Under the pieces are notes generated by a model. The model had not been told where the DNA came from. It did no database searches and worked only from the letters and a program-made list of their open reading frames with translations. The translations under genes and the position numbers were made by a program. From Phytoactinopolyspora mesophila (GTDB lineage: Bacteria; Actinomycetota; Actinomycetes; Jiangellales; Jiangellaceae): a stretch of 64,000 bases of DNA. How positions within the stretch are numbered: the stretch's first letter is position 1; each line of letters opens with the position of its first letter. Shown piece after piece: positions 1 through 64,000 of this stretch. The stretch spans positions 242,901 to 306,900 of the forward strand of contig NZ_WLZY01000005.1 of NCBI RefSeq assembly GCF_010122465.1, written 5' to 3'.

Positions 1-2
1 TC

Positions 3-134
3 GCGGTGGGTGTGGCCGCGCTGGTCGCGTTTCTGGCCTACGTCTGGACCTACGGACGGCGTGCGGTGGCCGCCGGTGAGGTCGGCGATCTCGACCGCGC
101 CGCCCGCGGCGACGCCCTCCCCACAGCCGCCTGA
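3..134 (+). CDS. C-terminal fragment of a membrane protein, probably SpoIIM (stage II sporulation protein M family); 5' end outside window
   Basis: The open frame enters from the left edge and ends at TGA 132-134, giving 43 residues. It shows one hydrophobic segment (VAALVAFLAYVW) followed by a basic and acidic cytoplasmic tail (YGRRAVAAGEVGDLDRAARG). Actinobacterial SpoIIM/DUF95 proteins, as I recall them, end with a very similar FLAYVxxxGRR tail. A spoIIM gene convergent with the DUF58-MoxR operon is the usual context, and here the DUF58 gene is the next conserved gene on the opposite strand. The assignment is therefore an inference from a short tail plus synteny. Another polytopic membrane protein of the same cluster is possible. 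Confidence 0.5.
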   Translation, partial: AVGVAALVAFLAYVWTYGRRAVAAGEVGDLDRAARGDALPTAA

Positions 135-146
135 CCCGCTGTCGCT

Positions 147-222
147 CCGCCTAGATGATCATGTTTGGTGGGTTTTCTCGTGCAGCACCATGGGTCCAGG
201 CATGGTGATGCACGAGAAAACC
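147..222. repeat. Left palindromic repeat (family A) bounding the tetR-GAP cassette
   Basis: Positions 147-177 recur as an exact 31-bp inverted copy at 1744-1774 (core cctagatgatcatgtttggt). Inside this copy, 171-222 is a near-perfect hairpin. The arms ggttttctcgtgc (171-183) and gcacgagaaaacc (210-222) enclose a second stem, caccatg (186-192) with catggtg (201-207), and an 8-nt loop. It sits 12 nt after the SpoIIM-like stop and could also act as a transcription terminator. Confidence 0.85.
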
Positions 223-256
223 TGTGTCGGCCGACCGCCATGGGCAGGGGACGTGG

Positions 257-973
257 CTAGGCGACGAGCAGATTGATGATGGCATTGACGCTCAACCCGA
301 TACCGATGCCGCCGACGGTCCACCCCACGGCCTTGGCGTTGTGGCGTGTAAACCAGGCATTGATCTTGGTCAGTGTCGCTTCCGCCTTACTGTGCCAGGC
401 GATCCGGACGACGGTGAGGACAACCGCGGGCATAATCATCAGCAGGCAGTAGCCGGCTAGAGCGGTGCCGTAGGCGGCGGGGCTGAGGTCTGCGGCGGTG
501 AGAAGTCCGATGGCCACGAGATATGGCAGCATGGTGGCCACCTCAATGCTGGTGGCGGTCACGGCAAGCTTCGTCAGGGTGCCCGTGCCACCCTGACGGT
601 TCTCCGTAATCGCCTTGGAACGCCAGGATTGTAGCCGTCCGGGGGAGTCGCCCCGCTGCTTGATGCGCGCCTCGAGCCAGTAGCTGAGCGCGATGATCGC
701 CAACCCCAGCACCAGTTGTGCCAGGCGCAACGGTGTCTCGGGGATGCTTCCCAGCGCGTTCTGCCCGGCCTGGAGTGCGGCGTCGGCACCTGCGGCCAGG
801 GCGAGGCCGATGACGAAGTAGAACGCGGCCACCGTCCCGAGGTAGGCGGCGATGCGACTGGGGCGGATCCGGCCTGGTGCGAGTAGAAGCCAGATGGGAA
901 TGAGGAGAGTCCCGAAGCTCGTGCTGTCGATCAGGCTGAGCCCGGCAAGTGCGGCGACGAGCCCGCCGCTCAT
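257..973 (-). CDS. GAP-family (Sap / sulfolipid-addressing-like) integral membrane protein
   Basis: The 238-residue protein is almost entirely hydrophobic, with about six membrane segments. The first is near residues 5-28, two lie around 40-100, then a hydrophilic loop (near 105-130, EARIKQRGDSPGRLQSWRSK), and three more at about 135-160, 168-192 and 213-237. This matches the GAP family (LysE-like fold), named for the mycobacterial GPL-addressing and sulfolipid-addressing proteins that help export envelope lipids. The substrate here is unknown. Its ATG overlaps the stop of the TetR gene by 4 bp (ATGA), so the two are translationally coupled and the transporter is the likely target of that repressor. 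The pair interrupts the usual spoIIM-DUF58 neighbourhood. Confidence 0.8.
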   Translation of the reverse strand: MSGGLVAALAGLSLIDSTSFGTLLIPIWLLLAPGRIRPSRIAAYLGTVAAFYFVIGLALAAGADAALQAGQNALGSIPETPLRLAQLVLGLAIIALSYWLEARIKQRGDSPGRLQSWRSKAITENRQGGTGTLTKLAVTATSIEVATMLPYLVAIGLLTAADLSPAAYGTALAGYCLLMIMPAVVLTVVRIAWHSKAEATLTKINAWFTRHNAKAVGWTVGGIGIGLSVNAIINLLVA

Positions 974-1572
974 GGCGCACCGTCCCGGAAAAGGCGGTCG
1001 ATGTACGTGTGAAGCGCGGCCCGAATGACGGCCCGATCGTAGTGTGACTTGCTGGCCACCTGATTGAGCGATAGACCGTCGACGAAGGCGGCCAGCGTGC
1101 GCGCCTCCAGGCCTGCGTCGACGGATTCAGCCAGTTCGCCGGCCCGCTGGGCGCCTTCGAATGCACGGTGTAACCCGTCGACGAGCGACGCGACCGCGCT
1201 CAGATGTGTTTGCTGCTGTGCGTCATCGCTCAGTGACGATTGTACGAACGCCAGCCATACTCGGCTCTCGCGCTCTCGTTCGTCGTCGAGTGGGAGCAGT
1301 GCCTCTGTTATGCCGACGACTACATTGCGGACCGGGGGTTCGATCGGTACCGAGTCGACACGTTGGATCGTGCGCTGGTAGACGTGCTCGATGCCGAAGC
1401 GCAGCAGCTCATCTTTGGTCTTGAAGTAGCGTTGCACGAGCCCGACGGAGACGCCCGCAGTATCTGCGACGCGCCGGATGGTGGTGCGGTCCAGTCCGTG
1501 CTCGGCGACACTGTGGAGCAGCGCATCAGCGACCTGGCGCCGGCGGTCGTTCTCGGAGAGGTGTCGTGTCAT
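970..1572 (-). CDS. TetR-family transcriptional regulator
   Basis: This is a 200-residue protein starting MTRHLSENDRRRQVADALL. The N-terminal TetR HTH lies at about residues 10-55 (TTIRRVADTAGVSVGLVQRYF, then KTKDELL). The C-terminal ligand domain ends with a TetR_C-like stretch, DGLSLNQVASKSHYD. The in-frame ATG at 1638 would add 22 residues unlike the family, so I prefer ATG 1570-1572. That start has no ribosome binding site, because a palindromic operator abuts it directly, so a leaderless mRNA is plausible. It is the first gene of a two-gene operon with the GAP-family membrane protein and probably controls its own promoter. The ligand is unknown. Confidence 0.85.
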   Translation of the reverse strand: MTRHLSENDRRRQVADALLHSVAEHGLDRTTIRRVADTAGVSVGLVQRYFKTKDELLRFGIEHVYQRTIQRVDSVPIEPPVRNVVVGITEALLPLDDERERESRVWLAFVQSSLSDDAQQQTHLSAVASLVDGLHRAFEGAQRAGELAESVDAGLEARTLAAFVDGLSLNQVASKSHYDRAVIRAALHTYIDRLFRDGAP

Positions 1573-1599
1573 GGAAAAATAATACCGACATATTTTTCC
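1573..1599. promoter_or_regulatory. Palindromic operator abutting the tetR start codon
   Basis: The arms ggaaaaata (1573-1581) and tatttttcc (1591-1599) are perfectly complementary around a 9-nt centre. The AT-rich block stands out in this GC-rich DNA and touches the start codon of the TetR gene. It is a probable autoregulatory binding site that also covers the promoter. Confidence 0.6.
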
Positions 1600-1686
1600 G
1601 AAGCAAATACGCACCCCACCCGGTTGCGCCATGCTCATGACTCGCCGGCTGGATAAGCCGGGTGGCGCCGAGGATGGGCCCGCGCC

Positions 1687-1774
1687 TGATCATTGCTCGG
1701 GTTTCTCGTGCCTTGATAGGCCTGCAGGCATGGTGACGCAAGGGAAAACCCACCAAACATGATCATCTAGGCGG
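1687..1774. repeat. Right palindromic repeat (family A), inverted relative to the left copy
   Basis: Positions 1744-1774 are the exact reverse complement of 147-177. The element starts with tgatcat (1687-1693) and has atgatcat (1759-1766) near its other end. Between them is an imperfect stem-loop (gggtttctcgtgcc against gggaaaaccc with a few mismatches). It lies 7 nt from the end of the DUF58 gene. Together with the left copy it encloses exactly the tetR and GAP-family genes. Confidence 0.85.
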
Positions 1775-1781
1775 GGCAGGG

Positions 1782-3077
1782 TCAGAGTTGGCCGGCGGCC
1801 TTGAGATCGAGGTAGGCGTCGGCCACAGCCGGTGGTAGGTCGTCCGGATCGGCGTCGACCACGTGTGCACCGCGCCGCCGCAGCATCTGTGCCACGTGTT
1901 CGCGGCCGCGGCGGTCGTGTTCGGCGGCCGCGGCCGCGTAAACGGCGGCCGAATCGCCACGCGCGGCAGCCATCTCGGCCAGCCGGGGATCGGCAACCGC
2001 GGCGACCAGGACCGTGTGCCGCCCGGCCAGTGTCCCCACCACCGGGAGCAGACCCTGCTCAACGGTGCCTGAATCGATCCCGGTGATGATGACGACGAAC
2101 GCGTGCCGCCCGGCCCGGGCCCGGATCTCGGCGGCTAGACCGCGATAGTCGGTTTCCAGCAGTTCGGGCTCGACGGTGGCCAGCGCGTTCACCATTCGCG
2201 GTAGCACCTCGCTGGCCGCCGGCCGTTCGACCGCCGCCCGCACCCGGCGGTCGTATGCCAGGAGTTCGACCCGGTCGCCCGCCCGGGCGGCCAGGGTGGC
2301 CAGGAGCAGTCCGGCATCCATGGCGGCGTCCAGTCGCGGCGCGTCGCCGACGCGGCCGGCCGACGTGCGCCCGGTGTCGAGCACGACCAGCACGTGCCGG
2401 TCGCGTTCCGGGCGCCATGTGCGTACGACGACGTCGCCGCGCCTCGCGGTGGCCCGCCAGTCGATGGACCGGGTGTCGTCGCCGACGACATACTCGCGTA
2501 GGGAATCGAACTCGGTACCCGCGCCGCGGATCTGCACCGCCGAGCGGCCGTCGAGCTCGCGCAACCGTGCCAGCCGCGACGGCAGATGCCGGCGGGCATG
2601 AAACGGAGGCAGCACCCGCACGGTCCACGGCACCACATGTGAGCCTTGTCGCCCCGCCAATCCGAGCGGGCCCATGCTGCGGACGGTGACGCGGTCGGCG
2701 GGCCGGTCACCTCGTCTGGAGGGGAGCAGCTCCACGGTGACCACACGCCGTTCCCCGGGCGGGATATCGACGTCGAAGCGGTCAAGCACCACACCCGCTG
2801 ACGGCGGCCAGGCGTCGCGTAGCACGCCCCGAACCCGGCGGCGGCCCTGGTTCAGCACGGTGAGTGTGACGGTCGCAGAGGCACCCAGGCGCACGGTTGT
2901 GTCGCCGCTCCGGGTGAACCGCAGCGGACGCACCGGGCCGGCCAGCGCGGCGTCGACGACGACGATCAGCAGGACCACACCGGTGGCGGCGAGGATGCCC
3001 GTGAACGTCGGCATCGCGACACCGACGACGACGGCGGCCAGCGCCGCCAGCAGTGCGACTCCGCCGGACAGAACCAT
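1782..3077 (-). CDS. DUF58 domain protein (vWA-like), partner of MoxR ATPase
   Basis: The protein has 431 residues from ATG 3075-3077, whose first base is the last base of the MoxR stop (TGATG junction). Two hydrophobic helices occupy residues 5-45, followed by a beta-rich region. The diagnostic DUF58 motif is FDSLREYVVGDDTRSIDWRA, and a vWA-like fold begins HVLVVLDTGR. In this family the DUF58 protein is membrane-associated and works with a MoxR AAA+ ATPase, probably in assembling or activating envelope complexes; the exact target is not known. Possible longer starts on this frame run antisense into moxR and are not supported. It is the last gene of the 7.1-1.8 kb operon. Confidence 0.9.
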   Translation of the reverse strand: MVLSGGVALLAALAAVVVGVAMPTFTGILAATGVVLLIVVVDAALAGPVRPLRFTRSGDTTVRLGASATVTLTVLNQGRRRVRGVLRDAWPPSAGVVLDRFDVDIPPGERRVVTVELLPSRRGDRPADRVTVRSMGPLGLAGRQGSHVVPWTVRVLPPFHARRHLPSRLARLRELDGRSAVQIRGAGTEFDSLREYVVGDDTRSIDWRATARRGDVVVRTWRPERDRHVLVVLDTGRTSAGRVGDAPRLDAAMDAGLLLATLAARAGDRVELLAYDRRVRAAVERPAASEVLPRMVNALATVEPELLETDYRGLAAEIRARAGRHAFVVIITGIDSGTVEQGLLPVVGTLAGRHTVLVAAVADPRLAEMAAARGDSAAVYAAAAAEHDRRGREHVAQMLRRRGAHVVDADPDDLPPAVADAYLDLKAAGQL

Positions 3078-4069
3078 CAGCGCGGCACCGGGACTGTCGC
3101 CAGAATCGAGTCCAGCACGGAGTCGGCGCCGATGCCCTCCATCTCCGCTTCGGGGCGCAGCGCCAGCCGGTGCCGCAATGTGGGCCCGGCCAGCGCTTTG
3201 ACGTCGTCGGGGGTCACGAAGTCCCGCCCGGACAGCCACGCCCATGCGCGTGAGGTCTTCAGCAACGCCGTGGCGCCACGTGGTGAGACGCCGAGCTGCA
3301 CCGACGGCGAATCCCGGGTCGCCTGGCAGACGTCGACGATGTACCCGATCACCTCAGGGGCGATACGAACCCCGGAGATGGCTGCCCGTCCCGCTTCCAG
3401 GTCCGCTGGAGAGGCGACGGGCCGCACACCGGCGGCGGCCAGATCGCCGGGATCGAACCCCTCCGCGTGCCGCTGCAGGATGCTGATCTCGTCGTCACGA
3501 CCGGGCAGCGACACCGTGAGCTTGAGCAGGAACCGATCCAGCTGCGCCTCCGGCAGCGGGTACGTTCCCTCGTATTCGACGGGGTTCTGGGTGGCGGCGA
3601 CGACGAACGGATCGGGCAGTGCCCGCGGGGTCCCGTCGACGGACACCTGCCGCTCCTGCATCGCCTCCAACAGGGAGGACTGCGTCTTCGGTGGCGTCCG
3701 GTTGATCTCGTCCGCGAGCAGCAGATTGGTGAAGACGGGCCCGGCCGAGAACGAGAACTGAGCGGTGCGCGCGTCATAGACCAGCGATCCGGTGACGTCA
3801 CCGGGCATGAGATCCGGGGTGAACTGGACTCGCTTGGTGTCCACTTCCAACGACGCGGCCAGAGTGCGCACGAGCAGCGTCTTCGCCACCCCGGGAACAC
3901 CTTCGAGCAGCACGTGGCCGCGGCAAAGCAGCGCAATCACCAAGCCGCTGACGACGGAGTCCTGCCCCACGACGGCTTTGGCCACCTCCTCGCGCACGGC
4001 GCTTAGCGCGGACCTGGCTTGCTCCGGGGAGCCGGACGAGCTGGTTGCGGCATCGGACGCTTCGGTCAC
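3077..4069 (-). CDS. MoxR-family AAA+ ATPase
   Basis: The 330-residue protein starts at GTG 4067-4069, preceded by a strong ribosome binding site (aggaggt, 9 nt spacing) and overlapping the DUF4350 stop by 4 bp. The Walker A motif is EGVPGVAKTLL, Walker B is LLLADEINRTPPK, and sensor motifs include AATQNPVEYEGTYPLPEAQ, which is typical of MoxR. A longer frame reaching 4684 overlaps the upstream gene and lacks family similarity. MoxR ATPases act as chaperone-like remodelling enzymes, usually for vWA-domain partners. Here that partner is the DUF58 product encoded immediately downstream. Confidence 0.95.
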   Translation of the reverse strand: MTEASDAATSSSGSPEQARSALSAVREEVAKAVVGQDSVVSGLVIALLCRGHVLLEGVPGVAKTLLVRTLAASLEVDTKRVQFTPDLMPGDVTGSLVYDARTAQFSFSAGPVFTNLLLADEINRTPPKTQSSLLEAMQERQVSVDGTPRALPDPFVVAATQNPVEYEGTYPLPEAQLDRFLLKLTVSLPGRDDEISILQRHAEGFDPGDLAAAGVRPVASPADLEAGRAAISGVRIAPEVIGYIVDVCQATRDSPSVQLGVSPRGATALLKTSRAWAWLSGRDFVTPDDVKALAGPTLRHRLALRPEAEMEGIGADSVLDSILATVPVPR

Positions 4070-5238
4070 GATGAACGTACCTCCTGTTCGAGTGCATCTA
4101 GCGTGTCCGCGAGGCGGACTAGTGCGGCGTCGTCTGCTGGGTCGGAGCCTATGAGTGCATCGGCGACGTCGGGGGGTGCCCAGGTGGAGTGAGCGGTCAC
4201 GGCGGCGACGACCTCGTGGGCGGGAGCGCCCGGGGGAAGTCCGAGCCGTTGCTGCAGCCGGCGAATGGTGGCGTCCCGGAGTATGGCCGCGGCATGCCCC
4301 CGCGAGCGGCCGCGGCGGTACAGACGAGCACGCCCCTCCGTGGCCTCCGCGGCCCGGACGACGACCGGCAGCGGTTCGGCGACGACGGGACCGAGGCGCC
4401 GGGACCGCCACCAGGCGGCGAAGGCGACCGCGATCACCAGTTGCCACGACACCGCCACCACCCAGTCCGGAAGCAGCTCGGCGACGCTCTGTTCGGTGCC
4501 CGGCGGTGGCTGGTAGCTGGGCCGGTACCAGATCAGGTGGTCGTTCTGCCCGAGCAGCCCCATGGCCAGCGCGGCATTCCCGTCCTGGTCCAGGTACCGG
4601 TTGATCAACGGTGCGTGTGAGCCGAGCAGGACGAGCCGGGCGTCGCCGGCGGTGCTGCCGATCAGTAGCGAACCGTCGTAGCACGTGGTTGTACCGGCCG
4701 GGCCGTCGTAATACCGCACGCCGAGCCGGACCGTCCCGGCCCGTTCGGCCACGGGCAGGTCACAGTTGGGCGCCAGGACCTCGTCGAACGACTCGCCGGA
4801 GACGGTGTAACCGGGCGTGAACTCGTCGAGCCGGGTGGGCGCGACCAGCACGAGGTCCAAACTGCTGGCGGCCAGCTCGTCGAATTGTTCTGAGTGCAGC
4901 CGGTCCGGCTCGGTGACGAGAATGGTGCTATCGGTTCCCGCGGCAGCCACGGCGTCGTTGTTGGTGCGTACCGGCGTAACTTCGACTCCCTGTTGCTCCA
5001 GCACGCGGATCAGTGCGCGGGCGCCGTTGGCATTGACCCCGTCGGGATCGAGGAAGCCACGGCCGGTTCCTTGCAGGATGGTGATGACCGAGGAGAACAC
5101 GATGAGGACCGCCACCATCAGGATGGGGAAGCGCCATCGCCGGAGCCGTTCGCGCAGATCAGGGCCAACGGGAGTCGGGGGCGCTGGGGCGGGCGACGCG
5201 GCAGGCGGCGCCTGAGCTGTGGTCGCGGATGCGCTCAT
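4066..5238 (-). CDS. DUF4350 domain membrane protein
   Basis: This 390-residue protein has a Pro/Ala-rich cytoplasmic start, a transmembrane helix at about 37-56 (FPILMVAVLIVFSSVITIL) and a large extracytoplasmic region. That region carries the DUF4350 signature near NGARALIRVLEQQGVEV and a Rossmann-like stretch (STILVTEPDRLHSEQFDEL). A second helix (WVVAVSWQLVIAVAFAAWW) follows, then a basic cytoplasmic tail. Genes of this family sit between DUF4129 and MoxR throughout actinobacteria, as here, with 4-bp overlaps on both sides. The function is unknown; co-translation suggests one envelope complex with MoxR and DUF58. Confidence 0.85.
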   Translation of the reverse strand: MSASATTAQAPPAASPAPAPPTPVGPDLRERLRRWRFPILMVAVLIVFSSVITILQGTGRGFLDPDGVNANGARALIRVLEQQGVEVTPVRTNNDAVAAAGTDSTILVTEPDRLHSEQFDELAASSLDLVLVAPTRLDEFTPGYTVSGESFDEVLAPNCDLPVAERAGTVRLGVRYYDGPAGTTTCYDGSLLIGSTAGDARLVLLGSHAPLINRYLDQDGNAALAMGLLGQNDHLIWYRPSYQPPPGTEQSVAELLPDWVVAVSWQLVIAVAFAAWWRSRRLGPVVAEPLPVVVRAAEATEGRARLYRRGRSRGHAAAILRDATIRRLQQRLGLPPGAPAHEVVAAVTAHSTWAPPDVADALIGSDPADDAALVRLADTLDALEQEVRSS

Positions 5239-5888
5239 CGGGGTACCGCCAGCGAAGGGCTGGTGCCGCCAGGCTCTTGCGGCCGGGCGCCACGCACAAG
5301 GCGGTCCAGCTCGCGCAGCACGGCGTCGTCGTCGGACGTGCCCTGCCGGCCGCCGTAGAGGACCTGGTCGAAGAGACGGGCGCCTCCGGCGAGTGCGGAG
5401 GCCGCCTCCGGCAGGCGTTCACCGGCGCTGCGGGCGGCCTCGTCTGCCGTACGTCCGACCTGGTGATCGATGACAACCCGCTCTTCGAGGTGGACGACGA
5501 CGCCTCGAAAGCGTTCCAGCACCGCTGTTGTCCAGTCACCGGCGTCGGCCGCGGCGTCGGCGGCCTTGCGGTGATCCGCGGCCGTGCGGCGTTTCCCGGC
5601 GAAGATCGGATCGCTTGCCGCCTTGCGCCGGGCCAGCGGGCCGGTGCGCAGGACGACGAGCACCGCGGCCGTCACGATGGCGACCATGATCAGCACGATG
5701 GCCAGGCCGCCGGGGATCAAATCGGAAGCGCCGCTGATCAGGCGGTTGAACTGCTCCAAGATCCATTCCAGTACCCGTGCCGGCAGCGACGCCTCTCGCT
5801 GGTAACCCGGCTGCGACAGTTCATGGCGGGCGAGGTCTTGTGCCTCCTCCCGGTCGAGTTCGACCGGAGCGCTGGCCAAAAAAGTCAT
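5235..5888 (-). CDS. DUF4129 domain membrane protein
   Basis: The protein has 217 residues from ATG 5886-5888, overlapping the stop of the upstream gene by 4 bp. It begins MTFLASAPVELDREEAQDLA with an amphipathic N-terminal part, then one transmembrane helix at about 57-80 (GLAIVLIMVAIVTAAVLVVL). The cytoplasmic DUF4129 part holds the conserved AVLERFRGVVVHLEERVVI and GRTADEAARSAG stretches. Its C-terminus ends the 4-bp overlap with DUF4350. The longer upstream frame on this strand is antisense noise. It belongs to the MoxR-DUF58 envelope operon; the biochemical role is unknown. Confidence 0.85.
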   Translation of the reverse strand: MTFLASAPVELDREEAQDLARHELSQPGYQREASLPARVLEWILEQFNRLISGASDLIPGGLAIVLIMVAIVTAAVLVVLRTGPLARRKAASDPIFAGKRRTAADHRKAADAAADAGDWTTAVLERFRGVVVHLEERVVIDHQVGRTADEAARSAGERLPEAASALAGGARLFDQVLYGGRQGTSDDDAVLRELDRLVRGARPQEPGGTSPSLAVPR

Positions 5889-7090
5889 TGCGAACCCGGC
5901 TGCGTCCCTCCTGGGTCGTAACCCTCGTGCCGGCCAGGGAGCTCCACGTTGGCCGCGCGAGCAAGCTCGATGTCGAGTGCCTCGCGGCGAATCCGGCGGT
6001 CGACGTACAGCAGCGCCGTGGCGCCGGCACTGAACGGCGCGGTGATCGTGGTGCTGACGATGCCGCCCAGGGTGCTGATCATCAATGCGCCGAACGACAT
6101 CCCGGCCATGGTGAACATGTCTCCGTCGCCGAACGTTGCTGGCAGGCTGAACGGCACGTTGACCACCTGGGCCACGATGAAGACGATGATCATCACCAGG
6201 AGCAGGATGGCGAACACTCGCCACCACGAGCCCGTGACCAGGCGGCTGGAACGCCGCAAGGATTCGATGACGCCGATCGGTACGGGGTATCCGTTGCCAC
6301 GTGACGTGGTCTCCAGCATCAGCGCCGGGGTAGACAGCGCGAACCGGACGTAGAGCCAGATGCCGATCAGCATGGCCGCGAGCCCGCCGAAGACAAGGAG
6401 CGCGACGGCAGCGCCGGCGTTGCCGCCAGCGGCTACCGCGATGGCTCCGGCCATCACGGCCCAGATCGCGCCGCTCCAGATCAGGGTGTAGAGAAGCGTC
6501 AGCCCGAACAGGCGGAGCAACCGGGGCTTCGCGTGCTGCCACGTTTCGGCGAGAGTGAGATCCTGTCCGATGACGGCCCGGCCGACGACGACGGTCAGCA
6601 TGCCGGTGAGGAAAACGGTGCCCACCCAGGTGACGAACAACAGGATGGCGGCGCCGCCCAGGGTGGTCCCGAGGAAGTCGAGAGCTTCATCCGCGGTGAT
6701 GTCGCGGCCGAGATCGTCCAGGGCGGTGGCCTCGCCCAACAGCACCCAGATGACGAGCATGCCGATGAGCTGAGTCACGACCGCCACGGCAGCCGAGAGC
6801 CCGAGCATCACCCGTGGGTTGCGCCGGATGGTGGTGACGGCACCGTCGAGAATCTCCCCGACACCGAGCGGCCGCAGCGGTACGACGCCGGGTTTGACGT
6901 CAGGGGCACGCCAGGACCAGCCAGGGGCATTGGTCCAGCCGTTCTGCTGATCGTGTGCACCACCGGCAGGCGGTTGGCCCGGACCACCGGGAGAGGGCTG
7001 GCCACTGGCAGGGGGTTGGCCACCGGGCTGCTCCCACCCGCGACCGCCGTCAGGCTCACCCCACCCGTGGGGGCCATCGGTTCCCGACAT
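5885..7090 (-). CDS. Polytopic membrane protein with glycerophosphoryl diester phosphodiesterase membrane-type domain
   Basis: The 401-residue protein starts at ATG 7088-7090 behind a gagagagagg ribosome binding site. Residues 1-65 are rich in Gly, Pro and Gln (GGQPPASGQPSPGGPGQPPAG) and probably disordered in the cytoplasm. After the conserved VVPLRPLGVGEILDGAVTTI come about six transmembrane helices between residues 95 and 360. No phosphodiesterase catalytic domain is present, so it is not an enzyme by sequence. This protein heads the DUF4129-DUF4350-MoxR-DUF58 operon and is divergent from mtrA, an arrangement conserved in actinobacteria. Its role is unknown and an accessory role in membrane assembly is inferred. 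Confidence 0.8.
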   Translation of the reverse strand: MSGTDGPHGWGEPDGGRGWEQPGGQPPASGQPSPGGPGQPPAGGAHDQQNGWTNAPGWSWRAPDVKPGVVPLRPLGVGEILDGAVTTIRRNPRVMLGLSAAVAVVTQLIGMLVIWVLLGEATALDDLGRDITADEALDFLGTTLGGAAILLFVTWVGTVFLTGMLTVVVGRAVIGQDLTLAETWQHAKPRLLRLFGLTLLYTLIWSGAIWAVMAGAIAVAAGGNAGAAVALLVFGGLAAMLIGIWLYVRFALSTPALMLETTSRGNGYPVPIGVIESLRRSSRLVTGSWWRVFAILLLVMIIVFIVAQVVNVPFSLPATFGDGDMFTMAGMSFGALMISTLGGIVSTTITAPFSAGATALLYVDRRIRREALDIELARAANVELPGRHEGYDPGGTQPGSQ

Positions 7091-7213
7091 CGGTTCCTCT
7101 CTCTCGGATCGCCCGCCGTTGGTTGTCTCCAAGTGTGCCGTTTCCGAAGTCATCATTGCACTTGGGAGGGCATGTGCTCGCAGTTGGGCGCTGGGAGTGT
7201 CACCATATGGACT

Positions 7214-7891
7214 ATGAAGGGACGTGTGCTCATCGTCGACGACGACACCGCGTTGGCGGAAATGCTTGGGATCGTGTTGCGCGGGGAGGGGTATGAGCAC
7301 GCCATAGTCACGAGTGGCGACGACGTCATGCCGACGTTCTGGGAGTTCAAACCCGACCTCGTCCTGCTCGATGTCATGCTTCCCGGCCGCGACGGTATCG
7401 ACGTCTGTAAGGAGATCCGCGCCGAGTCCGGGGTGCCGATCGTCATGCTCACCGCCAAGACGGACACCGTCGACGTCGTGGTCGGTCTCGAATCCGGGGC
7501 TGACGACTACGTGGTCAAACCGTTCAAACCCAAGGAGCTCGTGGCCCGGGTCCGGGCCAGGTTGCGTCGCACCGACGACCCCAAGCCGGAAACGCTTCAG
7601 GTAGGCGACGTCACCATCGATGTAGCCGGACACTCGGTGAAGCGCAACGGCGAGCCGGTCTCGTTGACGCCGCTGGAGTTCGACCTCCTGGCGTGTCTCG
7701 CCCGTCGCCCGTGGCAGGTCTTCACCCGTGAGGAACTGCTCGAGAAGGTGTGGGGCTACCGGCACGCCACGGACACCCGATTGGTCAACGTCCATGTCCA
7801 GCGGCTGCGCTCCAAGATCGAGAACGATCCGGAACGCCCTGAGATCGTCGTGACTGTTCGCGGCGTGGGCTACAAGGCAGGGGCAGGTTAG
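7214..7891 (+). CDS. mtrA: Response regulator MtrA
   Basis: The 225-residue OmpR/PhoB-type regulator has a receiver domain (residues 2-115) with the acidic pair at 9-10 (IVDDD), the phosphorylation site D53 (LLDVMLPGRDG), T80 and K102 (VVKPF). The winged-helix DNA-binding domain follows at about 128-222 and ends VVTVRGVGYKAG. Length and sequence fit MtrA, the essential actinobacterial regulator of cell division, envelope remodelling and osmotic response. The start ATG 7214 is the only one consistent with MKGRVLIVDDD; the ribosome binding site is weak (gggag about 16 nt upstream). mtrB follows after 4 nt and lpqB overlaps mtrB, the canonical operon. Confidence 0.97.
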   Translation: MKGRVLIVDDDTALAEMLGIVLRGEGYEHAIVTSGDDVMPTFWEFKPDLVLLDVMLPGRDGIDVCKEIRAESGVPIVMLTAKTDTVDVVVGLESGADDYVVKPFKPKELVARVRARLRRTDDPKPETLQVGDVTIDVAGHSVKRNGEPVSLTPLEFDLLACLARRPWQVFTREELLEKVWGYRHATDTRLVNVHVQRLRSKIENDPERPEIVVTVRGVGYKAGAG

Positions 7892-7895
7892 GCAA

Positions 7896-9653
7896 ATGGC
7901 CAGCGCGCTCGCGCGTCCATGGCAGGCGGTGCGTGGGGCATGGCAGCGGTCCATTCAGGTTCGGGTCATCACGGCGACGCTTGCGCTCTCGCTCGTCGTC
8001 GTGATCCTCCTCGGCGCCACTCTCATGCGGCAGATCAGCGACGGCTTGCTCAACGCCAAAGCCGACTCCGCCGTGGCCGAGGCGTCGGCGGGCATCGACT
8101 TCGCGCAGAGTCACCTCGACGCCGCCGCTGACACCGCGACTGGCTCCTGGAGCCCGCTGTTACGAGACATCGGCGACCGGTTGGCCAACAGCGGCAGCCA
8201 GTCCGGCTCGGACGAGGCGCTCTACGAGGTTGTCCTGCTCGGATCGGAAGACAACGCGGTGTCCATCACCTCCGATGGTGTCGAGCTCCAATGGGCCCGT
8301 GAGGTGGTGCCGCAGGAGCTTCGCGAGAGCGTGCAGGGTGAGCCCCGGGTCTTCCGGACCTACACGGCCATTCCACGTGGCGATGCCGTTGAGGCGGACG
8401 ACGACGGTCTGCCCGTCCTCGCGGTGGGGGGACAACTCACCACTCCGACCGGTGATGACTACGAGCTGTACTACCTGTTCCCGCTCACCGAACAGCAGGA
8501 CGCGCTCGATCTGGTCCGTACCGCTCTGGTCACCGCGGGGCTGTTGCTTCTCCTCCTGCTCGGGGCGCTGGCTTGGCTGGTCACCCGGCAGGTGGTGACG
8601 CCGGTGCGGCTGGCCGCACGGATCGCCGAGCGGTTCTCTTCCGGCCGACTGGCCGAGCGTATGGTGGTACGCGGGCACGACGACCTCGCCCGGCTGGCGA
8701 GCAGCTTCAATCAGATGGCCGCTAGCCTGCAACACCAGATCGGGCAGCTCGAGGAGCTCTCCCGGATGCAGCAGCAGTTCGTGTCCGACGTGTCGCACGA
8801 GCTGCGGACCCCCCTCACAACCGTCCGGATGGCCGCCGACGTTCTGCACGAGTCCAGAGGCGACTTCGATCCAGTGGTGCGCCGCTCGGCGGAGCTGTTG
8901 CAGACGCAACTGGACCGGTTCGAGTCGTTGCTCAACGATCTGCTGGAGATCAGCCGGTTCGACGCCGGTGCGGCCGTCCTCAGCGCTGAACGACATGACC
9001 TGCGCGACTTGGTCCATGCCGTCGTAGACGCGGCCGAGCCGCTGGCTGAGCGGAAGGCGAGCCGGATCATCGTCGACATGCCGTCCTATCCTTGCGTGGC
9101 AGAGATCGACGCCCGGCGCATCGAGAGAGTTCTGCGCAATCTCGTCGTCAATGCCGTGGAACACGGTGAAGGCCGTGATGTGGTGGTCCGGGTGGCAGCC
9201 GACGACGACGCCGTCGCGGTGGCCGTCCGGGATCACGGAGTCGGGCTGAAGCCGGGTGAGTCCTCGCTGGTCTTCCACCGGTTCTGGCGGGCCGACCGGG
9301 CACGAACCCGAACCACTGGCGGCACCGGCCTGGGCCTGTCGATTTCTCTCGAGGACGCCCGGCTGCACGGTGGCTGGCTACAGGCCTGGGGCGAGCCAGG
9401 GGAAGGCTCGAGGTTCCGTCTGACGCTGCCGCGACGGGCCGAGGCGGAGCTGACCTCATCACCGTTGAGCTTGGTGCCTGAGGAACTGGGCGGGCAAGTG
9501 GTTCAGGCGCCCGGTGTCGGATCGGCGTACCGGCAGCTGAGTCCGTCCGGCGGGGTTTCGTGGACCGAGACCGAAGAAGTACAGGCCGACGCCTCTACTG
9601 GCGGGCCGGGAGAGGCCGACGTCCCGGCCGCGGAGGTGAGCCGAGGTGGATGA
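7896..9653 (+). CDS. mtrB: Sensor histidine kinase MtrB
   Basis: The 585-residue membrane kinase has transmembrane helices at about 24-45 and 205-232, flanking an extracytoplasmic sensor of roughly 160 residues. A HAMP domain (about 230-285), HisKA with the phospho-accepting H301 (VSDVSHELRTPLTTVRM) and HATPase_c follow; the last has the N box (RVLRNLVVNAVEHG) and G2 box (GGTGLGLSIS). A non-conserved acidic tail of about 65 residues ends the protein. It phosphorylates MtrA. In mycobacteria MtrB is localised to septa and modulated by LpqB. The gene begins 4 nt after mtrA and overlaps lpqB by 8 bp, so all three are co-expressed. Confidence 0.97.
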   Translation: MASALARPWQAVRGAWQRSIQVRVITATLALSLVVVILLGATLMRQISDGLLNAKADSAVAEASAGIDFAQSHLDAAADTATGSWSPLLRDIGDRLANSGSQSGSDEALYEVVLLGSEDNAVSITSDGVELQWAREVVPQELRESVQGEPRVFRTYTAIPRGDAVEADDDGLPVLAVGGQLTTPTGDDYELYYLFPLTEQQDALDLVRTALVTAGLLLLLLLGALAWLVTRQVVTPVRLAARIAERFSSGRLAERMVVRGHDDLARLASSFNQMAASLQHQIGQLEELSRMQQQFVSDVSHELRTPLTTVRMAADVLHESRGDFDPVVRRSAELLQTQLDRFESLLNDLLEISRFDAGAAVLSAERHDLRDLVHAVVDAAEPLAERKASRIIVDMPSYPCVAEIDARRIERVLRNLVVNAVEHGEGRDVVVRVAADDDAVAVAVRDHGVGLKPGESSLVFHRFWRADRARTRTTGGTGLGLSISLEDARLHGGWLQAWGEPGEGSRFRLTLPRRAEAELTSSPLSLVPEELGGQVVQAPGVGSAYRQLSPSGGVSWTETEEVQADASTGGPGEADVPAAEVSRGG

Positions 9654-11385
9654 AGCTTCCCGTCACTCTTGCCGGCACTCCTGTCCGCGTGGACTCCTGG
9701 GGTGCCTGGCTGTCCTGACAGCGGCAGGACTGCTGACGGCGTGTTCGGGGATTCCGACGTCCGGCCCGATTGTCGCCGGGAACCCGGTGCGCGCGCAGGA
9801 ACAGACGTCGTCGATGGCGTTCAGCCCGGGTGCTCCACGCGCGGGTGACGATCCGTCGGGCATCGTCTACGGCTTCCTGGACGCCCTGAGCGCCTACCAG
9901 CCCGGATACGAGATCGCGCGAGAGTTCTTGACGCCGGATGCGGCGGCCGCATGGGATCCGACGGAGGGCATCACCGTGCATCGCGGCTCACGCCCGACAC
10001 TCGACGTCGTCGACGATTCCTACGTCCAGGTGACCATGACGGTCTCCGGGGAGGTGGGCAACGACGGCTCGTACTCCGTCGAGGATGCCGGCTTGACCCG
10101 TGAGCTGGACCTTCCTGTCGAACGGGTGGCGGGCGAGTGGCGTATCTCGGATCCGCCGGCGGGCACGATCATCTCCGAGGACAACTTCCAACGGGAGTTC
10201 GAGCCGCACAACGTCTGCTTCTTCGACCCAGCCTTCGACGTGCTGTTGCCTGATCCGGTCTACGTGCCCAAACGCGGCCATGTCGCCACGCTGCTCGCGC
10301 AACAGCTGCTCGACGGTCCGTCTGACTGGCTGGATCCGGCGGTGCGCTCGGCGTTCCCGGAGAACGCGAGCCTGAGCGTCTCCAGCGTGCCGATCGAGAC
10401 CGGTATCGCCACGGTCGACCTGTCGGAGAACGCGCAAGACACCGAGCCGATCGAGCGGGCACGGATGGCCGCGCAGCTCGCATGCACCCTGGCCGGCTTG
10501 TCCGAGGTGACGCAGGTGCAGTTGAACGCCGCCGGCGTGTCTTTGCTGTCCCAGGACGACGGCGCGGGCGGCACCGTGGACTATGAACGCTACGATCCGG
10601 ATCGGGCCAGTGCTGGCGGACGGCTCTTCGCCGTTCAGGACGGCGGTATGAACCTGCGCGTGGACGACGAATTCCGGCCGGTGCCGGGGCCGCTCGGTAC
10701 CGCGGAAGACCTTGTCGAGGTGGCCGTTCACCAGGACGGCGATCGCGCGGTGGCCGTCGGGGCTTGGGGTGACGAACTCCAGGTCGCCGGCCTCGACGCC
10801 GAGGCTCCTCTCAGCACCATCCTGCACGGGAGCCGGCTGACCTCGCCCGCCTGGGACCGCAACGACTTGATCTGGGCGGTCAATCAGGACGGCAACGAAG
10901 GTGAAGTCGTGGCTGTGCGTCCTGACGCGACGCCCGTTGCCGTCCGGGGTCCGGACCTCGAGATGCGGGACGTGGACCGGCTCGCGATCTCGCCGGACGG
11001 GACCAGGATGGCGCTGGTGATCGACGGTATCGCCTACCTGGCGGTGGTGGTCTACGACGGCGAGGCGCAGGACTACGTCTCGATCGAGCAGCTGCGCCGG
11101 ATCGGTCCCGACGGTGTCGCACTGGATGTGAGCTGGGCGGGGTCAGAACGTATCGTCGTTCTCGTCCAGGACGAAGATGCGGAAGAAGTCCCGGAGTCGT
11201 ACATCCTCGATGTTTTCGGCGCCGTGCGGTCTCCCCGTGGCCCGGTGCCCGGTGGTGCTGTCTCGATCTCCGCCGGGGCTCAGCAGAAGCTGGTGGCGGT
11301 CACCGAAGGCGGCCACATCATGGAGAACGACTCCCGGACCCATTGGGTCAACATCGGCGACGGAACGAGCACTGCGTATCCTTGA
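9646..11385 (+). CDS. lpqB: Lipoprotein LpqB (MtrB accessory protein)
   Basis: The 579-residue protein starts at GTG 9646, inside the end of mtrB. It has a lipoprotein signal with lipobox LLTAC (C33) followed by SGIPTSGP, the usual mature start of LpqB. A GerMN (sporulation/germination) domain lies around residues 205-300 (YVPKRGHVATLLAQQLLDGP), and a C-terminal beta-propeller-like LpqB domain around 315-575 (LAISPDGTRMALVI). In mycobacteria LpqB sits on the outer face of the membrane and modulates MtrB signalling. The operon arrangement mtrA-mtrB-lpqB strongly supports the same role here. Confidence 0.95.
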   Translation: MDEASRHSCRHSCPRGLLGCLAVLTAAGLLTACSGIPTSGPIVAGNPVRAQEQTSSMAFSPGAPRAGDDPSGIVYGFLDALSAYQPGYEIAREFLTPDAAAAWDPTEGITVHRGSRPTLDVVDDSYVQVTMTVSGEVGNDGSYSVEDAGLTRELDLPVERVAGEWRISDPPAGTIISEDNFQREFEPHNVCFFDPAFDVLLPDPVYVPKRGHVATLLAQQLLDGPSDWLDPAVRSAFPENASLSVSSVPIETGIATVDLSENAQDTEPIERARMAAQLACTLAGLSEVTQVQLNAAGVSLLSQDDGAGGTVDYERYDPDRASAGGRLFAVQDGGMNLRVDDEFRPVPGPLGTAEDLVEVAVHQDGDRAVAVGAWGDELQVAGLDAEAPLSTILHGSRLTSPAWDRNDLIWAVNQDGNEGEVVAVRPDATPVAVRGPDLEMRDVDRLAISPDGTRMALVIDGIAYLAVVVYDGEAQDYVSIEQLRRIGPDGVALDVSWAGSERIVVLVQDEDAEEVPESYILDVFGAVRSPRGPVPGGAVSISAGAQQKLVAVTEGGHIMENDSRTHWVNIGDGTSTAYP

Positions 11386-11420
11386 CGCTTGTTCCTGGCC
11401 AGCGACAGGTGTGACGCCAG

Positions 11421-12128
11421 ATGCTTCTGCGTGAACGTTTGAGCGCGCTGGCTTCGGCCGGCGGGGAGCTCATGCTCGGTACGGCCTGTGCCGGATGTGG
11501 TGCTGAGCCTGGCCTGATCTGCTCCGACTGCCGCGCCGAGCTATTAGGTCCAGCCGCCGCGGGGCAGGAGCTGCCGGGCGCGGAAGGCATCCAGTTCGCG
11601 GGCACGGCGGCTTATGCCGGTGCCGTGGGAGCGATGATCGTCCAGCACAAGGAACGTGGCCGGCTGGCGCTCAGCCGGCCGCTCGGTGATGCCCTGGCGA
11701 TCGCGGTGACCGCTGTCCTCGCGGGCGACGGCGGCTGTGCCGAGTGTGGCCGGCGCACGGTCGCGCTGATTCCCGTCCCCTCCCGGCGGTCCACTTCGCG
11801 CAAACGTGGACATGATCCGGTCTTGCGGATGGCGCGAAGGGCCGCGTCGGTTCTCCGGCGGGCCGGGCAGGACGCCACGGTGGTGGCTGGACTCCGGCAC
11901 GTGCGAAAGGTCGACGACCAGGCGAGCCTCGGCAGGACTGCCCGGGCGGCCAACCTCTGTGGCGCGATGGCGGTGCGTGCCCCGGTGCCCAAACTGCTGA
12001 ACGGCCGGTGCGGAATCGTCGTCGACGACATCGTCACCACCGGGTCGACATTGCGTGAAAGTGTGCGGGCCCTGACCGCTTCCGGGCTCGTACCCTGCGG
12101 CGCAGCCGTCGTCGCCGTCGCCCGCTGA
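11421..12128 (+). CDS. ComF-family phosphoribosyltransferase-like protein
   Basis: The 235-residue protein carries an N-terminal zinc-ribbon-like set of four cysteines (C23, C26, C34, C37: CAGCGAEPGLICSDC). A type I phosphoribosyltransferase fold follows, with the PRPP-binding motif GIVVDDIVTTGST near residues 195-207. ComF proteins support DNA uptake in naturally competent bacteria and are also widespread in non-competent actinobacteria, where the substrate is undefined. The gene sits between lpqB (35 nt away) and the hibernation factor gene, a conserved actinobacterial order. The extra pair CAECGR near residue 110 is an additional Cys pair seen here. Confidence 0.85.
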   Translation: MLLRERLSALASAGGELMLGTACAGCGAEPGLICSDCRAELLGPAAAGQELPGAEGIQFAGTAAYAGAVGAMIVQHKERGRLALSRPLGDALAIAVTAVLAGDGGCAECGRRTVALIPVPSRRSTSRKRGHDPVLRMARRAASVLRRAGQDATVVAGLRHVRKVDDQASLGRTARAANLCGAMAVRAPVPKLLNGRCGIVVDDIVTTGSTLRESVRALTASGLVPCGAAVVAVAR

Positions 12129-12308
12129 CACCCGCCCTGGTTGCTGTGACGTGACGAACATTCGAGATGGACGTGTATAGCTAGCGTCGACGAGCTAACG
12201 TTTGTGCATGGCACCCGTTGTCCGTTCGTCGATTCGGCAGGACGCCCGGGTCGCTGTTCTGCTCGCGGGTGCTCCCTCGACCGCGTACCCCAGATTGGGA
12301 GGTCCCGA

Positions 12309-12992
12309 GTGGATATCGTCGTTAAGGGCCGTCGGATAGACGTGCCGGAACGCTTCCGCGATCATGTATCCGAGAAGCTCTCCAAGCTGACGAAGTTCGA
12401 CCATAAAGTCATGCGTGTTGACGTGGAAGTATCCAAAGAGCGCAACCCTCGTCAGTCGGGCCAGTGCGACCGTGTCGAGCTCACCGTTTACTCCAAGGGA
12501 CCGGTTATCCGTGCGGAGGCCGCCTCCGCGGACAAATTCGCCGCATTGGATCTCGCGCTCGACAAACTGACCGCACGGATGCGTAAGGCTGCCGATCGAC
12601 GCCGAGTGCATCGAGGCAACCGCACGCCCACCTCCGTAGCCGCCGCGACCGCTTCGCTGGCTGAGCCGGCCGGCGCCAGCTACCAGTCCTCCGGCCCGGC
12701 CGCCGTACCGGCGCCGCCGACGGTGGTGGAGCCGGCCCCGGAGTACGAGCCGGCGCCGATGTCGGAGCCTATCGCGGAGTTCGACCCGGACGTACGGATC
12801 GAGCGAAACGGGCCGATGGTCGTGCGTGAGAAGACGCACAAGGCCACCCCGATGACGCGGGATCAGGCGCTGTACGAGATGGAGCTCGTCGGTCACGATT
12901 TCTACCTCTTCGTCGACGCCGATACCAAGATGCCGAGCGTGGTGTACCGCCGGCACGGTTATGACTACGGAGTGATCCGGCTCGACGTCTAG
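12309..12992 (+). CDS. hpf: Ribosome hibernation-promoting factor, long form
   Basis: The protein has 227 residues from GTG 12309, chosen because the ribosome binding site gggaggt lies 5 nt upstream and the family starts MDIVVKGRxxDVPERF. The frame stays open back to an ATG at 12204, but that extension is not conserved. The N-terminal S30AE/RaiA domain spans about residues 1-105, a Pro/Ala/Glu-rich linker about 105-160, and the C-terminal dimerisation domain about 165-227 (MTRDQALYEMELVGHDFYLF). Long-form HPF dimerises 70S ribosomes into inactive 100S particles in stationary phase or stress. Its position upstream of secA is typical. Confidence 0.93.
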   Translation: MDIVVKGRRIDVPERFRDHVSEKLSKLTKFDHKVMRVDVEVSKERNPRQSGQCDRVELTVYSKGPVIRAEAASADKFAALDLALDKLTARMRKAADRRRVHRGNRTPTSVAAATASLAEPAGASYQSSGPAAVPAPPTVVEPAPEYEPAPMSEPIAEFDPDVRIERNGPMVVREKTHKATPMTRDQALYEMELVGHDFYLFVDADTKMPSVVYRRHGYDYGVIRLDV

Positions 12993-13006
12993 ACGAGCCC
13001 CTGATC

Positions 13007-13095
13007 GGTGATCGTTGGCGGTTCTGTGCCGCCGCAACGTGATCGTTGGCGGGCCGTGGCGGTGCGGTAGCAACCCGAAGCCGCCAACGATCACC
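13007..13095. repeat. Intergenic palindrome (family C) with an internal third copy
   Basis: The 15-bp arms ggtgatcgttggcgg (13007-13021) and ccgccaacgatcacc (13081-13095) are exact inverted repeats, and a third direct copy of 14 bp (gtgatcgttggcgg) lies at 13039-13052. Either arm can pair to form a hairpin between hpf and the YcaQ-like gene. Like the other repeat families in the window it carries TGATC at one end and GATCA at the other. It may act as an hpf terminator. Confidence 0.75.
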
Positions 13096-13142
13096 GAGAC
13101 ACCAGCCCGACGCTGTCGGTTGGCGTTGGTAACGTCCGCGGC

Positions 13143-14354
13143 ATGGCACGACCTGAGACACTCAGCCAGGCGGCCGCACGTCGTATCGCGCTCGCGGCAC
13201 AAGGGTTCGCTGATTCACGGCCGGTGCGGCCGGACCGGCGCACCCTTCGCCGCGTCCTTGACCGGGTCGCGCTCTTCCAGATCGACTCGGTCAACGTGCT
13301 GTCGCGCGCGCATTACCTGCCGCTGTTCTCCCGCCTTGGGCCTTACCCGCGTTCGTTGCTGGATCAGGCCGCCAACCGATCGCCGCGGCTGCTGTTCGAA
13401 TACTGGGCGCATGAGGCTTCATTCGTTCCGGTCCGCTACCAGCCGCTGCTCCGGCACCGGATGGCCGAGGCCGACGATGCCTCGTGGGGACGGATGCGGC
13501 AGCTCGCGCGGGAGAAGCCGGACTTCGTCGAGTGGGTGCTCGACGAAGTCAAGAGACTAGGCCCGGTCACTGCCGGTGAGATCCAGGACGACGCGCCGGC
13601 GTCCAAGGACCACTGGGGATGGAACTGGTCGGACACCAAGTCCGCCCTCGAATACCTGTTCTGGGCCGGCCGAGTTACGGCAGCCGGCCGCAACAGCTCA
13701 TTCGCCCGACTCTACGACCTGCCTGAACGGGTGCTGCCTGCCGAAGTCTTCGCCGCGCCGACGCCGTCGGCCGAAGAAAGCTACCGCGAGCTCATCCGAC
13801 TGGCTGCCCGGGCGCACGGCGTAGGCACCGAGCAGTGCTTCCGAGACTACTTCCGCCTGTCACCCAAACAAGCGCGCACCGCTGTGGCCGAGCTTGTCGA
13901 GGCGGGAGAACTGCTGCCGGTCGAGATCGAGGGCTGGAAACGGCCGGCCTTCCTTTTCTGGGACGCGCGCATGCCCAGACGGATCAACGCCCGGGCGTTA
14001 CTGAGCCCGTTCGATTCACTCGTCTGGGAACGCGCTCGCACCGAAGCGCTGTTCGGTTTCCGGTATCGGCTCGAGATCTACGTGCCCAAACCCAAACGCG
14101 TGCACGGTTACTACGTCCTGCCATTCTTGCTCGGCGATCAGCTGGTGGCCCGGGTCGATCTCAAAGCGGACCGGCAGGCCGGTGTCCTCCGGGTCCAGGC
14201 CGCCTGGGCCGAGCCGGAGGCCCCTGGTGAGACTGCCGCGGAGCTCTCGGCAGAACTCATCTCCATGGCCCGGTGGCTCGAGCTGGACGACGTCGCCGTC
14301 GCAGGTCACGGTGATCTCGCGCCCGCATTGGACGTAGCGGTCCGTCGTTCTTAG
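13143..14354 (+). CDS. YcaQ-family (AlkZ-like, HTH_42) crosslink-repair DNA glycosylase
   Basis: The 403-residue protein is of the winged-helix DNA-binding DUF1006/HTH_42 type. The catalytic QxD motif is seen as [10 protein letters not shown] (Q46, D48), followed by the conserved [13 protein letters not shown] and [10 protein letters not shown] stretches and the C-terminal [23 protein letters not shown]. Members such as E. coli YcaQ and Streptomyces AlkZ unhook interstrand DNA crosslinks or remove bulky alkyl adducts. AlkZ itself is tied to azinomycin production, and no biosynthetic cluster is visible here, so this is probably the general-repair YcaQ-like branch. It stands alone, convergent with the GNAT gene. 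The ATG at 13143 gives the full conserved N-terminus. Confidence 0.88.
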
Positions 14355-14448
14355 TCCGCACCCCGCACCACATCGTGGCCTTCCCGAGTGGTCACCTCTC
14401 GGCCGGCCGGCTTCCCTCGCGTCGCACCTGGTGTTCTACACCCAAGGG

Positions 14449-15567
14449 TCAAGCGAGATCGGTGGGGAGGAGATCGTAGCGATGGTGATCGGCTGTGCTG
14501 CCGTCGCTGCGCATCAGGTCGGCTCGTTGCGCGCCGATGTAGCGGAAGCCGGCCCGCTCGATCACCTTGCGGGACCCCTCGTTTCCCTCCGCGTGTTCGA
14601 TGATGAGCCGCCGAAGGCCGAGGCCGCCGTCCTCGGTCGGGAGGAACGCATGCCGGATCACCATCTGGGTCGCCTCTGAGGCGATACCGCGGCCGCGCGC
14701 CGACGGATGGACGTGGTAGCCGATCGAGCCTTGATCGTTGCGGTGACCGAACAGTCGCAACCCGAACGTGCCGATGGACGGTCCGCCCTCGGGACGGACC
14801 GCGGCCCAATGCACTATCCGGCCCGAAGCGGCGTCCTCCCGGGTGCTGTGGATGAAATTCACGGCGTCGTCGATGGTGTAGGGACTCGGCAGGCCGCTCA
14901 GCCAGTACTGAGTCTGTGGGTCGCTGCATGCCTCGGCCACGGCGCCGGCGTCGGTGTCCTCGAGCGGGCGCAATGTCACGCGCTCCCCGCGAATCACCGG
15001 CGCATCGAGCCAGCGCGAGGCCGGCGTCATCGGATCGCCGGCGCACAGCGTCGCCACCCAGGCGTCCCGCCGCTTGCCGCGTTGGGGCTGCCCGCCCCGG
15101 ACGAGCCCTTCGTGGCGGAAACCGGTGGCCCATGCCACCCTCCGGGAAGCCCAGTTCCCCACGTATGCCCACCATACGAGGTGGGTCAGGCCGAGGGAGT
15201 GGTGGTTCAGGACCCGCTCGGCGACGAGCCGCACGGCATGGGAGGTGAGCCCGCGCCCGCGCGCTTTCGGATCGGTCCAGAATCCGATCTCCCCAAGGCC
15301 GTCGCCGGTCAGGGTGACACCTATGGTTCCGTCCAGCCGGCCCGTGAGAGGCTCCCGGATGGCCCAAATGAGCGAGGTCGCGTTTGCCCAGCCGCCGGCC
15401 ACCACGGTATTGACGAATGTCTCAGCATCGGCCCTGGTGTACGGGGACGGCACGGTGGTGCCGTCCTGAATCGCCGGGTCCTGGCAGAGTTCGGTGATGC
15501 GATCGATGTCGGCCCGGACCGGCATCGACAGCAGTACGCGCTCGCTCTTGAGCTCGAATGGTTCCAT
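14449..15567 (-). CDS. Tandem GNAT acetyltransferase (two RimJ/RimL-like domains)
   Basis: From ATG 15565-15567 (MEPFELKSERVLL) the protein is 372 residues; an in-frame ATG six codons upstream (15585) is also possible and neither has a clear ribosome binding site. Two full GNAT domains of the RimJ/RimL type follow each other, at about residues 1-180 (acetyl-CoA loop FWTDPKARGRGLTSHAVRL) and 185-370 (YHVHPSARGRGIASEATQM). The second loop Q/RxxGxG/A (ARGRGIA) is intact in both halves. The substrate is unknown; RimJ/L relatives acetylate protein N-termini or small amines. The fusion of two full-length domains suggests internal duplication. It is divergent from secA. Confidence 0.85.
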   Translation of the reverse strand: MEPFELKSERVLLSMPVRADIDRITELCQDPAIQDGTTVPSPYTRADAETFVNTVVAGGWANATSLIWAIREPLTGRLDGTIGVTLTGDGLGEIGFWTDPKARGRGLTSHAVRLVAERVLNHHSLGLTHLVWWAYVGNWASRRVAWATGFRHEGLVRGGQPQRGKRRDAWVATLCAGDPMTPASRWLDAPVIRGERVTLRPLEDTDAGAVAEACSDPQTQYWLSGLPSPYTIDDAVNFIHSTREDAASGRIVHWAAVRPEGGPSIGTFGLRLFGHRNDQGSIGYHVHPSARGRGIASEATQMVIRHAFLPTEDGGLGLRRLIIEHAEGNEGSRKVIERAGFRYIGAQRADLMRSDGSTADHHRYDLLPTDLA

Positions 15568-15777
15568 GGCTCGTATAGTGCCCATGACGGGTGTACCGAG
15601 GGCAACTAGAATTCATCGCATGGCCCGTCGTGGTGGCGGATGTGGGCGCGCAGGAAACTGGGCGCCTATCCGAGCCGTTATCGATTCGGGGTTCGCCACG
15701 TACCATGGGGGGTTGGGGCCACCAGCTTGAGGTACCCCATGCCGCCTCGCAGAAACATCGCCTAGGAGTTGACCCTC

Positions 15778-18591
<2,814 letters not shown>

Positions 18592-18680
18592 GGGGGTCCG
18601 CGGCCCCGGGCGGAGGCGGACTTCTGGCCAGTTCTACCGAATGGGTATCGCGATAGAAGATCGTCCTTTATCGTTTCGTT

Positions 18681-19673
18681 ATGGTAGATCGTCCCCTCGT
18701 CAGTAGAAGTCGCGTCCGCCGCCCCGTGTTCGTCGTTGCCCTCGCGATCGTCACGGGCTTGGCACTGCTGGTACCGGCCGGTGCGGCCGCCGCGCTGGCC
18801 GCCAAGCCGGGGGACGGGTTCGAGAAGTCGCTGATCCGCGTTGTCCGGAACGATCAGTTCATCGATACCGCGCCGGCCGGCGTCGTCTCGCTCGGGGATT
18901 CGTACTCGTCGGGGTTGGGTGCGGGGAGCTACGACGACGATTGCGATCGCACGCCGCAGGCGTGGGGCATGCTCATCTTCGCCGACGAGGTGTCGCGTGA
19001 AGACCGGTTGTTACTCGCATGCTCGGGCGCCGTCGTCGACGACGTTTACGACCAGCTCGACGATCTGGCGGAGGCCGGCCCCTCTGGCGGCAGGCTGATC
19101 ACGCTGACCGTAGGAGGTAACGACATCGGCTTCGCCGGCGAGCTGGCGAGTTGCTTCGTTCCTTTTGTCGGTTGTGCGGGCCGTGAGACGACGTTGATGA
19201 ACCGCATCGACGCACTTGTCGACCCTCTGACCGAGCTGTATGTCGATGTTCAGGCGGCCAACCCGGGCGACGTGCTGATCGTGGGCGGTTACCCGTTGCT
19301 GGTGCCTGATCCTGAAGTCCGCAGCAGCTGCCGGGCGCTCACTCCGTTGCTGAGCACCGCGGAGCGGGAGATGATCCGGCGCCTCGGCGTCGCACTCAAC
19401 CAAGCGATCGAGGAAGCCGCGTCGGCGGCCGGTGTGCGCTCGGCGGGCGCGCAGCTCGAGGCGGTATTCGACGGGCACGAGGCGTGCGCCAACGGCCCGG
19501 ATGACTGGCTCAACGGCCTCAAGCTGGGAAGCGGGTCACAGGAGCCAGACCCAGACGCACCGGAGACCCGCTGGGACGCGTTCGCCTCTTTCGTGCGTGA
19601 GTCGTTCCACCCGAACGTGGCTGGCCAAGCCGGCTACGCCGATGCGTTCACTACGGTGTGGGGCACCCACTAG
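18681..19673 (+). CDS. Secreted SGNH/GDSL hydrolase (esterase/lipase)
   Basis: The 330-residue protein has a Sec signal peptide (basic start RSRVRRP, hydrophobic 15-33, Ala-rich cleavage region near residue 40). Block I is VSLGDSYSSGLGAG with catalytic S74, block III is VGGNDIGFA, and block V is SFHPNVAGQAGYADAF with H310. The pattern matches the SGNH family that includes the Streptomyces secreted esterase and lipase enzymes, with several cysteines (for example CDR, LACS, CFVPFVGC) likely forming disulfides outside the cell. The natural ester substrate is unknown. The gene is monocistronic, convergent with the Rv3235-family gene. Confidence 0.88.
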   Translation: MVDRPLVSRSRVRRPVFVVALAIVTGLALLVPAGAAAALAAKPGDGFEKSLIRVVRNDQFIDTAPAGVVSLGDSYSSGLGAGSYDDDCDRTPQAWGMLIFADEVSREDRLLLACSGAVVDDVYDQLDDLAEAGPSGGRLITLTVGGNDIGFAGELASCFVPFVGCAGRETTLMNRIDALVDPLTELYVDVQAANPGDVLIVGGYPLLVPDPEVRSSCRALTPLLSTAEREMIRRLGVALNQAIEEAASAAGVRSAGAQLEAVFDGHEACANGPDDWLNGLKLGSGSQEPDPDAPETRWDAFASFVRESFHPNVAGQAGYADAFTTVWGTH

Positions 19674-19726
19674 TGCCGCTGATTCGCAGCCGCAGGGCAG
19701 CCTGGGCGGCGTCGAAGCGCGGGTCG

Positions 19727-20278
19727 TCAGACAAACTGGAGCGTTGTGCATTGCCACTGGTCCCCGGTGGCTTCCAGGCGTAGAGCCAGTGCCCGCACCC
19801 TGCTTCCGATCTGAAGGACGGCGCATGCCTCGACCACGGCCGGGTTGACCTCACAGACGCGCAGCGCGCGCACGGTAGGTGTCGCCGTCGAGACGGCTCG
19901 CGGCCGGGCGGCGATCCGGTGTTCCAGGCCCTGGTAGACGGCGTCGTTGGTCCACCGTGACAGCTGCTGAACCGGGCGACGCCCGTACAACGTCTCAATC
20001 AAGGCCTGCACGATCATCGCGCACCAGCGGCGTGGCTCTGGTGGGCCCGCCGCGGCCGCGATCGGTGGCGGGATGGCGCCAGCCGGCCGGCGAGCACGCT
20101 TGTTCGCGGCCCGGGTGCGGGCCGACAGGGCGAGGGTGCCTTGGACCGGAACGCCGTCCGTCGCGCGGCGGGTCCGCGCCAGGGGAGGTCGCAACTCGGC
20201 GGTCTCGTCATCGTAGGGCGGTTCGGTGACCGGAAGCGGCAGCCGCCGGACGCCGGCGGGCCTCGTGGATGTGCGCAA
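19727..20278 (-). CDS. Rv3235-family protein
   Basis: The 183-residue protein has a Pro/Arg-rich variable first half and a conserved C-terminal domain (about residues 85-183) of the Rv3235 type. That domain runs MIVQALIETLYGRRPVQQL, WTNDAVYQGLEHR and VRALRVCEVNPAVVEACAVL, followed by RALALRLEATGDQWQCTTLQ. The longest reading frame begins at TTG 20278, and no better ATG or GTG is evident, so the N-terminus is uncertain. The family is restricted to actinobacteria and has no assigned function. It lies 14 nt downstream of the LysM protein on the same strand, so they probably share a transcript. Confidence 0.8.
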   Translation of the reverse strand: MRTSTRPAGVRRLPLPVTEPPYDDETAELRPPLARTRRATDGVPVQGTLALSARTRAANKRARRPAGAIPPPIAAAAGPPEPRRWCAMIVQALIETLYGRRPVQQLSRWTNDAVYQGLEHRIAARPRAVSTATPTVRALRVCEVNPAVVEACAVLQIGSRVRALALRLEATGDQWQCTTLQFV

Positions 20279-20292
20279 CTAGGTGGCTCCGT

Positions 20293-21078
20293 TCAGGACT
20301 CTGGTGGGGAAAGCCGTAGGCCGGGCTGGATAACGTCGGGGTCGGTGCCGATTTGTTCGTGATTGGCGATGAACCACCGTGGCCACTCGCGGGCGATTTC
20401 GGCTGGTGTGGCGTCCGGTCCCAGATGATCCGCCGCGATACTCCAGAGAGTGGCCCCGGGCTCGACGACGACGGGGTCGTGGAGCCCGGTGGTGGCGGGC
20501 GGTTCGGCTGCGGGCTCGGATTCCGGCTCGGCACTGGGTGCTTGCCGGTGGGACGGTGGGGTGACCGGTGGCCGGCCGATGCCTGGAATGGGCCCCGTGC
20601 GGAATCCGTCAGAAGCGCACCTGGCAGGGGGCGATTCCGCGGTGGCTGCGAACTGAGTGGGCGAGGTCATCGCGGCCGCGGGCACGGCTGCGCCGAGCGG
20701 AGCAGCCACCGCGGCCAGTCCGAGTGCCACATGCGCCAGGCGCCGGGCGGAGGGTGGGACAACCCGGTCGGCACACCAGTTCGACGCGCGGCCCAGCTGG
20801 CCAGGGACGGCCGCCACCGCGCTGAGGATCATGGTGAGCAAGATCCATCCGCTCAGTGCCCATGCGGCCAAGGCCGCGCCCAGCGCGATGATGTCGTCGA
20901 ATGTGGCGCTGCCCTCGGCCATGGCCTTCGCCGGACCGGTTGTCCCCCACCACAGGGCGCTCAGCGTCAGGACGTATCCCGCGGAGACCACGAGGAATCT
21001 CATGGTCAATCTGGCGATGGTGGGACGCCCGTGTCCTCGCGGTCCGGGGAGATGCTCAGCCTGTGGGGGGTGCGTCAT
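20293..21078 (-). CDS. Membrane protein with C-terminal LysM domain
   Basis: The protein has 261 residues. Hydrophobic segments occur at about 24-42 (FLVVSAGYVLTLSALWW), 62-92 and 112-135, then a Pro/Glu-rich linker (about 165-195). The C-terminal LysM-type domain starts VVVEPGATLWSIAADHLGP and ends NPDVIQPGLRL-like (here DPDVIQPGLRLSPP). LysM domains bind peptidoglycan, so the C-terminus probably faces the wall. An ATG 25 codons downstream is an alternative start. Paired with an Rv3235-family gene, a recurring actinobacterial arrangement, its exact role is unknown. Confidence 0.78.
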   Translation of the reverse strand: MTHPPQAEHLPGPRGHGRPTIARLTMRFLVVSAGYVLTLSALWWGTTGPAKAMAEGSATFDDIIALGAALAAWALSGWILLTMILSAVAAVPGQLGRASNWCADRVVPPSARRLAHVALGLAAVAAPLGAAVPAAAMTSPTQFAATAESPPARCASDGFRTGPIPGIGRPPVTPPSHRQAPSAEPESEPAAEPPATTGLHDPVVVEPGATLWSIAADHLGPDATPAEIAREWPRWFIANHEQIGTDPDVIQPGLRLSPPES

Positions 21079-21202
21079 GGCGATTGAGTCCTAGGTTCAC
21101 GTTCATTTGCTTATGTTTGCTTTCGTTAGACCATGCAATCGCTTGTCTTGGTGGCCGTCAAGCGGAATCTAGACAACGGCTGGCTGCACGTACGGTTGGG
21201 CG

Positions 21203-21754
21203 ATGCGCTGGACACGACTATTCGCTGATGTGGAAGCTCAGCTGGACGAAGCGGACCGGTTGGAACTGGAGGGTGAGGTTGCCGATCGGATCCGGAGTGA
21301 GCGCAAGACTGTGCAACTCGTCGATCGCCTGCGACTTGCCGGAGGAAACACTCTTGACGTCCGGGTTGCCGGGGCCGGGATCGTACGTGGGGTGCTTCAT
21401 CACGCCGGGTCGGACTGGTTCATGCTGGACGGTGAGAGCGGTGGTGAACTGCTGGTCCCGCTTGCCGCTGCCCTTGTCGTGAGCGGGGCCGGGACGAAAG
21501 CTGCGGTGGCGGTGGAAGGCCGGCCTGTCATCTGGAGTATGGGCTTGCGTTATGCCCTCTCGGTGATCTCCCGAGACCGTTCTCACGTACACCTCACGCT
21601 CACCGACGGGTCGGCACTAGCAGGCACGATCGACGTTGTGGGCGCCGATTTCATCGACCTCACCCCTCGCTCTCCCGAGGAACGGCGGGGACCGCGCCAT
21701 GATGCCGCGGCCAGCGTGTCTTTCGGCGGCATCGCCGTGATCCGCCGTACGTAG
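21203..21754 (+). CDS. Conserved actinobacterial protein of unknown function
   Basis: This 183-residue soluble protein starts MRWTRLFADVEAQLDEADRL. A helical N-terminus (about 1-45) is followed by beta-rich segments that look like two small barrels (TLDVRVAGAGIVRGVLHHAGSD and later HLTLTDGSALAGTIDVVGAD). The repeated pattern of a G-x-L/V-x-G turn flanked by strands recalls Sm-like or PRC-barrel folds, but I cannot assign a family. Strong third-position GC supports real coding. It lies between the divergent LysM gene and the SAF-domain gene, with 112 nt before the latter. Confidence 0.65.
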   Translation: MRWTRLFADVEAQLDEADRLELEGEVADRIRSERKTVQLVDRLRLAGGNTLDVRVAGAGIVRGVLHHAGSDWFMLDGESGGELLVPLAAALVVSGAGTKAAVAVEGRPVIWSMGLRYALSVISRDRSHVHLTLTDGSALAGTIDVVGADFIDLTPRSPEERRGPRHDAAASVSFGGIAVIRRT

Positions 21755-21866
21755 GTCGCCGGCGGCCGGGCTGCGCCAGTCCTTCTGCCACGACACCGGG
21801 GTTCGATGGGAGCGAGTTGACGGAAGTTCCCCGCACCCGCTGCTCGCCACGGCTACGCTGTCGCGA

Positions 21867-22568
21867 ATGGTGATCAACAACACCACGGAAACGCCGCAGA
21901 GGCGGCAGGCCGAGCTGTCCGCGCCACCTGCCGCGCGGCTTCGCCGGGCCCGGTGGCACAGCCCGCAGATCATCGTCGGCGCCTTGCTGGTGCTGGTGCC
22001 GGTAGTGATCGGCGCCCGCGTCGTGGCGGCGGCCAACGACACCCAACCGGTGCTGGTCGCGGCGGAGAACCTGAGCTCGGGACAGCCGCTTGCCGCCGAC
22101 ATGCTCGAGATCCGCCACGTGGCACTGGACAACGACACGGGCTTGTACTTCACGGAGGCGCTCGGGGAAGGGCACGTCGTCCTCCGTGACGTGCGCGAAG
22201 GTGAGCTATTGCCGAGGTCGGTGGTTGTGGAGGCTGAGGAGGTCGTCTCGGGCGCGCAAGCGATGCGCTACCTCACTCTGTCCGTGCCCGCTGCCGAGGC
22301 GCCCGCGGGGCTGAGCGTGGGCGATGCCGTCGACGTCTGGCTCGCCAGCCCCGGTGACAGTGCGAGTGAGGCAGAAAAGCTGGCCCCCGGACTCACCGTC
22401 GCCCATGCCGACGACGGAGGCGCCCTTGGCCTGAGCGGAAGTCACGCCACCGTCACCCTGGTCGTCCAGGCGGACGATCCCGATGACCTCGAAGACCTGG
22501 TCGGTCAGCTGATCGCTGCCAGCCGGGATGGAAGTGTCTACTTGTCCAAGCTCCCGGGGCGCCGATGA
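21867..22568 (+). CDS. SAF-domain (CpaB/RcpC-like) membrane protein
   Basis: The 233-residue protein has a cytoplasmic Arg-rich N-terminus and one transmembrane helix at about 35-54 (IIVGALLVLVPVVIGARVV). A SAF domain of about 60 residues follows (VLVAAENLSSGQPLAADML), and the C-terminus is an RcpC/CpaB-like region. In Tad pilus loci CpaB acts at the cell surface during pilus assembly, while SAF domains also occur in antifreeze-like and dehydratase proteins. The next gene overlaps by 4 bp and encodes a CpaE-like ATPase, which favours the CpaB reading. However, no tadA or tadB is adjacent, so the pair is separated from the tad operon at the right end. Confidence 0.75.
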   Translation: MVINNTTETPQRRQAELSAPPAARLRRARWHSPQIIVGALLVLVPVVIGARVVAAANDTQPVLVAAENLSSGQPLAADMLEIRHVALDNDTGLYFTEALGEGHVVLRDVREGELLPRSVVVEAEEVVSGAQAMRYLTLSVPAAEAPAGLSVGDAVDVWLASPGDSASEAEKLAPGLTVAHADDGGALGLSGSHATVTLVVQADDPDDLEDLVGQLIAASRDGSVYLSKLPGRR

Positions 22569-23911
22569 GTCAGCTCCAAGTGCTCATCGCTGTGAGCGGT
22601 GCCGGGTGGGACTCGAGCCTGGTGAAGACGCTCGAGATCGCTCCTGGGCGGATCGGCGTGGCGCGGCGCTGCGTGGACCTGGCCGATCTGATGGCGGTGG
22701 CCGGTGCCGGCCTCGGCCAGGTGGCGCTCGTATCGGCCGATTTGCGGAGACTCGACCGAGAAGCGATCAGTAGCCTGCGCCTCAACCGGTTGGCCGTGGT
22801 CGGTGTGCTCCCGTCGGGTGAGTCCACAGCTGACGCGGCGCGCTTGGCGCAACTCGGCGTGCGGCACCGGGTACGTGTTGATGCTGACCCCGGGCAGCTC
22901 GCCGAGGTGATACTCACGGCCGCCACCGAGTCGCAAGCCGATCTCGGCGGGGCCGAGAAGGCGGCCATCGCCAACGGCCCAGCCGGGATCGAGGACGCCA
23001 TCCGTTCCGGCGGCGCCGTGCGCCCGGCCGACGAGGACGCGAGCGCCGTCGACTTCGTCGAAGGCAGCGGCCAGCGGGGCCGGTTGCTCGCGGTGTGGGG
23101 CACTTGCGGTGCGCCTGGGCGGACCACCCTCGCGGTGAACCTGGCCATGGAGTTCTCGTTGCTTGGGCGGGCGACCATGCTGGCCGATGCCGACACCTAT
23201 GGTGCCTCCGTCGCTCAAGTGCTCGGGTTGCTCGACGAGGCGCCCGGCCTGGCCGGAGCGGCGCGGCTGGCCAACAACGGTCAGCTCGACGCCATCTCGC
23301 TGGCGCGGTACGCCCGCAGGATCACTCCGAAGCTACATGTGCTGACCGGCGTCGTCCGGTCCTCACGCTGGACAGAGCTGCGGCCGTCGGCGCTGGAGAT
23401 GGTGTGGGAGCAGACTCGTTCGGTCGCGGCGATGACTGTCGTGGATTGTGGATTCTGCCTGGAGGACGACGAGTCCATCAGTTTCGACTCGGCGGCGCCG
23501 CGGCGCAATGGGGCCACGCTCAGCACACTGCAGGCTGCCGATGTGGTGGTGGCCGTGGGATCGGGGGATCCCGTCGGGCTCGGCCGGCTCGTGCGGGGTT
23601 TGTCCGACCTGGCTGAGGTTGCACCGGAGGCAACTGTGCACGTCGTCGTCAACCGGGTGCGGCGCTCCGTCGCCGGAGCGGACCCGGAACAGCAGATCAG
23701 TGCCGCCCTGAACCGCTACGCGGGAGTCAAGCCGTTCGCTTTCGTGCCGGACGCGCCGCAAGTGCTGGACGCCGGCTTGCTGAGTGGCCTCTCGCTTGCC
23801 GAGGCGGCTCCGCGCACCCCGGTACGGCAGGCCGTCGCGGAGCTGTCCCGGCGGCTGCTGACCGCGGATGCGGCCACCGGCCGGCTAGGCCCGGCTCGGA
23901 TGCGGTCCTGA
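22565..23911 (+). CDS. CpaE/MinD-like P-loop protein with altered Walker A
   Basis: The 448-residue protein has an N-terminal receiver-like region (about 1-110), a linker, and a MinD/ParA-type NTPase domain from about residue 175 (LLAVWGTCGAPGRTTLAVNLA). The deviant Walker A normally reads KGGxGKT/S. Here the second lysine is arginine and the signature lysine is absent, so ATP turnover may be altered. Later stretches (ADADTYGASVAQVLGLLDE and TVVDCGF) fit the fold. In Tad systems CpaE localises pilus machinery. The ATG overlaps the SAF gene (ATGA), so they are coupled. This orphan pair may serve the tad locus 40 kb away or a different polar or secretion system. Confidence 0.78.
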   Translation: MSQLQVLIAVSGAGWDSSLVKTLEIAPGRIGVARRCVDLADLMAVAGAGLGQVALVSADLRRLDREAISSLRLNRLAVVGVLPSGESTADAARLAQLGVRHRVRVDADPGQLAEVILTAATESQADLGGAEKAAIANGPAGIEDAIRSGGAVRPADEDASAVDFVEGSGQRGRLLAVWGTCGAPGRTTLAVNLAMEFSLLGRATMLADADTYGASVAQVLGLLDEAPGLAGAARLANNGQLDAISLARYARRITPKLHVLTGVVRSSRWTELRPSALEMVWEQTRSVAAMTVVDCGFCLEDDESISFDSAAPRRNGATLSTLQAADVVVAVGSGDPVGLGRLVRGLSDLAEVAPEATVHVVVNRVRRSVAGADPEQQISAALNRYAGVKPFAFVPDAPQVLDAGLLSGLSLAEAAPRTPVRQAVAELSRRLLTADAATGRLGPARMRS

Positions 23912-23980
23912 ATATCCGCAGGTAGACAGGTACTAATTCAAATGCCATGACTTTCCCGGACATTCGTGCACACTTGAAGC

Positions 23981-24955
23981 ATGCAACGTCCGCATCATCG
24001 CGGTGAGCCCCGGCGGGGTCTGGTCCTGGGCGGGGGTGGCCCGCTCGGCGCGGCATGGTCGGTTGGTGCGCTCACGGCCATCGAGGGCGCCACCGGAATC
24101 GATCTTCGTACGGTGGATCACCTGGTCGGAACGTCGGCTGGTGCGGTGAGCGCGGCTCTGCTCGGAGCCGGGGTCAGCGTGGATCAGCTACGACGGCACC
24201 AGTTCGGCGAGTCCGTCGACGGTCCGCTCGAGAGCTCTGACTGGGATTACGACATCGCCACCGGAGGGCGCCGCCCCCAGCGGCCCAGATTGGGCATCGG
24301 TTCTCCGCGGCTGGTGACGCGGAACATCAGGCGGCTGCGGAAGATGCCGCCGGCGGTTCTCTTGTCCGCCCTCTTGCCTGAAGGCAGGGGGGCTTTGAAC
24401 GCCGTCGGTGAGCTGGTCGCCGCCGTGAACCCGGAGGGCGGATGGTCCCCGCACACCGGTGTATGGGTGGTCGCCATGGACTATGAGTCCGGCCGCCGGG
24501 TGGCGTTCGGCCGGCCGGATGCACCGCCCGCCGAACTTCCCGACGCTGTCATGGCCTCCTGCGCCATACCTGGCTGGTTCGCTCCGGTCACCATCAACGG
24601 GCGGCGCTACATCGACGGCGGCGCCTGCTCCGTGACCTCGGTCGACTTGCTGGCCGGGCTAGGCTTGGACGAGGTCTACGTGGTGGCCCCAGGGGTGTCG
24701 TTCGAAACCGATCAGCCGCGTGGGCTGATGCCGCGGATGGAACGCGCGTGGCGCTCCAGAGTCACCCGTCGATGCGCGCATGAGGTGGCGAAACTTCGAG
24801 CTGGCGGAACTCGTGTCGTCGTGCTGGGGCCGGGTGCCGAAGACCTGGCCGAGATCGGTGGCAACGTCATGGACACAGGGCGCCGGTTGCGGGTTCTCGA
24901 GACGTCCATTCGCACGTCGGCAGCGGCATTGAGCACGCGAGCGAAAGCTGCCTAG
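23981..24955 (+). CDS. Patatin-like phospholipase
   Basis: The 324-residue protein has the three patatin signatures: the oxyanion-hole glycine run LVLGGGGPLGAAW (residues 14-26), the nucleophile elbow GTSAG (S52), and the catalytic aspartate in YIDGGACS near residue 211. These enzymes use a Ser-Asp dyad to hydrolyse lipid acyl groups. No signal peptide or membrane helix is apparent, so it is likely cytosolic or peripheral. The stop lies within the first bases of a MITE-like element (24951-25119), meaning the element end sits exactly at the 3' end of the gene. The start ATG 23981 has no strong ribosome binding site. Confidence 0.88.
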   Translation: MQRPHHRGEPRRGLVLGGGGPLGAAWSVGALTAIEGATGIDLRTVDHLVGTSAGAVSAALLGAGVSVDQLRRHQFGESVDGPLESSDWDYDIATGGRRPQRPRLGIGSPRLVTRNIRRLRKMPPAVLLSALLPEGRGALNAVGELVAAVNPEGGWSPHTGVWVVAMDYESGRRVAFGRPDAPPAELPDAVMASCAIPGWFAPVTINGRRYIDGGACSVTSVDLLAGLGLDEVYVVAPGVSFETDQPRGLMPRMERAWRSRVTRRCAHEVAKLRAGGTRVVVLGPGAEDLAEIGGNVMDTGRRLRVLETSIRTSAAALSTRAKAA

Positions 24956-25119
24956 TGTCCCGTGAAGCCGGTTCCTTGACACGGCTGTGGTGTTCCAGGT
25001 GGATGCCTCGCAAGGCGCCGGAGGAGGTCGATGCTGGTACATCGGACGACGACGGCAACGCCGCGAGGCGCCGCCTGGGCGCCACAGGCGTCAAGCGACC
25101 GGCTTTACGGGGCACTAGG
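24951..25119. mobile_element. MITE-like element, 169 bp with 30-bp imperfect terminal inverted repeats
   Basis: The left end (24951-24980) begins cctagtgtcccgtgaagccg and the right end (25090-25119) is its inverted copy with about four mismatches (gtcaagcgaccggctttacg and so on to actagg). The 109-bp interior has no open frame of note and contains GC-rich inverted segments (gaggcgcc). No transposase is present. Size and structure fit a non-autonomous transposable element or an IS remnant. It lies between the patatin and P5C dehydrogenase genes and overlaps the patatin stop codon. Confidence 0.6.
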
Positions 25120-25202
25120 TACTGCATTCTCGTCTTCCAGCCGTCCGGGGGATACTGGATCCGAGGCATCAACCGCTCGATGATGAACGGAGCCCCTGCA
25201 CT

Positions 25203-26861
25203 ATGTCTGCCAGCATTCCCGCACCCGGCGGAATCGACGCCGTCACACATGCGCCAACGCCGCTGAACGAGCCGAATCTGACCTACGAGGCCGGTTCGTC
25301 GGAGCGTGCCGAGCTGGACACCGCGCTGAGCGACCTGCTCGCCGACAATAAGAATCTGACCTGCACTATCGGTGGCGAACAGCGAGCGGGTGGTGGCGCG
25401 GAGATCCCCGTCGTCCAACCACATGCGCGACACCATGTGCTCGGCACCATGCGAAACGCGACCCAGGCTGACGCCCGAGCGGCCATCGATGCCGCTCGCG
25501 AGGCGGCGCCGGGCTGGCGTTCACTGTCTTTCGACGATCGTGCCGCGGTGTTCCTCAAGGCAGCCGAGCTGGCAGCCGGACCATATCGCTCGTGGCTCAA
25601 CGCGAGCACCATGCTCGGCCAGTCGAAGACGATTGTTCAGGCCGAAATCGACGCCGCTTGTGAGCTCATCGACTTCCTGAGGTTCAACGTCGCATTCGGC
25701 CGGCAGATTCTCGAGGAGCAGCCGATCAGGAATGCTCCGGGCGTGTGGAACCGCGTCGATCACCGGCCGCTGGAAGGTTTCGTGTACGCGGTCACCCCGT
25801 TCAACTTCACCGCTATCGCCGGGAACCTTCCGACGGCCCCGGCCCTGATGGGCAACACCGTCCTCTGGAAGCCCAGTCCTACGCAGCAGCTGTCGGCGGA
25901 GATCACCATGCGCATCTTGGCGGCGGCCGGCCTCCCGCCGGGCGTGATCAACATGCTGACCGGCGATGGTGTCGCTGTTTCCGAGGTGGCGCTGGCGGAT
26001 CCGGCCCTGGCCGGACTCCATTTCACTGGGTCCGCGCGCACATTCCAGACACTCTGGCGCACTATCGGGGAGAACATCTCCACTTATCGCGCTTACCCGC
26101 GAATCGTCGGTGAGACCGGAGGCAAGGATTTCGTCGTCGCTCACCCGAGCGCCGATATCGAGGTCTTGCGCACGGCGCTGGTCCGGGGGGCATTCGAGTA
26201 CCAGGGCCAGAAATGCTCGGCGGCCTCGCGCGCTTACATTCCGCGCAGCGTGTGGAACCGGATGCGTGACGACTTCTTGTCACTGACCGACTCCCTGCCG
26301 ATGGGCCCGGTCACCGATTTCTCCAACTTCATGGGAGCGGTCATCGACGATCGTGCCTTTGCCAAGCACACCGCGGCTATCGAACGGGCCAAGACCGATT
26401 CGTCGCTGGACATCCTGGCCGGTGGCCAACTGGACGATTCCGAGGGCTGGTTCGTCCGGCCCACGGTGCTCGAAAGCTCGGACCCGGAGCACGAGATCTT
26501 CACCACGGAGTACTTCGGACCGATCCTCGGCGTGTATGTGTATGAGGACGGAGACTACGATCGCGTACTCGCACAGATGGAAAGTGTGGCATCGTACGCA
26601 TTGACCGGTGCGATCATCGCGCAGGAGCGAGCCGCCATCTCGGCCGCGACCACCGCGTTGCGCTTTGCTGCGGGTAACTTCTATGTGAACGACAAACCCA
26701 CTGGGTCGATCGTGGGGCAGCAGCCGTTCGGGGGAGGCAGGGCTAGCGGAACGAATGATAAAGCCGGATCTGTGCAGAATCTCCTGCGATGGACCAGCGC
26801 ACGTGCTATTAAAGAGACGTTCGTTCCACCACGCCGGCACGAATACCCGCACATGGGTTAA
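25203..26861 (+). CDS. pruA: L-glutamate gamma-semialdehyde (1-pyrroline-5-carboxylate) dehydrogenase
   Basis: The 552-residue aldehyde dehydrogenase is of the single-function P5CDH type, oxidising glutamate semialdehyde to glutamate with NAD+ in proline and arginine breakdown. The N-terminal IDAVTHAPTPLNEPNLTYEAGS resembles the actinobacterial P5CDH start. The catalytic cysteine is C338 (YQGQKCSAASR) and the general base E304 (IVGETGGKD). The ending QPFGGGRASGTNDKAGS and LLRWTSARAIKE is also diagnostic. No proline dehydrogenase gene is adjacent. The large NAD-glutamate dehydrogenase starts 1.6 kb downstream, so glutamate made here can be fed to 2-oxoglutarate. Confidence 0.95.
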   Translation: MSASIPAPGGIDAVTHAPTPLNEPNLTYEAGSSERAELDTALSDLLADNKNLTCTIGGEQRAGGGAEIPVVQPHARHHVLGTMRNATQADARAAIDAAREAAPGWRSLSFDDRAAVFLKAAELAAGPYRSWLNASTMLGQSKTIVQAEIDAACELIDFLRFNVAFGRQILEEQPIRNAPGVWNRVDHRPLEGFVYAVTPFNFTAIAGNLPTAPALMGNTVLWKPSPTQQLSAEITMRILAAAGLPPGVINMLTGDGVAVSEVALADPALAGLHFTGSARTFQTLWRTIGENISTYRAYPRIVGETGGKDFVVAHPSADIEVLRTALVRGAFEYQGQKCSAASRAYIPRSVWNRMRDDFLSLTDSLPMGPVTDFSNFMGAVIDDRAFAKHTAAIERAKTDSSLDILAGGQLDDSEGWFVRPTVLESSDPEHEIFTTEYFGPILGVYVYEDGDYDRVLAQMESVASYALTGAIIAQERAAISAATTALRFAAGNFYVNDKPTGSIVGQQPFGGGRASGTNDKAGSVQNLLRWTSARAIKETFVPPRRHEYPHMG

Positions 26862-26915
26862 GCCCCGATCCCAGGGTTGAACCCAGATACTTGGGTTGAG
26901 CCCAGCACTTGGGTT
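26853..26915. repeat. Short tandem TGGGTT / AACCCA repeats after pruA
   Basis: Four TGGGTT or GGGTTGA units spaced 18-24 nt apart follow and overlap the pruA stop (for example gggttgaacccagatactt, then gggttgagcccagcactt). Several pair with intervening AACCCA or GCCCA to form small overlapping hairpins. It could function as a terminator or be a local slippage product. Confidence 0.5.
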
Positions 26916-26961
26916 CGAGAAGGCCAAACGATTCGATCAACGAACACGAGGTGTCACAGCT

Positions 26962-27549
26962 ATGGAAGATCGGCTGCCTACCCGGCCATACGTCGCACGG
27001 GCGGTGCGGCTGCTCTCGCAGCCCCGCCGCAGCCCGGCGGACAGCGCACTGGTCACGGCTGTCGCACTCCGCCTGGCGGCGCTCGACAGCGACAGCGAGA
27101 CTGCCGAGAAGCTGGTAAACGCTGCCGACCGAGTCATCTCCGGCGTCGCGGGGCTGGTGGGAGAACAGCAGGTGTCGGCTTCGGACTGGAGCGACACCGC
27201 CGATGCCCTGGCCCAGCTAATCGCCGGCCGGCCGTTGCAACGCGGGCACCTGACAGCCGCGCGGGCGGCGTTGGGGTCTGCCGACAAGGTCATCGATCTG
27301 TCCGACCGCCTGCGGCGCACCGCCGAAGAGCCACTCGACCGCGATGATCTGGGCCGCGCGCTCGCCATGAGCGTCACCGGTCCAGCCGATCTCGCACAGG
27401 CTTTGGTGGAGCGTGATTCCTCGGAGCCGACGGCGTCGTCGCGGCCGGTGGAGACACCCTCGACGCCGCGCCAGGCCGGCCGCCGGACGGCGGCGTCCGA
27501 GCGAAGCGTCCCGTTACGGGCGGTCGACGGAGGTATACCCGGTAGGTAA
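26962..27549 (+). CDS. Hypothetical helical protein
   Basis: This 195-residue soluble protein starts at ATG 26962 with gaggtg about 8 nt upstream; the frame is open further left but that part has poor coding character. Third-position GC is high throughout. The sequence is alpha-helical (VARAVRLLSQPRRSPADSAL, ALRLAALDSDSETAEKLVNA), with a Ser/Thr/Pro-rich C-terminal tail. I do not recognise the family. It lies between pruA and a convergent DUF2505 gene; nothing in the context gives a function. Confidence 0.55.
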   Translation: MEDRLPTRPYVARAVRLLSQPRRSPADSALVTAVALRLAALDSDSETAEKLVNAADRVISGVAGLVGEQQVSASDWSDTADALAQLIAGRPLQRGHLTAARAALGSADKVIDLSDRLRRTAEEPLDRDDLGRALAMSVTGPADLAQALVERDSSEPTASSRPVETPSTPRQAGRRTAASERSVPLRAVDGGIPGR

Positions 27550-27644
27550 GGTCTGCGCGTGCACGGTGCGCTCTGCCCGCCGGTCGGCCAGCCGGTCGGC
27601 CAGCCGGTTTGAGCTGGCCTTGTCCGCGGGGCCGCTCGTGCGGT

Positions 27645-28139
27645 TCAGCGTTCGCCGGCTAGCCAGGCTTGCCCGACCTTCTCCTCGATCTTGGCTGCCT
27701 CGGTCAGGCCTTGATGAACCGCCTCTTCGATCTTGCCGCCGAACAGGGGAACGCTGGCTTTGATCGAGCCGCTGATGGTGACCGATGTGCCGGCCCCCGC
27801 GGGCGCCAGGCGCATCTTCCCGCTGCATGTGACCGGCATGCCGACCATCTCCAGCGAGATGCGTCCGTCGCGTGCGCCGCTGGGGTCCGCGGGTTCCCAG
27901 ATATCGGTCTGCTTGACGTCGATTGTCTCGCCGACGAATCTGCGCACGAAGTCGGGCACGTCCGGGGGCATGATCCGCACTAGCTCGATAGTGACATGGT
28001 CGTCGTTCCGGTTCACCGAGACCTGATACCGGATCGCCTTGGCCGCGATGGTCTTCTTCACGATGTAGGCCTCGTCGGTGAGCATGCCGAACACGGCATA
28101 AGGGTCAGCGTCGAAACGCAGTTCACTGTGCAGATCCAT
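27645..28139 (-). CDS. DUF2505 domain protein (START/SRPBCC-like)
   Basis: The protein has 164 residues from ATG 28137-28139, starting MDLHSELRFDADPYAVFGML. The DUF2505 family has a helix-grip (START-like) fold. Conserved parts seen are IRYQVSVNRNDDHVTIELVR, the FVGETIDVKQTDIWEPAD segment and the long C-terminal helix EEAVHQGLTEAAKIEEKVG. Members are common in actinobacteria and probably bind a hydrophobic ligand, though none is defined. The gene is divergent from the NAD-glutamate dehydrogenase gene, with 273 nt between starts. Confidence 0.85.
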   Translation of the reverse strand: MDLHSELRFDADPYAVFGMLTDEAYIVKKTIAAKAIRYQVSVNRNDDHVTIELVRIMPPDVPDFVRRFVGETIDVKQTDIWEPADPSGARDGRISLEMVGMPVTCSGKMRLAPAGAGTSVTISGSIKASVPLFGGKIEEAVHQGLTEAAKIEEKVGQAWLAGER

Positions 28140-28412
28140 GCGCCCATCTTGACGTATTGCCGAGCCCGGCGCGCGATGTGGTTCATTTTCCGAGCCGGTT
28201 CGTGCCGGTACCCCGCTCGAGGGGCCTTGCCGGCGTGTGTCGTTGGCGACGGCGGGTACGGAAGGTGGGGAGACCTTCGCCGAGGGGTTCCGGATGCCGA
28301 GGCTCGTGGCCGAGAGTGACCCCGTGGCGGCCAGCCGACGAGACGGGACACTAGTGTTGGAGGTAGCTGTGCACAACGACGTGCGTGGCGCCTGCCCCGG
28401 GGGTTGACAACT

Positions 28413-31400
28413 ATGCGTAATCGCCTCGATGAAGCCAAATCGGACCTGCTCACCAAAGCGGCCGCGGCCGCCGGACGGGGCTCGACGAGCCGCCGGACCC
28501 GATACGGCGAGATGGGCGACACCGAGCATCCGGCCGACACAGTGCAAAGCGAAGTGTCGTTCTTGAAGCGCTACTACCGTCATGTCGCTCCCGAGGACTT
28601 GGTAGAGCGCAATCCGCTGGACATTTTCAGCGCAGCCGCGTCACATCGCCGCGTAGCCGAATTGCGGCCGCAGGGCACGTCCATCGTGCATGTGTTCACG
28701 CCGACGGTCGACGAGCACGGGTGGTCGTCCGGACACACCGTGGTCGAGGTCGTGACCGACGACATGCCGTTTCTCGTGGATTCGGTGACGATGGCGCTGC
28801 ACGCCAACGACAACATCATCCACCTCGTGGTGCACCCGCAGATCATCGTCCGCCGCGATGTCACCGGCAGGCTCCTGGAAATCGTCGACACCGATGACAA
28901 CGACCCCCGGCTTGCGGACATGCCGGATGCTGTCGTCGAGTCCTGGATGTACCTGGAGATCGATCGCCGCGACGATCCGGAAGAACAGCGTCAGATCGAG
29001 GACAAGCTGGGAAATGCCCTCCGGGATGTGCGTGACGCGGTGGAGGATTGGCCGCGGATGCGGCAGCGCTGCGAGGAGATCGCCACCACTCTCGACGCCG
29101 ATGTGCTGCCGGTACCCGAGGAAGAGGTGGAGGAAGCCCGGGAACTGCTGCACTGGCTCGCTGACGACCACTTCACCTTTCTCGGCTATCGCGAGTACGC
29201 GTTGGAAGAGATCGACGGCGACGACGTCTTGCGGGCGGTGACGGGGACCGGCCTGGGCATTCTCCGCGCGGACCAGGACGTCTCCGGCTCGTTCGCCAAA
29301 TTGCCGGCAGAGGTCCGGGCGAAGGCCCGCGATAAGGAACTGCTGGTTCTGACCAAAGCCAACTCCAAGGCCACGGTTCATAGATCCACCTACCTGGACT
29401 ACATCGGCGTCAAGGTTTTCGACGAGTCCGGTGAAGTCGTAGGCGAGCGTCGCTTCCTCGGCCTGTTCACCTCGGCGGCCTACATCGAAAGTGTGCTGCG
29501 CATCCCGGTGCTGCGTCGCCGGGTGCACGAGGTGGTGCGGCGCAGCGGCTTCACCCCGGCCAGCCACTCCGGCAAGGATCTGCTCCAGGTGCTCGAGACG
29601 TATCCGCGGGACGAGCTGTTCCAGACGTCGGCCGACGAACTGCTTCCCATCGCTCTGGCCGTGGTCAATCTTCAGGAGCGCCGCCAGTTGCGCCTGTTCG
29701 TCCGCCGCGACGACTACGGCCGCTATCTTTCGTTCCTCGTCTACCTCCCCCGTGATCGATACAACACCGACGTGCGGGAAAGGATCCAGCGGCTGCTGTT
29801 GTCCGCGACCGGCGGAGATTCCATTGACTTCACCGCTCGAGTGGGCGAGTCGATGCTGGCCAGACTGCATTTCGTGGTACGCAAACCGGCCGAACAGCCG
29901 CTGCCGGAGATCGACGCCGCCGCGCTCGAAAAGCAACTGTTCGCCGCCACCAGGGCATGGACGGACGACTTCTCGGATGCGCTGGCCGAGCAGATGGGGG
30001 AGGAGTCCGCGGCGCGGATGCTCCGCAAGTACAAAGATGGTTTCCCGGAGGGTTACAAGGAAGACTTCCCGGCGCGGACAGCGGCCACTGACGTCCGGCG
30101 AATCGAGGACCTCCCTGATGTGGACGGCCTCGGCCTGAATCTCTACCGGCCGGTGGGAGCTCCGGACACCGACCGTCGGCTGAAGATTTATCGCACGGGA
30201 AGCCGGATCTCGCTCACCCAGGTGCTGCCGCTGCTGTCTCGCATGCGCGTCGAGGTGGTCGACGAGCGCCCGTACGAGATCATCCGCCGCGAAGCCGAGT
30301 CGAGCGCTTTCATCTACGACTTCGGGCTGCGTTTCGAGGGATTGCATGCCGGCGATGGTGACCGGCTCAAGGATCTGTTCCAGGAAGCGTTCGTGGCGGT
30401 GTGGAGTGGCCAGGCGGAGAGCGATGGCTTCAACGCTCTGGTGCCGTTGGCCGGTCTGTCCTGGAGGCAGGCATCGGTGCTGAGGGCATATGCCAAGTAC
30501 ATGAGGCAGGCCGGCTCCACCTTCAGTCAGGCTTATCTCGAGGAGTGTTTGTCTGCGCACGTCGACATCGCCCGCATGCTCCTCGAACTGTTCGAGACGC
30601 GTTTCGATCCCGACTCAGCCGATGGGCCGGACGAGCGGCAGGCGGCGACCACCCAGGTCAGCGCACGGATCGAGGAGGCGCTTGACCAAGTTGCCAGTCT
30701 TGACCAGGACCGGATCCTGCGTTCGTTCCTCAGCCTGATTCAGGCCACGCTGCGCACCAGCTTCTTCCACCCGGACACGTCGGCGAACCAGGCCCAGGCC
30801 GCGATCAGCTTCAAGATCGATTCTGCCGCGGTCCCTGAACTGCCGGCGCCGCGGCCGAAGTTCGAGATCTGGGTCTACGCGCCCAGGATGGAAGGCGTCC
30901 ATCTGCGATACGGAGCGGTTGCCCGGGGCGGGCTTCGTTGGTCCGACCGTCGTGAGGACTTCCGGACAGAGATATTGGGCCTGGTCAAGGCTCAGGCGGT
31001 GAAGAACTCCGTCATCGTGCCGGTGGGCGCCAAGGGGGGCTTCGTCGGTAAGCGGCTGCCGGATCCGAGCACGGATCGGGAGGCGTGGCTCGCGGAGGGC
31101 GTCGAGTGCTACAAGATGTTCATCCGTGGGCTGCTCGACATCACCGACAATCGTGCCGACGACGGTGCCGTGCTGCCGCCACCAAGAGTGGTCCGCCACG
31201 ACGGTGACGATCCCTACCTGGTCGTCGCCGCGGACAAAGGCACGGCGACGTTCTCCGACATCGCGAACGAGGTGTCGAAGGAGTACGGATTCTGGCTGGG
31301 CGACGCGTTCGCCTCGGGGGGATCGGCGGGCTACGACCACAAGGCGATGGGTATCACGGCGCGGGGGGCGTGGGAGTCGGTCAAACGACATTTCCGGGAA

Positions 31401-33362
31401 ATGGGCCGGGATTGCCAACGGGAGGATTTCACTGTCGTCGGCATCGGTGACATGTCCGGCGATGTGTTCGGAAACGGAATGCTGCTCTCCGAGCACATCC
31501 GGCTGGTGGCGGCGTTCGACCATCGGCACATCTTCCTCGATCCCAACCCGGACGCGGCGACATCGTATGCCGAGCGCCGGCGTCTGTTCGAGCTGCCGCG
31601 ATCCACCTGGAACGACTATTCACGCGAGCTGATCAGCGACGGCGGAGGCGTACACCCGCGCACGGCGAAGAAGATCCCGATCACGCCGCAGGTGGCCGAG
31701 TGGCTCGACATCGACGGATCCATCACGTCGATGACACCGGCGGCGTTGATGCGCGCCGTCTTGTCCGCACCGGTCGACCTGTTGTGGAACGGCGGAATCG
31801 GCACCTACGTCAAGGCCAGCACCGAATCGCACAGCGAGGTCGGTGACAAGGCCAATGACTCGATCCGGATCGACGCCAACCAACTGCGCTGCCGGTGCGT
31901 CGGCGAGGGCGGCAACCTCGGATTCACCCAGCGCGGCCGGGTCGAATACGCCTTGGCCGGTGGTGTGAACGCAGAGCAGACCCACCACATCAACACCGAC
32001 GCCATCGACAATTCCGGCGGCGTCGATGTGTCGGACCACGAAGTCAACATCAAGATCTTGCTCGACGGAGTGGTCCGGGCCGGGGACATGACGGAAAAGC
32101 AGCGCAACAGCTTGCTGACCGAGATGACCGACGAGGTATCCGAACTCGTACTCGCGACCAACTACGGACAGAACGTCGCGCTGGCAGCCGGCGTTCATCA
32201 CGCGCCCAACCTGGCTCATGTACATCGCGCCTACATGAGCAAACTGGAGAGCAAGGGGCTGCTCGATCGCGCGATAGAAGCGTTGCCCACTGACCGGCAG
32301 ATGAACGAGCGGATGAATGCCGGCCGCGGGCTGACGGCGCCTGAGCTCGCGGTCCTGCTCGCGTATACGAAGAACACCCTCTATTCCGAACTGCTGGAAA
32401 CCAGCTTGCCGGACGATCCCCATCTGGCGGCGATCCTGCACGCGTACTTCCCCAGCGCGCTACGCGACCGGTACGGCGCGCGTATCGACGCGCACCCGCT
32501 CAGACGAGAGATCATCACCAACACACTGGTGAATGAGCTCGTCAACCAGGCTGGGACCACATTCGCGTTCCGACTGGCTATGGAGACCGGCGGCTCGGCG
32601 GAGGACCTCGCCCGGGCGCACACCGTAGCCAGCGCGGTTTTCCGGATGCCAGAGCTGTACGCGGCTGTTTCGGCGTTGGACAACCTCGTCCCCGCTGAGG
32701 TTCAGACCCGGATGCGCCTGGCCGGGCGCACCATCACCGAGCGAGCCACTCGCTGGCTCGTCGTGAACCGCAGGCCACCGATTGACATCGCGTGGCAGAT
32801 CGGATTCTTCGAGGCGCCTCTGGGGCGGCTGCTCGAGACGTTGCCTGACGTCCTGGTCGGTCGGGAGCTGGATCTCTATTCCAGCCGGCGCGACGAATTG
32901 ATCAAGGAAGGCGTGCCCCAGGACCTCGCCGTGCGTGTCGCTGTGCTGCCTCCCGCGTACTCCGGTCTCGGGATGGTCGAGAACTCGCTGGCCACCGGCA
33001 CCGATCTACTCGAAGTGGCCAGGGTGCACTTTTCGTTGGGCGAGCACCTCGGCCTCGGCCGGCTGCTGGAGCGGATCATCGCGCTGCCGCGCGACGACCG
33101 CTGGCAGACCATGGCCAGGGCAGCTTTGCGTGACGACCTGCACGCTGCACAGACGGCGCTTACCGCCCAGATTCTTCAGCACACCGACGAGGATGCCGCA
33201 GCCGAAGAACGAGTGGAGGTCTGGTCGGCCAGTGACGAGGCCGTGGTGGCCAGGGTGCGCAGGACGTTGGGCGAGATCATCGAGGGCGAGACGTTCGACC
33301 TGGCACGGCTGTCGGTCGGACTGCGCGTCGTGCGTGCGTTGATCCGATCCAGCCCGGCCTGA
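28413..33362 (+). CDS. gdh: NAD-specific glutamate dehydrogenase, large (about 180 kDa) type
   Basis: From ATG 28413 the protein has 1649 residues, the size of the L_180 class of NAD-GDH first described in Streptomyces clavuligerus (about 1650). A TTG three codons upstream is a weaker option. The N-terminal regulatory ACT-like part includes VTDDMPFLVDSVTMALHAN. The catalytic core, roughly residues 830-1300, includes HLRYGAVARGGLRWSDRRED, VKNSVIVPVGAKGGFVGKRL and SGGSAGYDHKAMGITARGAW, and is followed by GIGDMSGDVFGNGMLLSEHI of the NAD-binding region. It deaminates glutamate to 2-oxoglutarate with NAD+, mostly catabolically. With pruA nearby it forms a P5C-to-TCA-cycle route. Confidence 0.95.
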   Translation: MRNRLDEAKSDLLTKAAAAAGRGSTSRRTRYGEMGDTEHPADTVQSEVSFLKRYYRHVAPEDLVERNPLDIFSAAASHRRVAELRPQGTSIVHVFTPTVDEHGWSSGHTVVEVVTDDMPFLVDSVTMALHANDNIIHLVVHPQIIVRRDVTGRLLEIVDTDDNDPRLADMPDAVVESWMYLEIDRRDDPEEQRQIEDKLGNALRDVRDAVEDWPRMRQRCEEIATTLDADVLPVPEEEVEEARELLHWLADDHFTFLGYREYALEEIDGDDVLRAVTGTGLGILRADQDVSGSFAKLPAEVRAKARDKELLVLTKANSKATVHRSTYLDYIGVKVFDESGEVVGERRFLGLFTSAAYIESVLRIPVLRRRVHEVVRRSGFTPASHSGKDLLQVLETYPRDELFQTSADELLPIALAVVNLQERRQLRLFVRRDDYGRYLSFLVYLPRDRYNTDVRERIQRLLLSATGGDSIDFTARVGESMLARLHFVVRKPAEQPLPEIDAAALEKQLFAATRAWTDDFSDALAEQMGEESAARMLRKYKDGFPEGYKEDFPARTAATDVRRIEDLPDVDGLGLNLYRPVGAPDTDRRLKIYRTGSRISLTQVLPLLSRMRVEVVDERPYEIIRREAESSAFIYDFGLRFEGLHAGDGDRLKDLFQEAFVAVWSGQAESDGFNALVPLAGLSWRQASVLRAYAKYMRQAGSTFSQAYLEECLSAHVDIARMLLELFETRFDPDSADGPDERQAATTQVSARIEEALDQVASLDQDRILRSFLSLIQATLRTSFFHPDTSANQAQAAISFKIDSAAVPELPAPRPKFEIWVYAPRMEGVHLRYGAVARGGLRWSDRREDFRTEILGLVKAQAVKNSVIVPVGAKGGFVGKRLPDPSTDREAWLAEGVECYKMFIRGLLDITDNRADDGAVLPPPRVVRHDGDDPYLVVAADKGTATFSDIANEVSKEYGFWLGDAFASGGSAGYDHKAMGITARGAWESVKRHFREMGRDCQREDFTVVGIGDMSGDVFGNGMLLSEHIRLVAAFDHRHIFLDPNPDAATSYAERRRLFELPRSTWNDYSRELISDGGGVHPRTAKKIPITPQVAEWLDIDGSITSMTPAALMRAVLSAPVDLLWNGGIGTYVKASTESHSEVGDKANDSIRIDANQLRCRCVGEGGNLGFTQRGRVEYALAGGVNAEQTHHINTDAIDNSGGVDVSDHEVNIKILLDGVVRAGDMTEKQRNSLLTEMTDEVSELVLATNYGQNVALAAGVHHAPNLAHVHRAYMSKLESKGLLDRAIEALPTDRQMNERMNAGRGLTAPELAVLLAYTKNTLYSELLETSLPDDPHLAAILHAYFPSALRDRYGARIDAHPLRREIITNTLVNELVNQAGTTFAFRLAMETGGSAEDLARAHTVASAVFRMPELYAAVSALDNLVPAEVQTRMRLAGRTITERATRWLVVNRRPPIDIAWQIGFFEAPLGRLLETLPDVLVGRELDLYSSRRDELIKEGVPQDLAVRVAVLPPAYSGLGMVENSLATGTDLLEVARVHFSLGEHLGLGRLLERIIALPRDDRWQTMARAALRDDLHAAQTALTAQILQHTDEDAAAEERVEVWSASDEAVVARVRRTLGEIIEGETFDLARLSVGLRVVRALIRSSPA

Positions 33363-33398
33363 ACCATTTCCAGCGCGCTCGGATGTCGTCGGCCTAAT

Positions 33399-33440
33399 TG
33401 TCAGCCATTCCTGACGCGATCTGTCAGCGATAGCTGTGAC
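33399..33440. promoter_or_regulatory. Tandem TGTCAG-type operator-like repeats upstream of the SDR gene
   Basis: Two adjacent units, tgtcagccattcctgacg (33399-33416) and tgtcagcgatagctgtgacg (33422-33441), each form an imperfect dyad TGTCAG-n6-CTGACG. They end about 9 nt before the SDR start at 33450. Two copies of a dyad in front of a gene suggest a repressor-binding region; the regulator is not identifiable. Confidence 0.4.
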
Positions 33441-33449
33441 GATCGATCT

Positions 33450-34364
33450 ATGAGCAACGAACTACAAGGTCGTGTGGCCCTGGTGGCGGGCGCGACGCGC
33501 GGAGCAGGCCGAGGTATCGCGGTGGAACTGGGTGCGGCTGGGGCGACGGTCTACGTGACCGGCCGGAGCACTCGGGAGCGGCGTTCGGAGCTGGACCGCC
33601 CCGAGACCATCGACGAGACAGCCGAACTAGTGACCGCAGCAGGAGGTCGCGGCATCGCGGTGCCGACCGACCACCTGGAGCGCGATCAAGTAAAAGCGCT
33701 GGTAGAACGTATCGACCGGGAACAAGGGCGACTTGACGTGCTCGTCAACGACATCTGGGGTGGCGAGCTGCTGTTCAGCTGGACCGACACGTTGTGGGAG
33801 CACTCGCTCGACGACGGCTTCCGGCTCCTTCGGCTGGCGATCGACACGCATGTCATCACCAGCCACTACGCCCTGCCGCTGCTGTTGAAGCATCCGGGCG
33901 GGCTCGTCGTGGAGGTCACCGATGGCACGGTCGAGTACAACGCCACCAACTACCGGGTGTCCTTCTTCTACGACCTCGCCAAGGTGTCGGTGACCCGGAT
34001 GGCGTTCGCCCAGGCCAAAGAACTGGCGCCGCGCGGCGCCACAGCTGTGTCCCTCACACCGGGATGGCTGCGGTCGGAGATGATGCTGGAACATTTCGGT
34101 GTCTCCGAGGAGAACTGGCGCGACGCGCTCACCAATGTGCCTCATTTCGCCATCTCCGAGACCCCGGCATTCGTGGGACGTGCGGTGGCGGCCCTGGCTA
34201 CCGATCTGGAGCGGCAGCGCTGGAATGGCGCATCGTTGTCGAGTGGCCAGCTGGCCCAGGTGTACGGCTTTACCGACGTGGACGGCAGTCAGCCTGATGC
34301 GTGGCGGTACATCGTGGAAGTCCAGGACGCCGGCAAGCCGGCGGACGTGACGGGCTATCGCTGA
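33450..34364 (+). CDS. Short-chain dehydrogenase/reductase (SDR)
   Basis: The 304-residue oxidoreductase has the Rossmann cofactor loop VAGATRGAGRGIAVEL (near residues 11-25) and an Arg-rich stretch after strand 2 (VTGRSTRERRSEL) that suggests NADP(H). The structural NDIWGG follows, and the catalytic YxxxK is Y174/K178 (FFYDLAKVSVTRMAF). The catalytic serine position is less clear (EVTDGTVEYNATNYRVSF). The C-terminal region after SLTPGWLRSEMM is extended relative to 250-residue classical SDRs. The substrate is unknown. It is followed by a long hairpin (34382-34437) that probably terminates transcription. Confidence 0.85.
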   Translation: MSNELQGRVALVAGATRGAGRGIAVELGAAGATVYVTGRSTRERRSELDRPETIDETAELVTAAGGRGIAVPTDHLERDQVKALVERIDREQGRLDVLVNDIWGGELLFSWTDTLWEHSLDDGFRLLRLAIDTHVITSHYALPLLLKHPGGLVVEVTDGTVEYNATNYRVSFFYDLAKVSVTRMAFAQAKELAPRGATAVSLTPGWLRSEMMLEHFGVSEENWRDALTNVPHFAISETPAFVGRAVAALATDLERQRWNGASLSSGQLAQVYGFTDVDGSQPDAWRYIVEVQDAGKPADVTGYR

Positions 34365-34381
34365 TCGTGCGGACCGGCCTC

Positions 34382-34437
34382 CTTGATCATTGTGCTCGTT
34401 TAGGGGCTATAGCACCTAAACGAGCACAATGATCAAG
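34382..34437. repeat. Palindromic repeat (family B), copy 1
   Basis: The arms are 23 bp and perfect (34382-34404 and 34415-34437; cttgatcattgtgctcgttt and so on) around a 10-nt loop. A near-identical copy with one loop change and a changed last 2 bp lies at 35601-35654. It starts 17 nt after the SDR gene and precedes the AbiEi-like gene by 76 nt. It is a probable strong hairpin terminator, bounded by TTGATCA/TGATCAA. Confidence 0.9.
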
Positions 34438-34513
34438 AAGCACAGGGCAGGTTATCCACAGTTCACGGATTCGACCTGCCGGACTCTCGCGATGTGCGGC
34501 ATGCTGCTCGACC

Positions 34514-35605
34514 ATGATCGGCAATCGTGTTGCTTACGTCGCCCGCAGTCAGGACGGCATCATCACCCGGACGCAGGCGCTTGCGGCGGGCATGACGACG
34601 GACGCCATCAGGCACGCGACCCGGAAGGGCGGTCCGTGGCAGCCCGTATTGCGCGGGATCTACGCCACGTTCTCCGGCCCGTTGGGGGACATCCACCGAC
34701 TGCGCGCCGCCATCTTGCACAGCGGTCCCGACGCGGCAATCACCGGGCCCTGGGCCTGCTGGATGCACGGGTTGACGTACGGTCCACCACGCGGCGAACT
34801 GGTCGATACGGTTATACCCGGGACCTCTCATCGCCGGTCCGGCGGCTTCGTTCGAGTTGCCCGTAGCGCTCGCGGAGTGGAGATAGACAGCCATTGGTTC
34901 GACGAGGCAGCCGCAGGCGACGTCAGTATCTCGATCGCCAGGGCGTACGAGCCCGATGACGAGATCAGCGGCGCCGCGCGGCCCGGAGTCATCCCGATGG
35001 TTTCCGCCGCGTGCGCCGTGGTGCACACGGTCACCAGACCCCGGTGGCTGCCGCCCGACTGGCAGTCCTCGTGCGTCGCCCGGAATGGTTGCCCGCACTA
35101 TTTGCGCACGTCGCACGAGGTGAGCGCGTTGCGAAACGTCCGTGCGTTGATGTGCGAGGCGGTGCAGCGGGGCGCGTGCACGGTCAGGGATCTCGTCGTG
35201 GAGATTCGCGCCGCGCCGCGCAACAATTCCGCGATCGCCCGCCGCGTACTCGACGATGTGGAAGCCGGGTGCCGTTCGGCTCCCGAGTGTGAACTGCGTG
35301 ACCTCATTGCCGGCAGCGCCGTTCTCCCGTCGCCTCGCTGGAACCAGCCGCTCCCGGGCGTTCGTGGCATCTATCCCGATGCGTGCTGGCCGGAAGCCCG
35401 GCTCGTGGTAGAGGTCGACTCACGCGCATTCCACGGGTTCGGCGATGCTCCCGAGCGAACCGAGCGCCGGCGTGCCCGCTTTGCGTCGCTGGGGTGGACA
35501 GTCTTGCCCGTGGCGCCTCGCCGGATCCGGGAAGAGCCGAGCAACGTGCTCGCCGAGATCGAGGCAGCCTATCTCTCCGGGCTCGCTCGCTCCGCGCGTC
35601 CTTGA
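34514..35605 (+). CDS. Orphan AbiEi-antitoxin-like / DUF559 endonuclease-like protein
   Basis: The 363-residue protein has an N-terminal winged-helix AbiEi-type domain (about 5-60: ARSQDGIITRTQALAAGMTT, then RKGGPWQPVLRGIYA). A middle region follows, then a C-terminal domain resembling DUF559/Vsr-like PD-(D/E)XK folds (ARLVVEVDSRAFHG, then RRRARFASLGWTVLPVA). Proteins of this build are very common in actinobacteria. The AbiEi label is by homology to type IV antitoxins, but no AbiEii toxin gene is nearby, so a defence role is unproven. The TGA stop lies inside the downstream palindromic repeat (cttgatca). The gene is enclosed exactly by two copies of that repeat, suggesting a mobile or shuffled cassette. 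Confidence 0.8.
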   Translation: MIGNRVAYVARSQDGIITRTQALAAGMTTDAIRHATRKGGPWQPVLRGIYATFSGPLGDIHRLRAAILHSGPDAAITGPWACWMHGLTYGPPRGELVDTVIPGTSHRRSGGFVRVARSARGVEIDSHWFDEAAAGDVSISIARAYEPDDEISGAARPGVIPMVSAACAVVHTVTRPRWLPPDWQSSCVARNGCPHYLRTSHEVSALRNVRALMCEAVQRGACTVRDLVVEIRAAPRNNSAIARRVLDDVEAGCRSAPECELRDLIAGSAVLPSPRWNQPLPGVRGIYPDACWPEARLVVEVDSRAFHGFGDAPERTERRRARFASLGWTVLPVAPRRIREEPSNVLAEIEAAYLSGLARSARP

Positions 35606-35654
35606 TCATTGTGCTCGTTTAGGGGCTATGGCACCTAAACGAGCACAATGATCA
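35601..35654. repeat. Palindromic repeat (family B), copy 2, containing the stop codon of the upstream gene
   Basis: The copy shares the 23-bp left arm with copy 1 and has loop ggctatggca instead of ggctatagca. The right arm ends gatcatg rather than gatcaag. The TGA at 35603-35605 within cttgatca is the stop codon of the AbiEi-like gene. It is a probable transcription terminator. Confidence 0.9.
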
Positions 35655-36141
35655 TGAGCCGGGTTGCGTATCTCACCCAAACGTCGCCCTATCGACGCGT
35701 CAGAAAGTGGCAAGATGTCCGTCTTGTCTGGGTGAGGGGGTGTCAAGGGCTCGTGGCTGTGAACGGTGGGGGTCAGTTGTTTGCGGCCGCGAGCCCGGGC
35801 GGGCCGGAGTTCCGGCTGTGCGCTCGGGGCGAGCCAAAGGGTATGAATCGGAAAAATCTGGTCGGCCGCGTGCTGATCCACTCGTTTGGCGACTCTTGTG
35901 TGATCAGAAGGCGATGAACCACTCGGCCGGGTAGCCGGTCGAGAAGGGATCGCGCTTCTGCACGGGGGATCATGCTCCGTTTCCGTCAGCCCCCTGGCGA
36001 CACTTATGTCTGCCATGACGGAGACGGAGCATTCCGCCGAACAAGACGCGACAAGCCTCTGGGACGTGCAGCCGGGGTGATGTCGGCCGTCCTGGTGAGC
36101 GAGTTTCGTGGCCGCGACTGACCTGTGACCCGGGGGCGGGT
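35655..36141. other. Gene-poor stretch with an inverted repeat and possible gene remnant
   Basis: No convincing gene is present in these 487 nt; the open frames lack actinobacterial third-position bias. An inverted repeat with 17-bp arms (35972-35988 and 36016-36032, one mismatch) encloses 27 nt. On the minus strand a stop-bounded 19-codon piece near 35917-35976 reads QKRDPFSTGYPAEWFIAF and ends in TGA, which resembles the tail of a lost gene. The stretch may be decayed mobile DNA. Confidence 0.4.
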
Positions 36142-38622
36142 TTACGCGGGCGGCAAGAGGCCGAGCGTGCGGGCGATGCTGACAGCGGAGTGCCGGTCGG
36201 CGACGCCGAGCTTCCGGTACACGGCCCGGGTGATCGTTTTCAGGGTGTTGCTCGAGACATACAACCGCTTGGCGGTGCTCGCGAGGGTGTCGGAACCAGC
36301 GAGTGCGGTCAGGATCTCCGTCTCGCGTTCCGACAGCCCCGGCATTCCGTCTACGTTGGCGCGCCGTAACGCTACGATCTCCGCCACGAGACCCGCCGAC
36401 CGCCCGGAGTTCGGAGGGGTCAGGACACCTGTGGCGATGGCATGGCTGAGCTGCGGCAGCAACAGGATGGGTCTGCGTGCCCCGGTGCGTTCGATCGACG
36501 CCAGCAGCCGCCGGAACGCGGGCAGAGCGTCGTGGCCCCGGCGTAGCGCGCATTCGGCCGCGATCGCGTGTAGATCAGCACGGATGGTCATCGAGAGGTC
36601 AGGTTTCTGTTCGGCTGCGGCGACCTCCAACTCTGCCTGGTCAACCGCGTCGGCAACGAGCTGGGCGCGAGCCCGCGTGATAGCCAGATACGCCTCGTGG
36701 CCAGACGGAGCCTCGACGCCGTCGAGTTCGGCCAGGGCGGCTTTCGGGTCGTTGTGAACAAGGTACGTCTGGGCGCGGGCAATAGCGGTGAGGAAGCGGT
36801 TGTACGGCAACTTGTTGGTGGCGAACTCCGAGCCGCAGAGCAGCAATGCATGCTCGGCGGACACGGGGTCGGCGAGCAGCATTCCGAGAGCCGACCAAGC
36901 GGCGGCGAGGCGCGCCGCGGGCGGCTCGACATCGAATTCGAGCCGATCTTGTGCCCGGTGGAGCAGAGCGGTCGCCCGGTGGCCACGGCCGTACTCGAGG
37001 TCGAGCAGACCCTGGGTGAGGTAGAGATGGTCGGTGAACTGCAGGTGGGACCACCCTGAACGCCGGATGAGCGCGGTGGCCGACTCGGTCATTCGTGCCG
37101 CGACGGGAAGATCTCCGTTCTGAAAGGCGGTATACGCCAGAAGCACCTCACTGGCGGCCAGGTACCAATGTGCCTGGTTGTGGTGAGCGAGGGTTCTGGC
37201 CAGCCGAAAGGCTGCCTCTGCGGAGCTCAAGTCTCCTTCAGCAAGCCGCGAGGCGCCCACTTGGTGGTTGAAGAATGCCAGCCGGGTGGCGCATTCGCGT
37301 CGTTGCTCCTCCGTGGCGGCGTCGATGAACGTCCGGCCGGAGCGCTCGACCTCTCGAGCCCGGTCGATCGCGCCTTCGAAGCGTGCCAGCATGATCTGGA
37401 GAGAGTGCAGTGTGAGCAGGCTGGCATTGAGTGAGCTGCGGTCAACCACTGCTTCCGCCTGGGTGAGCCGGAGTTTGAACGTGGCGAGGTCGGCCGGCTG
37501 GAGTAGCGCGGAGATGGCAGCGACCAGCAGCAGGGCGGGATGGTTGACGAGATCGTCGTCGGCCAGCGATTTCACCGAAGGAAGCAGGGCCCAGGACGCG
37601 TCAGTGCCGAGTTGATTCTCCTGCTCGCGTAGCACGTCGGAGACGACATCCTGAGAGGCCTCCACGAGGTAGGGCAGCGCTTCGGATGTCCGGTTGCCCT
37701 GGACGAGAGTGCGAACCGCCCGATCGACGAGTTCGACTCTCCGGGAGGGATGTTTGATGCCCAACTCAGTGAGCAGGTTCTGCCGTACCGGCTGCGGCAT
37801 TCGCCAGTAGTGTGCGCTCGTTGCGCGGATCACCCACCCGGCGGCGGACCAGTGTTCGATGAGCAGCGCCGCGTCCGGTTCGGTGTAATCGGTCAGGTCA
37901 GCGAGAGTCGCCGCCAGGAGGTGGGCGTCGAACTGGGGCAACGCGGCGGTCATGGTGAGCTTTGCGAGTTCGTCGCCGGGGACGGTCGCCAACACTTCTT
38001 CGCGGACGAATTGATTGATGAGCTCGTGAAGGCGGCGATGCATGACTGGTTCGTCCGGCCGGCGCAAGCGCAGGGCCGCATCGACCATCGCGGGCCAGCC
38101 GTCTGTCGCCAGATGCAGGTCGGCGGCTTCGTCCGCACTGATCTGGATTTTGCGTTTGGACGCGAGCTGAGTGACCTCGTTGCTGGTCAAGAGCAGGTCT
38201 TCGGTGGAGATGATGTGAGCGCTGCCATCCAGCAACATGCCGCTGGAGACCGCAGTGAGCGGGTTCCGGGTAGCCACGACGACCCGTGGACCCCGGCTGT
38301 GAACGTCGAGAATCGCGGGGGTCGTGACGCCGCCGATATCGTCGATCAGGATCAGATCAGGTAGCTCATCGTCCGGATAGTTCGTGGGCCTGGCGTAAGC
38401 GGCCAGTTGATCGGTTGAGGTGATGCGGAGTACCTGTGAGCGCCCCGCCGTTTGAGCCACCTGATCGAGGAGAACGGACTTGCCGAGACCCGCGGGACCT
38501 TGCACGACGGTCAGGGGCGCGGCGCGTGAGCCAATCACCGCATCGACCAGCCGGCGGCGCATCACGTCAGTGCGTGACGTCGTTCCTTTGCCGGCCTCAC
38601 CACCGGACTCGCGCCGCGCCAT
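36142..38622 (-). CDS. MalT-like LuxR-family regulator with AAA-type ATPase domain
   Basis: The protein has 826 residues from ATG 38620-38622, behind gggagg; a longer frame to 38673 lacks this ribosome binding site. The Walker A motif QGPAGLGKSVLLD lies at about residues 41-53 and a Walker B-like LILIDDIGG near 105. A winged-helix linker and long helical TPR-like repeats (about 330-750) follow. The C-terminal LuxR HTH (GLSERETEILTALAG, then STAKRLYVSSNTLKTITRAVYRKL) closes the protein. MalT-type (STAND) regulators bind a ligand, use ATP and then oligomerise to activate transcription. The ligand and targets are unknown; the neighbouring surface locus is a candidate. Confidence 0.88.
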   Translation of the reverse strand: MARRESGGEAGKGTTSRTDVMRRRLVDAVIGSRAAPLTVVQGPAGLGKSVLLDQVAQTAGRSQVLRITSTDQLAAYARPTNYPDDELPDLILIDDIGGVTTPAILDVHSRGPRVVVATRNPLTAVSSGMLLDGSAHIISTEDLLLTSNEVTQLASKRKIQISADEAADLHLATDGWPAMVDAALRLRRPDEPVMHRRLHELINQFVREEVLATVPGDELAKLTMTAALPQFDAHLLAATLADLTDYTEPDAALLIEHWSAAGWVIRATSAHYWRMPQPVRQNLLTELGIKHPSRRVELVDRAVRTLVQGNRTSEALPYLVEASQDVVSDVLREQENQLGTDASWALLPSVKSLADDDLVNHPALLLVAAISALLQPADLATFKLRLTQAEAVVDRSSLNASLLTLHSLQIMLARFEGAIDRAREVERSGRTFIDAATEEQRRECATRLAFFNHQVGASRLAEGDLSSAEAAFRLARTLAHHNQAHWYLAASEVLLAYTAFQNGDLPVAARMTESATALIRRSGWSHLQFTDHLYLTQGLLDLEYGRGHRATALLHRAQDRLEFDVEPPAARLAAAWSALGMLLADPVSAEHALLLCGSEFATNKLPYNRFLTAIARAQTYLVHNDPKAALAELDGVEAPSGHEAYLAITRARAQLVADAVDQAELEVAAAEQKPDLSMTIRADLHAIAAECALRRGHDALPAFRRLLASIERTGARRPILLLPQLSHAIATGVLTPPNSGRSAGLVAEIVALRRANVDGMPGLSERETEILTALAGSDTLASTAKRLYVSSNTLKTITRAVYRKLGVADRHSAVSIARTLGLLPPA

Positions 38623-38775
38623 ATCGCCCTCCCCCGGGTGAACAGCCCCTTTGCGCACGGAACTGCACGCCAAACCAGGAATCCCGGCTTGTTAAAGGCC
38701 CACCCTGCGCGTTCATCCTACCTTTCGGCCGGTTACTGAGAACGCGGGCCATTGTCCAAAAACCGCAGCGTAGGC

Positions 38776-39579
38776 CTATAGGTCGGAGAAAAGAGTGCCC
38801 GCGAAATCGATGTCGGGAGCCTCTGTGAAGTCGACCACAGTCCACTCGCCACCACCACCGAGGCGCAATTCCATCCGCTGCAGAACACCGGCGTCGTCGA
38901 TCCAGTAGCGCACGGTGGCGTCGCTGCCGTCGCCGGCAGAATCGGAGGCCGCGGCGTCGTACGGCTCGTCGGAGGTGGGGCCGAGCAGGACATCCACCGC
39001 GACACCGTCCAGCTCGTCAGAGCGCAGCCACCGAGCATCGGTCTGCTGCAGCAGAAGTGGGTTGTCGGGTCGGTCGTTGCTGGTGGAGAGCACGATCGCC
39101 AGCACGGTATGCAGCCGGGACGCCTCCGGCGCGAGTGCGGAGGACGTCCAGGCATCGTTGCCGGCCGTGCGGTTCGGGGGTGGCAGAGGGGGAAGGTCAC
39201 CGGTGACTGCGCCCTCGTGGGAGCTGACGGTCTCCTTGGTCCACGCGAGGAGCAGTGGCGCGTCGTCGCCGGAGCCGCCGTGCAGGTTCGCGTATCCGAG
39301 CTTGGCCGTGAAATCCACCCAGCCGTTGAGCGTGTACTCCTGCCCGGAGTCGCGGACGCTGAACTGGACGGCGCGCGTGCCCGCGTCGAAGTTCGAGAAG
39401 CGCATCATCGCCAGGCGCTGGGCCTCGTCGGTGGTCAAGGGTCGCGGCGAAGGATGCTCGGTGACATCCGCGGCGGTGCCGTGCGACGTCTCGTCCGGCT
39501 CGGCAGAGCTGGAGCAACCCAGCACCGCGGCTACCGCGGTGCAGGCCAGCCAGATCGTCACGGTTCGGCTGCCCTTCAC
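38776..39579 (-). CDS. Putative lipoprotein
   Basis: The 267-residue protein starts at GTG 39577-39579, overlapping the upstream gene by 4 bp. The lipoprotein signal is TVTIWLACTAVAAVLGCSSS with lipidated C22. The mature part begins with a Ser/Glu/Asp-rich spacer. A beta-rich domain follows, with an antiparallel pattern (FDAGTRAVQFSVRDSGQEYTLNG, GWVDFTAKLGYANL) like lipid-carrier LppX/LprG-type folds, but I cannot assign a family. It is translationally coupled to the beta-helix lipoprotein gene and faces away from the giant surface protein gene. Confidence 0.75.
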   Translation of the reverse strand: MKGSRTVTIWLACTAVAAVLGCSSSAEPDETSHGTAADVTEHPSPRPLTTDEAQRLAMMRFSNFDAGTRAVQFSVRDSGQEYTLNGWVDFTAKLGYANLHGGSGDDAPLLLAWTKETVSSHEGAVTGDLPPLPPPNRTAGNDAWTSSALAPEASRLHTVLAIVLSTSNDRPDNPLLLQQTDARWLRSDELDGVAVDVLLGPTSDEPYDAAASDSAGDGSDATVRYWIDDAGVLQRMELRLGGGGEWTVVDFTEAPDIDFAGTLFSDL

Positions 39580-40925
39580 GCGGTACCTGCGCGATCTGAC
39601 AGGAACGTGTCATCGGGCACCGGATAGTCGGATTCCGACGGCATGTGGACGGCGTCCGGCAGCGGTTCGGGCAGAGTCTCGACATCGGACAGGGCCGGTT
39701 GATCCGGCGGCGGCGGAACCCGAAGGAAGCTCATCCCGGCCGGCTCGGAGACCGACGGCACGGTGCCTGCCTCATCCCGGCTGTTTCCTTCCGGGCAACT
39801 CGCGGCCAGGAGGCTTTCGGGTGACGCGGTCGCGGCCGTGTTGTCCTCGAAGCAGTTGCCTTCCGATGGGGCGCGGGAGGCCGAAACGTCGGCGACGTCG
39901 ATTCCGTTCCCGGTGAGCACATTTTCTGCGAAGCTGTTGTCCAGCGCGGAAATGTCTTCGGTATTGCTCAGCAGAATGCCCGCCACTGGATTGCCGTCGA
40001 TCCGGTTGGCGACGATTTCGTTTCGCTGGCCGCCGCCGATGGACAAGCCGAGGCCGAAGCCGCCATGGGCATGGGCGGGGGAGTCGTCGCTCGTATTGTC
40101 GCTGATCAGATTTCCGACGACGACGTTCTCCCGCTGCGGGGTGAACGCTTCCTGGTAGCTGGACAACAGCGTCAGCCCGATCCGGTTTCCGCTGAACCGG
40201 TTGCCGGCGATCATCAGCGAGTCAGAGGCGTTGGCGTTTTCGAACCCGACGGCGTTGCGCTCGGCGACGTTCGAGGCGACCAGGATGTCGCATTCCTCAC
40301 ACTGCCCGACGTAGAACCCGGAGTCGGCCGAGCCGGAGGCGTAGGAGTTGGTGATCGAGCCGTGCCGGGCATTGAACGCGTAGATTCCGTACAGCCCGTT
40401 GTTGTGGGCGGTGACGTGGTCGATGGAGAACCGCTGTACCGGCGGGAACTCGGCAGGATCCAGCTCGGTGTAGCCGGGGCCGCCATGCGCCAGCGGACCG
40501 TTCTCGTCGTGCATCCCGGTGACGAGCACTCCGTAGAACAGAGTCGAGTGCACGGTCAGGTTCTCGATCCGGACTCCATCGGCCGACGCGAACACGCCGA
40601 ACGAGCGGGTGCCCTCACCGTCGATGATGACGCCGTTGCGATCGGTGCCGCGCAGCGTCACGTCCGGTTTGTCGATGGTGACCTCTTCGGCGTACGTACC
40701 GGGGCCGACGAGCACCATTCCTCCACTCGTCACCAGCTCCACACCGGCAGCGATGGTGTCGGCGTCCTCGGGTACGCGAACCAGTTGAGCGCCGGGCTCA
40801 TCCGGCTGCGGCTCGGCGACATTGCCGGAGTTGTCCGACCCACACCCCGCGGCCAGCAACGCGAGCGCAGCGATCACCGTGATACCCGGCCGGCGCCCCC
40901 GCGCGGCCGCTCCGCACATCCCCAT
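39576..40925 (-). CDS. Lipoprotein with right-handed parallel beta-helix (NosD/PbH1-type)
   Basis: The 449-residue protein has a lipoprotein signal ending LLAAGC (C28). The early VLVGPGTYAEEVTIDKPDVTLRG is typical of the first turns of a pectate-lyase-like beta-helix. PbH1 repeats continue to about residue 360 (GVRIENLTVHSTLFYGVLV, HNNGLYGIYAFNARHGSITN, FENANASDSLMIAGNRFSGN). A Pro/Asp-rich tail ends the protein. The fold often binds or cleaves polysaccharides, but no catalytic set is evident. The gene is the first of a two-gene lipoprotein operon and divergent from the giant LADTG protein, with a CRP-type site between. Confidence 0.82.
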   Translation of the reverse strand: MGMCGAAARGRRPGITVIAALALLAAGCGSDNSGNVAEPQPDEPGAQLVRVPEDADTIAAGVELVTSGGMVLVGPGTYAEEVTIDKPDVTLRGTDRNGVIIDGEGTRSFGVFASADGVRIENLTVHSTLFYGVLVTGMHDENGPLAHGGPGYTELDPAEFPPVQRFSIDHVTAHNNGLYGIYAFNARHGSITNSYASGSADSGFYVGQCEECDILVASNVAERNAVGFENANASDSLMIAGNRFSGNRIGLTLLSSYQEAFTPQRENVVVGNLISDNTSDDSPAHAHGGFGLGLSIGGGQRNEIVANRIDGNPVAGILLSNTEDISALDNSFAENVLTGNGIDVADVSASRAPSEGNCFEDNTAATASPESLLAASCPEGNSRDEAGTVPSVSEPAGMSFLRVPPPPDQPALSDVETLPEPLPDAVHMPSESDYPVPDDTFLSDRAGTA

Positions 40926-41002
40926 GGTCGAGAGTTAAGCACACTTATCGCGCTGCGTCGTGCCAGCACAAGGGGCTGCCGCCGTCTTGAAACCTCAAAA
41001 AA

Positions 41003-41018
41003 TGTGATCTAAGTCACG
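41003..41018. promoter_or_regulatory. CRP-type binding site upstream of the LADTG surface protein gene
   Basis: TGTGATCTAAGTCACG matches the CRP family consensus TGTGAnnTnnnTCACA at all but the last base and includes the T at position 8 favoured by mycobacterial CRP. It lies between the divergent beta-helix lipoprotein gene (78 nt away) and the surface protein start (135 nt). A similar site precedes the second giant gene. Confidence 0.65.
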
Positions 41019-41152
41019 TCGCGTGCGAATCTGTTCGCCGGATGACTCTTGGCGCTTGGACGCATAGATGTATCGACCGCTGGACGGTGTTCGTCGTGCG
41101 GACATTTGGGGGGCGACTTCTGTCGCGTAATGAAAGAGATAGGGGCGATTCA

Positions 41153-44100
41153 GTGAGACGACAACGTCAGCGAGCGTTGGGCCAGGGTGGTGATGGCCGT
41201 CCGGTTCCGGAGCGCTGGTCCGCAGCGCGAAGGGGGACCGCCGGCCTGAGCGCGCTTGGCCTCCTCGGTTCGATGCTCGTGGGCATCGCTGCGGCACCGG
41301 CGGCGACGGCCGCGGAGGGTGACGAGATCACCGGCACGATCTGGCAGGACTACGACTCCAACGGCATGTTCGACTCGTATGAGTCGGGACTTGCCGGGAT
41401 CGAGGTTTATGCGTACGACGGCGCCGGTAACGTCGCCGGTCCAGTGGTCACTGACGCAGACGGTGGGTACGCACTGCCGGTGACCAGTGACGCCGATCAG
41501 TGGCGGGTCGAGGCGAACGTGCCGGATACGCCGGAGTGGGCAGAGTGGCGAGACACCGTGGTGGGTCGGGGCGACGGCACCGCGAACGGCACCACAGTGC
41601 AGTTCGTCGACGTCAGCGACGGCGACGTGGACGGCGTGGATTTCTCCTTCCACGTGCCCACAGCATTCGTCGATGACAACCCTCAGGTGTATATCCCGAT
41701 CGTCCATTTCGGCACGAGCGACGGTCCGAACGCCGACGCTGCCGCCTCGGGCGTCATCTGGTGGGACGCGGAAAGCCCCAACCAGGACAGCCCGGTGCCA
41801 CAGACTGGACGGGTTCCGTTCAGCGAGGTGGGGGCCACCAACGGCTCGGCTATGATCCGCGCGGACGAGGTGGGTGGGCTGCCCACCGTGTTCACGGCCG
41901 CGTACCTGCGCCGGCACTCGGCGTTTGGGCCGGGTGGCATCGGTGCGATCTATCGCGTGACACCGGACGGCGCGGATTGGTCTGCCCCGAACGCCTCGGC
42001 AGAGGTGTACGTGGATCTTGTCGCCGAGGGTATTGACCTCGGTGGGCCCGACCCGGACGCACCCGTCGGGAACCCAGACGGGTTCCGTCCGAACGTGACC
42101 TCGGAGAACCCCGACTACCTCTGGACCCGAGACGCGCAGGCGTGGAACAAGGTTGGCCGGGCCGGGATCGGCGAGATCGCGATGAGCCCGGACGAGCGTT
42201 ATCTGTTCGCCGTGAATCTCCACAACCGCTCGCTGGTTCGGATCGACACCGGTGGTGACCCGAGCGGTGCGCCGGTCGCGGTGGATGAGTTCTTCTTCGA
42301 TGACGTCTTCACCGGGGACATCCGGCCTTACGGTGTTGGAGCGGACGCGCTGACCGGAACCATGTACCTCAGCGCGACCGACACCGCAGAGACCACGCGG
42401 TCGGTCAGCGACCTCAATGGCTATGTGTACAGCTTCGACGCGGACGCGCCGGGCTCCTTGACGACAGTGCTGGACTTCCCACTCGACTTCGCACGTAGCG
42501 GCTTCATGCCGACGTTCGAGCCGTGGGCGACGCAGAGTACCCACTACCACCAACCGGGTGGGAACGGTTCAGCTGCCCGGCTCAACCAGCCCGTGGTGGC
42601 CGGTGTCAAGGTGCTGCACGGCGACCTCATTATCCCCATCCGGGACCTCACCGGTGACGTCATGGGGGCGACGACGTTCCTGTCGGGTGACCCGGACGAC
42701 GGCGACAACCGCACCACGTCGGTCCGGTCCGAAGGTGACGTCTTCATCGCCGCCCCTAACGGTGATGGGACCTTCACCCTGGAGAACAACGGTGTACACA
42801 AGGGTGTCACCGGACAGGGCGCCCAGCTCGGCCACATGGGCCCTGGCGGCCTGCGGTACTTCAACACCGGCTTCGGTGTGGCTAACCAGGACAACGAGTC
42901 GACGGGTTCGATCGTGATCAACCCGAGCCGCGACGACGGTGTCATGACCACCGGGGTCCACGTTGTGCACGGCGGCCTCCAGGAGGGTACATACCGCCTC
43001 TATCAGGAGACCGGAGCTGCCTACTCGGGCAACGGTGCAATGATCCGGCGGACCGTCGGCAACATGGTCACGGCGAAGGGCAATGGCCTCGGGTCGGCGT
43101 CCGTGCTGGCGTCGGCGGCCCCGATCGAGATCGGCAACTACGTCTGGTACGACGTCAACAACGACGGTATCCAGGATCCGGACGAGGACCCGGTGCAAGG
43201 CGCCACGGTCAACCTCTACGAGGTGGCCGAAGACGGTACCCGCACGCTGGTGAACACCACCGTCACCGACGAGAAGGGCGAGTACTACTTCTCTTCGTTC
43301 GACGAGGACTACCAGCTACGCACGAACACCGACTACGAGGTTGGAATCGACAACCCGGACGACTACGCCGAGGGCGGTCCGCTGTACCGGTGGTACCCGA
43401 CCGTGCCACACACCGGTGACGAGGACAGTGTGAACCCGGAGGAGAACGACTCGAACGGGATCGTTCCCGAAGGTTCCACCGATCCGTTCCCGTTCGCGCT
43501 GGTCACTACCGGCGGGCCGGGCGAGAACGACCACTCGATCGATTTCGGGTACTCGCAGATCAGCTACGAGTTCGACAAGCGGATGGTGGAGGGCCCGATC
43601 CAGTCGCCGGACAAGGACGGCACCTGGACCATCACCTACGAGCTGGTCGCCGAGAACACCGGGATGATCGACGGCTCGTACCTGCTCACCGATGACCTGA
43701 CCGGTTATGGCGAGGGTATCGAGATCGTCGGCACCGAGGTGGTGTCCGGACCGCCGGAGGCCGACGGGCTGCTGAACGCGGACTGGGATGGTATCGACGA
43801 CCAGCGGGTGGTCACCGACTACGTCGACATCGACGCGGAGTCGACCGTGGACAACGGCACCGAGCACATCTATACGCTGACTGTGACGGTCGCCTTGAAC
43901 GCGGATCCGGAGACGGGTGAGGCGCTGGTCGACCTGGACCAGCTGGCCTGTGTGCCGGATGCCGGACCGGGTGCTGAGAACACGACCGGACTGTTCAACG
44001 TCGCCACCATGTCGCCGGAGAACTATGACGACCTGGTGGACGCCGAGTGCAGCGAACTGCCGCTGGTCACCCTCGACAAAACCGTCGAGGTCGAGCCGTA

Positions 44101-46600
44101 CGTCGTCGACCGGGAGAACCTGCCCGGCGTCTGGGAGATTGTCTACGGTCTGACCGTCACCAACGAGACCGACGTGCCGACGGAGTACGACCTGGAAGAC
44201 CGGCTGCGCTTCGGCAGCGGTATCGACATCATCGACGGTTCCGTCGTCGCCGAGAACACGGATCCGGGCGACATCACCACCCGGCCGGAATTCGACGGGC
44301 TGACCGACACGCTCATCGTCGAAGATGTGCCGATCGACCGTGGCGAATCCCATCAGTACACCGTGGCGGTCCGGTTCACCATCGACCTGCCGCATCCACC
44401 GGAAGGCCCCGACCCGTCCGATTGCACACTCGTCGATGGTGAAGAAGACGGCACCGGCCTGTACAACGACGCCAACTCGTCGTTCAACGGCTACCCCGAC
44501 TTCGACGACGAGTGCCGTGAGGTCGGCCAGCCGTCCCACGAGAAGACACTGATCTCGGCCAACCCGATCGGCAACGGCCAGTGGGAGGTTGTCTACGGCA
44601 TCGAGGTGTTCAACAAGGGCGTCGCCGCCACCTGGTATGACCTCGACGACGAGCTGCGCTTCACCGATCAGGTGGACATCGTCTCCGCCGACGTCACGTC
44701 GGCTCCGGACGGGGTGGTCCTGTACGACCCAGCCTGGGATGGTGAGGATCAGCTGCGGATCGCCGAAGAGGTGCCGCTGCTGGGCACCGCCGACGACGGC
44801 TACGCACCACACGAGTACGTGCTGACCGTCATCGCCGATGTGCCGTTGTCGTTCGAGCTGGACGCGGACGGCAACGACCCGACCAGCTGCTCCGCGGCGG
44901 TTGGTGATCCGTCGGTGAACACCGCGTTCAACAACGGCTCGACGCTGACCGACGAAGCTGGCCTGGTCGAGGAGGACGACGCATGCGCTGAGCTGCCGTC
45001 GTTCACCATCGACAAGACCATCAGCGACGGACCGGTGAGCAACGGTGACGGCACCTGGGCCATCACCTACGACATCGTCGCGACGAACGACGGCTCGGCC
45101 GACGGCGAATACACCGTCACCGATCAGCTTCGTTACGGCGACGGCATCGTGGTGGAAGAGTCCGAGGTGATCACCGCGCCGGACGTGGCCGACGTGCTGG
45201 ACACGTGGACCGGTCGCGGGCCCGAGGGCGACCCGGTCAACGTCATCGCTGTGGACGTGCCGCTGGAGGCCGGTGGTGAACACCTCTATCAGGTGGAGGT
45301 GGTCTTCTCTCTCGACCAGGACACCCTGACCGAGGAGTCGATGACCTGCCCGCCGCCGGGTTCGGGTGAGTACGGCGGCCTGGCCAACAGCACCGGCCTG
45401 GAGCACAACGACCTCACCGACACCGACGAGGTGTGTGTGTCGCTCGGCCAGCCGGACCTGGAGAAGAACCTGGTCTCGGCACAGCCGATCGGCGCAGGCC
45501 AGTGGGAGGTGCACTACGACATCGTGGTGCGCAACCTGCTGCCGGGTGCGACGGTCTACGACCTCGAGGATGAACTGCTCTACGGCGAGGGTGTCGAGGT
45601 GGCCGAGGCTGCCATCGTCTCCGCGCCGGACGGTGTCGCGGTCCGCGACGACTGGGATGGTGTCGACCAGCTGGTCATCGCCGAGGACGTCGCACTGGGC
45701 GGCATGAACGACGACGGCTACGCGCCGCACGTATATACGGTGCGGGTCGTGGCCGACGTGCCGCCGTCGTTCGCGATCGATGAGGACGGCAACTCGCAGG
45801 CGCTGTGTCAGGACGAGAAGGGCGGCAACTTCGAGAACGGCGGTCTGAACAACGTCGCCACGCTGTACACGGAAGGCGGCGACGAACTCGTCGACACCGA
45901 CTGTGCTGACCTGCCGTCGATCGAGCTGGAAAAGACCGTCGCCGGCGGGCCGGAGCGGATCAACAACGACCGGCACGTGATCACCTACGAGCTCGAGGTG
46001 ACCAACGACGGCGGTGCCAGCGGGGAGTACGTGCTGTACGACCAGTTCCGGTTCGGCGAGGGCATCGAGATCCTCGACGTGCGGGCGTCCAACACCGCCC
46101 CGGGTGACATCGAGGTGCTGGACACGTTCACCGGACAAGGCGACGAGCCGAACGCGGCGGAGAACGCCTTGACCGAGGAGGTGTCTATCGGTGCCGGTGC
46201 GACCCACACGTACGAAGTGGGTGTGCTGTTCACGCTGGACGGCGACACGCTCACGGTGGAGTCCGCGCAGTGTGCGGACGAGCCTGGCGACGGCACCCGA
46301 TCGGGTCTGCTCAATGTGGGTCTGCTTGACCACAACGGGCACGAGCTCGACGCCGACGCATGCGAGCCGGTCGAGCCGGAGCAGCCGGGTGACCCGGATG
46401 ACCCGGACGCTCCGGGCGATCCGGACAGCCCCGACGATCCAGGTGATGACCTGGCCGACACCGGCTCGACCGTGTCGCTGTGGTTGCTGGCGGCCGGACT
46501 GGTTCTGGTGCTGGGCGGTGTGACCACCGCTGGTGCGGCGCGTCGTCGCACCCGCATGGCAAACACGGAACAGAGCGTTAGGATCGACGACCTGTTCTGA
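41153..46600 (+). CDS. Giant cell-wall-anchored surface protein with SdrD-B and alternating repeat domains, LADTG sorting signal
   Basis: The 1815-residue protein starts at GTG 41153 behind agggg; the frame is open further left. The signal peptide ends near IAAAPAATAAEG. Order: an SdrD-B-like domain (GTIWQDYDSNGMFDSYESGLAG), a long secreted beta-propeller-like region with WW/DE-rich strands (about 41690-43070), and a second SdrD-B-like domain (IGNYVWYDVNNDGIQDPDED). Six conserved-residue-strand repeats (DUF11-like) of 150-165 residues each follow, then an acidic Asp/Pro spacer and the sorting signal LADTG, a hydrophobic helix and an RRR tail. LAxTG is the motif of class E sortases. It is probably an adhesin or wall-structural protein. 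No sortase gene is in the window. Confidence 0.88.
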   Translation: MRRQRQRALGQGGDGRPVPERWSAARRGTAGLSALGLLGSMLVGIAAAPAATAAEGDEITGTIWQDYDSNGMFDSYESGLAGIEVYAYDGAGNVAGPVVTDADGGYALPVTSDADQWRVEANVPDTPEWAEWRDTVVGRGDGTANGTTVQFVDVSDGDVDGVDFSFHVPTAFVDDNPQVYIPIVHFGTSDGPNADAAASGVIWWDAESPNQDSPVPQTGRVPFSEVGATNGSAMIRADEVGGLPTVFTAAYLRRHSAFGPGGIGAIYRVTPDGADWSAPNASAEVYVDLVAEGIDLGGPDPDAPVGNPDGFRPNVTSENPDYLWTRDAQAWNKVGRAGIGEIAMSPDERYLFAVNLHNRSLVRIDTGGDPSGAPVAVDEFFFDDVFTGDIRPYGVGADALTGTMYLSATDTAETTRSVSDLNGYVYSFDADAPGSLTTVLDFPLDFARSGFMPTFEPWATQSTHYHQPGGNGSAARLNQPVVAGVKVLHGDLIIPIRDLTGDVMGATTFLSGDPDDGDNRTTSVRSEGDVFIAAPNGDGTFTLENNGVHKGVTGQGAQLGHMGPGGLRYFNTGFGVANQDNESTGSIVINPSRDDGVMTTGVHVVHGGLQEGTYRLYQETGAAYSGNGAMIRRTVGNMVTAKGNGLGSASVLASAAPIEIGNYVWYDVNNDGIQDPDEDPVQGATVNLYEVAEDGTRTLVNTTVTDEKGEYYFSSFDEDYQLRTNTDYEVGIDNPDDYAEGGPLYRWYPTVPHTGDEDSVNPEENDSNGIVPEGSTDPFPFALVTTGGPGENDHSIDFGYSQISYEFDKRMVEGPIQSPDKDGTWTITYELVAENTGMIDGSYLLTDDLTGYGEGIEIVGTEVVSGPPEADGLLNADWDGIDDQRVVTDYVDIDAESTVDNGTEHIYTLTVTVALNADPETGEALVDLDQLACVPDAGPGAENTTGLFNVATMSPENYDDLVDAECSELPLVTLDKTVEVEPYVVDRENLPGVWEIVYGLTVTNETDVPTEYDLEDRLRFGSGIDIIDGSVVAENTDPGDITTRPEFDGLTDTLIVEDVPIDRGESHQYTVAVRFTIDLPHPPEGPDPSDCTLVDGEEDGTGLYNDANSSFNGYPDFDDECREVGQPSHEKTLISANPIGNGQWEVVYGIEVFNKGVAATWYDLDDELRFTDQVDIVSADVTSAPDGVVLYDPAWDGEDQLRIAEEVPLLGTADDGYAPHEYVLTVIADVPLSFELDADGNDPTSCSAAVGDPSVNTAFNNGSTLTDEAGLVEEDDACAELPSFTIDKTISDGPVSNGDGTWAITYDIVATNDGSADGEYTVTDQLRYGDGIVVEESEVITAPDVADVLDTWTGRGPEGDPVNVIAVDVPLEAGGEHLYQVEVVFSLDQDTLTEESMTCPPPGSGEYGGLANSTGLEHNDLTDTDEVCVSLGQPDLEKNLVSAQPIGAGQWEVHYDIVVRNLLPGATVYDLEDELLYGEGVEVAEAAIVSAPDGVAVRDDWDGVDQLVIAEDVALGGMNDDGYAPHVYTVRVVADVPPSFAIDEDGNSQALCQDEKGGNFENGGLNNVATLYTEGGDELVDTDCADLPSIELEKTVAGGPERINNDRHVITYELEVTNDGGASGEYVLYDQFRFGEGIEILDVRASNTAPGDIEVLDTFTGQGDEPNAAENALTEEVSIGAGATHTYEVGVLFTLDGDTLTVESAQCADEPGDGTRSGLLNVGLLDHNGHELDADACEPVEPEQPGDPDDPDAPGDPDSPDDPGDDLADTGSTVSLWLLAAGLVLVLGGVTTAGAARRRTRMANTEQSVRIDDLF
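43571..46370 (+). repeat. Six tandem protein repeats in the LADTG surface protein
   Basis: Repeats start at 43571, 44072, 44537, 45008, 45458 and 45926, with spacing of about 450-500 nt. Each opens with an (L/I/F)(D/E)K motif and W-x-I/V-x-Y, and ends with two cysteines about 30-40 residues apart. Repeats 3 and 5 are close relatives (both GQWEV, DDGYAPH), and repeats 4 and 6 another pair, so a two-repeat module appears to have been duplicated. Confidence 0.85.
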
Positions 46601-46609
46601 TTCACCCTG

Positions 46610-46653
46610 CATGGGGTGCGTGCCCGGCTGTTCCAGCGGGCACGCACCCCATG
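46610..46653. terminator. Hairpin terminator after the LADTG surface protein gene
   Basis: Perfect 17-bp arms (46610-46626 catggggtgcgtgcccg and 46637-46653) surround a 10-nt loop, starting 9 nt after the stop codon. There is no T-run, as is common for actinobacterial hairpin terminators. Confidence 0.8.
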
Positions 46654-46696
46654 TGCCGTACTACTGCTACGTAGAAAAGCTCAGAAGGGGAACGAC

Positions 46697-47836
46697 GTGG
46701 TGACACGACCGTCGCGGCGGCGGCTGCTCGCCGGGCTGGCCATCGGCGCGGGCGGCATCACCACGGGTGGTTTGCTCGGAAGGAGCACCGCCGGGGTGGC
46801 CGCGGAACCGTCGCCGGCGTCGTCCGAGACTGAAGGGCCACCCGGTGGGCGGCCTGTTCCCGCGATTGGGGAGCACCAGGCGGGCATCGCTCTGCCCACC
46901 GATCCGCAGCCGTACTCGCTGACCGTGGTCTCCGACCTGGCGGCTGCCGACATGTCCGTGCTGGCGCCCGTCGGGGAACGGCTGTTGGATTTCCTGGACG
47001 ACGACGCACACGACAGTGGCGACCTGACGGTGGCGGTTGGTGTCGGTCCGCGGGTGGTGTCCTCGGTCGACGATGCTTTGCCCGGCGCCGAAGCCCTGCC
47101 CGAATTCGATTCCGACGCCGGCATGGCCGCGGAACGCGTCGGCGGTGACCTCCTGCTGATCGCCAGCGCCAGCGAACCCGCCGTGCTTGGGCCCGCAGTC
47201 GAAGCCCTGCTGGATGCGCTGCCGGACTGTACCCAGCGCTGGCGGCAGTTCGGGTTCCGTGGTCCCGGGCGCGACGGCATTGTCCGCAACCCGTTCGGCT
47301 TCCACGACGGCATCATCGTCCCGCGCGGCGACGATGAGCTGGCCGAACACGTTTGGCTGCGCGACGACCCGCGAGTGGCCGGCGGCACCATCGCCGTCGT
47401 GCGACGGCTGCGCACCGACGTGGCGGGCTTCAGCCACCTCCCGGTTGAGGAACAGGAGGCGCTGGTGGGCAGGCGCAAGCGGGATGGTGCGCCGTTGTCG
47501 GGCGGGTCTGCCCGGGACGAGGTGAGCCTGACGGCGAAGACCGCCGACGGGCAGTACTTGACGCCTGTGAGCTCGCACGCGCGGGCCGCGCATCCGGCCC
47601 TGACCGGCAGCGCGTTGATGCTGCGCCGGGGCTACGCCTATGCCGAGGGCGACGAGTCCGGCCTGATGTTCGTGTGTTTCCAGCGTGACCTGCGCACTTT
47701 CGTCGTCACCCAGCAGCGGCTCGACGAGCAGGACCGGATGATGGAGTACGTCACCACAACAGCCAGCGGCACGTTCCTGATGCTGCCGGGCTTCGACCGG
47801 GACCGCCCGCTCGGTTCGACGCTGCTCACCGCCTGA
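46697..47836 (+). CDS. Tat-exported DyP-type peroxidase
   Basis: The 379-residue protein starts at GTG 46697 (GTG 46700 is equally possible; aagggg is 6-9 nt upstream). A twin-arginine signal (SRRRLLAGLAIGAGGITTGG) precedes an Ala/Glu linker. The dye-decolourising peroxidase core carries the GxxDG heme-pocket motif (NPFGFHDGII), the proximal histidine region SSHARAAHP and the C-terminal FVCFQRDLRTFVVTQQRL. DyP enzymes use H2O2 to oxidise bulky aromatic substrates and include EfeB-type iron-uptake members. No EfeU or EfeO gene is adjacent here. Placement between two giant wall proteins allows the idea that it oxidises or crosslinks surface components, an inference only. Confidence 0.88.
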   Translation: MVTRPSRRRLLAGLAIGAGGITTGGLLGRSTAGVAAEPSPASSETEGPPGGRPVPAIGEHQAGIALPTDPQPYSLTVVSDLAAADMSVLAPVGERLLDFLDDDAHDSGDLTVAVGVGPRVVSSVDDALPGAEALPEFDSDAGMAAERVGGDLLLIASASEPAVLGPAVEALLDALPDCTQRWRQFGFRGPGRDGIVRNPFGFHDGIIVPRGDDELAEHVWLRDDPRVAGGTIAVVRRLRTDVAGFSHLPVEEQEALVGRRKRDGAPLSGGSARDEVSLTAKTADGQYLTPVSSHARAAHPALTGSALMLRRGYAYAEGDESGLMFVCFQRDLRTFVVTQQRLDEQDRMMEYVTTTASGTFLMLPGFDRDRPLGSTLLTA

Positions 47837-47856
47837 GCAGCCGCCGCGTCACAGTT

Positions 47857-47900
47857 GCGTCCTGCAATCCGAGGCCTCTCGCGCTCACTTTGCAGGACGC
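47857..47900. repeat. Family D hairpin (GTCCTGCAA arms), copy 1
   Basis: The 11-bp arms gcgtcctgcaa (47857-47867) and ttgcaggacgc (47890-47900) enclose 22 nt. A second copy with the same arms, same spacing and one arm mismatch is at 62754-62797. It lies 20 nt after the DyP gene and may terminate it. Confidence 0.8.
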
Positions 47901-47999
47901 TGTCATTTGCGATCGTTTCTGCGCTATCGAGCGCCAACATTGTCAGTCGTCATCCATATGCTCCTTGGATCGCAGCAGTTGCGTGAGTTTGGAGGCAGG

Positions 48000-48866
48000 A
48001 TGGTCAAGTCGTCTCACGAGGCCCTGCACCGGATCTTTCAAGACGACTCCACGTTGTTCGCGCGAGCGTTCCAGAAGCTGCTCGGTGTCGAGTTCCCGGA
48101 GCCGCGGACCATCTCGGTGATCAACAGTGATCTCACTGAAATGGAGCCGGTCGAGCGTCGCGCGGATACGGTGCTTCTCGTTGAGACGGGTGATGGTGAA
48201 CATCTGCTGATCATCGAGTCGCAGACCCGGGATGACGACGACAAGCGTCGATCGTGGCCGTACTACATTACGTTTCTGCACAACAAGTACAAAGTCCCGG
48301 TGACGCTGCTCGTGGTGTGTTCGAGCGAGGCGACGGCTGCGTGGGCACGGGCGCCGATCCCGATCGGGTTGACTGAGCAGCCGTCGTTGGTTGCCTATCC
48401 GCTGGTCCTGGGGCCTGACAACGTCCCGGTCATCCTCGAAGTGGAAGAGGCTGCCGAAGACGTGGTCCTGGCGGTGTTCTCTGCGCTCACCCACAAGGGA
48501 GCAGCGGAGGCAGGCAAGATCCTCGAGGCGCTCGCCAGAGCCTTGAGCACTATCGATCCGCAATCAGCCGCCTACCTGGCCGAATTCACCGAGGTAGGAT
48601 TGGCCGGAGCGGCCGCATGCGACATGTGGAGGACGTTGATGACGACCATGACCTACCCCTATGTATCCCAACTGCGCTCCCAAGGCCGTCAAGAAGGCCG
48701 GGTTGAGGGTGAGGCGCGTTTCGTACTGCGGGTGCTCGATCGGCGTGGGGTCGAGGTGTCCGAGGATGCGCGGCAGCGCATCATGTCGTGCAACGACCAC
48801 GCGACGCTCGAGTTGTGGCTTGACCGAGCGCTCACCGCGGAATCGGTCGAGGACCTCTTCGCCTAG
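48000..48866 (+). CDS. PD-(D/E)XK-like / Rpn-type hypothetical protein
   Basis: The protein has 288 residues from ATG 48000, with ggagg 4 nt upstream. It starts MVKSSHEALHRIFQDDSTLF. The segment RRADTVLLVETGDGEHLLIIESQT fits the core of the PD-(D/E)XK-type fold of Rpn/transposase-associated nucleases (D, then E with Q in place of K: ESQT). The C-terminal half is helical and ends near DRALTAESVEDLFA. Many actinobacteria carry several paralogues of this type, often as lone genes. The nuclease activity is uncertain because the lysine of the motif is replaced. It sits alone between the DyP gene and the small membrane protein. Confidence 0.72.
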   Translation: MVKSSHEALHRIFQDDSTLFARAFQKLLGVEFPEPRTISVINSDLTEMEPVERRADTVLLVETGDGEHLLIIESQTRDDDDKRRSWPYYITFLHNKYKVPVTLLVVCSSEATAAWARAPIPIGLTEQPSLVAYPLVLGPDNVPVILEVEEAAEDVVLAVFSALTHKGAAEAGKILEALARALSTIDPQSAAYLAEFTEVGLAGAAACDMWRTLMTTMTYPYVSQLRSQGRQEGRVEGEARFVLRVLDRRGVEVSEDARQRIMSCNDHATLELWLDRALTAESVEDLFA

Positions 48867-49100
48867 CCCGGTTGTGCGCCCTTGACGCACTGTAGGCATA
48901 CGTGCTCTCCACAATTTATTTCGCTTGACCTGATTTGATCAGGCATTCTCTCCGCTCGTCATGCAGAGTGGATTTCGGCCAGGCCGCAGTCTCGGTCGCA
49001 CCGTGCGCGGTACCAAGCGGTACTCACGCTGCACGGTGTGTCCAACCGGGGTGAGACCGCGGTCTGGCCGAGGGGCAGTCGAGGGGACCGGGGGACAGCC

Positions 49101-49352
49101 ATGCTCTGCGTGCGCATGCCGTCGCCTTGGCGATCCATCCTCCTGGCCACTGTGGTGCTAGTGGTTCTGCTCGCCGCCGTACCATCCGCGAGCGCCACGC
49201 TGTCCGTCCCGGCCGAGCTCGTGATCGTCGACCCCGATGACGCGCCCGCTGACCCGCGGGTGCCGGCACACGTCTTCGGAGTGGGAATTCTCGTGCTGGT
49301 TGTCGCTGGTGGCTGGGCGATCTACTCGAAGAGGCGCGATCGCGATCTTTGA
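49101..49352 (+). CDS. Small secreted-type membrane protein, unknown function
   Basis: The 83-residue protein has ggggga 4 nt before ATG 49101; a second ATG six codons later also fits. A hydrophobic signal-like segment (SILLATVVLVVLLAAVPSASA) is followed by about 25 extracellular residues rich in Asp and Pro, then a transmembrane helix (VFGVGILVLVVAGGWAIY) and a basic tail KRRDRDL. The layout mimics a sortase substrate stripped of its LPxTG. No homologue is recalled. It lies between the surface loci and may share their regulation. Confidence 0.55.
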   Translation: MLCVRMPSPWRSILLATVVLVVLLAAVPSASATLSVPAELVIVDPDDAPADPRVPAHVFGVGILVLVVAGGWAIYSKRRDRDL

Positions 49353-49401
49353 CAGCCGTACGGTCCCGGGAGAGACGCGGATGCCACTCCCACTCGCAGC
49401 G

Positions 49402-49417
49402 TGTGACGTACGTCACA
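49402..49417. promoter_or_regulatory. CRP-type binding site upstream of the LPDTG surface protein gene
   Basis: TGTGACGTACGTCACA is a perfect 16-bp palindrome and a perfect match to TGTGAnnTnnnTCACA. It lies 180 nt before ATG 49598, after the small membrane protein gene. Downstream, gactctt (49449) is found at 39 nt from the site centre; a similar gactctt lies 34 nt from the first site. Confidence 0.7.
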
Positions 49418-49597
49418 AAACATGTTCGTGCGACCAAAGCCTCTTAGTGACTCTTAGGCGGACGAGGGTGCCTATACGTTCACCTCGTCGCAAGGCGGAC
49501 ATAGCTGAGCGGCTCAGGCGGACTCGGACACCTTGGGGGGCGTTGTGCTGGACCTCTTGTGGGGCCAGGAGTGTACCGAGGTAAGGGAGACCTGGAC

Positions 49598-52500
49598 ATG
49601 ACAACGTCGATTAAGGGGAAGTACAGAGTCCCGCCCGGGGGGCGGCGCGGATTCTGGAAACGTATGGCCGCGGCTCGGCCGCGTAGAGCGGCCACAGGTA
49701 TGAAACGTTCCGCGGCGATCACACTCGCCATGGTGCTACTCGGGTCGCTGCTCGTCGGGATCGCACCGGCTTGGGCGGCGCAAGCGGCCAATGAGCCCAT
49801 CGAACCCGCCACGCTCACCGACGACGCGGACGACGTCGAGGCGACTGACCCTGAGACCGAGGGCTCTAACGCCGACGCGTCGGCCGAGGCGGCTGCCGAC
49901 GAGGGCGCCGGCGACGCGCCGGCCCCCGAGGAGGAAGCGGCCGAGGAGCCGGCTTCGGAGGACGAGGCGGTCGAGGAGTCGGCCGATGAGGAGGCTGCCG
50001 AAGAGGAAGCCTCGACGGAGAACTCCCGTGACGGTCCCGCCAACGAGGACGACACCAAGGGTCCCCGTAGTGTCGAGTCTGATTTCGAGATCGCGGCCGC
50101 AACTCCGGTGTATGAGATCAAAGGGCGCTGGGTCGACCAGCCGGACACGATTTCCCGGGGTAACCCGGTGGTGGGCGAATGGCGGATCAACGTCAACGAC
50201 GACGAGGAGCCGCCGAGCAACGACCCGGTGGACAACGTCACTGCGACGTTCACGGTGGACAAGGCGTTCTTCGACGAGATCCCGGACATGTGTCTTACCG
50301 ACGGTGTCGACCCGGCGTCGAGCCTCTCCGCCGACGGCACGGAGCTCACCTGTAACTTCGGCACGGTCAACATGGGCACCGCGATCGTGCTGCAGACCCC
50401 GGTGGTCGCGAACGGCATCACCGGCGAGGAAGTCGTGCTGGACGGCACGAGCCCCGGCGGCGAGACCGTCGAGCTCGACCCCATCCCGATCGACAACCCC
50501 TTTATTATGGATATCCACTACGGGACGAACACCGGATTCACTGGTAAGTGGAACGACGACTTCACTCACGTGGACGTTGACGTGCAGTGGTCGCTGCGGC
50601 TCGGAAACGGCTCGGACCCCGGCCCGGACGAGGTGACCTATCGGCTCACTGTCGCCGACTTGAATGGGGGCACCATCGAGCTGGGACCGCACCCGGTCTC
50701 GGGGGAGCTTGGGTGCTCGCCGTACGACCTCACCCAGCTGGCCGACGGGCATCCATGGTCCAGGTCCGACATTCCGCCGGAGCATCGACAGAACACCTCG
50801 TTCGTCGACGAGTGCATCCTCACCCCGGTTGCCGGCCAGCCCGGTGAGTTTGACCTGACGCTTCGGGGGATCAACTACGACCTGCTCAACGTGCCCACCC
50901 ACGACTCGACCAATCGCCTGTTGCCCCCCGAGTGGGACTACGTCGCCAGCGGCACGCTGTGGTTCCGGGTGCACACCACCGAAGCCGGTTCGATCACCCT
51001 CGAGTCCTCCGCACCGACGTACGAGGCGCCCACCGGGCAGGAGTACGACGACCCGGCCGACAACAACACCACCAACAAGGTGTACACGTTGCCGGGTAAC
51101 TGGTCTGCGTACTACCAGCGGAGCTACACCGGCTCGGGCGGGACCCCCTGGGACGACACGTACCGGGTGTCAGCCGGGACGACGGTGATGAACCGTATTA
51201 GCAGCCGCTGGTTTGCGGATGACGTTCCGCCGGACAGCGAGTACGGCAGCTGTCTTCCGTTCGACACCCGGTTCGTGACGCTCGAGGACCCCAGTACCAC
51301 CCGAGTTGTCGCGTCCAATGTGGCGGGGGGCCGGGACATCGACACGATCCCGGTGGAGTACTACGTGGGCAACGACCCGCGTCTGGACCCGAACAGCGGG
51401 CAGTACAATCCGCACCTGTTCAATTGCGGTGGCGATGCCGCCAACTGGATCACGACGCCACAGGACCCCTCGGCGATCAAGGCAGTGCGGATCCTCTACC
51501 CGCACCAGCAGTACGCCGACGAGAACGCCGAAACGATCCAGCTGTTTGCCTTCCCGACGATCAACGATGACGTGCCGGTGGGGCAGGACGTGTGGATGTT
51601 CGGCTCGACACTGCGCGACGGCGTGTGGGCCGTGCAGGAAGGCCCCAGGATCGAGACGCCTGGTGCCCGCTATCCGTACACGACCAGCTCGCGGGATATG
51701 CTGCGGATCATCGGAGCTGTGCCGTACATCGAGAAGGACTCGGCGCAGGCGACGGTGACGCCGGGCGTGCCGTCGGAGTTCACGTTGATGTACATGGCTA
51801 CCGGCGCGGGCGCGATCCCGGACACCGTGGACGGCTACGAGATCGTGGATACGCTGCCGTTGGGCATGACGTACGAGCCGGGTTCGGCTGATCCGGAGCC
51901 GGTGGTGACGACGGATGCTCAGGGTCGTCAGGTTTTGACATGGACGCTGGACGGCGTGGCGACGAACACGGAGAACACGCTCACGTACCAGGCAGTGGCG
52001 GATACCAGCATCGAGCCGGGTACGCAGCTGACGAACACGGCTGTGTCCAGCTACGATGGTGAGTCGTCGCGGGAGGTCACCGAGACGGTGACCACTACCA
52101 CCAACGGGTACACGATCATCTTGAAGACGGCGGATGTGGAGTACATCCCGAACCGTGAGGGTGATGGTGTGGGTACGGGTTCGTGGACGGTGGCGATCGA
52201 GTCGAATGACCCGATTGCGCAGGCGTTCACGGACACGATCGACATCCTTCCTTATAACGGTGACCAGCGGGGGACGTCGTTCAACGGAACGTACACGCTG
52301 GACGATGTGGTGCTGAACGACGGTGGGACGGTGTATTACACCGATGCGGACCCGGCCACGTTGTCTGACGACCCGGAGCATCCGGACAATGGTGCTCCGA
52401 ATGCGCCGTCGGCGTTGTGGACCACGGATCGTCCGGAGAACCCGACCGCTGTCCGGGTGATCGGTGGTGAGCTGCTGTCTGGTGGGACGTTCTCCTTCCA

Positions 52501-54748
52501 GGTGGTGATCACTACTGATGGCGCGGAGCCGCAGGATGTGTATGTGAACCGGGCGCAGGCACGGGCCGAGCACACCGAACTGGTGATGCGCACGTCGGCC
52601 GTGCTGATCGTGACCGATTACCTGGTGGAGAAGACCTCGGACCCCGAGCCGGGTTCGGTGGTGGCGCCAGGTGACGTGGTGACGTACACGGTGACAGTGA
52701 CCCAGCAGGGTGAGGTTCCTGCGGGCGCGGTCTTCCGGGACGACCTCTCCGATGTGCTGGATGATGCGATCTACAACGACGACGTCGCCGCTGATATCGG
52801 CGATGCGACGTTCGAGGACGGCATCCTGTACTGGGAGGGGGATATCCCTGTCGGTGGTACCGCGACCATCACCTACTCGGTGACGATCAAGGACATCGAA
52901 GGCCTTGAGGCCGATGGCGACACCATCGTGGACAACGTCGTGTGGTCGCCTGGATGCCCGGTGGTCGAGGAGGGCGAGGACGATCCCTGCAACCCGCCTC
53001 CGGTGTATGTCGGCTGGTATGACTACTCCAAGACTGCGGTCCCGACGCCGGGCTCCACGGTGCAGTTGGGTGACGTGATCACCTATAACGTGGAGATCAC
53101 TCAGCGCGGTGAGGGTGCCATCGAGGGTGCGATCGTCACTGACGACCTCACCGAGGTGCTCGACGACGCCGTCTGGGACGACAATGTCGAAGTCTCGTCC
53201 GGTGAGGTGTCTTACGAGGAACCGATCCTGACCTGGACTGGTGATCTCGACGTCGGCGACGTCGTCACTCTCACCTACACGGTGACGGTGGATGACGTGG
53301 GCGACTACGAGCTGACCAACGTCGTCTCCAGCCCGGACGAGGAGCGGTCGCGGTGTGTGCCGGCACCGGATGAGAACCCGGACTGCACCACCACGCACAT
53401 CTTCGGCGACTACGAGGTGGAGAAGACCTCGGACCCGGAGTCGGGTTCGGCGGTGGAGCCGGGTGACGTGATCACCTACACCGTCGAGGTCCGCCACGTC
53501 GGTCTCGGGCCTCTCACGGGCTCGTTCGAGGACGACATGTCTCAGGTCCTCGACGACGCGGTCTACAACGACGACGCCGAGGCGTCGGCGGGTGGGATCT
53601 CGTACGACGAGCCGGTTCTGAGCTGGGTCGGGGACCTCGAGGTCGACGACGTGGTGACGGTGACCTACTCGGTGACGGTGACCGCTGAAGGTGACCGGTT
53701 CCTGAAGAACGTGGTGACCACCGACGGTCAGTGCGTTCCTGCCGAGGGTCAAGATGAGGCGTGCACCACTGAGCACATCAACGGTGCGTACACGTTCTCC
53801 AAGACCGCGGACCCGGAGCCGGGTTCGCTGGTCGAGGCCGGTGAAGTGGTCACGTACACCGTGGAGATCAACCACATCGGTACGGCGCCAGTGGAGGGGG
53901 CGATCGTCGAGGACGACCTGTCCGACGTCCTCGACGACGCCACCTGGAACGATGACGCCGAGGCGTCGTCGGGCGACGTCTCCCTGGACGACACAACGCT
54001 CACCTGGACGGGTGATCTGGACGTCGGCCAGGTGGTGACGGTGACCTATTCGGTGACGGTGGGCGACGAGATGGGCGCAAGCCTGCTCAACGTGGTGACG
54101 TCTCCGGATGGGCGGGGCGTGTGTGTGCCGGCGCCGGATGAGAACCCGGACTGCACCACTGAGCACTTCAACGCCGCGTACACCTACTCCAAGACTTCTG
54201 ACCCAGAATCCGGGTCCGAAGTCAAGGAGGGCGACGTGGTCACCTACACGGTCCTCATCGAGCACATCGGTGAGGCACCCGTGGAGGGCGCCACTGTGAC
54301 GGACGACCTGTCCGAGGTGAGCAATGTCGCGAAGTGGAACGACGACGCGAAGGCGTCGTCCGGAGAGATCACTCGCGAGGGCACCACGTTGACCTGGACG
54401 GGCGACCTCGAGGTCGGAGAGGTCGTCACGTTGACCTACTCCGTCACGGTGGGCGACAGCCCGAATGCCACGATGCGCAACGTCGTGACCAGTGACGACG
54501 ACCGCGCAGCGTGCGTTCCAGCAGAGGACGGTAACGCCGACTGCACCACCGAGCACAACACGCCGGAGGGCGAGGAGCCGCCAGGTAAGGAGCCGCCGCG
54601 GCAGCCGACGCTGCCGGACACCGGGTCTGGGCTAGCCGGCTGGGTGCTGATCGCTGGCTTGGTGCTGCTGTTCGCCGGGCTCTCGTTGGCGGCCACCACT
54701 CGCCGCCGCACGACCGTGACGGGAGGTCCGACCGACACGCTCGTCTGA
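49598..54748 (+). CDS. Giant cell-wall-anchored surface protein with DUF11/DUF7927-like repeats, LPDTG sorting signal
   Basis: The 1716-residue protein starts at ATG 49598 with aagggaga about 8 nt upstream. A long signal peptide (basic N-terminus, hydrophobic AAITLAMVLLGSLLVGIAPA) precedes a strongly acidic Glu/Ala/Asp low-complexity region (about residues 70-165). A large beta-rich region (50100-51700) and a DUF11-like segment with VPYIEKDSAQATVTPG follow. Five tandem DUF11/DUF7927-like repeats of about 130 residues (52619-54560) end with CVPAxxxxxDCTTEH-type Cys pairs. The last 60 residues have LPDTG, a hydrophobic helix and RRRT. It is probably an extended stalk-like wall protein. No sortase is encoded in the window. 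Confidence 0.88.
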   Translation: MTTSIKGKYRVPPGGRRGFWKRMAAARPRRAATGMKRSAAITLAMVLLGSLLVGIAPAWAAQAANEPIEPATLTDDADDVEATDPETEGSNADASAEAAADEGAGDAPAPEEEAAEEPASEDEAVEESADEEAAEEEASTENSRDGPANEDDTKGPRSVESDFEIAAATPVYEIKGRWVDQPDTISRGNPVVGEWRINVNDDEEPPSNDPVDNVTATFTVDKAFFDEIPDMCLTDGVDPASSLSADGTELTCNFGTVNMGTAIVLQTPVVANGITGEEVVLDGTSPGGETVELDPIPIDNPFIMDIHYGTNTGFTGKWNDDFTHVDVDVQWSLRLGNGSDPGPDEVTYRLTVADLNGGTIELGPHPVSGELGCSPYDLTQLADGHPWSRSDIPPEHRQNTSFVDECILTPVAGQPGEFDLTLRGINYDLLNVPTHDSTNRLLPPEWDYVASGTLWFRVHTTEAGSITLESSAPTYEAPTGQEYDDPADNNTTNKVYTLPGNWSAYYQRSYTGSGGTPWDDTYRVSAGTTVMNRISSRWFADDVPPDSEYGSCLPFDTRFVTLEDPSTTRVVASNVAGGRDIDTIPVEYYVGNDPRLDPNSGQYNPHLFNCGGDAANWITTPQDPSAIKAVRILYPHQQYADENAETIQLFAFPTINDDVPVGQDVWMFGSTLRDGVWAVQEGPRIETPGARYPYTTSSRDMLRIIGAVPYIEKDSAQATVTPGVPSEFTLMYMATGAGAIPDTVDGYEIVDTLPLGMTYEPGSADPEPVVTTDAQGRQVLTWTLDGVATNTENTLTYQAVADTSIEPGTQLTNTAVSSYDGESSREVTETVTTTTNGYTIILKTADVEYIPNREGDGVGTGSWTVAIESNDPIAQAFTDTIDILPYNGDQRGTSFNGTYTLDDVVLNDGGTVYYTDADPATLSDDPEHPDNGAPNAPSALWTTDRPENPTAVRVIGGELLSGGTFSFQVVITTDGAEPQDVYVNRAQARAEHTELVMRTSAVLIVTDYLVEKTSDPEPGSVVAPGDVVTYTVTVTQQGEVPAGAVFRDDLSDVLDDAIYNDDVAADIGDATFEDGILYWEGDIPVGGTATITYSVTIKDIEGLEADGDTIVDNVVWSPGCPVVEEGEDDPCNPPPVYVGWYDYSKTAVPTPGSTVQLGDVITYNVEITQRGEGAIEGAIVTDDLTEVLDDAVWDDNVEVSSGEVSYEEPILTWTGDLDVGDVVTLTYTVTVDDVGDYELTNVVSSPDEERSRCVPAPDENPDCTTTHIFGDYEVEKTSDPESGSAVEPGDVITYTVEVRHVGLGPLTGSFEDDMSQVLDDAVYNDDAEASAGGISYDEPVLSWVGDLEVDDVVTVTYSVTVTAEGDRFLKNVVTTDGQCVPAEGQDEACTTEHINGAYTFSKTADPEPGSLVEAGEVVTYTVEINHIGTAPVEGAIVEDDLSDVLDDATWNDDAEASSGDVSLDDTTLTWTGDLDVGQVVTVTYSVTVGDEMGASLLNVVTSPDGRGVCVPAPDENPDCTTEHFNAAYTYSKTSDPESGSEVKEGDVVTYTVLIEHIGEAPVEGATVTDDLSEVSNVAKWNDDAKASSGEITREGTTLTWTGDLEVGEVVTLTYSVTVGDSPNATMRNVVTSDDDRAACVPAEDGNADCTTEHNTPEGEEPPGKEPPRQPTLPDTGSGLAGWVLIAGLVLLFAGLSLAATTRRRTTVTGGPTDTLV
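52619..54560 (+). repeat. Five tandem DUF11/DUF7927-like protein repeats
   Basis: Repeats begin near 52619, 53018, 53408, 53783 and 54173, about 390 nt apart. Each has an opening (E/S)KT-x-(D/V)P-(E/T)-x-GS, a middle DDL(S/T)-x-VL-DDA block, G(D/E)-L/I-(D/E)-V-G/D, T(Y)SVTV and, in four of five, a closing C-x10-CTTxH. Repeats 4 and 5 are the most similar at the nucleotide level. Confidence 0.88.
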
Positions 54749-54759
54749 TCCACAACCGC

Positions 54760-54793
54760 GGTGCCCTCACCCCTCTCCAGGGGTGGGGGCACC
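54760..54793. terminator. Hairpin terminator after the LPDTG surface protein gene
   Basis: The 15-bp arms (54760-54774 ggtgccctcacccct and 54779-54793, one mismatch) flank a 4-nt loop, starting 11 nt after the stop. Confidence 0.75.
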
Positions 54794-54877
54794 GCCATGT
54801 CCAGGAGGCGGAGCCAGGCCGTGCCCTTGCCCCCGGTGCGACGGTCAAGTCCAGCGCAATGTATCACCGGATGAGTG

Positions 54878-54913
54878 CTGGGTTTATTATAGTTAGAGCT
54901 ATAATAAACCCAG
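54878..54913. promoter_or_regulatory. Perfect AT-rich palindrome with TATAAT on both strands, upstream of the DUF234-type ATPase
   Basis: Arms of 15 bp (54878-54892 ctgggtttattatag and 54899-54913) surround a 6-nt loop. TATAAT occurs at 54900-54905 on the plus strand and also within the opposite arm on the minus strand. The AT content is exceptional in this DNA. The palindrome ends 27 nt before ATG 54941. It looks like an operator overlapping a promoter, possibly for autoregulation. Confidence 0.65.
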
Positions 54914-54940
54914 AGAAATTCAGGGCCAGATTGGACGCAG

Positions 54941-56410
54941 ATGGTAGCGAAGCCGCAGGAACTGTTCGCGCGGGATCGGGAATGGCGGGAGCTAGATGAG
55001 TTCGCCGCATCGTCCCAGGTGGGCGCGGCGCTTGGTCTTGTTTATGGTCGGCGTCGACAGGGCAAGACGATGTTGTTGGAGCTTCTTGCTCGGGCAACCG
55101 ATGGTTTGTTGTTCGCCGCCACCCAGCAGACCGAGCGGCAGAACCTGGCTGATCTCGGAGCGGCCTATGCCGCCTACCTCGGGTTGCGGCAGCCGATCAC
55201 GTTCAACTCATGGCCAGAAGCCCTGCAGGAAATCGTGCGGGTGGGCGAGTCTGGGCCGAAGACGGTCATCATCGATGAGTTTCCTTATCTCGTAGCGACC
55301 ACCCCGGCACTGCCCTCGTACGTGCAGCAGGTACTGAGCCCGATGGGATTCGCCAAGCAGCAGACCAAGACCAGGATGATCTTGTGTGGCAGTGCACTCA
55401 CGACAATGACCCAACTTCTCGGCAGCGGTGCTCCGTTGCGCGGGCGGGCGTCGCTCGAGCTTGTGGTTCGGCCCTTCTCGTATCGTGAGGCTGCCGAGTT
55501 CTGGAACGCGGGCCACGATTCAGAACTTGCGTTCCAGCTGCATGCGCTGGTGGGGGGTACGCCGGCTTATCTGGAGATGTGCGGCGGTTCCGGTCCTGAC
55601 ACCTCCGATGCGCTCGCGGATTGGGTCCGCCACCGCTTGCTCAATCCGGCCTCAGCGATGTTCCGAGAGGGCTGGTTTGTCCTGAGGGAAGAGCCATCGA
55701 TCTCCGACCCGACGTCCTATTCGGCAACTCTCGCCGCGTTGAGTGCTGGTAATCATCGTCGTTCTGAAATCGCGGCGGCACTGGGTCGCCCGGCTACCGC
55801 GATCAACCACTTGCTCTCTGGGTTGAAGGACGTGGGTTTGGTTGAACAGGTCGACGATGCCTTGCGAGAAAAGCGAAGCGTATACCGGATCGCCGAGCCG
55901 GTCGTGCGGTTTCACCAGCTTCTTGTCCGGCGTCACGAGCCCCAGCTGATCGCGGGTCGAGCCGCTCGTGTCTGGGATCAATCGAGCGACACTGTCGCTT
56001 CCAAGATCTACGGTCCTCACTTCGAGGACCTGGCCCGTCGCTGGTGCTTCGACCACGCCGACCCGAGCTCGCTCGGCGGGCTGGCGAGCAGGGTGCAGCC
56101 GACCGCGTTGTCATGCCGGGAGCATCAGCGAGGTCACGAGCTGGACATCGTGGTGACCGATTCGCAAGCGTTCGGGTCAGATCGGGTCACGGCAATCGGC
56201 GAGGCGAAATACCGGCAGCGGCCGGTGGAGATGCCGCAGCTGCAACGCCTCGATCATCTCCGTGGGTTGTTGCCCAGCTCCAAGGTCGCCGAGTTGCCGC
56301 GCCTGCTCCTGTTTTCACGATCCGGTTTCAGCGACGAGCTGCGCAATGAAGCCAGCAAGCGGACAGACGTCGAGCTGATAGACCTGGAACGCCTCTACCA
56401 CGGTGCCTAG
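54941..56410 (+). CDS. DUF234-type ATPase (archaeal ATPase family) with PD-(D/E)XK-like C-terminus
   Basis: The 489-residue protein starts MVAKPQELFARDREWREL. The P-loop GRRRQGKTMLLELLA lies near residues 36-50 and the Walker B-like VIIDEFPYLVA near 110. A winged-helix segment (SEIAAALGRPATAINHLLSG) follows. The C-terminal DUF234-type region has D...E-x-K (HELDIVVTD, then AIGEAKYRQRP), a PD-(D/E)XK pattern. Family members are widespread in archaea and in some bacteria; their function is unknown, though a DNA or nucleic-acid role is suspected from the fusion. The GC3 is slightly lower than that of neighbours. It is monocistronic with its own palindromic upstream site, consistent with horizontal gain. 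Confidence 0.82.
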   Translation: MVAKPQELFARDREWRELDEFAASSQVGAALGLVYGRRRQGKTMLLELLARATDGLLFAATQQTERQNLADLGAAYAAYLGLRQPITFNSWPEALQEIVRVGESGPKTVIIDEFPYLVATTPALPSYVQQVLSPMGFAKQQTKTRMILCGSALTTMTQLLGSGAPLRGRASLELVVRPFSYREAAEFWNAGHDSELAFQLHALVGGTPAYLEMCGGSGPDTSDALADWVRHRLLNPASAMFREGWFVLREEPSISDPTSYSATLAALSAGNHRRSEIAAALGRPATAINHLLSGLKDVGLVEQVDDALREKRSVYRIAEPVVRFHQLLVRRHEPQLIAGRAARVWDQSSDTVASKIYGPHFEDLARRWCFDHADPSSLGGLASRVQPTALSCREHQRGHELDIVVTDSQAFGSDRVTAIGEAKYRQRPVEMPQLQRLDHLRGLLPSSKVAELPRLLLFSRSGFSDELRNEASKRTDVELIDLERLYHGA

Positions 56411-56439
56411 GGTGGCAAGCCGTCGCGGGTGAGGACTTG

Positions 56440-56484
56440 GGCCGCAGCTCTCACCACCACCCCCCGGTGGTGAGAGCTGCGGCC
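56440..56484. terminator. Bidirectional hairpin terminator between convergent genes
   Basis: Perfect 19-bp arms (56440-56458 ggccgcagctctcaccacc and 56466-56484) surround a 7-nt loop, placed between the ends of the DUF234-type gene and the small LPDTG gene. Confidence 0.85.
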
Positions 56485-56508
56485 ACGTGGGTTGCGCGGC
56501 GTCGTGGT

Positions 56509-56697
56509 TCAGGCCGACTGCCGGCGGCGCGTGGGCAGCAGATTGCGCGACGCCAGGAGTAGGTAGCCGAGTGTGTTGAGGCCGACCGCGAGGGCCACGA
56601 TGGCCCAGACAGCCGGCACTCCGGTGTCCGGGAGCGCCGCGGCCCCTCCTACGCCGAGTACCGCGGGCGAGGCGTTCAACGGGTTGCCTTGATACAT
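56509..56697 (-). CDS. Minimal LPDTG peptide (62 aa) with transmembrane anchor
   Basis: A 62-residue protein starts at ATG 56695-56697 with aaaggg 4 nt upstream. It consists of a short N-terminus (MYQGNPLNASPAVLGVGGAA), the LPDTG motif at residues 22-26, one hydrophobic helix (VWAIVALAVGLNTLGYLLLA) and a basic RRRQ tail, the classical cell-wall-sorting layout. No signal peptide is evident, so export may use the C-terminal helix alone. The glycosyltransferase gene is 102 nt upstream on the same strand, so they are probably co-transcribed. Peptides of this kind could serve as wall-linked anchors or primers; this is unproven. No sortase is nearby. Confidence 0.7.
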   Translation of the reverse strand: MYQGNPLNASPAVLGVGGAAALPDTGVPAVWAIVALAVGLNTLGYLLLASRNLLPTRRRQSA

Positions 56698-56799
56698 GAT
56701 TCCCTTTCTGCGGATGATCCCTGTTGAGGGGACTATTGGTGTGTGCCGTTGTTCATGGGAGTTCTTGGGTCCGGGGTGAGGCCAGCGTTCACGACGTGT

Positions 56800-57876
56800 T
56801 CACGCGGCCACCTTGACGTGGTGCCAGGTGGCAGGCTTGCGCAGGGCGATGTCCAGCGCCGACCGCATGAGTACGCCCTGGAGGAAGAGGTCGTAGACCC
56901 ACTCCACGACCAGCGGTGCGGCCAGCAGGCGCGCCCTCGGGCCACGATGCCAGACCGTGACAACGCGTTCGGCCACGAAGATCAGACCCAGTGGTGTCCA
57001 GATCGGTTGCAGGCCGAACTGTCCAGACGTCACGATGTAGGCGGTGTAGGCGAGGTACAGCCACATCGCGAGCACGCCGAAGGCCATGCCGGCCTGCTGC
57101 ACCGCGTACGGCCGGGTCACCCGAGTCAGGCCGTAGGCCCGCAGGTTCTCCAGTGCTCCCCGTTGCCAGCGCAGCCGTTGCCTCCATAGGTCACGCCAGC
57201 CGGGCATCACCTCGGTCACCACGATGCATTCCGGCGGCGACACGCATCGCAGCCCCATGCTCTTGATGGCCAGCGTGATCTCGTTGTCCTCGGTCAACGC
57301 CGACGTGTCATAGACCTGGCCGCGGCTTTCGAGCAGCCGGGTCAGGACGTCGACCCGGTGCAACGTGGCAGTGCCGGTCAGTACCAGGGCGTCGCCGTGG
57401 CGGCGGGCGATCTGGCGCTGGTAACGCGCGTACTCGTTGCGCTGCAGTTCGCCGAGCAGCCCTCCACCCGGCTCGCCGAGGAAGATGCCGCCCACCGCGC
57501 CGATCTTCTGGTCGCGGTGCAGCGTCTCCGTCGCGGTCTCGAGGAACCTGGGCACGATGGCGGAGTCGGCGTCCATGACCAGAACGACGTGGTGCGCGGC
57601 CATCGCCGGCAGGAGTGCGGCGAGAGTCTGATTGAGCGCCCCGGCCTTCTTGTGTGTGTTGCCGACCGTCTCGACGACGTCGGCGCCCAAGCGCTGAGCG
57701 GTTGTCGCGGTGCCGTCCGTGCAATTGTCGGCGACCACGATGACCCGATCGGCCGGCCGGCTTTGGTGATTCACGGATTCCAGGGCCGCCGCGATACGGT
57801 CTTCCTCGTTGTGCGCTGGTATCAGCACGGTGATGCGGACGTCGTCCACTTTCGCAGCCGGCGATATCGTACTCAT
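56800..57876 (-). CDS. Family 2 glycosyltransferase, processive type, membrane-bound
   Basis: The 358-residue protein starts MSTISPAAKVDDVRITVLIP. The GT2 fold has ITVLIPAHNEEDRIAAALES, the DxD-type MDADSA near residue 100, the later ED of TEDNEIT near 195, and the processive QxxRW motif in RQRLRWQRGALENL (about 230-240). Hydrophobic helices follow at about 265-290 and 295-315. These are features of chitin, hyaluronan and cellulose synthase-like enzymes that add sugars repeatedly and pass the polymer across the membrane. The sugar is unknown. A 62-aa LPDTG peptide gene follows in the same direction. A gggggtga ribosome binding site is 8-10 nt upstream. Confidence 0.85.
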   Translation of the reverse strand: MSTISPAAKVDDVRITVLIPAHNEEDRIAAALESVNHQSRPADRVIVVADNCTDGTATTAQRLGADVVETVGNTHKKAGALNQTLAALLPAMAAHHVVLVMDADSAIVPRFLETATETLHRDQKIGAVGGIFLGEPGGGLLGELQRNEYARYQRQIARRHGDALVLTGTATLHRVDVLTRLLESRGQVYDTSALTEDNEITLAIKSMGLRCVSPPECIVVTEVMPGWRDLWRQRLRWQRGALENLRAYGLTRVTRPYAVQQAGMAFGVLAMWLYLAYTAYIVTSGQFGLQPIWTPLGLIFVAERVVTVWHRGPRARLLAAPLVVEWVYDLFLQGVLMRSALDIALRKPATWHHVKVAA

Positions 57877-57904
57877 GCCAATTCACCCCCCGGTTTGTTG
57901 AAAT

Positions 57905-57942
57905 GTGATATCGCAATCTCACGCAGCGTGAGGTAATATCAC
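57905..57942. promoter_or_regulatory. Nested palindrome upstream of the glycosyltransferase gene
   Basis: An outer dyad gtgatat (57905-57911) with atatcac (57936-57942) encloses an inner perfect palindrome ctcacgc-a-gcgtgag (57918-57932). It is 29-66 nt upstream of the GT start at 57876. The structure fits an operator for a dimeric or tetrameric regulator; the LAL regulator at 58.7-61.4 kb is one candidate. Confidence 0.5.
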
Positions 57943-58675
57943 TGAGACATACTGAACGGCGTGGATATCGCCCACCTGTCAGCCATCTCGTGGGCAAGGC
58001 TCTTTATCGCGCCGAATAGCAGTGGCGTGATTCACCACGGAGCCCGATTCGGGTCTCGCAGTGATTTGTCGCGCCCTCTGACCGTTTCCCGCGGCTACGC
58101 TGCCGCGGATGGTGGCGCGCTTTGGTCCCGCCCGTGGCGCGCCGCAAACCAACTATGTCGGAAACTTTGGTCTGATATGTCCGAATCTGGGGCTACAGAA
58201 TGATGCGTGTGGAAAATACGTACGCCGAATGTGGACTAGTGAGGATCTGGATATTGCCAACTTGAACGCAACGTGATATCCAGCAACACAGCGTGACTCG
58301 GCAGGAATTTAGGCTGTGCTTCTTTCCGGCGAATTGTTTGCCGACGCTCTGACGAATAGGGGCCGGCCCTTGGCGGCCGGGCCGGATGCGTTTTCCAGTT
58401 GCGCGCTGATTTTGTGCCGCCTCGAATTGCCAAGCGAGCTCTTCGCCACCGTGCGAGCCCCTGGGCGTGCCACGCGGCGCCGAACTGCCGGACATTGGCC
58501 TCTCCGGGCTGCCGGCCGGATCGTCACCCATTCCATCACCCCTCGCACCACCCCATCGATCTCGTCATTTGCCTGCGCCTGCTGCGTCTTGATTCGTATC
58601 GTGGCGAGTCAGCTAGTGGGGCTCCTGCTCGCAACGTGTCGGTATAGGTGGGACCAACACGCATGAGGTGCATCG
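57943..58675. other. Non-coding stretch between glycosyltransferase and LAL regulator
   Basis: The 733-nt stretch shows no frame with convincing actinobacterial codon use; short open frames in several directions are random. It contains several small dyads (for example gatatcgcc with ggatattgcc, and ccgcggctacgctgccgcgg near 58090). The base composition is slightly lower in GC than the genes around it. It probably holds the promoters of the two divergent genes and perhaps decayed sequence. Confidence 0.5.
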
Positions 58676-61441
58676 ATGGAGACACAGAAGGACGGCTCGA
58701 TCGGCCGGGTCGCGGAAACGGAGAGAATACGGGCGTTGCTCACGTCGGTGTCAACGGGAGCCGGCGGGGCGGTCGTGGTGACCGGCCCGGCGGGTATCGG
58801 CAAGACAGCGTTGCTTCGAGACATCGAACGCGGCGCGCGGTCCGAGGTTCGGCCAGCTGGTGAGGAGATCGCGGTTTCGCACGTGGTGGGTGCGGAGGCG
58901 GAACGGGACTGGCCTTTCTCGGGACTGCATCTTGTGTTGTCCGCCGTGGCGGACTCACTGCGGCCACACTGCTACGAAGACGCAGCGCGCCGCGTCCGCA
59001 CGTTCGTCGGCGGGTTGCAGACCACAGCTACCCCCTACGATGTCGCGATCCGGCTGCAGTCGATGATCGGCGATGTCAAGACCCCGATGCTGATCATGGT
59101 CGACGATGCCCATCTGCTGGACTCGGGCTCCAAGGAAGCGGTGGGTTTCGTTGCGCGCCGGTTGCGGTCAGCGCCCCTCGTCGTCGCACTGGCTGTCGAC
59201 CCCTCGGAGAACTCGGCGGTGTTCCAGGGTTTGGACACGATCCATCTGGAGGAGTTGTCCGCCCCCGACGCCGTCCGGTTGTTCTGCCGTTCCGGCAGCC
59301 GGCCGGTGCGTCCGCGGGTGGCCGAGCAGATCGTCGCGCGGGCCGGCGGCAACCCCGGAGTCTTGATCGATCTGCGCGAACGAGTGCCGGACGGGCAGCT
59401 GGCCGGTCGGGTCGAACTGGACCGTTACTTACCTCGGTCGCCGGTGTTGCAGTCTTTGTACCTGCCGGAACTCGCCGAGCTCGACAAGTCGCGCCGGACC
59501 GCACTGCTGACCGCGGCGGTCAGCGGCGACGGCCGGATCGCTCCGGTGTTGCATGCGCTGCGAGAGCACGGCGATTCGACAGTAGCTTGGCTGCTCAACG
59601 AACACGTCGACCGTTCCGACGGCTCGTTTACGCTGCGCCCGCGCGCCGTGGCATCGGTCGTATGGCAGGTGGCGTCGCTGAACGAACGACGCCGTGCCCA
59701 CGAGCGGCTGGCCGCGTCGTATCCTGACGACGACGACCAGCGGTTGTGGCACCGTGCGCTGGCCACCGTGGATGAAGACGAGGACCTGGCGGCCGATGTC
59801 CAGAAGGTCGTGGAACGCGCTCGCAACCGCGGTGAGGTGGAACGGGCCTTGGCTTTCGCCCGGGAATCGGTCCGGCTGACTGCCAATTCCGCTGTGCGTG
59901 TCGACCGGATGATCGTCGCCGGAGGGCTTGCTCTGGCCGGAGGGAAGTTCGAAGAGGTCATCGACATCGCGCGGGAGCGATTCACCAGGGACACGACCGC
60001 CATCCAACGGGCTGACCTCGTGTTGCTGGAGGTCCGAGCCCGCAGTCTCCTCGACGGTGATGTCGCCACCGGGCTGATCTCGCGGCACAGTGAGGAGATC
60101 GCCGACGTCGACCCGAACCGGGCCGCTCGGCTCAACCTGGCCGGAGCCATCGGGTTCGCGTGGCGGATGGAGCAGGCCGAGGCGAGGCAACTTCTCACGC
60201 GTGCCGAGTTGTATGCCGATCATTACGATGACACCACTGGTGACCTGTATCGATGCACAGCGGCGTGGATCGCGTCGATTTCCGGAGAACCGCACAGCGC
60301 GGCCAAGCTGATCGAGGAGAGTCCGCCCTCGACCGATGTGCTCTCCGATGCCGAATGGTCGATCTGGCGGGCCATGGTTCTGGTGCGCGCTGAGCGCTTC
60401 GACGAGGCGCGCCGTCTCGTCCGCAATGTCACACTCGACGGCCGGTTCGGCCGCGTCTCTCTGGTGCAGAGCCTCGCGCAGTCGGTGACCATCAAACTGG
60501 AGATGCTGGCCGGGCGTCTGGTGGCGGCCGAGGAAGCAGCGTCCGCCTGGGAACGGGCAGCCACGGGAGGGGTCTGGCAGGCTCTCGTGTCTGCCCACAT
60601 GATCAGGGTGAACGCGTTGCGTGGGAGGTCGGACCTGGCGTGGGAATGCCGGCAGCAGGCGGTCGAGAACGCCCGTCGCCACGGGGACTGGTGGGCCACG
60701 GCGTTGGTGCAAGCGGAGACCGGCGCCCTCCTCCTCCTGTCGGGGCGGCTCGACGAGGCGGTGCCGGTACTCGAGCACGCCCGCCGGTACGCGTTGGAAC
60801 ACTCTGATCCTTCCATCTTGCCGGTGGAGCCTGACTACATCGAAGCCTGCGTTCGTGCGGGGGACACCGCGCGGGCGGAGGCCGCGTTGGCGGACTTCGA
60901 CGAGCGGGCCAGGAAGGTCCCCACAGCCTGGGCCCGGCACACGCTGGCCAGGTGCCAGGCTCTCGTCGCTGTCGGTGCGGAGTCGGTCGGACTCTTCGAA
61001 CGGGCGGTGGAGGAGCAGGACGAATTCGTGTCTCCCTTGGAGCTGGCCCGGACCATGCTCTGCTACGGCGAACGGCTACGGCGGCTCGGGCACAAGGTGG
61101 ACGCGGCCCGCTGGCTGTACCGTGCCATGGTCCTTGCCCAGGAAAGTGATGCCGCTGTGTTCGTCTCCCGGGCGGCCGAGGAGCTGCGGTCTGCCGGCCG
61201 GGCGCCGGTATCGGCCGCCGTCGGCGTCGAGGAACTCACTGAAGCCGAGCGCCGGGTCTCGGCGCTCGTGGCCGTCGGAAAGCGCAACCGGGAGATCGCC
61301 GCGGAACTATTCGTTTCGGTCCGGACGGTGGAGACCCACCTGGGAAAGATCTTCCGCAAGCTGGGGATCCGGTCCAGGACGGAGCTGGCCCGGCTGGTCG
61401 CCGCGGTTCAGGACGTCGCCGGCGAGGCAGTCGAGGAGTGA
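58676..61441 (+). CDS. LAL-type LuxR-family transcriptional regulator
   Basis: The protein has 921 residues from ATG 58676 with gaggtg about 6 nt upstream. A large ATP-binding regulator (LAL) begins with IGRVAETERIRALL. The Walker A motif is VTGPAGIGKTALLRD near residues 35-49 and Walker B is MLIMVDDAHLLD near 138-149. A STAND-type middle region and TPR-like helices (about 350-820) follow. The C-terminal LuxR HTH is ELTEAERRVSALVAVGKRNR, then EIAAELFVSVRTVETHLGKIFRKLGI. LAL proteins often activate neighbouring pathway genes. The adjacent GT/LPDTG operon and the ECF sigma gene are candidate targets. Confidence 0.9.
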   Translation: METQKDGSIGRVAETERIRALLTSVSTGAGGAVVVTGPAGIGKTALLRDIERGARSEVRPAGEEIAVSHVVGAEAERDWPFSGLHLVLSAVADSLRPHCYEDAARRVRTFVGGLQTTATPYDVAIRLQSMIGDVKTPMLIMVDDAHLLDSGSKEAVGFVARRLRSAPLVVALAVDPSENSAVFQGLDTIHLEELSAPDAVRLFCRSGSRPVRPRVAEQIVARAGGNPGVLIDLRERVPDGQLAGRVELDRYLPRSPVLQSLYLPELAELDKSRRTALLTAAVSGDGRIAPVLHALREHGDSTVAWLLNEHVDRSDGSFTLRPRAVASVVWQVASLNERRRAHERLAASYPDDDDQRLWHRALATVDEDEDLAADVQKVVERARNRGEVERALAFARESVRLTANSAVRVDRMIVAGGLALAGGKFEEVIDIARERFTRDTTAIQRADLVLLEVRARSLLDGDVATGLISRHSEEIADVDPNRAARLNLAGAIGFAWRMEQAEARQLLTRAELYADHYDDTTGDLYRCTAAWIASISGEPHSAAKLIEESPPSTDVLSDAEWSIWRAMVLVRAERFDEARRLVRNVTLDGRFGRVSLVQSLAQSVTIKLEMLAGRLVAAEEAASAWERAATGGVWQALVSAHMIRVNALRGRSDLAWECRQQAVENARRHGDWWATALVQAETGALLLLSGRLDEAVPVLEHARRYALEHSDPSILPVEPDYIEACVRAGDTARAEAALADFDERARKVPTAWARHTLARCQALVAVGAESVGLFERAVEEQDEFVSPLELARTMLCYGERLRRLGHKVDAARWLYRAMVLAQESDAAVFVSRAAEELRSAGRAPVSAAVGVEELTEAERRVSALVAVGKRNREIAAELFVSVRTVETHLGKIFRKLGIRSRTELARLVAAVQDVAGEAVEE

Positions 61442-61459
61442 AGAACTTGCGTGGTGTCC

Positions 61460-61490
61460 AGGGGCGGCGCGGCTTTTCCGTGCCGCCTCT
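61460..61490. terminator. Hairpin terminator after the LAL regulator gene
   Basis: The arms aggggcggcgcgg (61460-61472) and ccgtgccgcctct (61478-61490) pair with two mismatches around a 5-nt loop, 19 nt after the stop. Confidence 0.55.
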
Positions 61491-61573
61491 GAATCGGTCT
61501 CAGCTCCCCGCCTGCCTGGCGCCGGCACACCCGACCCGAGCTTGCTGCTCGGCACGGGTTCAGTGCGCGTTCC

Positions 61574-62134
61574 CTATGCCTCTTGCAGTTGAGCCAGATA
61601 GGCCGAGCGCAGTGCGCTGCGGGCGCGGGTGGCGAGACTTGACACCGCGTTCGCCGTCATGGACATCCGGGGGGCGAGTTCGGCAGGGGAGTAGCGGTCG
61701 ACCTCGATCAGCCAGAGCACCTGCTGCCATCGTTTCGGGAGGGTTTCCCATGCGGCGGCGACGACGTCAGCCTGCGGCGATTCGAACGCGACGGGTGCGA
61801 TGAGCCGCTCCCACAGGGTGTTGTCATCTGAACACATCGTCTGGCTTTGCGTCTTCGAGTAACGATAGGCGAGGCGTTTGACCGTGGCCATGACGTAGGC
61901 GCTGAAGGAGTCAGTCGGCCCGTGTCCGGACCGTACGGCCCGGAGAATGTGGTAAAAAGCTTCCTGTACGAGGTCGTCGGCCGCATAGGCGTCGCGAACA
62001 ATGCGATGTGCGGCTCGTCGTGCGTTTTGTGCAACGCTTTCGTACAAGACTTCGAAGGCGGCATCGTCACCGGTTCGAGCTTTGGTGAGCAATGCTGTTG
62101 GCTCGTCTGTGTCCCCCCACTGAATCACGATCAT
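61574..62134 (-). CDS. ECF-type RNA polymerase sigma factor
   Basis: The 186-residue protein has region 2 around residues 20-90 (HRIVRDAYAADDLVQEAFYH, ILRAV) and region 4 around 125-180 (LPKRWQQVLWLIEVDRYSPA, ELAPRMSMTANAVSSLATRA), the typical ECF two-domain layout. No cognate anti-sigma gene is adjacent in the window. ATG 62134 has no strong ribosome binding site; the GTG two codons later is an alternative. It lies downstream of the tad pilus genes on the same strand (169 nt after tadG) and may belong to the same regulatory region. ECF factors direct transcription of envelope or stress genes. Confidence 0.85.
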   Translation of the reverse strand: MIVIQWGDTDEPTALLTKARTGDDAAFEVLYESVAQNARRAAHRIVRDAYAADDLVQEAFYHILRAVRSGHGPTDSFSAYVMATVKRLAYRYSKTQSQTMCSDDNTLWERLIAPVAFESPQADVVAAAWETLPKRWQQVLWLIEVDRYSPAELAPRMSMTANAVSSLATRARSALRSAYLAQLQEA

Positions 62135-62303
62135 GACTTTGCCCGTCAGTCAGCGTTCGCCGCGTCGTGGAGACCCACATACGTAGTGGTCAGGAGCCAC
62201 GTACGTACCCTTGATTGCGACAATTCAGCCCGAATAGTCGCGCAGTTCTGGGCTTGGGGTATTTGCCCGGGGCTGACGTGGTCCGAAGATCGGCGTCGCT
62301 CCA

Positions 62304-62747
62304 CTACTCCAGGGGAACGACGGCGGTCGAACGGGCGGTGACCCGGAACGACGTCAGGCCGGAGGTCAGGTCTCCGGCGAGCATGAACGGGGTGGACGCC
62401 GCCAGCTCGACGGTGACCCGCCCAGAGCCTGATTCGACCGCGACGTCCACGATGGCGAAGTCGTCGAGCCTCGACGTCAGGTTGGTGCGCACGGCGTAGT
62501 CCGCCACCGCTTGGCGGGCAGCTGCCTCGGACAGCGGAAGCGTCCGGACCGACTCGCCGCCGTAGAGGTGTGTGTGGGATACCTGCTGGGCTGCCGCCGT
62601 GACCGCGCCGTCTGCCCACGAGGCCAAGGACCTGCGTTCCAGGAAGACATTCGAAGCGTTGACGATGACAGCGACGGCCAGTCCCAGGATGATCGCCAAC
62701 CCGATGATCAGAACAGTGATCTGGCCGGCCTCCTGGCGGCTCCACAT
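62304..62747 (-). CDS. TadG-like pilus-assembly protein (Tad-like N-terminal helix)
   Basis: The protein has 147 residues from ATG 62745-62747 (MWSRQEAGQITVLIIGLAII); the longer frame to 62972 is antisense noise. The N-terminal segment GQITVLIIGLAIILGLAVAV is a TadE/G-like hydrophobic helix. The mature region is beta-rich (VVDVAVESGSGRVTVEL-like), as in TadG and TadF proteins. It ends the tad gene row and is separated from the TadF-like gene by a 71-nt gap that holds a family D hairpin. Confidence 0.72.
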   Translation of the reverse strand: MWSRQEAGQITVLIIGLAIILGLAVAVIVNASNVFLERRSLASWADGAVTAAAQQVSHTHLYGGESVRTLPLSEAAARQAVADYAVRTNLTSRLDDFAIVDVAVESGSGRVTVELAASTPFMLAGDLTSGLTSFRVTARSTAVVPLE

Positions 62748-62753
62748 CAGGTT

Positions 62754-62797
62754 GTGTCCTGCAAGGTGAGCGTCATGGCCCTCGCTTTGCAGGACGC
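62754..62797. repeat. Family D hairpin (GTCCTGCAA arms), copy 2, inside the tad operon
   Basis: The arms gtgtcctgcaa (62754-62764) and ttgcaggacgc (62787-62797) enclose 22 nt. The spacing and arms match the copy at 47857-47900 apart from one mismatch. It lies between the TadF-like and TadG-like genes. Confidence 0.8.
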
Positions 62798-62818
62798 CGG
62801 GAGGTGTGCGGTCCGGTG

Positions 62819-63244
62819 TCACTGCAGCGCCCGGTACCGGTCGACGACTGCCACGTGGGTGGCGCTGACGGGCACATGCGCGTGCGCCGAGCCGGCGAGC
62901 ACGTCGGGCACCAGCGGGAGGGCGACGTCCGTGTCGACGACGACGGTGATCTCGGCGCCTGGCTGATAACACGGCGTGGCCGAGCAGGAGAAGACCACTG
63001 AAACGGCGTCCGCGTCGAGGCCTTGATCACGTAGGGCCACCTCGGCGGCAAGGCGGGCGGCATGCTGATCGCCAGTGGTGACATAGAGCCGGCCGGCTTC
63101 CCGAGCTGCCTGGGTCACGCCGTACGACGACCGCTGTACGTCCAGCACGGTCAGCAGGATGTAAACGACGGGCACGAGCAGCAGAAGCCCGAGGAGGTGG
63201 AACTCCACGATCGCGCCACCACGTTCGTCGCGGACCCGGCTCAC
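62819..63244 (-). CDS. TadE/TadF-like pilus minor subunit
   Basis: The 141-residue protein starts MSRVRDERGGAIVEFHLLGL. The N-terminal helix with the TadE-type GGAIVEF start (glutamate near the helix start) and LLLVPVVYILLTVL is followed by a beta-rich extracytoplasmic part with conserved Cys (FSCSATPCYQ). TadE/F family minor pilins assemble Tad/Flp pili. The start overlaps the preceding gene by 4 bp (63241-63244), so it is co-translated. Confidence 0.82.
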   Translation of the reverse strand: MSRVRDERGGAIVEFHLLGLLLLVPVVYILLTVLDVQRSSYGVTQAAREAGRLYVTTGDQHAARLAAEVALRDQGLDADAVSVVFSCSATPCYQPGAEITVVVDTDVALPLVPDVLAGSAHAHVPVSATHVAVVDRYRALQ

Positions 63245-63630
63245 GTTCCGGGCTCCGCAACCGCGTGCGCCGAGACACTCAGCCCTCGCTCCACCCCGAG
63301 CAGACCGGCCAGCGGCAGTGTTGTGGTGACGGTGATCTCGACCATGGAGGCTCCGCCGACATCGATCACGCGTGACTGAACGTCACCGCTGAGCCGTGGG
63401 GACAACGACTCAGCGATCAGCGCCTGCGTCCGCGCCGTGCCGTCGTGCGGTCCGCGGTTGGCGTTGGCGGCATATCGGGCACCTTCCGCGGCGCTGGCCA
63501 CCAGAGTGTTGCGCACGTGGATCACGAAGCCGAGCTGCAGGATCGCCAGAAAGAGGGTCAACAGCAGGACCGAAACGAGAGTGAACTCCACCACTGCAGC
63601 GCCGCGTTCCGGTGGCCGGCGGCGGGTCAC
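63241..63630 (-). CDS. TadE-like pilus-assembly protein
   Basis: The protein has 129 residues from GTG 63628-63630, whose GTGA overlaps the Flp gene stop by 4 bp. The longer upstream frame is antisense noise. The N-terminal RGAAVVEFTLVSVLLLTLFL is the TadE signature, with E at the helix start, followed by the conserved RNTLVASAAEGARYAA stretch. TadE proteins are minor subunits of the Tad pilus. The gene sits between the Flp-pilin-like gene and the TadF-like gene in a tightly packed row. Confidence 0.85.
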   Translation of the reverse strand: MTRRRPPERGAAVVEFTLVSVLLLTLFLAILQLGFVIHVRNTLVASAAEGARYAANANRGPHDGTARTQALIAESLSPRLSGDVQSRVIDVGGASMVEITVTTTLPLAGLLGVERGLSVSAHAVAEPGT

Positions 63631-63788
63631 GGCCGCACGAGATCCAGTGCGGTCTCGAGAACCTGCCGAAGATACTGCTCGGCGAAAGGCCACAGAACGG
63701 CGACGATGCCGGCGGACATGATCGTGATGAGGACCCAGCCGGGTACGTCGCCACGCTCGTCGCGGACCCGGTTTCGGAGTATGGACAT
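63627..63788 (-). CDS. Small Flp-pilin-like protein (53 aa)
   Basis: The protein has 53 residues from ATG 63786-63788. It starts MSILRNRVRDERGDVPGWVL, then a hydrophobic helix (LITIMSAGIVAVLWPFA) and a charged C-terminal segment (EQYLRQVLETALDLVRP). Actinobacterial Flp/Tad pilins have this build, with a RGDVPGWVL-type start to the helix. The pilin is the main subunit of the Tad pilus. Its start is a few codons downstream of the TadC-like gene end (63852), and the stop overlaps the next gene by 4 bp. Confidence 0.75.
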   Translation of the reverse strand: MSILRNRVRDERGDVPGWVLITIMSAGIVAVLWPFAEQYLRQVLETALDLVRP

Positions 63789-63851
63789 GATGACTTCCTT
63801 TCGTTTGTTCGCGTAGGTGTGGACGACCCGTTCGCCCCGACAGCATGGAGG

Positions 63852-64000
63852 TCACGGGACGACGGTGCTGATCGCGATGAAGCCGGGGTAGAGCGCGAAG
63901 ATGATGGTGACCGGCAGAACGAGAAACACCACCGGCACAAGCATGGCGAGTTCCTTGCGGCTGCCGATTTCCATCAGAGAACGCTTGCGCAGCTCCCGGA
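63852..64000 (-). CDS. C-terminal part of a TadC-like (type II secretion F) membrane protein; 5' end outside window
   Basis: The reading frame enters at the right edge, with the first complete codon at 63998, and gives 48 residues to the stop (63854-63852). It has a basic stretch (RELRKRSLMEIGSRKELAML), a long hydrophobic helix (VPVVFLVLPVTIIFALYPGF) and a short tail. TadC (GspF-like) proteins end in this way. The Flp-like and TadE-like genes follow immediately, giving the usual tadC-flp-tadE-tadF-tadG order. The rest of the locus (tadA, tadB) is expected beyond the window. Confidence 0.7.
   Translation of the reverse strand, partial: RELRKRSLMEIGSRKELAMLVPVVFLVLPVTIIFALYPGFIAISTVVP

Follow-up and report, generated by a model that had tools for sequence, protein, structure and literature searches.

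A probable composite promoter of CRP box and ECF-type core before giant sortase-anchored protein genes of Phytoactinopolyspora mesophila

Two giant sortase-substrate proteins are encoded in the DNA analysed here, a 64,000-nt stretch of the Phytoactinopolyspora mesophila genome (contig NZ_WLZY01000005.1, positions 242,901 to 306,900; hereafter the window), which raises the question of what signal and which regulators decide when such proteins are made. A sequence-only reading had noticed two sequences that fit the CRP pattern, one perfect and one with a single mismatch, at 135-190 nt before the two genes, and both are found as described. From the box ends, the distances to the start codons are 135 nt (GTG 41153, gene 1) and 181 nt (ATG 49598, gene 2), and the first box does lie between gene 1 and a divergent lipoprotein gene.

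41153..46600 (+): giant gene 1, SdrD_B-domain protein with LADTG sorting signal, with matches in 17 of 40 genomes searched
49598..54748 (+): giant gene 2, DUF11/DUF7927 protein with LPDTG sorting signal
39576..40925 (-): divergent beta-helix lipoprotein, apparently leaderless, with -10-like TTAACT at 40933-40938 and box 1 near -85
41003..41018 (+): CRP box 1, TGTGATCTAAGTCACG, pattern match with one mismatch to TGTGANNTNNNTCACA, kept in 15/15 gene-1 loci
49402..49417 (+): CRP box 2, TGTGACGTACGTCACA, perfect palindrome equal to its own reverse complement, kept in 5/6 gene-2 loci

Such boxes could be chance matches to a common palindrome and have no function at all. The scan of the window with up to two mismatches returned 11 matches against 8.95 in shuffles, i.e., no excess, thus it is insufficient by itself to establish the boxes. 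Across the genome of 6.5 Mb, TGTGANNTNNNTCACA with at most one mismatch was matched at 57 places against 14 for the reversed control, and of 22 box places that were read out, five fall clearly within predicted genes and most others outside. The earlier reading had named a genome scan as a check on its two sites, and the outcome divides them: the perfect sequence occurs at only six places, one of which is box 2, while box 1 by itself belongs to a set of some 36 one-mismatch places, to which chance contributes substantially. Both boxes nevertheless rise above chance because of their conservation across species and their composite context. The genome falls within Jiangellaceae, and when gene 1 is compared its closest named relatives are Phytoactinopolyspora limicola, at 92% identity, P. 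alkaliphila and Jiangella species. Among loci with readable upstream DNA, our own included, the box was kept with two mismatches or fewer at every gene-1 locus and at all gene-2 loci but one. Conservation in the gene-1 orthologues covers the box, CGTGCTGA after it and the CTCTT stretch, whereas the 20 nt that precede the box differ at most positions. A chance origin was rejected on this conservation and on the composite counts given below, which leave it hardly any probability, and the boxes are very likely real and conserved.

The genome encodes a protein that could bind them. There is one clear CRP homologue, the sole match far above the Pfam cut-off; its full-length alignment with M. tuberculosis CRP shows an identical recognition helix, GASRETVNKALADF, and a retained cAMP-pocket segment. 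Two class III cyclase genes above the cut-off, whose substrate may be ATP or GTP, are putative sources of cAMP. The mycobacterial CRP consensus TGTGA-N6-TCACA (PMC7739888) agrees with the boxes, in line with the preference claimed for them. A CRP input to both giant genes is therefore strongly supported, and we regard it as highly probable, since orthologous sites, matching recognition helix, cyclases and a third giant gene arranged alike all point to it.

The GACTCTT that had been seen after each box is present at both genes (41044-41050 and 49449-49455), beginning 33.5 and 39.5 nt from the respective box centres, where 34-39 nt had been claimed. What had escaped recognition is its place within a promoter core, CGTGC-N19-CTC, which points to a second factor besides CRP.

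41022..41027 (+): -35-like CGTGCG, 3 nt after box 1
41045..41050 (+): -10-like ACTCTT, inside GACTCTT, after a 17-bp spacer; predicted +1 at about 41058
49427..49432 (+): -35-like CGTGCG, 9 nt after box 2
49450..49455 (+): -10-like ACTCTT, inside GACTCTT, after a 17-bp spacer; predicted +1 at about 49462

The core consists of a -35 element CGTGC(T/G), a 17-bp spacer, a -10 element nCTCwT and, about 8 nt further on, a purine near +1. The distance from CGTGC to CTC is nearly constant across sites. Of 24 representative sites, which were chosen for the box plus CGTGC alone and not for CTC, 20 have the triplet CTC at precisely offset 24-26 from CGTGC, every other offset being used fewer than four times, and 21 have a purine at offset 36. 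This spacing is ordinary promoter geometry, and GACTCTT is therefore assigned to the -10 region. Reading GACTCTT as a -35 element, with a -10 (TATACG/TCTATC) 18 nt downstream, seemed possible in the gene-1 orthologues and was rejected, as that arrangement is unconserved in the paralogous sites. The gap between box and CGTGC is 3 nt in gene 1 and its orthologues and 9 nt, sometimes 10, in gene 2, its orthologues and most others; the two distances differ by 6 bp, which is no helical turn. Predicted CRP centres are thus near -47.5 at gene 1 and near -53.5 at gene 2, and neither position matches classical CRP class I or class II.

Joined into one pattern, GTGAN6TCAC-N3..12-CGTGC-N19-CTC, box and core occur three times in the genome, each time ahead of a gene for a giant sortase-anchored protein, namely gene 1, gene 2 and a third giant gene, with LPDTG (C2:673449). 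The composite has 44 matches in 22 Jiangellaceae genomes and 6 in 77 other genomes of the class, figures to be read with the knowledge that the pattern was partly learned from sites later found by it and that sites among orthologues share descent, so that the counts are not independent and binomial values exaggerate their independence. The reversed composite gave no match in the same 22 and 77 genomes. As a short search pattern, the composite would, if this reading is right, retrieve the surface regulon of a genome with almost no false matches. Relaxed to three mismatches it was overwhelmed by chance matches, and the core without the CRP box proved too short as a genome-wide search key, its matches being mostly coding or chance.

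Several neighbours of the giant genes and of the composites were noted along the way. Directly downstream of gene 1, positions 46616-47836 of the window encode an apparently Tat-secreted Dyp-type peroxidase, and both P. limicola and genome G001 have similar genes next to their gene-1 orthologue. In G001 and G002, composites stand also before apparent UDP-GlcNAc 2-epimerase genes beside surface clusters (L110 and L112, judged by eye), which suggests that surface polysaccharide may be co-regulated with the giant proteins. Four Jiangella composites (L115:1052, L116:1025, L117:843 and L120:5584) face short open frames or no long gene, so small proteins or RNAs may also belong to the regulon.

The window encodes candidate regulators and holds a further copy of the core.

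61577..62134 (-): ECF sigma factor that may read the CGTGC/CTC core
58676..61441 (+): large LuxR-family ATPase regulator (GerE and AAA_16), of a class that also adjoins giant genes in relatives
36142..38673 (-): MalT-like LuxR regulator
35869..35897 (+): CRP-less core copy CGTGCTGATCCACTCGTTTGGCGACTCTT, intergenic

Linkage to the giant genes is seen for a single family of ECF sigma factors. Two close members are present in our genome, one in the window and a paralogue just downstream of the third giant gene and facing it, and in many relatives an ECF gene is likewise divergent to or facing giant genes. The element CGTGC-N19-CTC occurs within 500 bp on the divergent strand at 13 of 22 ECF loci, compared with about 0.7 expected from its density in the window; at the ECF gene of the window, the 500 bp on the divergent side contain no CGTGC/CTC element. 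Some of these ECF-linked cores (on our own C2 and in G003 and G004) have no CRP box, so the core may function as a unit of its own. G005, G007, G008 and G011 lack close ECF members, and composites are missing there too, bar one poor match in G008; other families carry more distant ECF relatives. The region-4 segment NAVSSL..RAR.ALR is invariant across six members of the ECF family, as expected if all of them read one -35 element. No obvious anti-sigma gene was seen among the neighbour genes of the ECF and giant-gene loci, a survey that may miss short genes. The two core elements are separated by a fixed 17-bp spacer, within the length of about 16-18 bp usual for ECF promoters, and the common ECF motifs AAC (-35) and CGT (-10) are absent from the core, which has CGTGC and CTC instead. 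Taken together, it seems probable that the ECF sigma factor reads the CGTGC/CTC core.

The main competitor is a model in which CRP acts with a LuxR-type ATPase regulator resembling MalT, CGTGC being the site of that regulator and the promoter belonging to the housekeeping sigma factor. It owes this rank to the missing ECF motifs and to the LuxR-type ATPase genes, whose linkage to giant genes is roughly as consistent as that of the ECF genes: large ones adjoin composites at the third giant gene, in G001 and in G002, and the window itself holds one, together with the MalT-like regulator. At the maltose promoters of E. coli, CRP and MalT act together; the likeness lies in CRP working with a dedicated regulator and in the MalT-like LuxR regulators encoded nearby here, while the difference is that the second element here has the geometry of a -35/-10 promoter. 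This geometry is exact from hexamer to hexamer, with the 17-bp spacer and the purine near +1, no conserved housekeeping -10 appears further downstream across the representative sites, and CRP-less cores lie beside ECF genes, all of which speaks against the LuxR-type model and leaves it an unlikely one.

The CRP-less cores and sigma genes have further features. In the window, the core at 35869 opens a stretch (35869-36050) that continues as non-coding sequence with a predicted start at 35905, and RNA from this point forms two strong stems (z = -8.1), the first of which opens at the predicted first base. The folded RNA could be a structured small RNA, or simply terminator or repeat hairpins; an Rfam search of window positions 35000-64000 found no known structured RNA. 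A long near-perfect inverted repeat (TGATCATTGTGCTCGTTTAGG...CCTAAACGAGCACAATGATCA) lies at 35600-35660. On our own C2, a second CRP-less core (L107:15258-15440) is divergent to the second ECF gene and leads into sequence that appears to be non-coding and holds a long hairpin (z = -2.8). The regions upstream of ECF genes repeatedly hold sequences of the ACGTACGT type (window about 62140-62200, L108, L114, L116 and L118), through which the sigma genes might be controlled separately; ACGTACGT is also found inside the perfect box at 49402. As regards autoregulation of the ECF genes through the core, their upstream regions mostly have ACGTA-type sequences in common, and the core was seen on the divergent strand.

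It could also be argued that CRP represses, or that it mainly regulates the divergent lipoprotein gene, with the giant genes controlled otherwise. In 14 of 15 gene-1 loci a TACACT-like -10 element (TTAACT in our genome, TACACT in most relatives) precedes the divergent start codon by 6-8 nt, so close that a leaderless message is suggested, and the box keeps a nearly constant distance from that start, 80-83 nt in 13 of 14 measurable loci and 70 nt in one. This arrangement is only suggestive of an influence that CRP could have on the lipoprotein gene too. As an account of the locus, repression or control of the lipoprotein gene is quite improbable, as gene 2, the third giant gene and other composites keep box and core without a divergent lipoprotein, and the box overlaps none of the -35, -10 and +1 positions; CRP would probably activate rather than repress. 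The window scan with up to two mismatches found no CRP box before the ECF gene, the LuxR-type regulator at 58676 or the MalT-like regulator gene, and a one-mismatch match at 38824 falls within a predicted gene. From the proposal that cAMP or CRP controls the whole surface locus, the input to the two giant genes thus survives, whereas control of the entire locus goes beyond the evidence.

We propose, with better than even confidence, that cAMP-CRP and an ECF sigma factor jointly drive the giant genes from a composite promoter. CRP of the M. tuberculosis CRP/GlxR type, loaded with cAMP, would bind the 16-bp box just upstream of the core, and RNA polymerase carrying an orphan ECF sigma factor (the product of 61577-62134 or its paralogue by the third giant gene) would read CGTGC, 17-bp spacer and nCTCwT. 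From its place near -47.5 or -53.5, CRP would help to recruit this polymerase, and the giant wall-anchored proteins would then be produced at high cAMP levels in the presence of the ECF sigma factor. The boxes, the core with its fixed spacing, their conservation and the linkage of the sigma genes are read directly from sequence, whereas binding by CRP, its activating role and the identity of the sigma factor at the core are inferred. Extended to the family, the reading is about evenly balanced: in Jiangellaceae, CRP may directly activate an orphan ECF holoenzyme at a class of promoters (box, 3 or 9-10 nt, CGTGC, 17-bp spacer, nCTCwT) serving mainly giant wall-anchored proteins, with CRP-less cores beside the sigma genes.

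Known systems share parts of this design. Mycobacterial CRP and corynebacterial GlxR regulons have the same box consensus (PMC7739888) and, in M. tuberculosis CRP, the identical recognition helix, whereas the target genes here encode giant proteins anchored by sortase, and the box is coupled to a core unlike that of housekeeping promoters. The orphan ECF factor sigmaAntA of Streptomyces serves the antimycin genes, and in its mapped promoters the -10 element invariably contains CTC and the spacer measures 17-18 bp (PMC3933326); the -10 CTC and the spacer make the likeness, along with the orphan type, few dedicated targets and a non-canonical promoter (PMC3933326). Its targets are biosynthetic genes, and CRP is no part of the promoter as described in that source (PMC3933326). 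The C-terminal Ala-Ala of the sigmaAntA subfamily is absent from the two ECF proteins of our genome, which end in QLQEA and AYLTL. BldN has an adjacent anti-sigma factor (RsbN), and its target proteins are small, unlike the products of the giant genes here. With the chaplin and rodlin sheath of Streptomyces, SigmaBldN nevertheless offers a parallel, an ECF sigma factor reserved for surface proteins that include sortase-anchored ones (PMC4255298), and the review on this system does not mention Crp (PMC4255298). A limited literature search returned nothing direct on CRP with an ECF sigma factor in Actinobacteria or on Jiangella sortase systems.

If the proposal is true, it would be an unusual case of a CRP-activated ECF promoter, and it would tie a nutrient or energy signal, cAMP, to the building of a surface from giant proteins in a little-studied family of filamentous actinobacteria. 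This suggests that, in a soil actinobacterium, a nutrient signal and a dedicated sigma factor may switch on the outer coat together.
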